Source: Clostridia bacterium (GTDB lineage Bacteria > Bacillota > Clostridia > Oscillospirales > CAG-272). From it: a DNA stretch of 38,697 nt. A model generated the notes under the pieces. The model was not told the DNA's origin, ran no database searches, and saw nothing but the letters and a program-made list of their open reading frames with translations. Position 1 is the stretch's first letter; each line of letters starts with the position of its first letter. This document shows positions 1 through 38,697 of the stretch, one piece after another. Where the stretch lies: positions 1 to 38,697 of the forward strand of contig JAFPWV010000025.1 of NCBI GenBank assembly GCA_017412675.1, read 5' to 3'. The position numbers and the translations under genes were made by a program.

Positions 1-149
1 AAGAGATGAGCAAAACGCACGTTTGAAATGAAGCGCACGACCAGGCGGGGGGAAAAAGAGAGCGGCGGAAAGTGAGACCTGCATAAGGAGGCAATAAGAA
101 ACCAAGCCCAGCCACTGTAAGCTGTGCGGCGGTATGAATTGATGGAGAG
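1..149. other. Left flank of transposase; possible structured-RNA (group II intron-like) fragment
   Basis: No convincing coding frame is visible. The stretch is purine-rich with short G-rich blocks, and its segments around positions 80-140 (for example GTAAGCTG and GCGGCGGTATGA) remind me of the non-coding 5' part of bacterial group II introns. That is a recollection of sequence style, not an alignment. No reverse transcriptase gene follows: the transposase stop codon lies at 150. The stretch could equally be the 3' untranslated end of the insertion sequence. The terminal inverted repeat on this side could not be located. Confidence 0.25.
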
Positions 150-1397
150 TCAACCAATCCGTTTCAGCTGCTTCAGACTGCGGTAGGAGTGATGAGATTT
201 AGATTCGACAGCCGCAAGCGCCACGGCAAGCGCGGTAATGTGTGCGATCGTGTTGAGATTGGCGGCGCTGTTGCCGTTTCTGACCCAAAGTCTTTCCTGA
301 CCGGTTCCCTTGAAACGAGAATTGTATCGCTCGCACTCCGACCTCAAAGCGTAAAGACGTTTGAAACGGAAGCATTCTCTGTCAATGGACATCCGGTAAT
401 CGTCCGGGATCGACTTGTATTTCGTGCAGCCGCGGTTCTTCTTTCCGTTGTTCCAGTTCTTGTGATTGCAGGGACAGCAGCTTGTCTTGGACTGACGGAA
501 GGGACAGCAGTATTTCTGCCGGATACCTCCGTGACCATCCTTGGTTCTGCCGTCTTTGTTCATGGCAAGCCCCGCCTCACAGATCGGGTTTCCGACCGGA
601 AGGCTTTTCGGGTTCTTCATATTGCGCTTGTTCAGCGGGATGACCGCTTCGCCGTGATAAACGTCCCGGATCAGGTTGTAAATCGCCTTGACGTCATATC
701 CTTTGTCCGCAAGAAAAATACACTCTTCAAGCGGGAGCGTCTCTGCAGCGGCTTTCAGAATCTTCTCAACTACGGTTGAATCCATGACATTGGCAGGCGT
801 AGTCAGTTCGTACAGCGGGAGACCGGAGATACAGTCGACCAGAACATGGCTTTTGTAACCCCAGTAGAATTCATAATTCTTCTCGTTGTACTGGTTGGAC
901 GCCGTATGAACGCCGAGCGCGCAGTCAGGATCAGAGGATGGATGGTTTTCATTGCTGAATCTGTTCTTCTGAAAAGACTTCGGGTTGTTCTGCGCGGTGT
1001 TGGCCATAACGGGTGTGGAATCCAGCCCGATGAAGGAAGCGTCCACGATTCCGCGTTCATAAAGCTGTTTCACAAGTCCGGCCATAACCTCTTTGAGGTC
1101 GCCATTTTCAATACGCCTGAGGAATCTGTCATAAGTCCAATAAGACGGTAAGGACTTCATGATGTTGAAACCGCAGAAATGCGCGATGATCAGATTGTTT
1201 TCCAGATAGTCCGCAAGATCTGTGATCTGACTGAATCCTTCACACTTCATGACGATAAAAGCGCAGACCATGGCTTCTTTCGGATACCCTTTACGTCCGG
1301 TGTCAGCTCGCGGTAATTCAAAGTCCAGCGTACTGAAAAGGTTGTCATAGAATTTGACAACGCTTTGGGATGTGAACAGGCTCACATCCTGAATCAA
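150..1397 (-). CDS. DDE transposase (IS4/IS5/IS1182-like superfamily)
   Basis: A 415-aa transposase that would cut and join the ends of its own insertion sequence. The N-terminal 90 residues look like the helical DNA-binding region common to these families. The catalytic triad is readable as D126 (in GLDSTPV), D231 (in FLADKGYD) and E356 (in SECERYNSRFK). A cysteine cluster between the second D and the E (residues 297-324, CCPF/CCPC/GC) probably binds zinc. The frame is intact and full length, so the element could be active. Its base composition is closer to 50% GC than that of its neighbours, as expected for acquired DNA. I could not identify convincing terminal inverted repeats or a target duplication, so the exact family and ends are unassigned. 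Confidence 0.85.
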   Translation of the reverse strand: MIQDVSLFTSQSVVKFYDNLFSTLDFELPRADTGRKGYPKEAMVCAFIVMKCEGFSQITDLADYLENNLIIAHFCGFNIMKSLPSYWTYDRFLRRIENGDLKEVMAGLVKQLYERGIVDASFIGLDSTPVMANTAQNNPKSFQKNRFSNENHPSSDPDCALGVHTASNQYNEKNYEFYWGYKSHVLVDCISGLPLYELTTPANVMDSTVVEKILKAAAETLPLEECIFLADKGYDVKAIYNLIRDVYHGEAVIPLNKRNMKNPKSLPVGNPICEAGLAMNKDGRTKDGHGGIRQKYCCPFRQSKTSCCPCNHKNWNNGKKNRGCTKYKSIPDDYRMSIDRECFRFKRLYALRSECERYNSRFKGTGQERLWVRNGNSAANLNTIAHITALAVALAAVESKSHHSYRSLKQLKRIG

Positions 1398-1453
1398 TTC
1401 CTGTCGGTAGATTGCGGTCAGCCCCTTTCCGGTTGGTTTTGCTTGGTAACTTA

Positions 1454-1482
1454 ATTATACCAGATTGGGGCTCCGCTTTCTA
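1454..1482 (-). promoter_or_regulatory. Probable transposase promoter
   Basis: Read on the minus strand, a perfect TATAAT (1454-1459) lies 17 bp from a weak -35 match, TAGAAA (1477-1482). It lies about 57 nt upstream of the transposase start. The sequence to its right, up to 1590, contains no gene and presumably holds the right end of the insertion sequence. Confidence 0.5.
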
Positions 1483-1590
1483 TACACTTGAGTGATTTTT
1501 GAGTTCAGCCATGCTCTGAATCGCTTGTCTTTATTCGTTTCTTCCGGTTTTACTCATGGCTGCAGAATCTTCCGGAAAGGAGGTGTCCCG

Positions 1591-2406
1591 ATGGAGAGGC
1601 AGATCCACCTGTTTGAGGAGCCGGCCCCCGATCCGCGTCCGCCCGAGACGGTGACGTGGAATCTCTGGCACGGATGCACGAAGGTGTCCCCCGGATGCGC
1701 GCACTGCTACATGTTCCGCCGGGACGAAGGGGTGGGACGGGATCCGCGCGTTGTGTCGAAGACGCAGGCCTTCGATCTCCCCGTCCGCATCCTCCGCGCG
1801 GGGGAATTCCGCGGCCGGTACCGGATCCCGGTGGGCTCGCACTTCTATACCTGCTTTTCCTCGGACTTCTTCCACGCGGACGCGGACGGTTGGCGCCCCG
1901 CGGCGTGGGACATGATCCGGGAGCGCGCGGACTGCTCGTTCTTCATGATCACGAAGCGCCCCGAGCGGATCGGAGACCATCTTCCGCCCGACTGGGGAGA
2001 GGGCTGGGCGCACGTCACCGTTGCCGTCACCTGCGAGAATCAGGCGATGGCCGAGAAGCGGCTGCCCGTCTATCTCGCCCTGCCGCTGAAGCACCGCGCC
2101 GTCATGATCGAGCCGATGCTCTCGGCGGTGGACCTGCGGTCGAACGGCATCGCGCGCATCGAGAGCGTCAGCGTCGGCGGCGAATCGGGCCCGGACGCGC
2201 GGCCGTGCGATTTCGCGTGGGTGCTGGACGTGCGGGAGCAATGCGCTGAAAACGGCGTCGCGTTTTCCTATCATCAGACCGGCGCGCGGCTCGTCAAGGA
2301 CGGACGGGAATACCGCATCCCCCGCGCGAAGCAGCACGAACAGGCGCGGCGGGCCAACCTCGATCTCGGCGGGACGGATCGCCTCGGAGAGATCCCCGGC
2401 GAATGA
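1591..2406 (+). CDS. DUF5131 / phage Gp37-Gp68-like Fe-S protein
   Basis: A 271-aa cytoplasmic protein resembling the DUF5131 (Gp37/Gp68) family, found in phages and bacteria and thought to be radical-SAM-like, with no settled reaction. Near the N-terminus, tryptophan-rich TWNLWHGC leads into cysteines C29, C36 and C39 (CTKVSPGCAHC), which would hold a [4Fe-4S] cluster. Later landmarks typical of the family are the ITKRPER segment, the VTCENQ segment and SVGGESGPDARPC. The start at 1591 is chosen because an excellent ribosome binding site (GGAAAGGAGGT, 1573-1583) sits just before it. The open frame continues upstream to 1492 but into probable IS sequence. It stands alone between the insertion sequence and the binding-protein operon. 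Family confidence is good, but function is unknown. Confidence 0.82.
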   Translation: MERQIHLFEEPAPDPRPPETVTWNLWHGCTKVSPGCAHCYMFRRDEGVGRDPRVVSKTQAFDLPVRILRAGEFRGRYRIPVGSHFYTCFSSDFFHADADGWRPAAWDMIRERADCSFFMITKRPERIGDHLPPDWGEGWAHVTVAVTCENQAMAEKRLPVYLALPLKHRAVMIEPMLSAVDLRSNGIARIESVSVGGESGPDARPCDFAWVLDVREQCAENGVAFSYHQTGARLVKDGREYRIPRAKQHEQARRANLDLGGTDRLGEIPGE

Positions 2407-2452
2407 GATCCCGGCGGCCCCGACCGGATTGCAACATTTTATTCACCGGGCA

Positions 2453-2484
2453 TTCACAAAATATGCAAATACGGATGATATACT
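2453..2484 (+). promoter_or_regulatory. Probable promoter of the binding-protein pair (extended -10)
   Basis: TATACT at 2479-2484 is preceded by TGA, giving an extended -10 (TGnTATACT). A -35-like TTCACA lies at 2453-2458, with a spacer of 20 bp that is too long. The extended -10 may compensate for it. The site lies about 80 nt upstream of the first lipoprotein start. Confidence 0.5.
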
Positions 2485-2511
2485 TTTCATATCCGAGCAG
2501 AATAAATCCGA

Positions 2512-2540
2512 GGGAGGAACGGTTTTCATGGAATCCTCCC
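2512..2540 (+). promoter_or_regulatory. Leader hairpin GGGAGGA/TCCTCCC
   Basis: A perfect 7-bp inverted repeat (GGGAGGA at 2512-2518, TCCTCCC at 2534-2540) lies in the untranslated leader of the first solute-binding gene, 26 nt before its start codon. No U-tract follows, so it is not a terminator. It could stabilise the mRNA. No known riboswitch was recognised. Confidence 0.25.
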
Positions 2541-2566
2541 GGGAGAGCGGCACGAAAGGATGAAGT

Positions 2567-4078
2567 ATGAAGAAGATTTCTTGGAAAAGGCTGTTTTGCA
2601 TGGCCCTGGCGCTTCTGATGCTGACGCTGGTCTCCTGCAGCGAGAGCAGCAACGCGAAGGAAGACGAGAAGGTCCCCTCCGGCGCGGAAACGCCCGCCGC
2701 GGATGCGGAAATCGTCCAGGAGGACGAGACGGAGGAATCCTTTGATCCCGGCGTCCCGGTGAACGATTACGGCGGCTATACCTTCACGTTCTATATCCGC
2801 AAGTGCGGCTCGAACTTCTGGACCGTCAAGGACATCTGGGTCGAGGAGCTGAGCGGCGACGCGCTGAACGACGCGATCTACAACCGCAACGACTACATCA
2901 ACAACACCTACAACATCGAAGTCGCGCAGGAATACATGGGCGACAACGGCGCGTGCTCCTCCTACGTCGCCAAGATGGTGACGGCCGGGGAGAACATGGA
3001 CGCCGTGATTTGCAACGGCAACGACACCACCTCCATCGCGGGCAAGGGACAGCTGTTGGACCTCAAGGACGTCCCGTATCTCAACCTCGAGCAGAAGTGG
3101 TGGGACCAGAACTCCATCCACGACCTCTCCCTCTGCGGCAAGATCTTCTTCGCGGCGGGCGAGCTGACCGAGGCGGACAACAACGCCGTCAACGTCATCG
3201 CGTTCGTGAAGGACAACGTCACGGACTACCACCTCGACGACCCGTATGAGCTCGTCCGCGACGGCACCTTCACGATCGACAAATTCGTCGAGATGTCGAA
3301 CGCCGTCCTGACCGACAAGAACGGCGACGGGAAGTACAACGAAAACGACGTGATCGGCTACCTGTATTTCGGCGACTCCGGCCAGACCATGTTCAACGCG
3401 CTCGGCAACATGTGCGCGGTGCTGGACGACCAGGGCGAGCCGCAGATCACGTTCCTGACCGACCGCTCCGTCGAATCGTGGACCAAGCTCATCTCCTTCA
3501 TCCAGCAGGACTGCACGCTGTCGATGTCCACCGAGCTCAGCATGTACAAGGGCATGGGCGACTACGACGTTAAGGTCAAGATGATCGAGGGCAAGAACAC
3601 GCTGTTCTCCTGGGTGCACATGCGCGACATCGAGAACCTGCGCGAGGTGGAATCCGACTTCGGCATCCTCCCGAACCCGAAGCTCGACGAGGCGCAGGAG
3701 AACTACTGCAACGAAAACGACCCCTATGGCACGGGCTTCTTCTCCGTTCCGATCACCTGCGCGGATCCGGAACGCACGGGCATCCTCATCGAGGCCTTCT
3801 CCGCGAGAAGCATGCAGATCGTTCTGCCCGCCTACTATGACATCACCCTGCAGGGCAAGTACATGCGCGACAACGATTCGCTCGAGATGCTCGAGATCAT
3901 CTTCGACAGCGTGATCTACGACATCGGCCGCTATTACAACTGGGGCAGCATGTACGGCACCATCTCGAACATGTGGAACAATAAGGCGGATACCTTTGCC
4001 TCCTCCTTTGAGAAGAGCGTGAAGATCGTGAACAAATCCATGGAAAAGACCCTCAAGGCCTACGGTCTCGGAGACTGA
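2567..4078 (+). CDS. Extracellular solute-binding lipoprotein (SBP 1)
   Basis: A 503-aa ABC-type solute-binding lipoprotein, probably anchored on the outer face of the cytoplasmic membrane and binding an oligosaccharide or similar ligand. The signal peptide has a KKxxxKR start, a hydrophobic core and the lipobox LVSC with lipidated C24. An acidic Ser/Glu linker of about 40 residues follows, then the mature fold beginning NDYGGYTFTFYI. Residues 250-261 form an EF-hand-like loop (DKNGDGKYNEND) typical of large clostridial sugar-binding proteins. It starts after AAAGGA with a spacing of 6 nt. It is the first gene of a two-gene unit with its paralogue 27 nt downstream. No permease or ATPase gene lies nearby, so its transport partner, if any, is encoded elsewhere. 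The ligand cannot be read from sequence. Confidence 0.88.
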   Translation: MKKISWKRLFCMALALLMLTLVSCSESSNAKEDEKVPSGAETPAADAEIVQEDETEESFDPGVPVNDYGGYTFTFYIRKCGSNFWTVKDIWVEELSGDALNDAIYNRNDYINNTYNIEVAQEYMGDNGACSSYVAKMVTAGENMDAVICNGNDTTSIAGKGQLLDLKDVPYLNLEQKWWDQNSIHDLSLCGKIFFAAGELTEADNNAVNVIAFVKDNVTDYHLDDPYELVRDGTFTIDKFVEMSNAVLTDKNGDGKYNENDVIGYLYFGDSGQTMFNALGNMCAVLDDQGEPQITFLTDRSVESWTKLISFIQQDCTLSMSTELSMYKGMGDYDVKVKMIEGKNTLFSWVHMRDIENLREVESDFGILPNPKLDEAQENYCNENDPYGTGFFSVPITCADPERTGILIEAFSARSMQIVLPAYYDITLQGKYMRDNDSLEMLEIIFDSVIYDIGRYYNWGSMYGTISNMWNNKADTFASSFEKSVKIVNKSMEKTLKAYGLGD

Positions 4079-4105
4079 GCCGGAACACCGCAGCCGGAGG
4101 ATACG

Positions 4106-5638
4106 ATGATGAAAGCGTTATCTGAGAAAAGAGCGGTTTCCCTGCTCCTCGCCGCGATCCTGCTCCTCGGCGCCGTGCTTTCGTGCGCGGGTTGTGCGGG
4201 GAGCAGCCAGGAGGGCTCCGATCCCCAGCCGGACGCGACGGCCTCGGATCCGTCTGCTGACATCGGCGCGGCGGAGCCGGAGGAGACCGCGCTTGAACTG
4301 GGCCTTGACGAAAAGACGTTCGGCGGCTATACGTTCCACATCTACCAGCATTATGTGTCGAACGGCTGCCACCTCGATTTCATGGCGGAGGAAGTCACCG
4401 GCGAACCGATCAACGATGCGGATTACGAGCGCCGCACCTATACGGAGGATTTCTGCGATGTCGAGATCGTGCCGATCCGCGTCGATACGGACGCATGGAA
4501 CGGCCACAAGCAGATCGAGATCGCGGTGCAGGCGGGGACGAACGACTACGACCTGGCCGGCGTCTCCTCGTATTCCGCCGCGAACGCGCTGGTGTCCGGC
4601 CTCCTGACGGATTTGAACACCGTCGGGAATCTGGACCTCGACAAGCCGTGGTGGGACGCCTACTGCAAGAAGGAGTGCACCTTCCGGGATTCCGTCTACT
4701 TCATGACGGGGGATCTCTCCATCAACGACAACCGGGCGACCTACTGCATCTACTTCAACAAGAACCTCGCCGAGCAGTATCAGCTGCCCAACTTCTATGA
4801 CGAGGTCAAAAACAAGACATGGACGATCGACCGCTTCCGTTCCTTCGCCGAGGCCATCCCGACGGATCTCGACACGGACCAGGACGGGAACCATGTCAAC
4901 GACACCGACGACACCTACGCGATCTGGATCTGGGACGATATCATGATGGGGATCGTGAATGCCTCCGGCGTGAAGTGCGCCACGATCGAGCCCGACGGCA
5001 ACATGGTCCTGACGCTGAACTGCGAACAGCTCTACAACACGTTCGATAAGTTTGCGGAATACGCCTTTGACAAGGGGATCACCTGCCAGTATCAGCGGTC
5101 CGGTTACGATCAGGAATACGGGCAGATCGGATTCCGGGAGGGCAGAGGGCTCTTCCTGATGTCCTATCTCTACGACGCGACCGCGCTGCGCGATATGGAC
5201 GACGACTTCGGGATCCTGCCGATGATGCTGTACGACGAGGCGCAGGAGCGGTACTGCAACTCCGTCGCGTCCTACCCGTCCAGCTTCTATGTCATCCCGA
5301 TCTGCTCCTTCAGCGAAGACGAATACGCCCGGACCGGGTACATCACGCAGATGCTGGCGTACAAATCCCTTTTGACGATGACGCCCGCCTATTACGAACA
5401 GACCCTGCAGAACAAGGTCTCCCGCGACGAGGAATCCGCCGCCATGCTGGATCTGATCTTCGCCACCCGGAGCTACGACTTCGGCTGGTATTTCGAGGTC
5501 GGCAGCTATACCGGCACGATGATGGACGCGCTCAGAAGCTACAACAAGAACCTGGCGTCGAGCATCAAGGCCTCCGAGAAACTCGCGGGGAAGCTCCTCG
5601 AAAAATGCAGCCAGAAGATCCGTTCGTTCGCGCCGTAA
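4106..5638 (+). CDS. Extracellular solute-binding lipoprotein (SBP 2)
   Basis: A 510-aa paralogue of the preceding gene. The signal peptide ends in a double cysteine region (VLSC/CAGC, C27 or C30), so the lipidated residue is ambiguous. The mature region begins FGGYTFHIYQ, in register with SBP 1, and has a calcium-type acidic loop at residues 256-268 (DTDQDGNHVNDTD). Other shared blocks are the KPWWD segment, YFNKNLAEQY and the late DDDFGILPM motif. There are two adjacent ATGs (4106 and 4109). Both are served by CCGGAGGA, and the second has the more usual spacing. Cotranscription with SBP 1 is inferred from the 27-nt gap and the terminator that follows. Ligand unknown, with no permease gene nearby. 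Confidence 0.87.
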   Translation: MMKALSEKRAVSLLLAAILLLGAVLSCAGCAGSSQEGSDPQPDATASDPSADIGAAEPEETALELGLDEKTFGGYTFHIYQHYVSNGCHLDFMAEEVTGEPINDADYERRTYTEDFCDVEIVPIRVDTDAWNGHKQIEIAVQAGTNDYDLAGVSSYSAANALVSGLLTDLNTVGNLDLDKPWWDAYCKKECTFRDSVYFMTGDLSINDNRATYCIYFNKNLAEQYQLPNFYDEVKNKTWTIDRFRSFAEAIPTDLDTDQDGNHVNDTDDTYAIWIWDDIMMGIVNASGVKCATIEPDGNMVLTLNCEQLYNTFDKFAEYAFDKGITCQYQRSGYDQEYGQIGFREGRGLFLMSYLYDATALRDMDDDFGILPMMLYDEAQERYCNSVASYPSSFYVIPICSFSEDEYARTGYITQMLAYKSLLTMTPAYYEQTLQNKVSRDEESAAMLDLIFATRSYDFGWYFEVGSYTGTMMDALRSYNKNLASSIKASEKLAGKLLEKCSQKIRSFAP

Positions 5639-5677
5639 CGCGTGTGCGGGGATCTGACGGAAAACGCTTTCAAAACG

Positions 5678-5715
5678 ACACGGTGCCCCATCCGGCGGTG
5701 CCGTGTTTTCTTTTC
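5678..5715 (+). terminator. Intrinsic terminator of the SBP pair
   Basis: ACACGGTGCC (5678-5687) pairs with GGTGCCGTGT (5697-5706), including two G-U pairs, around a short loop. It is followed by TTTTCTTTT. It ends the two-lipoprotein unit just before the promoter of the next operon. Confidence 0.75.
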
Positions 5716-5750
5716 CCCGCCGGACGCCGGGAGTTTTTTCGGGAGAACCC

Positions 5751-5779
5751 TTGCGCGGTTTCATTGCGTATGGTATAAT
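5751..5779 (+). promoter_or_regulatory. Promoter of zinc-ribbon envelope operon 1
   Basis: TTGCGC (5751-5756), a 17-bp spacer and a perfect TATAAT (5774-5779). It also settles the start of the downstream gene: the in-frame ATG at 5703 lies upstream of this promoter, inside the preceding terminator, so translation must begin at 5835. Confidence 0.8.
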
Positions 5780-5834
5780 ATTCCGTAAGAGAAATGAGAT
5801 ACGCCGAGACGATCAAAAAGATTGCGAGGTTTCC

Positions 5835-6566
5835 ATGAATCAGGAAAAGGCATCCCCCGGCAGACGGGCTCTGAATACGGTTCTGCTGCTGATCAACATC
5901 GCCCTGATCGGCTGGATCGTCGTATCGTGGCGCGGTCAGGTCAAGGTACAGCCCGCAGCGGACGAATCTTCTTTCCTCGGCGCTTATGACGTCGACACGG
6001 CAGCGCTCTCCGATCCGATACCCGCCAACGAGGCAGATCCAAGCCCGGTCCCGGCAGAAGACCCGGGCATCACCTCCGGCGGCAGCGGCATGGACAGCTG
6101 GATCCTGAACGCAGACGGCAGCGGGCAGACGTCCGTTCCCCAGGACGCGGTGCAGAGGCCGTCCTTCGAAGAGCTTGAAAGCTGGAAGCAGACCATCGGC
6201 TACCTCCCGCCCGACGCCCGCGACCTCACGGATTTTGACGACATCACGGGATCCTGGAAGGGCTTCGTCCAGTACGATGCGGCGGAGGAGATGGTGAACG
6301 TCACCGTTTCCGGCTCGGCGTCGTCTCTGACGCTGACTGTGGACTGGTATATGATCCACTATTTCGGCGACGGATCCTGGGAAAACGAAGAGCAGATGGA
6401 GGACACGGCGCTGACCGGCTCGTGGTCGAACGGCGGGATGACCGTGACCGGGGCGGGGGAGATCACCTTCTATGCGTTGTTTGAATCGAACGGACAACAG
6501 GCCGCGTTCGGCGAATGGACCCTGCCCGACGGCTCGGTCGCATTGCTCGGCATGGTCAGACCATAA
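5835..6566 (+). CDS. Membrane-anchored protein with a beta-rich C-terminal domain
   Basis: A 243-aa protein, family not recognised. Residues 12-34 form one transmembrane segment (LNTVLLLINIALIGWIVVSW) without a lipobox, so it is a signal anchor with the rest outside. A Pro/Asp/Ser-rich linker follows to about residue 110. The C-terminal 100 residues have a lipocalin-like pattern of alternating strands: it begins ITGSWKGFV and ends GEWTLPDGSVALLGMV. It is the first gene of the operon, after a consensus promoter, and its stop codon is 14 nt before the giant zinc-ribbon gene, implying cotranscription and a shared job at the envelope. The start at 5835 has GCGAGGT upstream. Confidence 0.72.
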   Translation: MNQEKASPGRRALNTVLLLINIALIGWIVVSWRGQVKVQPAADESSFLGAYDVDTAALSDPIPANEADPSPVPAEDPGITSGGSGMDSWILNADGSGQTSVPQDAVQRPSFEELESWKQTIGYLPPDARDLTDFDDITGSWKGFVQYDAAEEMVNVTVSGSASSLTLTVDWYMIHYFGDGSWENEEQMEDTALTGSWSNGGMTVTGAGEITFYALFESNGQQAAFGEWTLPDGSVALLGMVRP

Positions 6567-6580
6567 GGAAGGAGCGCGAC

Positions 6581-9500
6581 ATGGCAAAATACTGCAATAA
6601 ATGCGGCGCGGCGCTGCGGGATGATGCGCGGTTCTGCGAATCCTGCGGGTCGAAGGTCCCCGAAGCGGCGCCGCCCAGACGCTTTTGTTCCTCCTGCGGG
6701 AAGGAACTGCCCGCCGATGCCGCCTTCTGCCGGTTCTGCGGCGCACAGGTGCAAAACTCTGCCCGCCGATCCTCCCGAAACGATACGCCCGCGGGTCAGA
6801 CCGCCGTGAACCGGCCTGCGCAGACCGCCGTGCCGCCATATCGGGAGCCGGTTCCTCAGACCCAGCCCGCCAAGACGAAGCCGAAGAAGAAGGGCCGCGG
6901 GCTCAGCCTGTTTCTGTCTCTTGCAATCGTGGTCGAGTTCTGCATCGCGGGGTTCAAGTACCCGGGATTTCTCCGCAAGGAAGGCGGATGGATCGAAAAC
7001 GTGATCGAGGGCGTGTCCGGCGGTATATCCGGCGGGGGCGATTCCGACGGGGAAGCGGACGACGCGCTGCCGCTCTACTACACGAAGAAACAGATCGACA
7101 ACGCGCCCGCACAAAGCCTCGGCGTCTCTCAGCGGGAACCGGCGGCAGATTTCGGCCGGGTTAGGGTGGAGATCGACGCCTGGAACCTCGACGAAGAGGA
7201 CGACACGCTGACCATGCGGGAGCTGCCGGAGCTCTCCGAAGGGGAGGAAGGCTGGGCGGTGAAGGCCTACGACTTTTCCCTCGCCTCCGGGCAGCATGAA
7301 TTCGTCACCGACGTCATGATCTCCATCCCACGCACGTACACGGACGTGCTCTCCGGGTGTGTATGGTTCAACGAAGTGAGCGGCGAGTGGGAGGACGTCT
7401 ATTACGAAGTGAGCGAGGACGGGGCGAGCTATCGCGTCTTTGCGGATCATTTCAGCCTCTTCGGCGAGAAAACCTACCGGTTCAGCGCAGACGCGCTTGC
7501 CTTCGTCGAGTTGGACGGTCCCTCCGTCGGTCTGAACGACGGCGTTTTTGTGGAGGTTCGGAAGCCGGACGTAAACCGCATGAACTGGCCGGTGAAGGTC
7601 GATTACGACCGCCTGTGGAATCTGTATCAGAAGAAGACGGAGGAGGATATCCGGAATCTGGGAAATTCTATCCAGGCCGTCATGCAGCACAGCGACGACA
7701 TCGCCGCCTCCAAGGCCGCTTACGATAAGCTCGACAACATACAGGACGTATTCGGGGATGTGAGCGGAGCCGCAGGCGCGCTCGGGCTTCCGAATGACCT
7801 TGCCGAAGGCGTTTTGAACATGACCGAAGAAGCGGACGATCTGATGGGGGATTTCATGGATAACCTTGATATCCTTCTGACGGCGCTCAAGATCTGCGAG
7901 GAGGCTAAACGCGGCAACTACACCTTCGGAGAAGTGCTCAAAGACCTACCCAAGGCGACGATGAATCATATGGACGATATCGCCAACATCGGCGTGAGCA
8001 CCCTCGCGGGCATTTATCTGGCGCCCTGGGCTGCCGCGCTGGTCGGCACGACGATGTGGGTCACCGGGAAGCTGTCCGAAATGGATCTCGGGAACGGCAA
8101 GTACACCGATCCGAAGCTCGAAACAATCCACCAGTATTTCTGCACGCTCCGCACAACGCAAATGGTCTACGGCGACCCGATCACCGACAAATATACGCTG
8201 GAACACTATTTTGATGGCCAGAGAAACAGCAAAAAGAAACAGACAGTCCCCATGCAGAAACCTGCCTCGATGACGGAGGAGGATTTTAAGATCCTGAAGG
8301 AAATCGTCCAAAAGAACCCGCTCAACCGCTCCCTCAAGGGGACGTACAACACCGCGACCGGCTGGTACAGCCACATGACCGCCAAAGACGAAGAAGCGGA
8401 AGTGATCTATTCGAAGGGTTGGGCGGAGGCGTTTGAAGCCATACTGACGATAAGCGCCGACGACGGACCGGAATATCTGAAAACCGTTCTCGACGAGTTT
8501 TACTGGAGTTACGCCTATGCCTTCTGGGGGCTGGATGAGGAGTATATCCTGAATCCGATCTGCAGCCGGTTCTGGTCCACGGCCAAGGAGGGATCGTACA
8601 GAACCATCAAAGAAGTGAACGACGGCAAAGAAGTGAAAGACAAAGACAAAATCCGGTGCACGACGGATTTCGTCAATCTTCTGAAACAGGAAACCAAACC
8701 GATCCTTCTCGGGATCCTCGAGGAGATGAGGCGGGACAGCTGCACAGCCTTGAAGCGGGAAATGGAGAAAAAACTCCTCCCGCTGCTCAACTGCGAACTG
8801 ACCTTCCATGTTGTGGACGAAAACCTGCCCGCCGGCGCGAGCTTCCAAAACTCCATGTACTGTAAGGATTGGACAACCATCAACTCCAATCAGTATTATG
8901 TCAGAAACTATGCGGACAAGGGCTTCGATAAGAAGGAGTTCATCACGCCCATGCGCTTCGACGCGGCGAAAGAGGCGTGCTTCCTCCCGCTACTGCCTTC
9001 CTATAAAGTGACGGAAGAAGCGGGACTTCTCGTCAAAAACTCCGTCAAGAATTACTATCCCTACACGACGGATTTTATCCCCCGGCCGGAGAAGAAAGGC
9101 GACGTGGTGTACCGATGTACCTATTACCACTATCTGATGATGGGTGCGCCGACTGTGATGTTTTTCAAGGACGTGAGAAAAATGAGCGCGGCTGCCGACG
9201 AGCCGGAAATCCCCGGCAAGATCGTGATGCCGGAGCTGACTAAATCCGCAACCAGAACCATCAAGGAACCCTATACCGGGGAAAAGCGCCGGATCACCGA
9301 ACAGATCCCGATAAGAAAGGCCGACGTTCAGGTGATCGTCCCCCGGAGCGTGGGGACAGTTTTCAAGTTCTTCGATCTGAACCATTACTACTTCGACAGC
9401 GGCAGCGACGCCGCGACGATGATGCTCGTCTATCTCGAGGAAGCGCTCAAAACCATGGAAATCACCCTCGCGGCGGACGGGAGCTTCTCCGTGACCGGAA

Positions 9501-9952
9501 GCACGCTCTATGAGAACAACACGCCCCGGCACGACATCAACGACTCGATATTCCCGGAGGTGGAAGTCCTGTACGGGGAGGATGTATTCGATCCTGTCTG
9601 GGAAGAGTCCGGCATCTATGACAGTCTCCATGCGGATCTGAACGGGAAAGTTGATCTGAAATCGGGCACCGGCTCCGCTTCACTAACCGCGAACCTTTCC
9701 GGTTCTTCGTATTACCGGATGGGAGACACGAAAGGCAAGGTGGAGTCCTCGAGCACCTCCACGAGCGCCTCGCTCGAAGGCGTGACGCCGTACGTCACAG
9801 TCACAGATTCCGGAAGGGAGCTCACCATCCGGTTCGTGAGCAGCGGGGAGGATCGGCTCTCCTTCTCCTATACCACCACGCATTCCTCCTCCCCGGCCGA
9901 TTCCGGGAAGGAAGACTGGGACCTGACGATCGTTTATCGATCCGTCAAATAA
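6581..9952 (+). CDS. Giant zinc-ribbon / transmembrane / ectodomain protein A
   Basis: A 1123-aa protein. Two short zinc ribbons lie at the N-terminus (C5-C8/C19-C22 and C36-C39/C50-C53), followed by a basic Pro/Lys linker and a transmembrane helix at about 106-125 (LSLFLSLAIVVEFCIAGF). The helix is capped by PGF, and about 990 residues are predicted outside. The proximal ectodomain is beta-rich and ends in DHFSLF (H290). The middle is helical, with a Gly/Ala-rich hydrophobic segment at about 471-497. The end is again beta-rich and Ser/Thr-heavy. The start at 6581 has AAGGAAGGAG and begins directly with the ribbon. The layout matches the minus-strand protein at 26467-29490, including the post-TM PGF and the HFSL motif. 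Function unknown; envelope sensing or structure is an inference. Confidence 0.85.
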   Translation: MAKYCNKCGAALRDDARFCESCGSKVPEAAPPRRFCSSCGKELPADAAFCRFCGAQVQNSARRSSRNDTPAGQTAVNRPAQTAVPPYREPVPQTQPAKTKPKKKGRGLSLFLSLAIVVEFCIAGFKYPGFLRKEGGWIENVIEGVSGGISGGGDSDGEADDALPLYYTKKQIDNAPAQSLGVSQREPAADFGRVRVEIDAWNLDEEDDTLTMRELPELSEGEEGWAVKAYDFSLASGQHEFVTDVMISIPRTYTDVLSGCVWFNEVSGEWEDVYYEVSEDGASYRVFADHFSLFGEKTYRFSADALAFVELDGPSVGLNDGVFVEVRKPDVNRMNWPVKVDYDRLWNLYQKKTEEDIRNLGNSIQAVMQHSDDIAASKAAYDKLDNIQDVFGDVSGAAGALGLPNDLAEGVLNMTEEADDLMGDFMDNLDILLTALKICEEAKRGNYTFGEVLKDLPKATMNHMDDIANIGVSTLAGIYLAPWAAALVGTTMWVTGKLSEMDLGNGKYTDPKLETIHQYFCTLRTTQMVYGDPITDKYTLEHYFDGQRNSKKKQTVPMQKPASMTEEDFKILKEIVQKNPLNRSLKGTYNTATGWYSHMTAKDEEAEVIYSKGWAEAFEAILTISADDGPEYLKTVLDEFYWSYAYAFWGLDEEYILNPICSRFWSTAKEGSYRTIKEVNDGKEVKDKDKIRCTTDFVNLLKQETKPILLGILEEMRRDSCTALKREMEKKLLPLLNCELTFHVVDENLPAGASFQNSMYCKDWTTINSNQYYVRNYADKGFDKKEFITPMRFDAAKEACFLPLLPSYKVTEEAGLLVKNSVKNYYPYTTDFIPRPEKKGDVVYRCTYYHYLMMGAPTVMFFKDVRKMSAAADEPEIPGKIVMPELTKSATRTIKEPYTGEKRRITEQIPIRKADVQVIVPRSVGTVFKFFDLNHYYFDSGSDAATMMLVYLEEALKTMEITLAADGSFSVTGSTLYENNTPRHDINDSIFPEVEVLYGEDVFDPVWEESGIYDSLHADLNGKVDLKSGTGSASLTANLSGSSYYRMGDTKGKVESSSTSTSASLEGVTPYVTVTDSGRELTIRFVSSGEDRLSFSYTTTHSSSPADSGKEDWDLTIVYRSVK

Positions 9953-10005
9953 CCGAACCGAAAAAATCCCACCGTCAATCATATCAAAGAAAGCGAGGAA
10001 ACATC

Positions 10006-10626
10006 ATGCAGACAAAACCCATCGAAAAAACGGGCAAGAAATTCCACTGGCAGTATGAAATGAGCCTCTTCAAGAACCCGACGATCTTTCTGGCCACGGC
10101 CAAGGCGATCCTCATCGCGCTCGCCATCACCGTCTTTATCATCGGCCTGATCACCCTGATCGGGGACGAGTTCTCGGCGGACGCCTTCGCGTTCATCGGC
10201 AAGCTCATCCTCATCCTCTTCGGCATCTTCGCCGTCCTGCTCTGCCTCGGCTACCTGCTCTACGCTGCGATCATGGGCGGGATCTACAGCGTGGACTTCG
10301 AGATGGATGAGAACGTGTTCGTCCACACCCAGAACCCGAGACAGGCAAAGAAGGCGGAGAAGATCGGCACCGCCACGATGATCATGGGCGCGATCACGCA
10401 TACCCGGGGCGCCGTCAGCGCAGGGTACAATTCGGCGGTCCGCATGTCGTCGACGACGGAATTTGCCCGCGTGAAGAAGGTCGTCGTCGACCGGAAGCAC
10501 AGCGTCATCAAGCTCAGAGAGATCGGCTGGAACGAGGCTTATGCCGACGGGGACGACTTCGACTTCGTCGCGGACTGGATCCGGAACCACATCCCGGAGA
10601 CGGCGGAATGGGTGGTGAAGGAATGA
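10006..10626 (+). CDS. Two-TM membrane protein with PH-like C-terminal region
   Basis: A 206-aa integral membrane protein, no named family recognised. A charged N-terminal 30 residues are followed by two hydrophobic helices at about 33-55 and 63-90 (the second rich in Ile/Leu/Phe). The C-terminal 110 residues are soluble, with alternating strands and a closing helix (VADWIRNHI), similar in layout to small bacterial PH-like domains that follow paired TM helices. GCGAGGAA precedes the start. It lies 53 nt after protein A, and its stop overlaps the next start by 4 nt (ATGA), so it belongs to the same transcription unit. A role beside protein A in the membrane is inferred from position only. Confidence 0.75.
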   Translation: MQTKPIEKTGKKFHWQYEMSLFKNPTIFLATAKAILIALAITVFIIGLITLIGDEFSADAFAFIGKLILILFGIFAVLLCLGYLLYAAIMGGIYSVDFEMDENVFVHTQNPRQAKKAEKIGTATMIMGAITHTRGAVSAGYNSAVRMSSTTEFARVKKVVVDRKHSVIKLREIGWNEAYADGDDFDFVADWIRNHIPETAEWVVKE

Positions 10627-11117
10627 AAACCGGATTTTTGAAAAGAGGACTGCTGATTCTTTTGACATTGCTGCTTTGCACCGGCTGCGGTCTCTTCGGC
10701 GGGGGAGGAGAGAACTTCCCCTACGAGCCGGACACCCCCGCGCCTGCGCCGCACGACGGCGTCTTCGTCTCGGAGCACGGCTCGATGCGGTTTGACGGGG
10801 ACGGCAAGCACATCACCGTCGATTTCGACGAAGAGCTGGCGGAATGGTGCGCCCTGCCCGCGGGAGAGCAGGAGGGGACGTATGTCTTTCTGAGCGGGAA
10901 TCTGCCGCCGCACGGCTCCATGCCCGTCCGCTACGACGTGGCGCACGAGCTGGAGATCACCGTCGGCGAGCAGACCGTCGTCATCCAGCTCGGGATCGCG
11001 GCGGAGGACGGCAGGACCGCCTCGTCCGGCATGGGCATCGTGACGCCGGAGCGGATCCCGCTGCTGTTCTCCGGCGAGCTCCTCTTCTCCGTCGAATTCT
11101 TAAAGGACGGGGAATGA
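10623..11117 (+). CDS. Small lipoprotein of zinc-ribbon operon 1
   Basis: A 164-aa secreted lipoprotein. The N-terminus is a classic signal (KR, then LLILLTLLL) ending CTGC, with C22 the likely lipidated residue, followed by a Gly-rich and Pro-rich spacer. The mature part is about 120 residues of predicted beta strands with a lipocalin-like feel: it begins GVFVSEHGSMRFDGDG and ends with strands LLFSGELLFSVEF. The start at 10623 overlaps the previous stop (ATGA) and has GGTGAAGGA upstream. An ATG 15 nt further upstream is in frame but would spoil the signal peptide. No known family was recognised. Translational coupling suggests it works with the adjacent two-TM protein. Confidence 0.75.
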   Translation: MKTGFLKRGLLILLTLLLCTGCGLFGGGGENFPYEPDTPAPAPHDGVFVSEHGSMRFDGDGKHITVDFDEELAEWCALPAGEQEGTYVFLSGNLPPHGSMPVRYDVAHELEITVGEQTVVIQLGIAAEDGRTASSGMGIVTPERIPLLFSGELLFSVEFLKDGE

Positions 11118-11164
11118 GCGGCGCGTCCGGCGAAGAAATCGGATCACGGAAGGAGAGGAACCAC

Positions 11165-11680
11165 ATGTTTTGTCCGGAATGCGGAAAGGAGCTGCGGAGC
11201 GGAGCGCGCTTCTGCGCATGGTGCGGCGCTGTGACGACGGGTGAGCCTGCCGTCCTGGAAACGCGATTCTGCCCGGCCTGCGGCGCGGAGATCAAGGATG
11301 GCTACGCGTTCTGCGAGAAATGCGGCGAGCCGGTCGGGCGGGACGGGGAGGTGCCCAAGCGGGCGGATCTCACGCGGGTCCCCACGATGACGATTGCGGC
11401 GAACCTCGCCGTCGAGCGGAATCCGACGGGGGAATGGAGCTACTGGGACACCCCGGATGTGTTCACCACAGGCGCGAAGAGGCTGCTGCGCTTCTCTGAA
11501 AAGGAAGACCGGAGGCTGGCTTCCGATCCGGAGGGGGCGTATGTTTACCTCGTCTCACCCGGCGGCGCGATCGGGCACATCTTCACGGATGACGGGGGCG
11601 AGCGGGTCCTGGAGTGGGTCTACTTCACCGAAACGGACCGGCCGGACACCCTCCCGATGACCGCCGCGGAATGCGAATGA
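11165..11680 (+). CDS. Small double zinc-ribbon protein
   Basis: A 171-aa protein that opens with two zinc ribbons of the CxxC-x10-CxxC type (CPECGKELRSGARFCAWCG, then CPACG..FCEKCG) and continues with about 110 residues containing GEWSYWDTPDVF and several aromatic strands. No transmembrane helix is seen, so it is cytoplasmic unless held by partners. The start at 11165 is preferred because GGAAGGAGAGG lies just upstream and the ribbon begins at residue 2. An alternative ATG at 11114 overlaps the previous stop. It is the last gene of the operon and shares the ribbon type with proteins A and B and with the small membrane protein at 25237-25647. Function unknown. Confidence 0.8.
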   Translation: MFCPECGKELRSGARFCAWCGAVTTGEPAVLETRFCPACGAEIKDGYAFCEKCGEPVGRDGEVPKRADLTRVPTMTIAANLAVERNPTGEWSYWDTPDVFTTGAKRLLRFSEKEDRRLASDPEGAYVYLVSPGGAIGHIFTDDGGERVLEWVYFTETDRPDTLPMTAAECE

Positions 11681-11714
11681 CCGCTTCCCGTCCTGCGCGG
11701 GAACAAACATAAAG

Positions 11715-11764
11715 GGCTGCCGCAGGATCCCCTCGAGACGGAGAGAGGCGGCAGCCGGTTTTTA
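11715..11764 (+). terminator. Strong intrinsic terminator of zinc-ribbon operon 1
   Basis: GGCTGCCGC (11715-11723) pairs perfectly with GCGGCAGCC (11748-11756), followed by GGTTTTTAT. It closes the five-gene unit. The stem sequence recurs in the terminator near 32540. Confidence 0.88.
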
Positions 11765-11844
11765 TCGTGCGTTTTCTTTGTGCTTTTTCATAACCCGAAA
11801 TCCGTCAGAAAGGGTCCTTCCCGGGACACCGCGGTGAGAGAACG

Positions 11845-13254
11845 ATGCTGTTTTCATCCCTGGTATTTCTGTTCCTGTTCCTGCCCGTCTTTTTCCTGTC
11901 GTATCACGCGGCGAAGAAGCGGCGGACGCGCAACGCGCTTTTGTTTTTGTTCTCCCTCTTGTTCTATGCGTGGGGGGAGCCGGTCTATGTCCTTTTGATG
12001 CTCCTCGCCCTCGGCGTCAACTACGCGCTGGCGCTTCTGATCGAGGCGTGCGGGGCGGGAAAACGCCGGACCGCTCTGATCGGTGCCTGCTGCTTCGATC
12101 TTCTCCTCATCGGCATCTTCAAATACGCCGGCTTCTTCGTGCGGGCGGTGAACCTCCTCCCAGGTCTCGATCTCCCCGTCCCGGCGCTGCCCCTGCCGCT
12201 CGGGATCAGCTTCTATACCTTCCAGATCCTCTCCTACGTCGTCGACGTGTACCGGGGGGACGTGAAGGCGCAGCGGGATCCCGTCACACTCGGCGCGTAT
12301 CTCTGCGCGTTCCCGCAGCTGATCGCAGGACCGATCGTGCGCTACCGGGACATCGAGGCGGCGCTCACGGACCGGAGGGAGACCCCCGAGGACACGGCGG
12401 CCGGGATGCGGCGCTTCATCGCGGGGCTCGCCAAGAAGGTCCTCATCGCCAACGTCATGGCTGAGACGGTGGACGCGCTCTGGGCGTCGGACCCGTCCGG
12501 GTACGGGATGGCGGGGGCTTGGATCGCGGCGCTTGCGTATGCCGTGGAGATCTATTTCGACTTCTCCGGCTATTCCGACATGGCGATCGGGCTCGGCCGC
12601 ATGATGGGCTTCCGCTACGCCGAGAACTTCCGCTATCCATACGCCGCGCGCTCGGTCACGGATTTCTGGCGGCGGTGGCACATTTCGCTCTCCTCCTTCT
12701 TCCGCGATTACGTCTACATCCCCCTCGGCGGGAACCGGGTCTCCCGGGCAAAATGGGTGAAGAACATCGCTGTCGTCTGGCTCCTGACGGGGCTATGGCA
12801 CGGCGCCGGGTGGAATTTCGTGCTGTGGGGCGCGTATTACGGGCTCCTTCTGATCCTCGAAAAGCTGGTCTGGCCCGGCCTTGAGAAGATCCCCGTGCTG
12901 AACCGGCTCTACACGCTCTGCGCGGTGCTCTTCGGATGGGTGCTGTTCCGCGCCGACGGCGTGACGGGAGCGGGCGCGATGTTTGCCGCGCTCTTCGGTG
13001 CCCACGGTGTCGCGGGGACCGGGGGACGGCTCCCGATCCTTTTGCAGGGCGCGGGCTTCGACCTCGTCTTCCTCCTCGCGTTTGCCGCCGGATGCGTCCT
13101 GTCCGCGCCGGTGTGGCCCGCCGTGAAGGACCGGCTCGAATCGACAAGGTCGGGCCGACTCATCCGGGACGCCGCAGCCCTCGGCACGCTCACCGCCTGT
13201 ATCCTCGCGCTCGCGGTCGGTTCCTACAACCCGTTCATCTATTTCCAGTTCTGA
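11845..13254 (+). CDS. MBOAT-family membrane O-acyltransferase (AlgI/PatA/DltB-like)
   Basis: A 469-aa polytopic protein that moves an acyl group, usually acetyl, across the membrane for attachment to an envelope polymer. The family signatures are clear: an opening MLFSSLVFLFLFLPVFF, the central LPLGISFYTFQILSYVVDVY, FPQLIAGPIVRY, YFDFSGYSDMAIGLGRMMGF, FWRRWHISLSSFFRDYVYIPLGGN and the catalytic TGLWHGAGWNF with H319. Length is normal for AlgI-like proteins. The ribosome binding site is weak (GTGAGAGAACG). The DHHW-family gene starts 13 nt downstream, as in alginate- and exopolysaccharide-acetylation pairs. The acceptor polymer is not identifiable here, and the acetyl assignment follows the family. 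No separate promoter was recognised in the 80 nt after the preceding terminator. Confidence 0.93.
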   Translation: MLFSSLVFLFLFLPVFFLSYHAAKKRRTRNALLFLFSLLFYAWGEPVYVLLMLLALGVNYALALLIEACGAGKRRTALIGACCFDLLLIGIFKYAGFFVRAVNLLPGLDLPVPALPLPLGISFYTFQILSYVVDVYRGDVKAQRDPVTLGAYLCAFPQLIAGPIVRYRDIEAALTDRRETPEDTAAGMRRFIAGLAKKVLIANVMAETVDALWASDPSGYGMAGAWIAALAYAVEIYFDFSGYSDMAIGLGRMMGFRYAENFRYPYAARSVTDFWRRWHISLSSFFRDYVYIPLGGNRVSRAKWVKNIAVVWLLTGLWHGAGWNFVLWGAYYGLLLILEKLVWPGLEKIPVLNRLYTLCAVLFGWVLFRADGVTGAGAMFAALFGAHGVAGTGGRLPILLQGAGFDLVFLLAFAAGCVLSAPVWPAVKDRLESTRSGRLIRDAAALGTLTACILALAVGSYNPFIYFQF

Positions 13255-13267
13255 GAGGAGGGGAGAC

Positions 13268-14680
13268 ATGAAACCGAAAGTGTTCGTCGGCGCCGTGAGC
13301 GTCCTCGTGCTCTTTTTCGCGGTCTTCTGTCCCGTGCTGCGGCTGGCGGAGACCCTCGGCTGGGTCGAACTCCCTCAGATGGGCAATCTCCGCGAACCGG
13401 CGAAGGAATGGGGCGTCCCGTTCCTCGATGCCGCAGAGCGGTTCAAGGCCGGCGCGGAGGACGTGTATGTCAATGACCTGCCCGGCTACGCGCACGTCGT
13501 CACGGCGATGTCGACAGCCCGGGTCGATTTCAGCCGCTCCTTCAACGCGCTCTTGACAGCGGGCGTGAAGACCGGAGCTGCCCCGACTGCCGCGGAACCT
13601 GACGTGACGGGATCCGCGGAAACGGAGCCTGCCGGGACGTCGGAATCGTTCGAATCGCCTCCCGCCCAGACGGAGCCGGAGGAGCCCGCGCCGGAAGAGC
13701 CCGTCCCCGAGGAGCCCGCCGTCGTGTCGTGGAAATCCCGGTTCCTCAAAGCGTCCGGGGACGGTGTGAACCTCTACGCAGTGGACGCGGTGCTCTCCGA
13801 CGGCGAAACGGTCGGCCTCATCACCTCCGCGTTCAGCACGCCCGAGCGGGTCTATACGAAGCGCATGGAGACGACGGCGGAGCAGATCAACGCGATCGCC
13901 GCCCTCGCGCCGGACGTGAAGCCGTGGGTGTACGTCTGCTCGCGCCTGCAGGACGCCGCGTGCTTTTCGGAGATCATCCCGGGCGAGCCGTCCACCGGTC
14001 CGCTCGTGGAGAAGTTCTTCAGCCTCCTCGACGAGGGGATCCGGTACGACCGGCTGAAGATCGACTCCCTCGACGACAGCATCAAAAAGCTCTTCCTCAC
14101 CGACCACCATTGGAACGCCTACGGGATGTACGAGGCCTACTGCGACATCGTGACCATGATGTTCGGGGAGGACGCGGTGATCCGTCCGCTCGGCGTGCGG
14201 TACGACGTGGAAGGCGCGGACTACTACGGCACCTTCGCGCGGACCAGCGGGTACCGGGGCTATCACGACAGCTTTTTCTTCTACGACTACGGCCTGCCGG
14301 AGCATGAGCTGATCGCGGACAAGCCCTGCGTCTTCGCGGAGCGCAAGGAGACCTATCTCGCGGGGAAGTTCTCGAAGGATATCTCGGCGGACCACTATGT
14401 CCTGTTCTACCCCTACGCGCGGTATCTGAAATACCCGGAGAACCACACCGGGCGCGTCCTGCTCCTGCTCGGGGACAGCTATTCCCGCGGCATCTCGGAG
14501 CTGCTCTCCAGCGCGTTCGACGAGGCGTACATCTTCGACTACCGCCGAATCCGTGAGATCGGGGACTACCGGGCCTTCGTCGAAGAACACGGGATCACGG
14601 ACGTCCTCTTCATGCAGTACTCCCTGCGCGGCGTGTTCAACAATCAGAACGACAACACGCTCGACACCCTCTTGCCGTGA
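13268..14680 (+). CDS. DHHW/SGNH-like O-acetyltransferase partner of MBOAT
   Basis: A 470-aa protein with an N-terminal signal anchor (residues 4-22), an extracytoplasmic domain and a long Pro/Glu/Thr/Ser-rich insertion at about residues 100-155 (repeated EEP units). The catalytic signature DHHW is at 279-282 (LTDHHWNAYG) and a GDSYS block with S404 is near the end, as in AlgX/AlgJ-like SGNH acyltransferases. By family precedent it takes the acyl group from the MBOAT partner and puts it on the exported polymer. It starts after GAGAGGAGGGG, 13 nt behind the MBOAT gene. The low-complexity insertion is longer than in typical members and probably spans part of the wall. Confidence 0.88.
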   Translation: MKPKVFVGAVSVLVLFFAVFCPVLRLAETLGWVELPQMGNLREPAKEWGVPFLDAAERFKAGAEDVYVNDLPGYAHVVTAMSTARVDFSRSFNALLTAGVKTGAAPTAAEPDVTGSAETEPAGTSESFESPPAQTEPEEPAPEEPVPEEPAVVSWKSRFLKASGDGVNLYAVDAVLSDGETVGLITSAFSTPERVYTKRMETTAEQINAIAALAPDVKPWVYVCSRLQDAACFSEIIPGEPSTGPLVEKFFSLLDEGIRYDRLKIDSLDDSIKKLFLTDHHWNAYGMYEAYCDIVTMMFGEDAVIRPLGVRYDVEGADYYGTFARTSGYRGYHDSFFFYDYGLPEHELIADKPCVFAERKETYLAGKFSKDISADHYVLFYPYARYLKYPENHTGRVLLLLGDSYSRGISELLSSAFDEAYIFDYRRIREIGDYRAFVEEHGITDVLFMQYSLRGVFNNQNDNTLDTLLP

Positions 14681-14685
14681 CGCCG

Positions 14686-14738
14686 CAGCCCTCTCCCGGA
14701 AGGAGACGCGTTCTTCAGGGGAGAGGGCTGTGTTTTTT
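14686..14738 (+). terminator. Strong terminator of the acylation operon
   Basis: CAGCCCTCTCCC (14686-14697) pairs perfectly with GGGAGAGGGCTG (about 14719-14730), followed by TGTTTTTT. It sits 5 nt after the DHHW gene stop codon. Confidence 0.92.
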
Positions 14739-14749
14739 CATATTTCCGG

Positions 14750-14778
14750 TTGACAGGAACGGCCTCCGGGAGTATAAT
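14750..14778 (+). promoter_or_regulatory. Consensus promoter of the PP2C phosphatase gene
   Basis: A perfect TTGACA (14750-14755), a 17-bp spacer and a perfect TATAAT (14773-14778). The transcript would have a leader of about 40 nt carrying GAGGAGG ahead of a TTG start. Confidence 0.92.
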
Positions 14779-14825
14779 AAATTATTACGAAAAGCAAACG
14801 ATCTGCAGACTGAGGAGGGCCCCCC

Positions 14826-16988
14826 TTGAAAAGGTTCAGAAAACTGGTGATCGGCGGGATCGAGAGCAAGATCGTCGTCCTGATCCTCGTCGCGATGATC
14901 CTCGTCACCGCGGTCTTTCTCGCGGTCACGTTCGCGCAGAGCAGGATGCTCGCCGGGCTTGCCGAGGAGACCAGCGAGCGCCAGAAATCCTCCATCACAT
15001 CGACGACGACGGGCGTGGTCACCGCGGTCATCGACGACAGCATGAGCCGGGGTACGGAGCTCCACGCCGAGGTCGCCGACGAGATGTTCCGGGACCTTGT
15101 CGTCATCGTCCGGATGATGGGAGAATACGCCGGAAAGCTGTTCGGCGATCCGGGGAGTGTGGCCCCCGCGGCATATCAAAGACCGGACGCGGCGAACGAG
15201 GGCGTGCTGTCTGCGCAGATGATCTTCGCGGACGGCGTGGAGGAGGCGGCGATCTCCGACCGGCTCGGGCTCATCGCCAACATGTCGGACATGATGCTTT
15301 CCCTCTGCGCGTCGTTTGAGATCGAAGGGGCGTATATCGGCCTCCCGGAAGGCGCGATGCTGTCCGTCAACACCGCCGCCGGGGAATGGGTCCGACAGGA
15401 CGGCTCCTATGTCACCTTCGACCCCCGGGAACGGTACTGGTATCAGCAGGCCGCGGAGGCCGGGGAGCTGATCTTCACCGACGTGGAGACCGACCAGGCG
15501 ACCGGGGAGATGTGCGTCACCTGCGCCATGCCGGTCATCGGCGCGGACGGGGAGCTCGAAGCGGTCGTCGGCGCGGACTTCTTCCTCACCGAGATCCAGC
15601 AAGCGGTCGCGGAGTCCGCAGGGAAGGGCGGCTATCTCGTCGTCGTCAATCAGAACGGCCATGTGATCCTTTCCCCTGCCGAAAAGGGCGTGTTCCGGGT
15701 CCACAACTCTTCCGAGGCCTTCGATCTGCGCCAATCGGACAACGCGAAGCTCTCGCGCCTCGTCCAGGACGCGCTGGAGGGCAAAACGAACATGCGGCTC
15801 GTGCGGATGGACAACAACAGCTTCTACATGATCGGGGTCCCGATGAAGACCGCGGGCTGGGCGCTCATCAGCGTGTACAGCGAGGACAGCGCGAGACAGC
15901 CGGTCGAGCAGCTCCGGAGCGATTTCGAGAAGACGCAGGAGGAGGCCACGGCGATTTACCGCGAGCAGAGCATCCGGTCCCAGACGATCGTGCTCGCCGT
16001 GCTGATCGTTCTCCTCGCCGCGATGCTGTGCGGGGCGCTCGCCGCCGGACGCAGGATCGTCAAGCCGCTCAACACCATCACCGAGCGGATCGCGAACACC
16101 AGCGGCGAGAACATGGAATTCAAGATGGAGGATGCCTACCGGACCGGGGACGAGGTCGAGGAGCTGGCGCAGTCCTTCGCCGATCTCTCCCGCAAGACGG
16201 TGGAATATGTCGAAGAGGTGAAGCGGGTCACGGCGGAAAAGGAGCGGATCGGGACCGAGCTGCACATGGCGAACCAGATCCAGGAGGGGATGCTTCCGAG
16301 CATCTTCCCGCCCTACCCGGACCGGAGCGAATTCGATCTTTACGCGACGATGGATCCCGCGAAAGAAGTGGGCGGCGACTTTTACGATTTCTTCCTCATC
16401 GACGGGGATCATCTCGCCCTCGTGATGGCGGACGTCAGCGGCAAGGGCATTCCCGCCGCGCTCTTCATGATGGTCTCGAAGGCGCTGCTCAAAAACAGCG
16501 CGATGATGGGCAAGTCCCCGGCCGAGATCCTCTCCACCGTGAACGACACGATCTGCACGAACAACAAGATGCAGATGTTCGTGACGGTCTGGATGGGGAT
16601 CCTCGAGATCAGCACGGGCAAAATCACGGCGGCCAATGCCGGACACGAATATCCCGCGATCTGTCAGAAGGGCGGCGCGTTCACGCTCTATAAGGACCGG
16701 CACGGCTTCGTCGTCGGCGGCATGGAGGGCGTCCGGTACCGGGAATACGAGCTGACCCTCTCGCCCGGCGACCGGCTGTTCCTCTACACCGACGGCGTGC
16801 CGGAAGCGACCGATGCGGACGAGGCGCTCTTCGGAACGGAGCGGATGATCGCCGCGCTGAACGGGGCCCTGGACGGTGCTCCCGCGGAGATCCTGGCCGC
16901 GGTGCGGAAGAGCGTGGACGCCTTCGTGAGCGGCGCGGAACAGTTCGACGATTTGACCATGCTGTGTCTCGAATACAAGGGGACATGA
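14826..16988 (+). CDS. Cache-HAMP-PP2C (RsbU/SpoIIE-type) sensor phosphatase
   Basis: A 720-aa membrane receptor that should dephosphorylate a Ser/Thr-phosphorylated partner, typically an anti-anti-sigma (STAS) protein. TM1 lies at about 15-37, then a large extracellular double-Cache-like sensor (about 40-380, with RYWYQQAAEAGELIFTD), TM2 at 388-410, HAMP to about 465, a coiled coil and a PP2C-type catalytic domain to the end. Metal-binding motifs are intact: GGDFYDF (D518), ADVSGKG (D536), TDGVPEA (D656) and FDDLT (D708/D709). It starts at TTG (14826) with GAGGAGG upstream. No STAS, anti-sigma kinase or sigma-factor gene is adjacent, so its partner is encoded elsewhere. The Cache ligand is unknown; a small organic molecule is typical. 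Confidence 0.92.
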   Translation: MKRFRKLVIGGIESKIVVLILVAMILVTAVFLAVTFAQSRMLAGLAEETSERQKSSITSTTTGVVTAVIDDSMSRGTELHAEVADEMFRDLVVIVRMMGEYAGKLFGDPGSVAPAAYQRPDAANEGVLSAQMIFADGVEEAAISDRLGLIANMSDMMLSLCASFEIEGAYIGLPEGAMLSVNTAAGEWVRQDGSYVTFDPRERYWYQQAAEAGELIFTDVETDQATGEMCVTCAMPVIGADGELEAVVGADFFLTEIQQAVAESAGKGGYLVVVNQNGHVILSPAEKGVFRVHNSSEAFDLRQSDNAKLSRLVQDALEGKTNMRLVRMDNNSFYMIGVPMKTAGWALISVYSEDSARQPVEQLRSDFEKTQEEATAIYREQSIRSQTIVLAVLIVLLAAMLCGALAAGRRIVKPLNTITERIANTSGENMEFKMEDAYRTGDEVEELAQSFADLSRKTVEYVEEVKRVTAEKERIGTELHMANQIQEGMLPSIFPPYPDRSEFDLYATMDPAKEVGGDFYDFFLIDGDHLALVMADVSGKGIPAALFMMVSKALLKNSAMMGKSPAEILSTVNDTICTNNKMQMFVTVWMGILEISTGKITAANAGHEYPAICQKGGAFTLYKDRHGFVVGGMEGVRYREYELTLSPGDRLFLYTDGVPEATDADEALFGTERMIAALNGALDGAPAEILAAVRKSVDAFVSGAEQFDDLTMLCLEYKGT

Positions 16989-17066
16989 GCGCACGGGAGC
17001 AGTCCCCCGCCCGCTGAAAAATACTCAAACGGACAAACATTTTCTGTACATTTTCTGAAAAGACCG

Positions 17067-17095
17067 TTGACACTCCAGAACGGCCGTGATATAAT
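17067..17095 (+). promoter_or_regulatory. Consensus promoter of SBP 3
   Basis: A perfect TTGACA (17067-17072), a 17-bp spacer and a perfect TATAAT (17090-17095), about 85 nt before the start codon at 17178. The upstream in-frame TTG at 17067 is part of the -35 box and cannot be a start. Confidence 0.9.
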
Positions 17096-17177
17096 ATGCA
17101 TAGATTCAGGCATCCGTCGGCACCGGAACATCCCGGACGGCGGATTTGCCGATTCAAGAAGAAAAGAGGCTGATCTG

Positions 17178-18716
17178 ATGAAACCAATCCTGACACGCGC
17201 ACTGGCGCTCCTCCTGTGCCTGTGCCTGACCATGCCCTTCGCGGGATGCTCGCAGGGAACCGAGAACGCGTCCGGGGAAGCCGAAACCACGGCAACGGCG
17301 GTCGCGGCCGGCGAGATTGAAGGAACTCCCGCCGCAGAAGAAGAGGAGGAATACGTCGACCACCGCTTCGACGACGTCGATTTCGAGGGCCGCGCCTTCC
17401 GCATCCAGTCCTCCGCGGACGCGACGGATGCCACCAACGCCAACGAATTCATCGAAGGCTCCGGCTCGCTCAACGGCGAGATCGTGAACGACGCCGTCTT
17501 CGACCGCAACGCGAAGGTGGAGGAGCTGCTCAACATCAAGCTCGAATTCACCGAATCCAACTACACCTACTCCAACGCCGAATCCTCCATCCGCACCTTT
17601 GTCATGGCGGGCGACGATCTGTACGACCTCATCATCAACGACGACCGCTCGCTCATCGCCCTGACCGACGAGAATATCTTCTACAACCTTGACAAGCACG
17701 CGGAGAATTTCGATTTCAACCAGCCGTACTGGTACACGGACACCATGGACGATCTGGTCCTCGTGCCGGGGCACTCCTATGTGATGGCGGGTGACTTCTT
17801 CCTCGACTGCCTGGCCTCCGCGCACTGCCTGTTCTATAACAAGCAGCTCTGCGACGACGCGTACGGCGATCCGGAATACCTCGACAACATCGTGCTCGAA
17901 GGGCAGTGGACCTACGAGAAGATGACCCAGACGCTCAACGAGAACTATGTGGACCTCAACGGCGACGGCGTGCGGCAGGAGGGCGACCAGTTCGGCATGT
18001 ACGCCCACGACTACTGGGGCTGCCTCATCGCGTTCGTCGGCTCCGCCGGCATCAACTTCATCGACCGCAGCGGCGACGAGCCCGTGATCTCCTTCAACAA
18101 CGACCGCTCCGTCGCGTATGCGGAAGCTCTCAACAAGCTCTACCGCTGCGACGGCAACTACATCGGCATCAAGGAGAGCTCCGACATGAACATGGGCCTG
18201 AGGAACCTGTTCCAGAACAAGCTCTCCCTCATCTGCCTGTATCAGCGTCTGAACGACCTCTCGAAGATGCGCGACTTCGAGTTCGACGTCGGCCCGATCC
18301 CCTATCCGAAGCTCTACGAGACGGACAAATACTTCACCTCGATCCACGACACCACCGAAATGGGCGCCATTCCGGTCACGTCCCCGGACATCGACTTCGA
18401 CACCGTGTGCATCGAAGTGCTGAACCGCGAAACGTCCAAGCTCGTCATCCCGGTCTATTACGACCAGGCGCTGAAGGTCAAGTATTCCGCGGACCTCAAG
18501 GTGGCGCAGATGATCGATCTGATCCACGACAACTTCGGTTCCTCCTTCGTGCTCTGCTACAACAACGCGATGGGCGACTCCATGATCCAGATGTTCACCG
18601 ACCTTGTCAATGCCAACTCCACCGACTTCGCGTCGGCGTACAAGAGAAAAGAGAAGGTCCTCAAGAAGATGTGCGACCGGATGGTCGAGAGCATCCTCTC
18701 GAACGACGAAGGGTGA
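17178..18716 (+). CDS. Extracellular solute-binding lipoprotein (SBP 3)
   Basis: A 512-aa relative of the two binding proteins at 2.6-5.6 kb. The signal peptide ends in lipobox FAGC (lipidated C24). An acidic Ala/Glu/Thr linker runs to about residue 55, and the fold begins VDFEGRAFRIQS. At residues 259-270 it has the same calcium-type loop position (DLNGDGVRQEGD) as SBP 1 and SBP 2. Other landmarks are NQPYWYTDTMDDL, LFYNKQL and the late PVYYDQALKVKYSADL. It has its own consensus promoter and no transporter genes beside it. A substrate-capture or substrate-sensing role for a glycan is inferred from the family. Confidence 0.88.
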   Translation: MKPILTRALALLLCLCLTMPFAGCSQGTENASGEAETTATAVAAGEIEGTPAAEEEEEYVDHRFDDVDFEGRAFRIQSSADATDATNANEFIEGSGSLNGEIVNDAVFDRNAKVEELLNIKLEFTESNYTYSNAESSIRTFVMAGDDLYDLIINDDRSLIALTDENIFYNLDKHAENFDFNQPYWYTDTMDDLVLVPGHSYVMAGDFFLDCLASAHCLFYNKQLCDDAYGDPEYLDNIVLEGQWTYEKMTQTLNENYVDLNGDGVRQEGDQFGMYAHDYWGCLIAFVGSAGINFIDRSGDEPVISFNNDRSVAYAEALNKLYRCDGNYIGIKESSDMNMGLRNLFQNKLSLICLYQRLNDLSKMRDFEFDVGPIPYPKLYETDKYFTSIHDTTEMGAIPVTSPDIDFDTVCIEVLNRETSKLVIPVYYDQALKVKYSADLKVAQMIDLIHDNFGSSFVLCYNNAMGDSMIQMFTDLVNANSTDFASAYKRKEKVLKKMCDRMVESILSNDEG

Positions 18717-18744
18717 GGCGGAGATCCTGCCAACTCCGGAAATG

Positions 18745-18787
18745 AAAAAAGACCGGGTGACTGCGTCATACAGCCGCCCGGTCTTGT
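18745..18787. terminator. Terminator, best read on the minus strand (serves both sides)
   Basis: GACCGGG (18751-18757) pairs with CCCGGTC (18777-18783). On the minus strand the stem is followed by TTTTTT (complement of 18745-18750). On the plus strand the tail is only TTGT. It is therefore a good terminator for the truncated minus-strand gene at 18802-18969 and a weaker one for SBP 3. Confidence 0.75.
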
Positions 18788-18801
18788 CGTATCCAAAGCG
18801 A

Positions 18802-18969
18802 TCAGCTTTTGCCCCGTACTCCCGCCTCGTAGGCCCGGATCCTGGCCGCGGTGTCCGGTTTCAGGATCAAGTGCTTGAAGAGCCAATTCCCCGGCAGGAT
18901 GTCATCGCCGTAAAAGCGGATCCGGCCGACCCGGCGTGGTTCTTGTGGTGAGAGAAGAATTCTCTTGAA
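18802..18969 (-). pseudogene. 3' remnant of an unknown gene (55 codons)
   Basis: An open frame with no start codon that ends in TGA (complement of 18802-18804), directly followed by an intrinsic terminator. The translation reads like the C-terminus of a real protein (for example RIRFYGDDILPGNWLFKHL, then an Arg/Ala-rich helix). It is cut off upstream by an in-frame stop at 18970-18972. There is no ATG, GTG or TTG in the frame. The parent family was not recognised. It suggests that a minus-strand gene once lay here and lost its 5' part, perhaps when the XRE gene region arrived. The rest of 18717-19056 holds only this remnant, the terminator and the XRE promoter. Confidence 0.55.
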
Positions 18970-18977
18970 TCACGAGG

Positions 18978-19006
18978 TAGACATAAGCTGAATCATCTGA
19001 TATGAT
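18978..19006 (+). promoter_or_regulatory. Probable promoter of the XRE regulator
   Basis: TAGACA (18978-18983), a 17-bp spacer and TATGAT (19001-19006), 51 nt before the XRE start codon. An autoregulatory operator is likely nearby by analogy with the family, but no clear inverted repeat was identified. Confidence 0.6.
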
Positions 19007-19056
19007 ATAAGCACAGGATGTGCAGCCTGATTTTTCAGAACAGGAGACTCAACATC

Positions 19057-20220
19057 ATGAAGCTATATCTCGGAGAAACGATCAAGCGTCTGAGACAGCA
19101 GAACGGTCTGACACAGGAGCAGCTTGCCGACAAGCTCGGCGTCTCTTTCCAGTCCATCAGCCGTTGGGAGGGAGGCGCAGGTTATCCGGACATCGAACTC
19201 ATCCCCGAAATCGCGGGATTCTTTCATGTGACGACCGATGAACTGATGGGGCTGGATAAATCACTGCGGGAAAAGAAATTGGAAGAAGCCTTGCTGCAGT
19301 TGGCTGGCAATGTTCCTCTCGAAGAACGCGTCAAAATCCAGCGTCAAATACACAGAGATTTTCCGCACGATTCCGGGGTTTTGTACGGGCTGATTCATAC
19401 GCTCGGCGAGCTGTGCGAGGAAGGGCAGGAACGCGAATACTACGAAGAACTGAAACAGTTTGCGGAAGAATACCTTACTCTGCCCGATGAGACGACTTAT
19501 CAGCGTGATTTTATCAAGACGGAACTGATCACCGCTGCGCCGGAGGAAGAAGTGGAGGAGATGATTGGCAAATATGCCAGTGTATTCGATATGAGACCCG
19601 GTGCCTTGTTGAAAAAACGGTATGAATACAGAGGAGATCGGGAACGATGTGAGGCGCAGATACAGGCGAACTTGATCGATACGGTCCATAGCATTCTTTT
19701 CGATGGGATTCCGGAAGGCACGACGCCGGAGGAAGCCGCCGGGATTCAGACAAAAGCGCTGCGCATTTTGAACATCCTCATCGGTCGGGAAGAGGATGTC
19801 CTGATCCCACCGACTCCCGACCTGTGGTGTCTCGAACGCATCTGGATCGGTGTTCGTCTTGCGATGGCTTTGTGCCGCATCCCGGGAAAAGAGGAAGTTT
19901 CTCTGGATGTTTTGGAATCGACGGTGACGCTGACGGAAAACGCATTCGCGCTGCCGGAGGGGACGATCCTCACAACACAAGGACTTCCGTTCATCTCAGC
20001 ACATGTTACCTTCAGCCCTCCCGTGAGACCCTTTCCCTTCCGTCATCCGCAGTTTGTTTATATGAGCAGGGAAAAAGAGTTCGGAATACGCCATGTGGCT
20101 TTTCGCTCTCAATGGCTGAACCGTCCGGGTTTTGATCCGATACGCGGGAATCCGCGCTTTCCTTCCTGTGCCGAACGTATCGAAAAGGTATCGTCGGTCG
20201 ATCGTCGGGAGCCTTACTGA
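19057..20220 (+). CDS. XRE-family HTH transcriptional regulator
   Basis: A 387-aa cytoplasmic DNA-binding protein. Residues 7-61 are a clear Cro/C1-type HTH (IKRLRQQNGLTQEQLADKLG, then VSFQSISRWEGG). The remaining 320 residues are mostly helical, rich in Glu/Leu, and resemble the TPR-like partner-sensing half of long XRE regulators in clostridia. The start at 19057 is chosen for the CAGGAG site upstream. An upstream ATG at 19018 lacks a good site. The gene is visibly less GC-rich than its neighbours and sits beside a truncated gene, suggesting acquisition by transfer. The last 80 residues are less regular but stay in frame and end in FDPIRGNPRF, which looks like a family-type C-terminus. Its target genes are unknown. 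Confidence 0.88.
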   Translation: MKLYLGETIKRLRQQNGLTQEQLADKLGVSFQSISRWEGGAGYPDIELIPEIAGFFHVTTDELMGLDKSLREKKLEEALLQLAGNVPLEERVKIQRQIHRDFPHDSGVLYGLIHTLGELCEEGQEREYYEELKQFAEEYLTLPDETTYQRDFIKTELITAAPEEEVEEMIGKYASVFDMRPGALLKKRYEYRGDRERCEAQIQANLIDTVHSILFDGIPEGTTPEEAAGIQTKALRILNILIGREEDVLIPPTPDLWCLERIWIGVRLAMALCRIPGKEEVSLDVLESTVTLTENAFALPEGTILTTQGLPFISAHVTFSPPVRPFPFRHPQFVYMSREKEFGIRHVAFRSQWLNRPGFDPIRGNPRFPSCAERIEKVSSVDRREPY

Positions 20221-20269
20221 GAAAACGTCGGCATGATGTCAGTTTCATTCAGTTTTCTTTGAAAACATA

Positions 20270-20298
20270 TAGACAAACCCGCCGCGCCGTGCTATACT
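20270..20298 (+). promoter_or_regulatory. Promoter of the glycyl radical enzyme operon
   Basis: TAGACA (20270-20275), a 17-bp spacer and TATACT (20293-20298), 47 nt before the start codon. No operator or riboswitch was recognised in the short leader. Confidence 0.7.
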
Positions 20299-20344
20299 GG
20301 AGCCGGAAGCAATCACTTTTCTCATGCAAGGGAGGCATACGGAG

Positions 20345-22489
20345 ATGAAGCATCTGCCCCTTTTGAAAGAAGCGCAGAAGTCATGCCCCGCGGGGGAATC
20401 CTGCCATACCGAGCTGATCCGCTACCGCGCGTACCGGGAGAACTACGGCAAGTCCTCCCTGACGGCGGGAGCGGCGGCGCAGCGGGCATGGTTCGAGACG
20501 TTTCCCGTTTACGTCTATGACTGCGACCGGATCGCCGGATCCCGCCGGGGGAACTGGGTCGAGAGTGTCGATCCGCTGGAGCTGAAACGAGCCCGCGCGA
20601 TCGGCGCCTCCTTTGGACAGCTCGGCTTCTGGACCAATTCCGACCACTTCGCGCCGGGCTATGACCGCTTCCTCCGGGAAGGCATCTGCGGCACGATGGC
20701 CCGGATCGACGAATCGCTCCTCGTTCACCGGATGGAAGCGGACAAGGTCGAGTTCCTCCGGGCGCAGAAGGAAGTGCTCGCCGGATTTTCGACCTTCGTC
20801 CGCCGCCACGGGGAAGCCGCGCGTGAGACCGCCGCCCGGTGTGACGATCCCGCCCTGAGGGAGGAGCTGACCGCCCTCGCCGCTGACCTGGACTATGCCG
20901 CGTGGGAAGCCCCGGTCACGTTCCGGCAGGCTTTGAACCTCGTGTGGCTCGTCCACCTCTCCTTCCTGTTCCAGAACAAGTACGCCATGGCGCTCGGCCG
21001 GATGGACCAGTATCTGTACCCGTATTACCGGCACGACATCGACGCCGGGATCCTGACGCCCGAGGACGCGGAGGATCTCGTCGCCTGCTGCCTCATCAAG
21101 ATCGTGGAGTGCGGCTTCGGCGACATCGTGAATATCTGCATCGGCGGCATCACGCCGGAGGGGGAAGAGGGGATCAACGAGCTCTCCTACGGCATCCTCC
21201 ACGCCGTCCGCGACTGCAATGTCCCCGGGCCGAACCTCTCCGCCCGTCTGCATGAGGGGATGCCCGAGCACTTCCTCGACGAGTGCCTGCAGGTCATCGG
21301 CACGGGCCTCGGCTATCCCGCCCTGATGAACGACCGGGTCAACATCCCCGCGCTGAAGCGCCACGGCTATTCCCTCGAGGACGCGAACAACTACTGCTTC
21401 GTGGGGTGCATCGAGAATTTCATCCCCGGGAAGCAGCCCGCGTGGTCCGACGGACGCTTCAACGTCCCCGCCTTCCTCGAAGCCGTCTTTTACCGGGGGA
21501 CCGCCGCGCTCGATCCGGACGTTCTCGGGCTCGACACCGGCCCGCTCGAGGATCTCGTCACCATGGAGGACTTCCTCGGCGCCTTCGAGCGTCAGATCGC
21601 GTTCGCGGCCGCCGAATACGTGACCGTCTTCAACAACGAGAACGGGCGGTACAACTACCGGCACTACGCCCAGCCGTTCATGTCCCTCTTCTGCGACGAC
21701 TGCATCGCGCGCGGGGAGGACATCAACTGCGGCGGGGCGCGCTATCCCTCGGTCCACGGCGCGTGCGGCATGGGGATCGCGACGGTGGCGGACTCCCTCG
21801 CGGCTGTGGAAAAGGTCGTGTATCTGGATCATGCCTGTACCCTGACGGAGCTGCGCGACGCGATGAAGGCCGATTTCCGGGGGTACGAGACCCTCCGCGC
21901 ACGGCTGCAGAACGCGCCGAAGTACGGCAACAACGACGATTTCGTCGACAAATACGCCGTGTGGTACGTGGAGTTCCTCGACCGGGTGTTCGGTCAGTAC
22001 CGCACCCGGGACGGCGGCGTCTTCTATACGGCAATGGCCAGCAACACGCAGAGCGTTTCCGCGGGGCACGTCACCGGCGCGACTCCGGACGGGCGGCACG
22101 CGGGCGTTCCCCTCTCCGACGCGGCCTCCCCGACCTACGGTATGGACAAGAACGGCCCCACCTCCGCCTTCCTCTCCCTCTGCAAGCCGGACTACCGCCG
22201 GGTCTCCTGCGGCACGGTCGTGAACCAGAAATACACGCCGGATATGCTCACCGATCCGGTGAAGCGCGCGGCGCTGACGGCGGCCATTCAGGTGTATTTC
22301 AGTCAGGGCGGGCAGGAGGTGCAGATCAACTGCGTCTCCCGCGAAACGCTGAAGGACGCGATGGAGCACCCGGAGAACTACGCCGATCTCGTCGTGCGGG
22401 TCTCGGGATTCTCCGCCTATTTCACCGGCCTCTCGCGGGACGTGCAGGAGGATATCCTCCACCGCACCGAACACGCCGAGATCCGGTGA
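20345..22489 (+). CDS. Glycyl radical enzyme (PFL/dehydratase superfamily), substrate unknown
   Basis: A 714-aa oxygen-sensitive enzyme that uses a backbone glycyl radical. The C-terminal glycyl loop is intact (RVSGFSAYF, radical at G688). The thiyl-radical cysteine is C355 in VGCIE, with E357 in the position of the general base in dehydratases. A further cysteine, C351, lies four residues before it. True pyruvate formate-lyases have two adjacent cysteines, which this lacks, so it is more likely a dehydratase or C-C/C-O lyase. The start at 20345 follows AGGGAGG; an in-frame ATG at 20324 lies ahead of that site. The next gene, 65 nt downstream, is a glycosidase-like protein, hinting at a sugar-derived substrate. 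No activating radical SAM enzyme is adjacent. Confidence 0.93.
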   Translation: MKHLPLLKEAQKSCPAGESCHTELIRYRAYRENYGKSSLTAGAAAQRAWFETFPVYVYDCDRIAGSRRGNWVESVDPLELKRARAIGASFGQLGFWTNSDHFAPGYDRFLREGICGTMARIDESLLVHRMEADKVEFLRAQKEVLAGFSTFVRRHGEAARETAARCDDPALREELTALAADLDYAAWEAPVTFRQALNLVWLVHLSFLFQNKYAMALGRMDQYLYPYYRHDIDAGILTPEDAEDLVACCLIKIVECGFGDIVNICIGGITPEGEEGINELSYGILHAVRDCNVPGPNLSARLHEGMPEHFLDECLQVIGTGLGYPALMNDRVNIPALKRHGYSLEDANNYCFVGCIENFIPGKQPAWSDGRFNVPAFLEAVFYRGTAALDPDVLGLDTGPLEDLVTMEDFLGAFERQIAFAAAEYVTVFNNENGRYNYRHYAQPFMSLFCDDCIARGEDINCGGARYPSVHGACGMGIATVADSLAAVEKVVYLDHACTLTELRDAMKADFRGYETLRARLQNAPKYGNNDDFVDKYAVWYVEFLDRVFGQYRTRDGGVFYTAMASNTQSVSAGHVTGATPDGRHAGVPLSDAASPTYGMDKNGPTSAFLSLCKPDYRRVSCGTVVNQKYTPDMLTDPVKRAALTAAIQVYFSQGGQEVQINCVSRETLKDAMEHPENYADLVVRVSGFSAYFTGLSRDVQEDILHRTEHAEIR

Positions 22490-22554
22490 ACGCCGAATGC
22501 ACCGCGCACCTGCGGCGGCACCGACGATTTGCCTGAAAGGCGAAGGAGAAGATC

Positions 22555-25104
22555 ATGAAAACACAGTTCAACATCGACGACGCCCGCTGGGATCTCTCCG
22601 CGTCGAAACGGGTCCCGCGGCACGATCTCTGTTTCGGGACGCCGATCAATGCGCCGACGGCCGGGCTGCCGATCGGGGACGGCGACACCGGGACGCTTCT
22701 CTGGCTCGAAAAGGACGGTCTGCATCTGTGCGTGAACAAATGCGATCTCTGGCAGGACGCGCCGCCCGGGGTCACCTGGGACGACGAGTGCTACTGCTCG
22801 GGACACGAAGAGGAGCTGACCTCTGTGAAGCACGCCGGGGAGATCACCGTCCGCTTTGACGCGCCCGTCTTTGAATATCTCTATCAGAAGCGCTTCACCG
22901 CGCGCCTGTCCCTTGCGTATGCGACGGCGGCGGTGGACGCGGAAACGCCCTTCGGCGGCGTGAAGGTCCGGGCGTTCGCGGAGCATGAGAGCGGCGTGAC
23001 GGTCCTCGAGATCTGCGCCTCCTCCGAAGACCTGTCCGCGCCCGCGGTCACGCTCTCACGGTGGGGCAGCCGCACGCTCTGGCGGTGGTATTCCCAGCAG
23101 AAATCCGCGCCGGAGACGGGCCTCGACGGGACGGACGCGCGTCTCGAGAACGGGCGGCTCACGATCACGCAGGAACTGAACGCGACGACGTTCTGCATCG
23201 GACTCTCCCTCGTCGGCGAGGTGCCGGAGCCCGCCGTGGTGAACCGGCATACGGCTTCGTACCGGCTTCCCGCGGAGAGGTCGCACGCGTTCACGCTGTA
23301 TGTCACCGTGAAGACGGGCCATGACGCCGAGGACGCGCGGGAGAAGTGCGCCGCCGCCCTCCGTGACGCGGAGAAAACCGGCGCCGAAGCCCTTCACGAG
23401 CGGCACGCGGCGGCATGGCAGGCGTTCTGGGACAGATCCTTCGCCGCAATCTCCGACGACTACCTCGAGAACATCTGCGCGCTCTATTTCTATATCATGA
23501 ACAGCGAGAGCAGAGGCGCGTACCCGCCGCACTTCACGAGCGGGCTCTGGGGGTTCTATCACGACTACATCCCGTGGGTGTACTACTTCCACTACAACAT
23601 TCAGCACATGTATGCGCCGCTCGACGCCGCCGGACACGGGGAGCTCGCAGAGAATTACTACGCGCTGCGCAAAAACGGGATGCCCGCCTTCCGCAGATAC
23701 GCCGAGCGGGTCAAGAAGATGCCGGGGCTTTTCGTCCACGACGTCACCGACCGGTACGGACGCGGCGCGGATTACGATTCGCTCAACTGCACCCCCGCCG
23801 CGCAGATCGCGATGGAGATGCTCCGGCATGTCCGCTATACCGGAGACCGGGCATTCCTCGAGGAAACGGCTCTTCCGATGATGCGGGGGGCGGCGGACTT
23901 CTATCTCGGGATGCTCCGGGAAGGGGACGACGGCCTTTATCACATCCACGGCACGACCGCTTACGAGGGGAACGCGCCGACGGACGACACGCTGACCGAC
24001 TACGTCATGATCCGCGCGCTGTTCCCGGCGCTGGCCGAATTTTCTGAGGGGGAGGAGCGGGACCGGCTTCTCGACGTCGTCTCCCGGCTTCCCGCGCCGA
24101 TGCTGTTGCCCCTCGAGGAGGTGGACTGGGACGGCGAGGTCTTCACCTTCGGCCTCGGAAAAGGAAAAAAGCCCGTCGGAGACGGACGGGTCTTCGGGAT
24201 CGGGACGCGGGACGGGGAGCCCGTGCGGAAATCCTATGGCGATCCGGCGTGTCCGAAACGCGGGTACGGCTTCCCGGACATCGAGCTCTCCCCCCTCTAT
24301 CCCGCCGGGATCTTCGGGCTCAAGGACCGGGGCAGTCCGCTGTTTCAGAATATGACGGACCAGCTGATGCTGCACCAGTGCGGGGCGGATTCGGGGCATT
24401 GGAACATGCTGCCGGTCTATCTCGCGCGGATGGGACGGGGCGGCGAATTCCTCGAGAACTGCCGCGGGATGATCGAAGCCAATCAGGGCTTTCTGAACGG
24501 CTTCAACGCGGAATCCGGCGAGGGAGGCTCTCCCGGCGGCTGGCCGATGTGGTACGAATTCACCGACGTCGGGACGCACGAGCGGCGCATGGTGAAGACC
24601 GACGATTTCACGCATTTCGACTTCGAGACCGGGCCGATCCTCACGATGGGGGTGCTCGAATCGCTCCTGCAGAGCCACGAGGGCGTGATCCGCGTCTTCC
24701 CGGCGGTGAAGGACGGCGACTGCGCGGCGTTTGTGCTGTACGCGCAGGGCGGATTCCGGGTCGGCGGCGAGATCTCCCCGGAGGGCTGCGTCGTCACGGT
24801 GACGGCGTGCCGGGCGGGGGACTGTTTCGTCTGCCTGCCGACCTTCCCCGGGTGGAGAGCATACCGCAGGACGGACGGCCGCTTCCGCGAGATGCCGATC
24901 ACATACGCCGACACGGGATATGAGACGGCGATCGCGCTGAACGGCCTCGACGAGGGGGACACGGTCCTCTTCACGACCGTGCCGCTCGAGGCGCTGGAAT
25001 TCGAACCGCAGACGGTTTCCGCGCCAAACGGGGACTGGAAGCGGTGCGGCAGGGTCGCGCTCGGATCGCCGCGGCTGATGTCCCCGCCGGAAGAGGCGAA
25101 GTAA
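22555..25104 (+). CDS. GH95-like / DUF5703 six-hairpin glycoside hydrolase
   Basis: An 849-aa protein with no signal peptide, hence cytoplasmic. The N-terminal beta-sandwich (about 1-290) has the DUF5703/GH95-type opening PIGDGDTGTLLWLEKDG, then KCDLWQD. The central (alpha/alpha)6-type region (about 300-720) carries TSGLWGFYHDYIPWVYYFHY, HGTTAYEGNAPTDDTLTDY and QLMLHQCGADSGHWNMLPVY. A C-terminal beta domain follows. GH95 enzymes cleave alpha-L-fucosides or alpha-L-galactosides, but this protein diverges enough that the substrate is uncertain. AAGGAGAAG precedes the start, and the gene lies 65 nt after the glycyl radical enzyme in the same unit. A joint pathway (sugar release, then radical dehydration of a product) is an inference. 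Confidence 0.8.
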   Translation: MKTQFNIDDARWDLSASKRVPRHDLCFGTPINAPTAGLPIGDGDTGTLLWLEKDGLHLCVNKCDLWQDAPPGVTWDDECYCSGHEEELTSVKHAGEITVRFDAPVFEYLYQKRFTARLSLAYATAAVDAETPFGGVKVRAFAEHESGVTVLEICASSEDLSAPAVTLSRWGSRTLWRWYSQQKSAPETGLDGTDARLENGRLTITQELNATTFCIGLSLVGEVPEPAVVNRHTASYRLPAERSHAFTLYVTVKTGHDAEDAREKCAAALRDAEKTGAEALHERHAAAWQAFWDRSFAAISDDYLENICALYFYIMNSESRGAYPPHFTSGLWGFYHDYIPWVYYFHYNIQHMYAPLDAAGHGELAENYYALRKNGMPAFRRYAERVKKMPGLFVHDVTDRYGRGADYDSLNCTPAAQIAMEMLRHVRYTGDRAFLEETALPMMRGAADFYLGMLREGDDGLYHIHGTTAYEGNAPTDDTLTDYVMIRALFPALAEFSEGEERDRLLDVVSRLPAPMLLPLEEVDWDGEVFTFGLGKGKKPVGDGRVFGIGTRDGEPVRKSYGDPACPKRGYGFPDIELSPLYPAGIFGLKDRGSPLFQNMTDQLMLHQCGADSGHWNMLPVYLARMGRGGEFLENCRGMIEANQGFLNGFNAESGEGGSPGGWPMWYEFTDVGTHERRMVKTDDFTHFDFETGPILTMGVLESLLQSHEGVIRVFPAVKDGDCAAFVLYAQGGFRVGGEISPEGCVVTVTACRAGDCFVCLPTFPGWRAYRRTDGRFREMPITYADTGYETAIALNGLDEGDTVLFTTVPLEALEFEPQTVSAPNGDWKRCGRVALGSPRLMSPPEEAK

Positions 25105-25123
25105 ACGGATACAGCCCAAACAA

Positions 25124-25182
25124 TACCCGCCGGAACGTCAGGACGGATCGCTTCCGTTCGATGTCCGGCGGGTGTTTTGTTG
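25124..25182. terminator. Terminator between convergent genes
   Basis: ACCCGCCGGA (25125-25134) pairs perfectly with TCCGGCGGGT (25164-25173), followed on the plus strand by GTTTTGTTGTTTTG. It ends the glycyl radical enzyme/glycosidase unit. On the minus strand the tail is T-poor, so it is less certain for the converging zinc-ribbon operon 2. Confidence 0.82.
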
Positions 25183-25236
25183 TTTTGTCCGTGCGGCGCA
25201 CATCGGCGCTCTCCCGTGCGTTTTCGGGAGCGACAC

Positions 25237-25647
25237 TTATCTCGAACCGAGAGCTCCCTGCAGGCTCCCCAACAGGTTTCCTCCGAGGATCGACACGAGG
25301 ACGCCGAGGATCACGCTGATGAGCACCCAGATCAGGACGGAGCGGGCGTAGTGCTTGCGGTTGACGTTGGTGTTTTTCGAGAAGGCCCATACGAGGAGCA
25401 CGATCAGGCCAACGATCGGGATGGCGACGATGACGGGCATCCAGAAAAAGCTGGCGGTGGACAGCGGTGCGGTCAGGGGATCATAAGCGGACGGCACCGG
25501 TGCGGAGGCGCGTGTCGGCGGAACCGTCGGCGGCTGCCGGAGAGGGGCGTTTTGTCCCAGCGGCTGTTCCGACGTCAGCTTCTGTCCGCATTCAGGGCAG
25601 AAAACGCTGCCGTCCGGGATTCTCGAGGCGCATTTGTTGCAGAACAT
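25237..25647 (-). CDS. Small zinc-ribbon membrane protein
   Basis: A 136-aa protein. One zinc ribbon opens it (CNKCASRIPDGSVFCPECG). A Pro/Ala/Thr-rich linker follows to about residue 65. Then come two transmembrane helices at about 69-88 (WMPVIVAIPIVGLIVLLVWAF) and 102-125 (SVLIWVLISVILGVLVSILG), ending in a short Gly-rich tail. The start at 25647 has GGAGGAT upstream. The longer open frame upstream lacks family character. It is the last gene of the minus-strand unit headed by giant protein B, 44 nt after the Lgt-like gene. Such ribbon-plus-TM proteins are common in clostridia, but their function is unknown. It parallels the small zinc-ribbon gene that ends operon 1. Confidence 0.82.
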   Translation of the reverse strand: MFCNKCASRIPDGSVFCPECGQKLTSEQPLGQNAPLRQPPTVPPTRASAPVPSAYDPLTAPLSTASFFWMPVIVAIPIVGLIVLLVWAFSKNTNVNRKHYARSVLIWVLISVILGVLVSILGGNLLGSLQGALGSR

Positions 25648-25691
25648 GACAGATCCTCCATGATATGATTTGCGAAAATGACGGTATCCGT

Positions 25692-26465
25692 TCAGCGGGA
25701 CCTCCGTTCCCGGCGAATCTGCCGGATCAGCAGAGCGGCGCAGGCGGCCAGCAGGATCGGATAGAGCAGGGGATAGAAGACCTTCGCCGGCATGGAATAG
25801 ACGGCTGCGCGCAGGGAATAAAGGGCGAATCGGACGGCGCACACCCAGCCGGCATACGCGAGGAACGGTACGCCCTCCGGCCATTTTTTCTTTTTCCGGA
25901 GAAGCAGAAGGACGATGATGCCCGCGAGATACGCGACGCACTCGAAAAGCTGGACCGGCCACACCCGGCGCGCTTCGGGCGGCGTGTTCAGAAGATCGTA
26001 GACGACCTCGTGGGCGGGAAACACCATCCCGAGGCGGCTTGCCGTCTGACTGCCCGCGCAGCAGCCGTTCAGAAAGCATCCGACTTTCAAAACGGTCAGC
26101 GCGATCCCCGTCCCCGCGGTCAGGTCGTCGGAAACGCGGAAAAACGGCAGATCCAGCTCGCGGCAAACGGCATACAGGACCAGCGTGCCGAGGATCAGTC
26201 CGCCCATGAGCGAGAGGCGGTCGTACCGCAGACTCCACACGGGATAATTCTCCCCGTAGCGGCCCGGATTCAGCGCGGCATGCAGAAGCCTCGCGCCGAA
26301 CAGAGCGGACAGGATGACCGCCGGAGGCAGCAGGATCCGCATCCGGGAGGGAATGTCCCGCTTCATGGCGCACGCGGACAGCGACCAGAACAGGACCCCG
26401 GCCGCCGCGGCCATCAGGAGATACGAGGAGAGCGAGCGGCCGAACAGGTGAAGGACGGGCAGCAT
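25692..26465 (-). CDS. Lgt-like (prolipoprotein diacylglyceryl transferase family) membrane protein, atypical
   Basis: A 257-aa polytopic protein with about seven hydrophobic segments and the layout of prolipoprotein diacylglyceryl transferases: GARL at 57-60, a GGLILG block at 88-93 and the core KVGCFLNGCCAG at 127-138. True Lgt has a catalytic His just before GGL (HGGL) and Arg in RxGNFxN. Here these are M87 and K127, and a C-rich loop (C130, C135, C136) replaces the usual residues. It therefore belongs to the Lgt-like 'GCFxNGCC' branch and may not make lipoproteins. Its start lies 1 nt from the stop of giant protein B, so translation is coupled. The housekeeping Lgt for the lipoproteins here is probably elsewhere. 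Confidence 0.82.
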   Translation of the reverse strand: MLPVLHLFGRSLSSYLLMAAAAGVLFWSLSACAMKRDIPSRMRILLPPAVILSALFGARLLHAALNPGRYGENYPVWSLRYDRLSLMGGLILGTLVLYAVCRELDLPFFRVSDDLTAGTGIALTVLKVGCFLNGCCAGSQTASRLGMVFPAHEVVYDLLNTPPEARRVWPVQLFECVAYLAGIIVLLLLRKKKKWPEGVPFLAYAGWVCAVRFALYSLRAAVYSMPAKVFYPLLYPILLAACAALLIRQIRRERRSR

Positions 26466-26466
26466 G

Positions 26467-29400
26467 TCAGGACTTCTTTTCCACGCTGATGTCGATGATC
26501 AGGTACATCTGCGCGTGGGATACCTTATCGAAATTGATGATGACGCCCGTTCCGGTCAGACGGGTCGGACGGCCCTGTTCCTGGATGACGGAGATCGCGG
26601 TGGTCCCGTTGTCGTTCTTGATGACCAGCTTTCCTCCGGTGAACTCCGCGTCCACGGGGGCGTCGATGGTTTTGGTCACCCCGTCCTCCGTTTCGGTCAC
26701 ATGGAAGGTGAGGGTGTATTTGCTCCCGTCGCCCGAGCCCTTGCCGATCAGTCCTCCGAGTCCGCCGGAGAGGAGACTGCCGGCTTTCCGGATCGTCACG
26801 CCCGTGAGATACACGCCCTCGTTCAGGGAGACGGCGTCGTCGCAGTCACCGCGCTTCAGGCCGAACTGCTCGCCCCAGATCTTGTACCACAGATCGCCGA
26901 GATAGACGCCGGTCGGCGTGATGGTTCCCTCGTATTCGCCTTCGATGTCGTCCAGCGCGCCGAAGATGACCTCCACGCCACCGTTCGCAAACTCGAAGGA
27001 CGCCTCCGCCGCGGATTCGTTGTATTTCAGCGCCTTTTCATCCTTGAAGAGGCGGATCCAGTTGAGCGATTGTTTGTTCTTCTCCCCCGCCTTGATCCAG
27101 TTGTAGGCGGTGCACTGGAACTGTACCTTGTCCGAGCCGATCTGGAAGATCCAGTCGTCGACCGTGCCGTACGCGGCGTTCATCGGCGTGGCTTCCTTTC
27201 CCGTGCAGAAGGCGGCGATATATCCCTTGTACTGCGATTCGCCGAGCGGCACCTTCTTCGGCTTCCCGTTTTCCTGCGTCTCCGTCACATAGAACGAGAA
27301 GCTCGTGACCGTGTTCATCGCGTCCGTCAGCTCCTGGATGGTCTTCTCCGTATTGGTCAAGGCCTCCGCTTTGTAGCGATTGTAGTAATAGTCGATGTTT
27401 TTGGTGTTCATCATCGCCAGGACCTGCTTCATCTGGGTCTTGTAGGTCCCGATGGTGCTGGAATCCGGGTCCCGGTAATCAGACACCTTGACGTCCTTGG
27501 CAAACTCCTCCCGGAACCCGCGCGGGAGACGCCAGAAGACATCGGCCGCGTTTTCAAAACAGGTGTCGATGCCCTTTGCGAGCTGCGCGGTATCTTTGGA
27601 AGGGTAATACGCATATTTGTCGAGATAATTCCCCCACCGGTTCACCGACTTCGTCTCGGAACAGCTTCCCAGCGTTTTGCAGTCTTTGTAGATGTATTTT
27701 GTTTTTGAGTTGTTATTCGTGTTGAACAGATAGTCCCTTGATTTCTCCATTGCCTCCGGCATATCGGTGCAGATCAGCCCTCCCGGCCACTTTCCGCTTC
27801 CCGCCGCCGTCTCGGAGTAGGCGACGTAATTCTTGGTGAACGTCATGTACACCTTTTGGATGTCGTTGTCGTAGTGCCCGTTGCGGAGGCGGGTGATGTG
27901 GCTTTCGTCGTAATTCTCGTAGGTGGAGCCGATCGCCGTCGCCGCCCAGAGTCCTCCCGCAACGACACCGGCGACCACATTGAACGGAGGAGGTGCGGCC
28001 AGGGAGATCCCGCCCAGCGCGAGCAGATAAACGTCCGTGGAGTTTTCCTTGAAGGCGCTCGTAAAGCTGCCCTTGTCATACCAGGTCACGCAGAACTTGA
28101 CGCCGGTCAGCACGACGCCCACGGCGAAGAACTTTTTGGCGAGCGCTTCGGAGGTTCCCGCGGCGATCTTGCCCATCGAGGAGAGGATCTGCTGGATGTT
28201 GTCCGTCGCGGTGGCGCCGTTCCCGACAAATCCGAGCGCGACGGCCGATTTTCCCGCGACTGTCGGGTCATCCTGCCAGTTGTTCTCCTGCTTTGCAATG
28301 GTTTTCAGGGTGTCGAACTGCGTGGTGATGTTCTTCGAGATCTCTGCGAGCCGGTTGGAGTTGAACGTGACCCGCGTGAGCGCGCCCTTGCCCTCCTGAA
28401 TGTCCGCCTGGTTGTACAGGAAGGGCTCGTCGTTGTTCCATTCGGCCATCTTCCCGCCGATATAGAACCCGACGGTCGCTCCCGCGGTGCCCAGGAGAGG
28501 AGGGGAAACCGCCGCGCCGACCGCTGCGCCTTTTCCTGCGCCTTCGAGGTCAAAGCCCGTGCCGTCCTCCTTGTACTCCTCATACACGGGAGGCAGACTG
28601 AGCGTCCCGTCCGAGATCTGCCCGTCCAGCTGTTCCTTCATGAAGATGCGGGATTCGCTGGTGTCGTAAATGCTGTCGAGGGAGAAATGATTCACCCAGA
28701 AGGTGATCGTCTTTGCGTCCGTGTCGAATTCGGCGGGGAGCACGGTCCAGGTTTTCGTCTTGTCGTCATAGTGCCGGGCGGTGACGGTGTCCAGCGGATC
28801 GTCGTTGTCCGGGTTGTAGGGCATGGTGACGGCGACGTAGCCTTCGGGCTGGGTCTTGCCCCCGTCGAGCCGCAGATCGATCACGCGCACATCGGCGTCT
28901 TCCGCATGGTCCTTCCGCATGCCGATGTCCCGGATCTCCAGCGTGTGTTCGCCCTCCAGCACGCCGAGATCGACCGTGATGTCCCCCGCCTCGGCGACGG
29001 TCTCGTCCTCACCGACGGTAAAGATGGCGGGCTCGATCGCGTTGACTTCCTTTTTGGTGACCACGAGGGAATCCGTGTTGTATGCCACCGCCGGATCCGC
29101 GGGCTTGAAGATGCCGATCCGGCCGATCCACGGCAGCATGAAGCCCGGCTTCCAGAGCCCCGTCACGAGGATGGCGGCGACGAGGATGAGGGAGACGGCA
29201 CGGATGAAGCCGGAGGATCGCTTCTTCTGGGCGGGCTGCTTTTTCCGGGATGTATCGGCTCGGACCTGCGCGATGGGCTGAGCGGCCGTTCGTGAAGGCG
29301 CCGCCTGCATCGGATATCCGCATTTGTTGCAGAATTTGGCGCCGTCGGGCGGGACCGCGCCGCAGATCGGGCAGGTTTTGACGATGTTCCGGGCGACGGC

Positions 29401-29490
29401 GGGTTCTCCGTTTCCCGAGAGCGCACCTCCGCAGAACCGGCAGAATTTCGTGCCGGGCTCAACCTCTTTTCCGCAATGACGGCAGTACAT
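26467..29490 (-). CDS. Giant zinc-ribbon / transmembrane / ectodomain protein B
   Basis: A 1007-aa counterpart of protein A. There are two zinc ribbons (C3-C6/C17-C20 and C40-C43/C54-C57), a basic linker (SRKKQPAQKKR), one TM helix at 94-113 and a PGF motif just outside it. A beta-rich proximal ectodomain ends in NHFSLDS (H268). The middle contains two Gly/Ala-rich hydrophobic stretches at about 315-345 and 487-522, then a helical region. The C-terminal 200 residues are beta-rich with TGVYLGDLWYKIWGEQFG. No catalytic motif was recognised. The start at 29490 has AGGAGA and a consensus promoter upstream. It heads an operon with the Lgt-like and small zinc-ribbon membrane genes. The hydrophobic stretches outside the main TM could insert in a membrane. 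Confidence 0.86.
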   Translation of the reverse strand: MYCRHCGKEVEPGTKFCRFCGGALSGNGEPAVARNIVKTCPICGAVPPDGAKFCNKCGYPMQAAPSRTAAQPIAQVRADTSRKKQPAQKKRSSGFIRAVSLILVAAILVTGLWKPGFMLPWIGRIGIFKPADPAVAYNTDSLVVTKKEVNAIEPAIFTVGEDETVAEAGDITVDLGVLEGEHTLEIRDIGMRKDHAEDADVRVIDLRLDGGKTQPEGYVAVTMPYNPDNDDPLDTVTARHYDDKTKTWTVLPAEFDTDAKTITFWVNHFSLDSIYDTSESRIFMKEQLDGQISDGTLSLPPVYEEYKEDGTGFDLEGAGKGAAVGAAVSPPLLGTAGATVGFYIGGKMAEWNNDEPFLYNQADIQEGKGALTRVTFNSNRLAEISKNITTQFDTLKTIAKQENNWQDDPTVAGKSAVALGFVGNGATATDNIQQILSSMGKIAAGTSEALAKKFFAVGVVLTGVKFCVTWYDKGSFTSAFKENSTDVYLLALGGISLAAPPPFNVVAGVVAGGLWAATAIGSTYENYDESHITRLRNGHYDNDIQKVYMTFTKNYVAYSETAAGSGKWPGGLICTDMPEAMEKSRDYLFNTNNNSKTKYIYKDCKTLGSCSETKSVNRWGNYLDKYAYYPSKDTAQLAKGIDTCFENAADVFWRLPRGFREEFAKDVKVSDYRDPDSSTIGTYKTQMKQVLAMMNTKNIDYYYNRYKAEALTNTEKTIQELTDAMNTVTSFSFYVTETQENGKPKKVPLGESQYKGYIAAFCTGKEATPMNAAYGTVDDWIFQIGSDKVQFQCTAYNWIKAGEKNKQSLNWIRLFKDEKALKYNESAAEASFEFANGGVEVIFGALDDIEGEYEGTITPTGVYLGDLWYKIWGEQFGLKRGDCDDAVSLNEGVYLTGVTIRKAGSLLSGGLGGLIGKGSGDGSKYTLTFHVTETEDGVTKTIDAPVDAEFTGGKLVIKNDNGTTAISVIQEQGRPTRLTGTGVIINFDKVSHAQMYLIIDISVEKKS

Positions 29491-29546
29491 GGCTGTCTCC
29501 TCTCTGGTGCTGTCGATTTCGTTCTTTCCACGGTCTCCATAGCTAT

Positions 29547-29575
29547 ATTATACGGGAATCCGTTTGGTTTTGCAA
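29547..29575 (-). promoter_or_regulatory. Promoter of zinc-ribbon operon 2
   Basis: On the minus strand: TTGCAA (29570-29575), a 17-bp spacer and a perfect TATAAT (29547-29552), 57 nt upstream of the start of protein B. Confidence 0.83.
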
Positions 29576-29652
29576 GAGTTTTCTGCAGAATCCGGCATCC
29601 GATCGCCGTGTTTTGAAAGAGATCGGCCATCGGGGCGGGGATGCGGACATCC

Positions 29653-30468
29653 TCACTCACCCCGGACCGTGAGCCGATGAATGAAGCCGATCATGCCCTG
29701 CGACGCCGTGATCTGCCGCTTGCCCGGAACGAGCTCGGTGTCCGAATAGCCGTGGATATGGCCGCAGAGCGTCATTTTCACCGCCGGAGCGGTCTCGAGG
29801 AAACGCACAAACCGCCGTCCGCCCTCATCCGCCCGCTCGCCGTCGACGGAGAAGTAGACCCCGAATCTCCGCATCTGTTCCCGGTTGCCGGAGGCCGCCG
29901 CGGGGATATGGTACAGGACGATCATGGGGATCCCGTCCGCCGCCAGCGATTCGAGACGGTCGAGATCCTCCTCCGAGACGGTCTGCCGCCGGTCGTCCAC
30001 CGCGACGATGCGGAAGCCGTCGGATTCCATGACGCGCACCCCCGGTTCCCAGATCCCGGCGCAGGTCTCGGATTCGTGGTTGCCCGGGACGCACAGGAAC
30101 GGGACGCCGCAGGACGGGAGGGTGCGCCTGAGGAACCGCTCTCCGGCGGGATGCATGCATTCGAGGTTGTCGCCGGTCAAAAGAAGCGCTTCCGGCTTTT
30201 CTTCTGCGGCGAAGGCGAGGATCTTCCCGAACCCTTCGACGGTCGTGATCCGCTGCGCGTCCGTGAAGGGCTCGCCGAAGCTGTGCGCAAAGGATCCCTT
30301 CCCGCGCATCCAGTTGGACTCCCATTTCGCGGCGTTTTCCCGTTCCTCGGCGGTGCTGAGGTCGTCGGAGGAGCAGATGTGGGTGTCGCTGATGTGGAAA
30401 AACACATGTCTGCCGCGGACGCCGGGCAGGATCAGTTCATTGTCCAGAATACGAAGATAGGGATCCAT
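29653..30468 (-). CDS. Calcineurin-like metallophosphoesterase
   Basis: A 271-aa dimetal phosphoesterase without a signal peptide. All five metal-binding blocks are visible: DTH (D28, H30), GDNLE (D100), GNHE (N130, H131), YHIP, and GHIHGYSD near the end. Length is normal for the family. The substrate cannot be told; members hydrolyse phosphomonoesters, phosphodiesters or UDP-sugar-type molecules. The start at 30468 follows GAGGTGCGAATC. It has its own promoter, divergent from that of the transglutaminase gene, and appears monocistronic: giant protein B begins 160 nt further on with a separate promoter. No clear terminator was seen between them. Confidence 0.88.
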   Translation of the reverse strand: MDPYLRILDNELILPGVRGRHVFFHISDTHICSSDDLSTAEERENAAKWESNWMRGKGSFAHSFGEPFTDAQRITTVEGFGKILAFAAEEKPEALLLTGDNLECMHPAGERFLRRTLPSCGVPFLCVPGNHESETCAGIWEPGVRVMESDGFRIVAVDDRRQTVSEEDLDRLESLAADGIPMIVLYHIPAAASGNREQMRRFGVYFSVDGERADEGGRRFVRFLETAPAVKMTLCGHIHGYSDTELVPGKRQITASQGMIGFIHRLTVRGE

Positions 30469-30566
30469 GATTCGCACCTCATTTCCGTCGTTCGGCTCGC
30501 CGGATCCTCTGCACCTGCGTTCTGCCGCCCGGCGCGATGACCGTCTCCGCGATGCCGCCTGAACAT

Positions 30567-30595
30567 AGTATAGCATCGATCCGTTCGGATTGCAA
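30567..30595 (-). promoter_or_regulatory. Promoter of the metallophosphoesterase gene
   Basis: On the minus strand: TTGCAA (30590-30595), a 17-bp spacer and TATACT (30567-30572), about 100 nt before the start codon. It diverges from the transglutaminase promoter 46 bp away. Confidence 0.75.
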
Positions 30596-30640
30596 GGGGT
30601 TTCCTCCATCGCGCGCGCGGCCTCCCCCGGGTTTTTTCTG

Positions 30641-30669
30641 TTGACAGCGCGCCGGTTTTCCTGTATAAT
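30641..30669 (+). promoter_or_regulatory. Consensus promoter of the transglutaminase/radical SAM pair
   Basis: A perfect TTGACA (30641-30646), a 17-bp spacer and a perfect TATAAT (30664-30669), 33 nt before the start codon. Confidence 0.92.
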
Positions 30670-30702
30670 GAAATCAAATCCATCCGATTCAGGAGGCAAA
30701 CG

Positions 30703-31701
30703 ATGCAAACCGACAAAACCTATCAGACGCTCCTCGAACAGCTCTCCCGCGGCGCACGGGAAGTGACCTTTGACTACGACTGTTCCGATACGGTCATGAA
30801 GACGTTCCAGCGGATCATGGAGGAACATCCGGAGCTGTTCTGGCTGACCGGATCCTGTAAGTATTCCAAAAGCGTGCGCGGAAACGAAGTCCGGGTGGTC
30901 CTCATTCCCCAGATCATGATCAACGACGACGAGCTGCTGCGGCGGCGGAAGAAATTCGATCAGGCGGTCGACGCGTTCGTCGGGACGTGCCGGGGAGATT
31001 CGGAATTCGATACGGTTTTGAAGATCCACGAAGCCATCATCGACAAAACCGAATACAATTTCGCCTCGGCAAAGGCGCTGGGCGCGGGTGTGCGGGATAA
31101 CGAGGCCGCCGTGCGCGGGATGAGCGCCTACGCCTGCCTGGTGGACGGAAACGCGGTGTGCTCCGGGTACGCGAAAGCGTTTCAGGTCCTCACAGGGAAA
31201 TTCGGGATCCGGTCCTCGAGAGTGCACGGGATCAAGCTCGACGGCGGCGGCCCTCACGAGTGGAACATCGTCTACGTCGACGGCGAGCCCTACCACATGG
31301 ACGTCACCTGGGACGATCCGGTGTTCGCGCAGGGGGTGAAGGGATTCCGCACCTACGACTATTTCTGCGTCACGACCGAGGAGATTTTGAAGACCCACGG
31401 GATCGACCGGGATTCGGAAGCCCCGCTCTGCACGGCCGACGCGAACAATTACTTCGTGAAGAAGGGGTATTGCCTCGACCGATACACCTTCGAGGGGGCG
31501 GCGGACATCATCCGTGCGCAGCTCGACCATGAAACGGTGTATCTGAAATTCCCGAACAACGCGGAGCTGACGCGCGCGGCGGAGGAGCTGATCAAAAAGA
31601 TGAAGGTCTTCGAGCTCGCCGAGATCCGGGAGCGCTACAACTCCCTCCAGATGTCCACGACCGCCTGCGGCACCCTCGCCGTCCGGTTCCTCAAAAAATG
31701 A
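30703..31701 (+). CDS. Transglutaminase-like cysteine peptidase-fold protein
   Basis: A 332-aa protein without a signal peptide. The transglutaminase-core triad is readable: C153 (GNAVCSGYAKAF), H185 (GPHEWNIVYVDG) and D200 (YHMDVTWDDP). The N-terminal 110 residues are a helical and strand lead-in commonly found before this core in clostridial proteins. The C-terminal 100 residues are mixed alpha/beta. Such proteins can be proteases, amidases or cross-linkers, and the substrate is unknown. AGGAGG precedes the start. The radical SAM gene begins 10 nt after its stop, so the two are probably cotranscribed; whether they cooperate is unknown. Most homologues with this layout are secreted, so the lack of an export signal is noted. 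Confidence 0.88.
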   Translation: MQTDKTYQTLLEQLSRGAREVTFDYDCSDTVMKTFQRIMEEHPELFWLTGSCKYSKSVRGNEVRVVLIPQIMINDDELLRRRKKFDQAVDAFVGTCRGDSEFDTVLKIHEAIIDKTEYNFASAKALGAGVRDNEAAVRGMSAYACLVDGNAVCSGYAKAFQVLTGKFGIRSSRVHGIKLDGGGPHEWNIVYVDGEPYHMDVTWDDPVFAQGVKGFRTYDYFCVTTEEILKTHGIDRDSEAPLCTADANNYFVKKGYCLDRYTFEGAADIIRAQLDHETVYLKFPNNAELTRAAEELIKKMKVFELAEIRERYNSLQMSTTACGTLAVRFLKK

Positions 31702-31711
31702 GGACCGCGCC

Positions 31712-32467
31712 GTGAACGAATTTCTGAAGCATCTGAACCGGATCGAGTTCGTCGTGACCATGGCGTGCACGGGACGGTGCATCCACTGTTCGGAGGGCGA
31801 CCACGACAACTGCACGGAGCACATCGACACGGAAATCGCCGTCGAATCGGTCCGGAAGATCTGCCTGCACCACCCCATCGCGTCCGTGATGACCTTCGGC
31901 GGGGAACCGCTTTTGTACCCGGACACGGTCTCGCCGATCCAGCGGACTGCGGCGGAATTGGGGGTCGGACGGCGTCAGGTGATCACCAACGGCTTCTTTG
32001 CCGGGGAGCCCGCGCGGATCGAGGAGGTCGCCCGGTGTCTCGCGGAGAGCGGCGTCAACGATCTGCTTCTGTCCGCGGACGCGTTTCATCAGGAGACCAT
32101 CCCGCTCGAGCCGGTCCTCTGCTTTGCCGAATGCGCCGTGAACGCGGGGATCCCGGTCCGCCTGAATCCCGCGTGGCTCGTCAGCCCGGAGGACGGGAAC
32201 CCGTACAACGTCCGGACGAGGGAGATCCTTTCGGCGTTTGAGGTGCTCGGGATCCCGGTCGGCGCCGGCAACGTGGTATTCCCGAGCGGGAACGCGCTGA
32301 AATATCTGCGGGCGTATTTTGAAGACCCGGTGACCGAATCGTCTCCCTATGACGAGGATCCCGAAGACGTTTGCACGATCTCCTTCGGCGCGAACGGGGA
32401 CGTGCTGAACGGGAACGTTTATCAGACGGACATCCTCGAGATCATGAGGAGCTATCGGCCGGATTGA
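31712..32467 (+). CDS. Radical SAM protein, single-cluster, function unknown
   Basis: A 251-aa radical SAM enzyme. The cluster motif CxxxCxxC is C19-C23-C26 (ACTGRCIHCSEGDH), and the SAM-binding GGEP motif follows (TFGGEPLLYP). Further blocks are ITNGFF, LLLSADAFHQETIPLEP and a C-terminal SFGANGDVLNGNVY, which I recall from a standalone clostridial family with no assigned product. It lacks the extra ferredoxin-type cysteines of glycyl radical activases and a SPASM domain. The start is GTG at 31712 with GAGGA upstream, 10 nt after the transglutaminase stop. A peptide or small-molecule target made with its neighbour is possible but unsupported. Confidence 0.88.
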   Translation: MNEFLKHLNRIEFVVTMACTGRCIHCSEGDHDNCTEHIDTEIAVESVRKICLHHPIASVMTFGGEPLLYPDTVSPIQRTAAELGVGRRQVITNGFFAGEPARIEEVARCLAESGVNDLLLSADAFHQETIPLEPVLCFAECAVNAGIPVRLNPAWLVSPEDGNPYNVRTREILSAFEVLGIPVGAGNVVFPSGNALKYLRAYFEDPVTESSPYDEDPEDVCTISFGANGDVLNGNVYQTDILEIMRSYRPD

Positions 32468-32539
32468 CGGGGACCGTGCGCCGGGATCGGATCCGGACAC
32501 GCCGCATGAAAACGGACCGCCGCGCAAAAAAACGAATAC

Positions 32540-32594
32540 GGGCTGCCGCATCACTCCGTTATCGGGAGCGTACGGCAGCCCTTTCATCTTTCAT
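32540..32594. terminator. Bidirectional terminator between convergent genes
   Basis: GGGCTGCCG (32540-32548) pairs with CGGCAGCCC (32573-32581), with an inner ACTCC/GGGAG pairing. A T-rich tail (TTTCATCTTT) follows on the plus strand, and on the minus strand the stem is followed closely by TTCGTTTTTTT. It serves the radical SAM gene and the converging glycosidase gene. The remaining bases from 32468 to 32626 show no gene. Confidence 0.78.
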
Positions 32595-32626
32595 TGTCAT
32601 CCGGATCGCGTCATGCTGCGGTACCC

Positions 32627-33553
32627 TTAAAACCAGCCCTCGAGAAACGCCTTCATACTTCCCTCATAGGACGCTTCCGCCAGAAATTCCGTTCCCCGCT
32701 GATTTCCCCAGCTGTAATAGAGGATCGTCCTGCCGTTGAATTCGCAGAGCTCCAGATCGCTGTTGTTGATGTCTTCGGCGTCCCGGATCTGCTTCTGTTC
32801 CGCTTCCGTCAAAAAGGGGTTGGCGATCTGTTTGTCCTGTGCCGGTTCGTACATGAGGACGGGATTCAGCGGGCTGTATTCCCAGCTTTTCAGATCCCGC
32901 GAGCGGGCGATGCAGTTGGTGTACGTCGGGCCCGGTCCCGCCTCCAGATACAGCACATAGATCCAGCCGTCCCCGACCGTGTAGATCGCAGGGCCGCCGG
33001 CATAGCGGTCCTTCTGGAACACGCAGTCGCGCGGGGTCAGCGTCCAATGGACCATGTCCGTAGAGCGGGCGAAGCGGAAGGTGAACGGATGCGTTCCCGC
33101 TTCTTCGACCGGCTCCGAGATCTCCATCAGCAGCGTGTAGCCGCCGTCCGTTCTGCACACGCCGGTGTTGAAGATCTTCCATCCGGGAAGGTGCAGCTCG
33201 CCCGCGCAGTCCCATGCCTCCAGATCGGTCGAGGAAAAGATGTGAAGCGTGTCGCCGCCCCAGGTCCCGGCCACGCCGACCGCGTACATCACCCCGCCGT
33301 CCGTGAACGCGCAGCCAAGATGGTGATCCCTTGCGAAGGACGGCGTCCTGCGTCCCGTCCGCAGATCGATGAAATGAAAGCTCGACCACGGGTTCGGGTT
33401 GTCCGGATTCCGGGCAGCCAGCGCTTCGGACTGTGCCGGGCGGCAGTACTCGAACCGGTAGAGATTGCCCCGGAACACGACGGGCGTGGACTCCACCGTG
33501 CCGAACTTGATGGTCCCGTGCTTGCGGATGACCGGTTTGTTTCTGTTTTCCAT
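32627..33553 (-). CDS. Five-bladed beta-propeller glycosidase-like protein (GH43/GH32-type fold)
   Basis: A 308-aa cytoplasmic protein (no signal) made of repeated four-stranded blades. The repeated phrases FSSTDLEAWD, FARSTDMVHWTL and IARSRDLKSWEY are typical of GH43, GH32, GH117 and related five-bladed propellers. The acidic catalytic residues cannot be assigned safely without alignment, so an inactive or carbohydrate-binding version is possible. The start at 33553 has GGCGGGAAACAGC upstream; the upstream extension of the open frame crosses the promoter and is not coding. It is a single-gene unit divergent from the 7TM sensor operon. Substrate unknown, probably an oligosaccharide taken up by the cell. 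Confidence 0.77.
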   Translation of the reverse strand: MENRNKPVIRKHGTIKFGTVESTPVVFRGNLYRFEYCRPAQSEALAARNPDNPNPWSSFHFIDLRTGRRTPSFARDHHLGCAFTDGGVMYAVGVAGTWGGDTLHIFSSTDLEAWDCAGELHLPGWKIFNTGVCRTDGGYTLLMEISEPVEEAGTHPFTFRFARSTDMVHWTLTPRDCVFQKDRYAGGPAIYTVGDGWIYVLYLEAGPGPTYTNCIARSRDLKSWEYSPLNPVLMYEPAQDKQIANPFLTEAEQKQIRDAEDINNSDLELCEFNGRTILYYSWGNQRGTEFLAEASYEGSMKAFLEGWF

Positions 33554-33586
33554 GCTGTTTCCCGCCTTTTTCGTTTTGCTGCCGCT

Positions 33587-33615
33587 ATTGTACCATATCC
33601 CGGGGAAGAGCGCAA
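33587..33615 (-). promoter_or_regulatory. Promoter of the propeller glycosidase-like gene
   Basis: On the minus strand: TTGCGC (33610-33615), a 17-bp spacer and TACAAT (33587-33592), 34 nt before the start codon. Confidence 0.72.
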
Positions 33616-33709
33616 GGGGAAAAACGGTTCGGGTTCGGCGGGAGCGGCCGTTTTTCCCATCCATGAGGACGGAGCGCGCGCCAAAATCCGTCCTCGACGC
33701 AGGGAGCTG

Positions 33710-33738
33710 TTGAATTGCGGGAACGGGTGTGCTATAAT
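33710..33738 (+). promoter_or_regulatory. Promoter of the 7TM sensor/histidine kinase unit
   Basis: TTGAAT (33710-33715), a 17-bp spacer and a perfect TATAAT (33733-33738), 60 nt before the start codon at 33798. Confidence 0.8.
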
Positions 33739-33797
33739 ACGGATATCGGATCTGCTGTTTATCGGCGGAAATCGTCAAAGAAAGGGGGGTCACGGCC

Positions 33798-35441
33798 ATG
33801 TCGAAAGAGAATCGAAGCACCTGCCTGTTTTTTGTCTTTCTGTTGCTGGGCGGGATCACCAACCTGCTGACCCGGACACACATCTCCGTCGTCGACACCT
33901 TCATGTTCAGCGCCAACTTCATGATCTATATCGGACTCCTGATCTACTGGATGATTTCCGTGCGGGCGCGTCTTCTGCCGACCAGAGTGCGGGGCTATAT
34001 CCTCGCGTCGGCGGTCTTGAATATCGTCTATCTTCTGGTCCGGGTCCTGCGGTTCCGCATCCTGACGGACGTGATCGTCCGGCGCTATGTCGATTACTTG
34101 TACAACCTCGCGCCGATCCTCGTCCCGACGCTGTTTCTGATGACCTGCATCCGGATCCGAAAGGGCGGCGACGAGGAGCGGAACGGAAAAGAGCGGCTGT
34201 TCTTGATCCCGTCCTGCCTCCTTCTGCTTCTGATCCTGACGAACGATCTGCATCAGCTGTTCTACCGGCGGCTCATCCCGCTGTCGGAATTCCAATGCGT
34301 CGTCGGCACCTACACCTACGGCCCGCTCTTCTATCTGATGTACGGCTGGATGGTTGCGACGCTGCTCGCCGGCTTTGTGATCCTGATCCGGAAGACCTGG
34401 CGGCAGAGCTTTCGCGCGCTCCTCTCCTTCGGCGCCGTCATCCTCCTCTGGGGAGGCATGAACCTGATCAACTGGCTGGTGTTCACGCCCCTCGACCTGG
34501 TCCGGATGTACCATGCGCCGGAGATCAATATCTTCGGGATGCTGGGCCTCTTTGAGATCTGCATCCGGAACCGCCTGTTCCCGTACAACGAAAACTATAC
34601 CGGCTTCTTCTCCAACCTCGGTTTGCCGGTCCTCGTCACCGACGAGCGTTTCGCGCCGGTCTATGAGACCGATCTGCCGATCCGCGCGTCCCGCCGGCAG
34701 CTTTCCGACGCAGCCGCAAGTCCCGTTTATCTGGACGAGGACACCCGGCTCTACGGCATGAAGATCCATCCCGGTTATGCCTTCTGGACGGAGGATGAGC
34801 GGGAGCTTCACCGGGAGGAGCGCCGCCTCGCCTCGGCAAACGAGCTCTTGAACGAGGAAAACGACCTGATCGAAGTGGAGAACGAGCTGAAGGAGAGAAA
34901 GGCCCTGCTGGATGCGCAGGAGCGGGTCTATGACAAGATCGCGGCGGCGTTTTATCCCAAGCAGAAGCGGATCGAAGAGATCCTCGAGCATACGGACTCG
35001 GAATCGGACGGCTACGACGATGCGATGGGTGAGTGCTGCGTGCTCAACGCTTACTGCAAGCGCAAGAGCAACCTGCTCCTCCTCTCGGAAGGAGGACTGG
35101 CCCAGCCGAACCGCGAGCTCTTTCTGGCGCTGCAGGAGACTGCGAAATTCCTGAAATGCTGCGGGATCGAGGCGGCGGCTACGGGAGAGGAGTACTCCGA
35201 TCTGCCCCTGGATTCGATCCACGCGCTCTACGACTGCTTTGAAACGGTGATCGAGGCCGTGCTGCCCGTTCTCTGCCGGATGACCGTGTCGCTGGCAGTC
35301 GGAGGCATCCGGCTCGCCATGGAGACGAAGCGGGCCCCGCAGCTGCCCCGGACGGAGCTTCCCGTGACGTGCAAGGAAAGCGACGGGTGCTGGTTCCTGA
35401 CCATCTATGCGGAAGGAGGTGCGGCCGATGCGCTCGTTTGA
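33798..35441 (+). CDS. 7TM sensor protein with kinase-like architecture but no phospho-acceptor His
   Basis: A 547-aa membrane protein. Seven hydrophobic helices fill residues 8-255 (matching the N-terminal 7TM region of some histidine kinases). A PAS-like segment (about 265-335), a long coiled coil at 336-396 (ANELLNEENDLIEVENELKE) and a C-terminal region of 150 residues follow. Where a kinase would have its H-box and ATP-binding N and G boxes, none is recognisable, so it is probably a signal-sensing pseudokinase. Its 3' end overlaps the start of the next gene, a kinase with all the boxes, by 14 nt. Complex formation with that kinase is inferred from this coupling. The ribosome binding site is a G-run (GGGGGG) 10 nt upstream. 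Confidence 0.82.
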   Translation: MSKENRSTCLFFVFLLLGGITNLLTRTHISVVDTFMFSANFMIYIGLLIYWMISVRARLLPTRVRGYILASAVLNIVYLLVRVLRFRILTDVIVRRYVDYLYNLAPILVPTLFLMTCIRIRKGGDEERNGKERLFLIPSCLLLLLILTNDLHQLFYRRLIPLSEFQCVVGTYTYGPLFYLMYGWMVATLLAGFVILIRKTWRQSFRALLSFGAVILLWGGMNLINWLVFTPLDLVRMYHAPEINIFGMLGLFEICIRNRLFPYNENYTGFFSNLGLPVLVTDERFAPVYETDLPIRASRRQLSDAAASPVYLDEDTRLYGMKIHPGYAFWTEDERELHREERRLASANELLNEENDLIEVENELKERKALLDAQERVYDKIAAAFYPKQKRIEEILEHTDSESDGYDDAMGECCVLNAYCKRKSNLLLLSEGGLAQPNRELFLALQETAKFLKCCGIEAAATGEEYSDLPLDSIHALYDCFETVIEAVLPVLCRMTVSLAVGGIRLAMETKRAPQLPRTELPVTCKESDGCWFLTIYAEGGAADALV

Positions 35442-36711
35442 CACGATCCTCGAGACCCCCGGCGCGTTCGTGCTGCTGATGATCGAACTCTTTCTGACGA
35501 TCGGGCAGACCGCGTTCTTCCTCCTGTCCGTCCGGGAGAGGAAGAGTCCGCGCCAGATCTTTGCCTCCGCCCTGCACCTTCTCGTCGGTTTTCTGGTGTT
35601 CGTGATCCTTTTGGAGGGGTATGACACCGCCAACTACCGATCGATCCCGCGGGACGTGATTCAGACCGGATGGTTCGTGTTCTCGCTGCCGTGGCTGGTG
35701 TACGCGTTCTGGGAGGCGCTCTCCGCGGGGATTCTCCTCTGGGTTGCCCGGGAATACAGACACTACCGGACAGCCACGGTGACGTCCGCGGCGATCCGCA
35801 AGACCGTCGATCTCTTGCCCGAGGGGATCGGCATCGGTTCACCGGACGGCACGGTGCGGCTCCACAATCTGAAGATGGAGGCCCTGTGCTGCGAGCTGAC
35901 GGGGGAGCGCCTGTCGGATGCCAATCGGTTCTGGGCGTTTCTCGAGGAAAACGGAGAGGATCAGGAGGGCAAACGCCTGATCCGCACGCCGAAGGGTGAG
36001 GTCTGGCTCTTCGCAAACGACGAGCTCACGATCGACGACGCGGTCTTTCGGCGCATCAGCGCCATCGACGTCACCGAGCGGTACCGGATCACCGAGGATC
36101 TCCGGGCGAAGAACACGCATCTGAAGGAGATCCGCCGCCGCATGACAGAGGCCTCGAACCTCTCTGCGGAAATGTTCGTGAAGCAGGAGGAGACCAGGGC
36201 CCGCACCGCGCTGCACAACGAGCTCGGGCAGGTCCTTCTGATGGGCCGCCGCTCAATCGAGCACCCCGACACCACCGATCGGGCGACGGTCGTTTTGATG
36301 ACCCGGCAGATGAACCGCATCCTGCTGGGCGAAAAACGGATCCCGGAGACCGCGGCGGAGGACGATGTGCAGCCGGCGATCCGCATGGCGAACCGGATCG
36401 GCGTCACCGTCGAGGTGAAGGGAGAACCCCCGGCGGATGCCCGGCTCCGCGCGATCCTTGCCGGTGCGATCCGGGAGTGCGCCGCCAACACCGTCAAGCA
36501 CGCCGAGGGGGACCTGCTCTCGGCGGAAATCGATGAGAGCGCGGCGGGGACGCGCATCACGCTCACGAACAACGGCATGCCCCCGAAGGGACCCGTTGCC
36601 GAGAGCGGCGGCCTGTTGTCCCTGCGTCAGCGCGTTGAGGAGCAGGGCGGGACGATGATCGTACAGAGCGCCCCGGCCTTCTCCCTGACCATGTCTTTTC
36701 CCCATCCCTGA
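35428..36711 (+). CDS. Sensor histidine kinase (NarL-type partner), PAS-containing
   Basis: A 427-aa kinase. Three TM helices lie at about 11-32, 44-65 and 81-108, then a PAS-like domain (about 128-230, with LLPEGIGIGSPDGTVRLHN). The phospho-acceptor H263 is in ARTALHNELGQVL, and the ATPase domain has the N-box N354 (RECAANTVKH) and a closing GGLLSLRQRVEEQGG. No long loop outside the membrane is visible, so a partner probably senses the signal: the overlapping 7TM gene is the candidate. The start at 35428 sits after GGAAGGAGGT inside the end of the upstream gene. Phosphate would pass to the NarL-type regulator 180 nt downstream. Confidence 0.88.
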   Translation: MRSFDTILETPGAFVLLMIELFLTIGQTAFFLLSVRERKSPRQIFASALHLLVGFLVFVILLEGYDTANYRSIPRDVIQTGWFVFSLPWLVYAFWEALSAGILLWVAREYRHYRTATVTSAAIRKTVDLLPEGIGIGSPDGTVRLHNLKMEALCCELTGERLSDANRFWAFLEENGEDQEGKRLIRTPKGEVWLFANDELTIDDAVFRRISAIDVTERYRITEDLRAKNTHLKEIRRRMTEASNLSAEMFVKQEETRARTALHNELGQVLLMGRRSIEHPDTTDRATVVLMTRQMNRILLGEKRIPETAAEDDVQPAIRMANRIGVTVEVKGEPPADARLRAILAGAIRECAANTVKHAEGDLLSAEIDESAAGTRITLTNNGMPPKGPVAESGGLLSLRQRVEEQGGTMIVQSAPAFSLTMSFPHP

Positions 36712-36716
36712 CTTTC

Positions 36717-36757
36717 TGCGTTCCCTTCCTTCATCCGGCGGGGAACGCATTTTTCTT
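36717..36757 (+). terminator. Intrinsic terminator after the histidine kinase gene
   Basis: TGCGTTCCC (36717-36725) pairs with GGGAACGCA (36741-36749), followed by TTTTTCTTTC. It separates the kinase transcript from the regulator, which has its own promoter. Confidence 0.88.
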
Positions 36758-36790
36758 TCAAATCTCATGAAAAATGGTACGAATGGGTGA

Positions 36791-36819
36791 TAGACAGACC
36801 TTCTGATTTGCGGTATAAT
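36791..36819 (+). promoter_or_regulatory. Promoter of the response regulator/surface protein unit
   Basis: TAGACA (36791-36796), a 17-bp spacer and a perfect TATAAT (36814-36819). The leader of about 70 nt carries G-rich stretches and GGAAAGGAGTGAGG before a TTG start. Confidence 0.8.
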
Positions 36820-36892
36820 TACTTTGTATCAATATGGGGTAGGGGTACTATGCCCTTTTCCCGGCAGAAACGACGGAAAGGAGTGAGGAAGA

Positions 36893-37552
36893 TTGTGTGC
36901 CAAAGTGCGGGTTGTCGTGTCGGACGACCAGAACATATCCCGCTGCTTTTTTGAGATGTACATCCGAGCTTCCAGTCGTTTTGAACTCGATGCGTCCTTT
37001 CGGACAGCGCAGCAGGCTGTGGACTATGTGGATGAGAACGGAGCCGATCTTCTGATCCTCGACGTCATGATGCTCGAAGGGATCGACGGTCTAACCGCCG
37101 CCGGGGTCATCAAAGAGAAGCACCCGGAGGTCAAGATCATCCTCACCACCTCCACCTCGGAAACCACCTGGGAAGACGAAGCCAGAAAGATCGGCGTGGA
37201 GAGCTTCTGGTACAAGGAGTACGACGATCACAGCCTGGCCGACATCATGGAGCGCACCATGAAGGGCGAATCGGTCTACCCCACGGGTCCGCCGCAGGTT
37301 AACTTCGGAAAAATACACCGCAGCGACCTGACCGAGCGGGAGCTGGATGTGCTGCGGGAACTGACAGCCAGTCTTACGAACGAAGAGATTGCGGAAAAAC
37401 TGCACATCTCCGTAAACACCGTCAAACGCCACCTGCAAAACATCATGAAAAAGACTGGCTATAACAGCCGTCTTGAACTCGCTGTGCAGGTCCGTCTTCT
37501 TGGACTGGTCGTTCATGACAGTAAACGAATCAATACAAGTGAAAGGAAATAA
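36893..37552 (+). CDS. NarL/FixJ-type response regulator
   Basis: A 219-aa two-component regulator. The receiver domain (5-125) has acidic pocket D11-D12 (VSDDQ), phospho-acceptor D57 (LLILDVMM), the T-rich loop TTSTSE and K108 (WYKEY). The C-terminal LuxR-type HTH (about 150-207) reads LTERELDVLRELTASLTNEE, then HISVNTVKRHLQNI. The TTG start at 36893 is served by AAAGGAGTGAGG. No ATG lies nearby in frame. The natural kinase partner is the gene just upstream, but the two are on separate transcripts. Only 4 nt separate its stop from the secreted repeat protein, so it probably controls its own operon. Confidence 0.92.
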   Translation: MCAKVRVVVSDDQNISRCFFEMYIRASSRFELDASFRTAQQAVDYVDENGADLLILDVMMLEGIDGLTAAGVIKEKHPEVKIILTTSTSETTWEDEARKIGVESFWYKEYDDHSLADIMERTMKGESVYPTGPPQVNFGKIHRSDLTERELDVLRELTASLTNEEIAEKLHISVNTVKRHLQNIMKKTGYNSRLELAVQVRLLGLVVHDSKRINTSERK

Positions 37553-37556
37553 AGCG

Positions 37557-38697
37557 ATGAAAAAGACCTTACGATGGAGCATTCTTTTGAGCCTGGTTCT
37601 TATCTGCCTCATGATCCCGGTCATGGCGCAGAGAGCGGAAGCGATAAACTATCATGTTTACGTCGGAGAAACGCTGGTAACGGACGAGAACTGCACCGAT
37701 GTTCTCGGTGACGAAACGGTAAAGTACGAACCGAAGACTTCTACGGATCCATGGTCAGAGGGCACACTGATCCTGAACAATCCATCGATTGCCAGCAATA
37801 ATCAAATTGGCTTGATCCAAAGTGACGCCCATAGTATGACTGTGGAGGGAAAGGCGGATTTCACCGCAAGTAATACCTACGGTATCTATCTGAAATCGGA
37901 CGAGAACTATCTCAATCTGACACTGAGCAATACAGAACTCAAAGTATCGGCAGTATATGCCATCGGATCAGACGGCAATATCATCGTCACTGGCGAAGAG
38001 ACAAACATCGTTTCCGAAGGCACGCGATACGGAATCTATGCCAGAAAAGGTATTACCATCTCCGGCGGCACGGTCACGGCGATCGGCGGCACGGCTGCTT
38101 TCAACGTCGAGCCCGATCTCTCCGGCTACAAGGGCGAATACATTGTCATGGTGAGCGACAGCACGACGGGCGATAACGCGACGAAGTGGGACGAAACGAC
38201 CAGCCTTACTTCCTACAAGTATGTCAAGATCGGGCCTGTTCCTACCTTCACCGTGACATGGAAGAACGACGACGGCAGCGTTATTGACACCACTACGGTG
38301 GAATACGGTGTTGTTCCGATCCATGATGACGTGACAAAGGCTGCCGACGCCCAGTACACCTACACCTTCGCGGGCTGGACGCCGGATCTCGTCGCGGTCA
38401 CCGGCGATGCCGAATACACGGCGACCTACACCGAAACCGTCATCGAATATACCGTCACATGGAAGAACGACGACGGCAGCGTCATTGATACCACTACGGT
38501 GGAATACGGTGTTGTTCCGACCCATGCAGACGTGACAAAGGCTGCCGACGCCCAGTACACCTACACCTTCGCGGGCTGGGATCCGGCCATCACGGCGGTC
38601 ACCGGCGATGCCACCTACACGGCGACCTACGACAAGACCGTCAACGAATATACCATCACATGGAAAAACGGCGATGTCGTATTGAAGACCGATACAG
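37557..38697 (+). CDS. Secreted surface protein with beta-helix-like region and InlB-type repeats, 3' end outside window
   Basis: At least 380 aa; the frame is open at the window edge. A signal peptide (MKKTLRWSILLSLVLICLMI) ends at about residue 29 in AEA. Residues 30-200 are short beta-strand repeats with alternating small residues (for example NIIVTGEETNIVSEGTRYGI), consistent with a parallel beta-helix. From about residue 232 come tandem 67-residue repeats (TWKNDDGSVIDTTTVEYGVV, ending FAGW and then ATYTET) of the InlB B-repeat/Flg_new type, found in clostridial wall-attached adhesins. A cell-wall anchor would lie beyond the window. AAAGGAAAT precedes the start, 4 nt after the response regulator. 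The gene is somewhat less GC-rich than its neighbours. Confidence 0.87.
   Translation, partial: MKKTLRWSILLSLVLICLMIPVMAQRAEAINYHVYVGETLVTDENCTDVLGDETVKYEPKTSTDPWSEGTLILNNPSIASNNQIGLIQSDAHSMTVEGKADFTASNTYGIYLKSDENYLNLTLSNTELKVSAVYAIGSDGNIIVTGEETNIVSEGTRYGIYARKGITISGGTVTAIGGTAAFNVEPDLSGYKGEYIVMVSDSTTGDNATKWDETTSLTSYKYVKIGPVPTFTVTWKNDDGSVIDTTTVEYGVVPIHDDVTKAADAQYTYTFAGWTPDLVAVTGDAEYTATYTETVIEYTVTWKNDDGSVIDTTTVEYGVVPTHADVTKAADAQYTYTFAGWDPAITAVTGDATYTATYDKTVNEYTITWKNGDVVLKTDT
38256..38697 (+). repeat. Tandem 201-bp coding repeats
   Basis: Copies begin at 38256, 38457 and 38658 (each at ACATGG), an exact 201-bp period that keeps the frame (67 residues per unit). The first two copies differ at roughly two dozen positions by hand count, clustered in the segment just after the FAGW codons. 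The third copy is cut by the window end. Such arrays expand and contract by recombination. Confidence 0.88.

What the first reader, a model, noticed from the sequence alone, without database searches (positions are those of the whole stretch)
5751..11764. Candidate undescribed envelope system: zinc-ribbon/TM/giant-ectodomain operon
Five coupled genes between a consensus promoter and a strong terminator encode a TM-anchored beta-rich protein, a 1123-aa protein with two cytoplasmic zinc ribbons, one TM and about 990 outside residues, a two-TM/PH-like protein, a lipoprotein and a small zinc-ribbon protein. None has a recognised enzyme motif. Zinc ribbons inside joined by one helix to a huge outer domain, with dedicated membrane and lipoprotein partners, suggest a transmembrane sensing or scaffold complex. 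The layout is seen; the role is inferred.
Basis: partly seen in the sequence, partly recalled or inferred. Interest (0 to 1): 0.75.

Follow-up and report, generated by a model that had tools for sequence, protein, structure and literature searches.

The report
Zinc-ribbon surface protein gene cluster
A set of neighbouring genes, in a bacterium whose nearest named relatives come from ruminant guts, encodes an undescribed large envelope protein that joins zinc ribbons and a membrane helix to a big outer part and carries, just outside the membrane, the sequence mark of proteins that cut themselves in two.

Summary
The five genes are real (A 5835-6566, B 6581-9952, C 10006-10626, D 10623-11117, E 11165-11680). 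No family beyond the zinc-ribbon regions passes a cut-off in Pfam or NCBIfam. B belongs to a multi-copy family: five copies in this genome plus a fragment, relatives in other families and classes. The conserved core is the pair A-B: in 291 genomes of the class, each of the four genomes with a strong A besides the own one has a B-type gene beside it. E-like proteins lie near some of these clusters; C also occurs alone.

Behind B's membrane helix lies a module ending in H290-F291-S292. A profile cut off before that motif still led to it: 58 of 67 hits have H at the expected place, 57 of these with S/T two residues on. This is the H-[FL]-[ST] signature of ZU5/GPS/Nup98 self-cleaving domains. Lipid-anchored and secreted forms without zinc ribbons exist, which argues against a general sensor role. 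Best reading: self-cleavage at F291|S292 and display of a sheddable ~832-residue part. Fold and cleavage are untested; structure prediction was off.

The parts
5751..5779 (+). Promoter-like site: TTGCGC, 17 nt, extended -10 TGGTATAAT
   Evidence: Read; below the threshold of the scan (first hexamer 3 of 6).
5835..6566 (+). Gene A: 243 aa, one N-terminal membrane helix, linker, C-terminal domain taken as beta-rich (invariant G, WK, W, R in the family)
   Evidence: no Pfam/NCBIfam family.
6581..9952 (+). Gene B: 1123 aa; zinc ribbons, TM, ZU5/GPS-like module, hydrophobic segment, conserved core, variable C-terminal part
6590..6751 (+). B: two zinc ribbons (aa 4-57)
   Evidence: Pfam Zn_Ribbon_1 and DZR above cut-off.
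6899..6955 (+). B: membrane helix aa 107-125, lysines before it
   Evidence: Hydropathy; aa 101-130 have the highest mean identity of the regions compared (0.45).
7118..7468 (+). B: ZU5/GPS-like module aa 180-296
   Evidence: Conserved in family and wider set; Pfam ZU5, GPS and Nup98 autopeptidase only below cut-off, each in 1 of 30 wider sequences and none in B itself.
7448..7456 (+). B: codons of H290-F291-S292, predicted self-cleavage site F291|S292
7988..8044 (+). B: second hydrophobic segment aa 470-488
   Evidence: A second segment is present in 16 of 16 aligned members.
8261..8875 (+). B: conserved core aa 561-765, probably helical (invariant N737)
   Evidence: Profile of aa 500-760 also finds lipoprotein and secreted versions; no PDB or Pfam relative.
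10006..10626 (+). Gene C: 206 aa, two membrane helices plus soluble C-terminal domain; found also alone in other genomes
10623..11117 (+). Gene D: 164 aa putative lipoprotein
11165..11680 (+). Gene E: 171 aa, double zinc ribbon plus small domain shared with proteins near distant clusters
11715..11763 (+). Rho-independent terminator-like hairpin with T run
26467..29490 (-). Second B-type gene in the window (1007 aa; zinc ribbons, TM, module with HFS at aa 268-270)
25692..26465 (-). Lgt-type gene directly behind the second B-type gene
   Evidence: Pfam LGT 1.4e-24; same arrangement in L043, L045, L047, L119.

Best explanation
B is an envelope protein with zinc ribbons that should lie in the cytoplasm (ribbons shown by sequence, side inferred from the charges), one membrane helix (hydropathy) and, just outside the membrane, a module of the ZU5/GPS kind (inferred). 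The module folds and cuts its own chain between F291 and S292, by attack of the serine hydroxyl on the preceding peptide bond with H290 assisting (inferred from the H-[FL]-[ST] motif and its joint retention and loss). The two pieces would stay together through the module, so that a 291-residue anchor displays an ~832-residue outer fragment that can later be pulled off or exchanged (inferred). The outer fragment has a conserved core and a variable distal part, which fits recognition of a partner or surface (inferred). A, encoded directly before B, is its standing partner in the membrane (adjacency shown, contact inferred; short A forms keep little more than the helix). C, D and E are accessories that come and go by lineage. 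The zinc-ribbon/TM anchor is one of three anchoring solutions, the others being a lipid anchor and plain secretion.
For: Motif in the wider set: in 71 non-redundant module sequences (of 116 rows covering the site) H is 70 of 71, F/L 69 of 71, S/T/C 71 of 71. Motif-blind control: of 67 non-identical hits of a profile ending four residues before the H, 58 have H within four residues of the expected place, 57 of these with S/T at +2; 9 lack H and 4 of 9 keep S/T (Fisher p 7e-5, not corrected for relatedness); 4 of 2689 background windows hold such a motif. Among 30 module sequences the Pfam scan lists ZU5 (0.088), Nup98-96 autopeptidase (0.13) and GPS (0.13), one member each, all below cut-off, among 15 weak families. 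PMC3482391 (passages) groups ZU5, GPS and Nup98 as one autoproteolytic superfamily and reports it in large bacterial surface proteins; PMC3776922 (passages) gives the HL|(S/T) consensus. Conserved base, variable rest: mean identity over 16 members 0.42 for ribbons, 0.45 for TM, 0.39 for the module, against 0.19-0.21 beyond. A-B adjacency. Other anchors.
Against: No Pfam ZU5 match in the own genome, none above cut-off in 291 class genomes, no autopeptidase family in B itself and no PDB sequence relative. The fold could not be predicted and there are no cleavage data. The motif could be kept for packing alone. PMC3482391 describes the active site as a CxH motif, which I did not see in B (H290 is preceded by A-D). 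PMC3776922 reports that LAT-1 activity does not need GPS cleavage. The motif-blind control is not fully independent: its profile was built from motif-bearing proteins, and some hits are those same proteins (G505, G342, own genome). Distances of A and B are uncorrelated over 14 adjacent pairs (r 0.16, p 0.13) and over 6 pairs of one genus (r 0.00, p 0.52). Nine of 67 wider hits lack the H.
Confidence: 0.45

Rival explanations
1. Non-cleaving stalk: the module is an ordinary beta domain whose H-F-S is kept for packing; B is a membrane-anchored adhesin or scaffold and A a structural partner.
For: Module-type sequences, mostly its second half, occur in proteins of very diverse length in 67 of 299 phylum genomes; no Pfam autopeptidase family passes its cut-off.
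Against: H and the S/T two residues on tend to be kept or lost together (57 of 58 against 4 of 9), and the middle position is F or L in most, as in known self-cleaving motifs.
Confidence: 0.3
2. Transmembrane sensor: ligand or tension on the outer part (with or without self-cleavage) changes the zinc ribbons inside, as in adhesion GPCRs or RsgI-type anti-sigma factors.
For: Zinc ribbons and TM are, with the module, the best conserved parts of B; several clusters of other families contain a gene for a LuxR-type membrane regulator (the one scanned: GerE 1.9e-18, MFS_1 2.3e-5 below its cut-off).
Against: Relatives with the same module and core lack ribbons and TM and are lipoproteins (L114-L118) or secreted (L137, L138); no regulator or sigma factor gene was recognised among the window genes scanned.
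Confidence: 0.13
3. TcaA-like cell-wall factor: zinc ribbons inside, one TM, outer domains acting on wall polymers.
For: Same layout as S. aureus TcaA (PMC10328498, passage); downstream neighbours are an MBOAT gene and a weakly DHHW-like gene, a pair that I recall from polysaccharide acetylation.
Against: NCBIfam TcaA scores 11.7 bits against a cut-off of 550, over aa 35-85 only; neighbours differ at the other loci.
Confidence: 0.07
4. Releasable antagonistic effector: self-cleavage frees the outer part, whose hydrophobic segments insert into a rival's membrane.
For: Second hydrophobic segment in 16 of 16 members; a colicin A chain is listed at E 0.19 for that region; ZU5 occurs in polymorphic toxins (PMC3482391, passages).
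Against: The colicin match is not significant; no toxin or immunity family passes a cut-off and PADLOC is empty; no hit in plasmids or phages.
Confidence: 0.05

Closest known systems
ZU5/GPS/Nup98 autoproteolytic superfamily (PIDD, adhesion GPCRs, polycystin-1; bacterial surface proteins in PMC3482391)
   Same: Module ending in H-[FL]-[ST]; located near the membrane in a large outer part.
   Different: No significant sequence match to any of the three Pfam models; no CxH motif seen; fold and cleavage untested; anchored by zinc ribbons and a TM, with partner gene A.
TcaA of Staphylococcus aureus
   Same: Zinc finger inside, one membrane helix, most of the protein outside.
   Different: Outer part not matched by the NCBIfam model (11.7 of 550 bits, aa 35-85 only); I know of no H-F-S module in TcaA (recalled, not tested); operon differs.
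RsgI / SEAL-domain anti-sigma factors
   Same: Envelope proteins with a self-cleaving domain and transmembrane signalling (only titles in a reference list and one abstract start seen; the papers themselves were not held).
   Different: No RsgI or sigma-factor domain in B; the recalled cleavage motif differs (Asn-Pro); zinc ribbons instead of an anti-sigma domain.

Membership tests
ZU5 (Pfam PF00791) | Match to the Pfam profile above its cut-off | tested here: not met
   0 matches in own genome; 0 of 291 class genomes above cut-off; 1 of 30 wider module sequences at E 0.088.
ZU5/GPS/Nup98 superfamily | H-[FL]-[ST] at the end of the module | tested here: met
ZU5/GPS/Nup98 superfamily | CxH motif named by PMC3482391 | tested here: not met
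   B reads VFADHFS at the site: no C two residues before H290. In the 71 wider sequences position -2 is T, V, M, A, L or S, never C.
ZU5/GPS/Nup98 superfamily | Beta-sandwich fold with the motif at a turn between neighbouring strands | not testable with these tools
ZU5/GPS/Nup98 superfamily | Actual self-cleavage | not testable with these tools
   Needs protein chemistry.
TcaA | Zinc ribbon, TM, outer part in this order | tested here: met
   layout of TcaA from a passage of PMC10328498.
TcaA | Full-length match to the TcaA equivalog model | tested here: not met
   11.7 bits against 550.
RsgI/SEAL anti-sigma factors | Cytoplasmic anti-sigma domain and partner sigma factor gene | tested here: not met
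   No such Pfam domain in B or in the four neighbours scanned.

The most novel reading that the evidence does not exclude
A bacterial counterpart of adhesion-GPCR architecture: a family of two-piece surface proteins that self-cleave at a ZU5/GPS-like module next to the membrane, with zinc ribbons inside, a dedicated membrane partner (A), a variable sheddable outer part, and natural versions in which the zinc-ribbon/TM anchor is exchanged for a lipid anchor or lost.
Probability: 0.33. Interest if true: 0.75.

Novelty: new variant of a known kind. Interest (0 to 1): 0.55.

Why it matters
If B cleaves itself, this would be a bacterial surface-display-and-release device with the cleavage signature of adhesion GPCRs and PIDD, and its natural anchor swaps would let anchoring, display and release be studied apart. 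Even without cleavage, A-B is a conserved gene pair without a recognised family, with a ready list of relatives for experiments.

Tried and rejected
Tried without result: structure prediction of B and A; PDB sequence profiles for the module, B, A, C and the core (nothing usable outside the zinc ribbons); Pfam on A, C and core members (nothing convincing beyond zinc ribbons); PADLOC (none); PHROGs (matches over zinc-ribbon regions, plus weak ones to C at 0.039 and D at 0.057); plasmids, phages and viral contigs (none). Co-divergence of A and B was tested and not found. Given up: one fixed five-gene system (C occurs alone); pseudogene status of the short A genes (five similar forms, four of which keep the C-terminal VRP). 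Matches of the module to an antibody chain (E 1.1) and of B to colicin A (E 0.19) are taken as chance. Papers: the listings show none that I could recognise as describing this cluster (searches returned none at all); of five papers only passages were seen (PMC3482391, PMC10328498, PMC10611510, PMC12203970, PMC3776922). Subscription journals are mostly not held. D and E were compared only with loci already fetched, not searched for in whole genomes.
Full report
OBSERVATION. The genes are as described, with small corrections: A 5835-6566 (243 aa), B 6581-9952 (1123 aa), C 10006-10626 (206 aa), D 10623-11117 (164 aa), E 11165-11680 (171 aa). The -10 element is perfect and extended, the -35 weak. 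A terminator-like hairpin (-24.2 kcal/mol, z -1.84, 7 of 200 shuffles as good) ends the unit. In Pfam only zinc-ribbon models pass their cut-offs, in B and E; in NCBIfam only a 4-Cys domain model over B's first ribbon does; PADLOC is empty; PHROGs gives zinc-ribbon matches and two weak ones.

A FAMILY, NOT A SINGLETON. The own genome holds paralogues of B at C94 (two genes), C144 (cut by the contig end) and at 26467-29490 (-) in this window, and a C-terminal fragment at the end of C183. Of 40 genomes searched as relatives, 8 matched the ectodomain profile: the own one and seven congeners, none of the 15 genomes from other families. The named-genome scan gave 15 loci, labelled Clostridia, Oscillospiraceae, Lachnospiraceae, Ruminococcus and Solobacterium; where the title names a source it is rumen, reticulum or duodenum of ruminants, or red deer.

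GENE ORDER. Mechanical gene maps show A-B-C-D-E (window), A-B-C-D (L041), short A-B-C-D (L009 +), C-A-B (L009 -, L040), A-B-C (L065), A-B (L010, L044, L060, L062), B-C (L066); L043, L045, L046, L047, L061 and L064 have B-type genes without A. Of 38 B or module genes, two have no gene upstream on the contig; of the other 36, 18 have A or short A directly upstream on the same strand, 14 of the 18 with a gap of 12-18 nt (the others 6, 29, 61 and 243 nt; the -52 printed for the window comes from an upstream start codon, the gap from the start used here is 14). In 291 class genomes A reaches E <= 0.001 in nine: own, four others with E < 1e-40, and four weak ones over other parts of the profile. Each of the four strong ones has a module gene beside it. 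A further pair lies in G505, outside the class. Module genes without A are common: 39 of 291 class genomes have a module match, 9 an A match. C reaches E <= 0.001 in 12 of 291; it is strong (E < 1e-40) in the own genome and in G293, G233 and G128, where no strong A or B was found. E's small domain recurs in L114, L115 and L117, one or two genes from B-type genes; a protein related to the L114 one (24% identity, BLASTP 4e-12, ribbon included) lies beside C-A-B in L040, but E itself did not find it. A and B distances are not correlated: the pair is kept as neighbours but has been reassorted.

THE MODULE. Between the membrane helix and aa 296, B carries a domain that is conserved in its relatives and occurs, mostly as its second half, in 67 of 299 genomes across the phylum. 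In 71 non-redundant sequences (116 rows covered the site before redundancy was removed) its end reads H (70), F or L (69), S, T or C (71). Since that profile contained the motif, I made a control: alignment A16 stops four residues before the H. It hit 54 of 249 genomes at E <= 0.01. I read the site in 29 loci of that call and 40 fetched stretches; other listed places were not fetched. After removing identical and partial ones, 67 hits remained: 58 have H within four residues of the expected place, and 57 of these have S or T two residues on (HFS 20, HFT 15, HLT 10, HLS 7, HWS 3, HHT 1, HCS 1; the exception is HLA). Nine lack the H, and four of the nine keep S or T. Fisher p is 7e-5, not corrected for shared ancestry, and the profile was trained on motif-bearing proteins, some of which are among the hits.

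READING. HL|(S/T) is the GPS cleavage consensus (passage in PMC3776922); HF|S for PIDD ZU5 and Nup98 is from recall. PMC3482391 (passages only) unites these three as one superfamily and reports it in bacterial toxins and other large surface proteins, where it would cut at the base; it names a CxH motif as the active site, which is absent here. The Pfam tests of membership fail. I therefore say that B works like that superfamily, not that it is a proven member.

ANCHORS AND OUTER PART. Seven module proteins without zinc ribbons start with lipoprotein signal peptides (L114 3346-5493, L115 7176-9281, two in L116, L117, L118, L139), and L137 and L138, of one genus, with a plain signal peptide. In L114 and L115 a lipoprotein form and a zinc-ribbon form flank one A gene. 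The core profile (aa 500-760) matches 12 proteins outside the close family: six of these lipoproteins, L137, and five others (L051, L114, L115, L119, L136); the C-terminal profile (aa 860-1123) matches none of the proteins tested. All 16 aligned members have a second hydrophobic segment in the supposed ectodomain, as do three of the six lipoproteins checked, so the simple one-TM topology is not secure.

VERDICT. An undescribed, conserved A-B envelope gene pair with lineage-dependent accessories. The most likely mechanism is display, and perhaps release, of a large outer fragment after self-cleavage at F291|S292. Shown: genes, family, adjacency, motif and its joint retention or loss, anchor swaps. 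Inferred: fold, cleavage, retention, shedding, contact of A with B, recognition by the distal part.

Noticed in passing
window 25237-29490 (-): A second B-type gene is followed directly by an Lgt-type gene (prolipoprotein diacylglyceryl transferase, Pfam E 1.4e-24) and a zinc-ribbon/two-helix gene. B-type plus Lgt recurs in L043, L045, L047 and, in another family, L119.
   Followed up: partly
L009 12402-12683, L042 2-244 and 5038-5316, L048 2502-2843, L068 1279-1515: Short forms of A before B keep the membrane helix and, in four of five, the C-terminal ...VRP, but lack the C-terminal domain.
   Followed up: partly
L114, L115, L116, L118, L120, L121: Clusters in other families contain, ahead of the module genes, a membrane protein of 469-491 aa; the one scanned (L116) has a C-terminal LuxR-type DNA-binding domain and a sub-threshold MFS match.
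   Followed up: partly
L126 5718-6917, L129 3936-5054, L128 2207-5737, L142 1-1932: In other proteins an H-F-S site lies some 24-36 residues before a C-terminal hydrophobic segment, the mirror image of B.
   Followed up: no
window 11845-14680: Downstream neighbours are an MBOAT acyltransferase (2.8e-30) and a weakly DHHW-like protein (0.085, below cut-off), a pair that I recall from polysaccharide O-acetylation.
   Followed up: no
window 2567-5638: Two putative lipoproteins lie upstream; the second weakly resembles solute-binding proteins (SBP_bac_1, 2.4e-4, below cut-off).
   Followed up: no
L009 16906-17802 and L041 3988-4485: D of L009 is longer; its first half matches the window's D, and its second half appears to match the D of L041, so D may be a two-domain protein that was split.
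   Followed up: no
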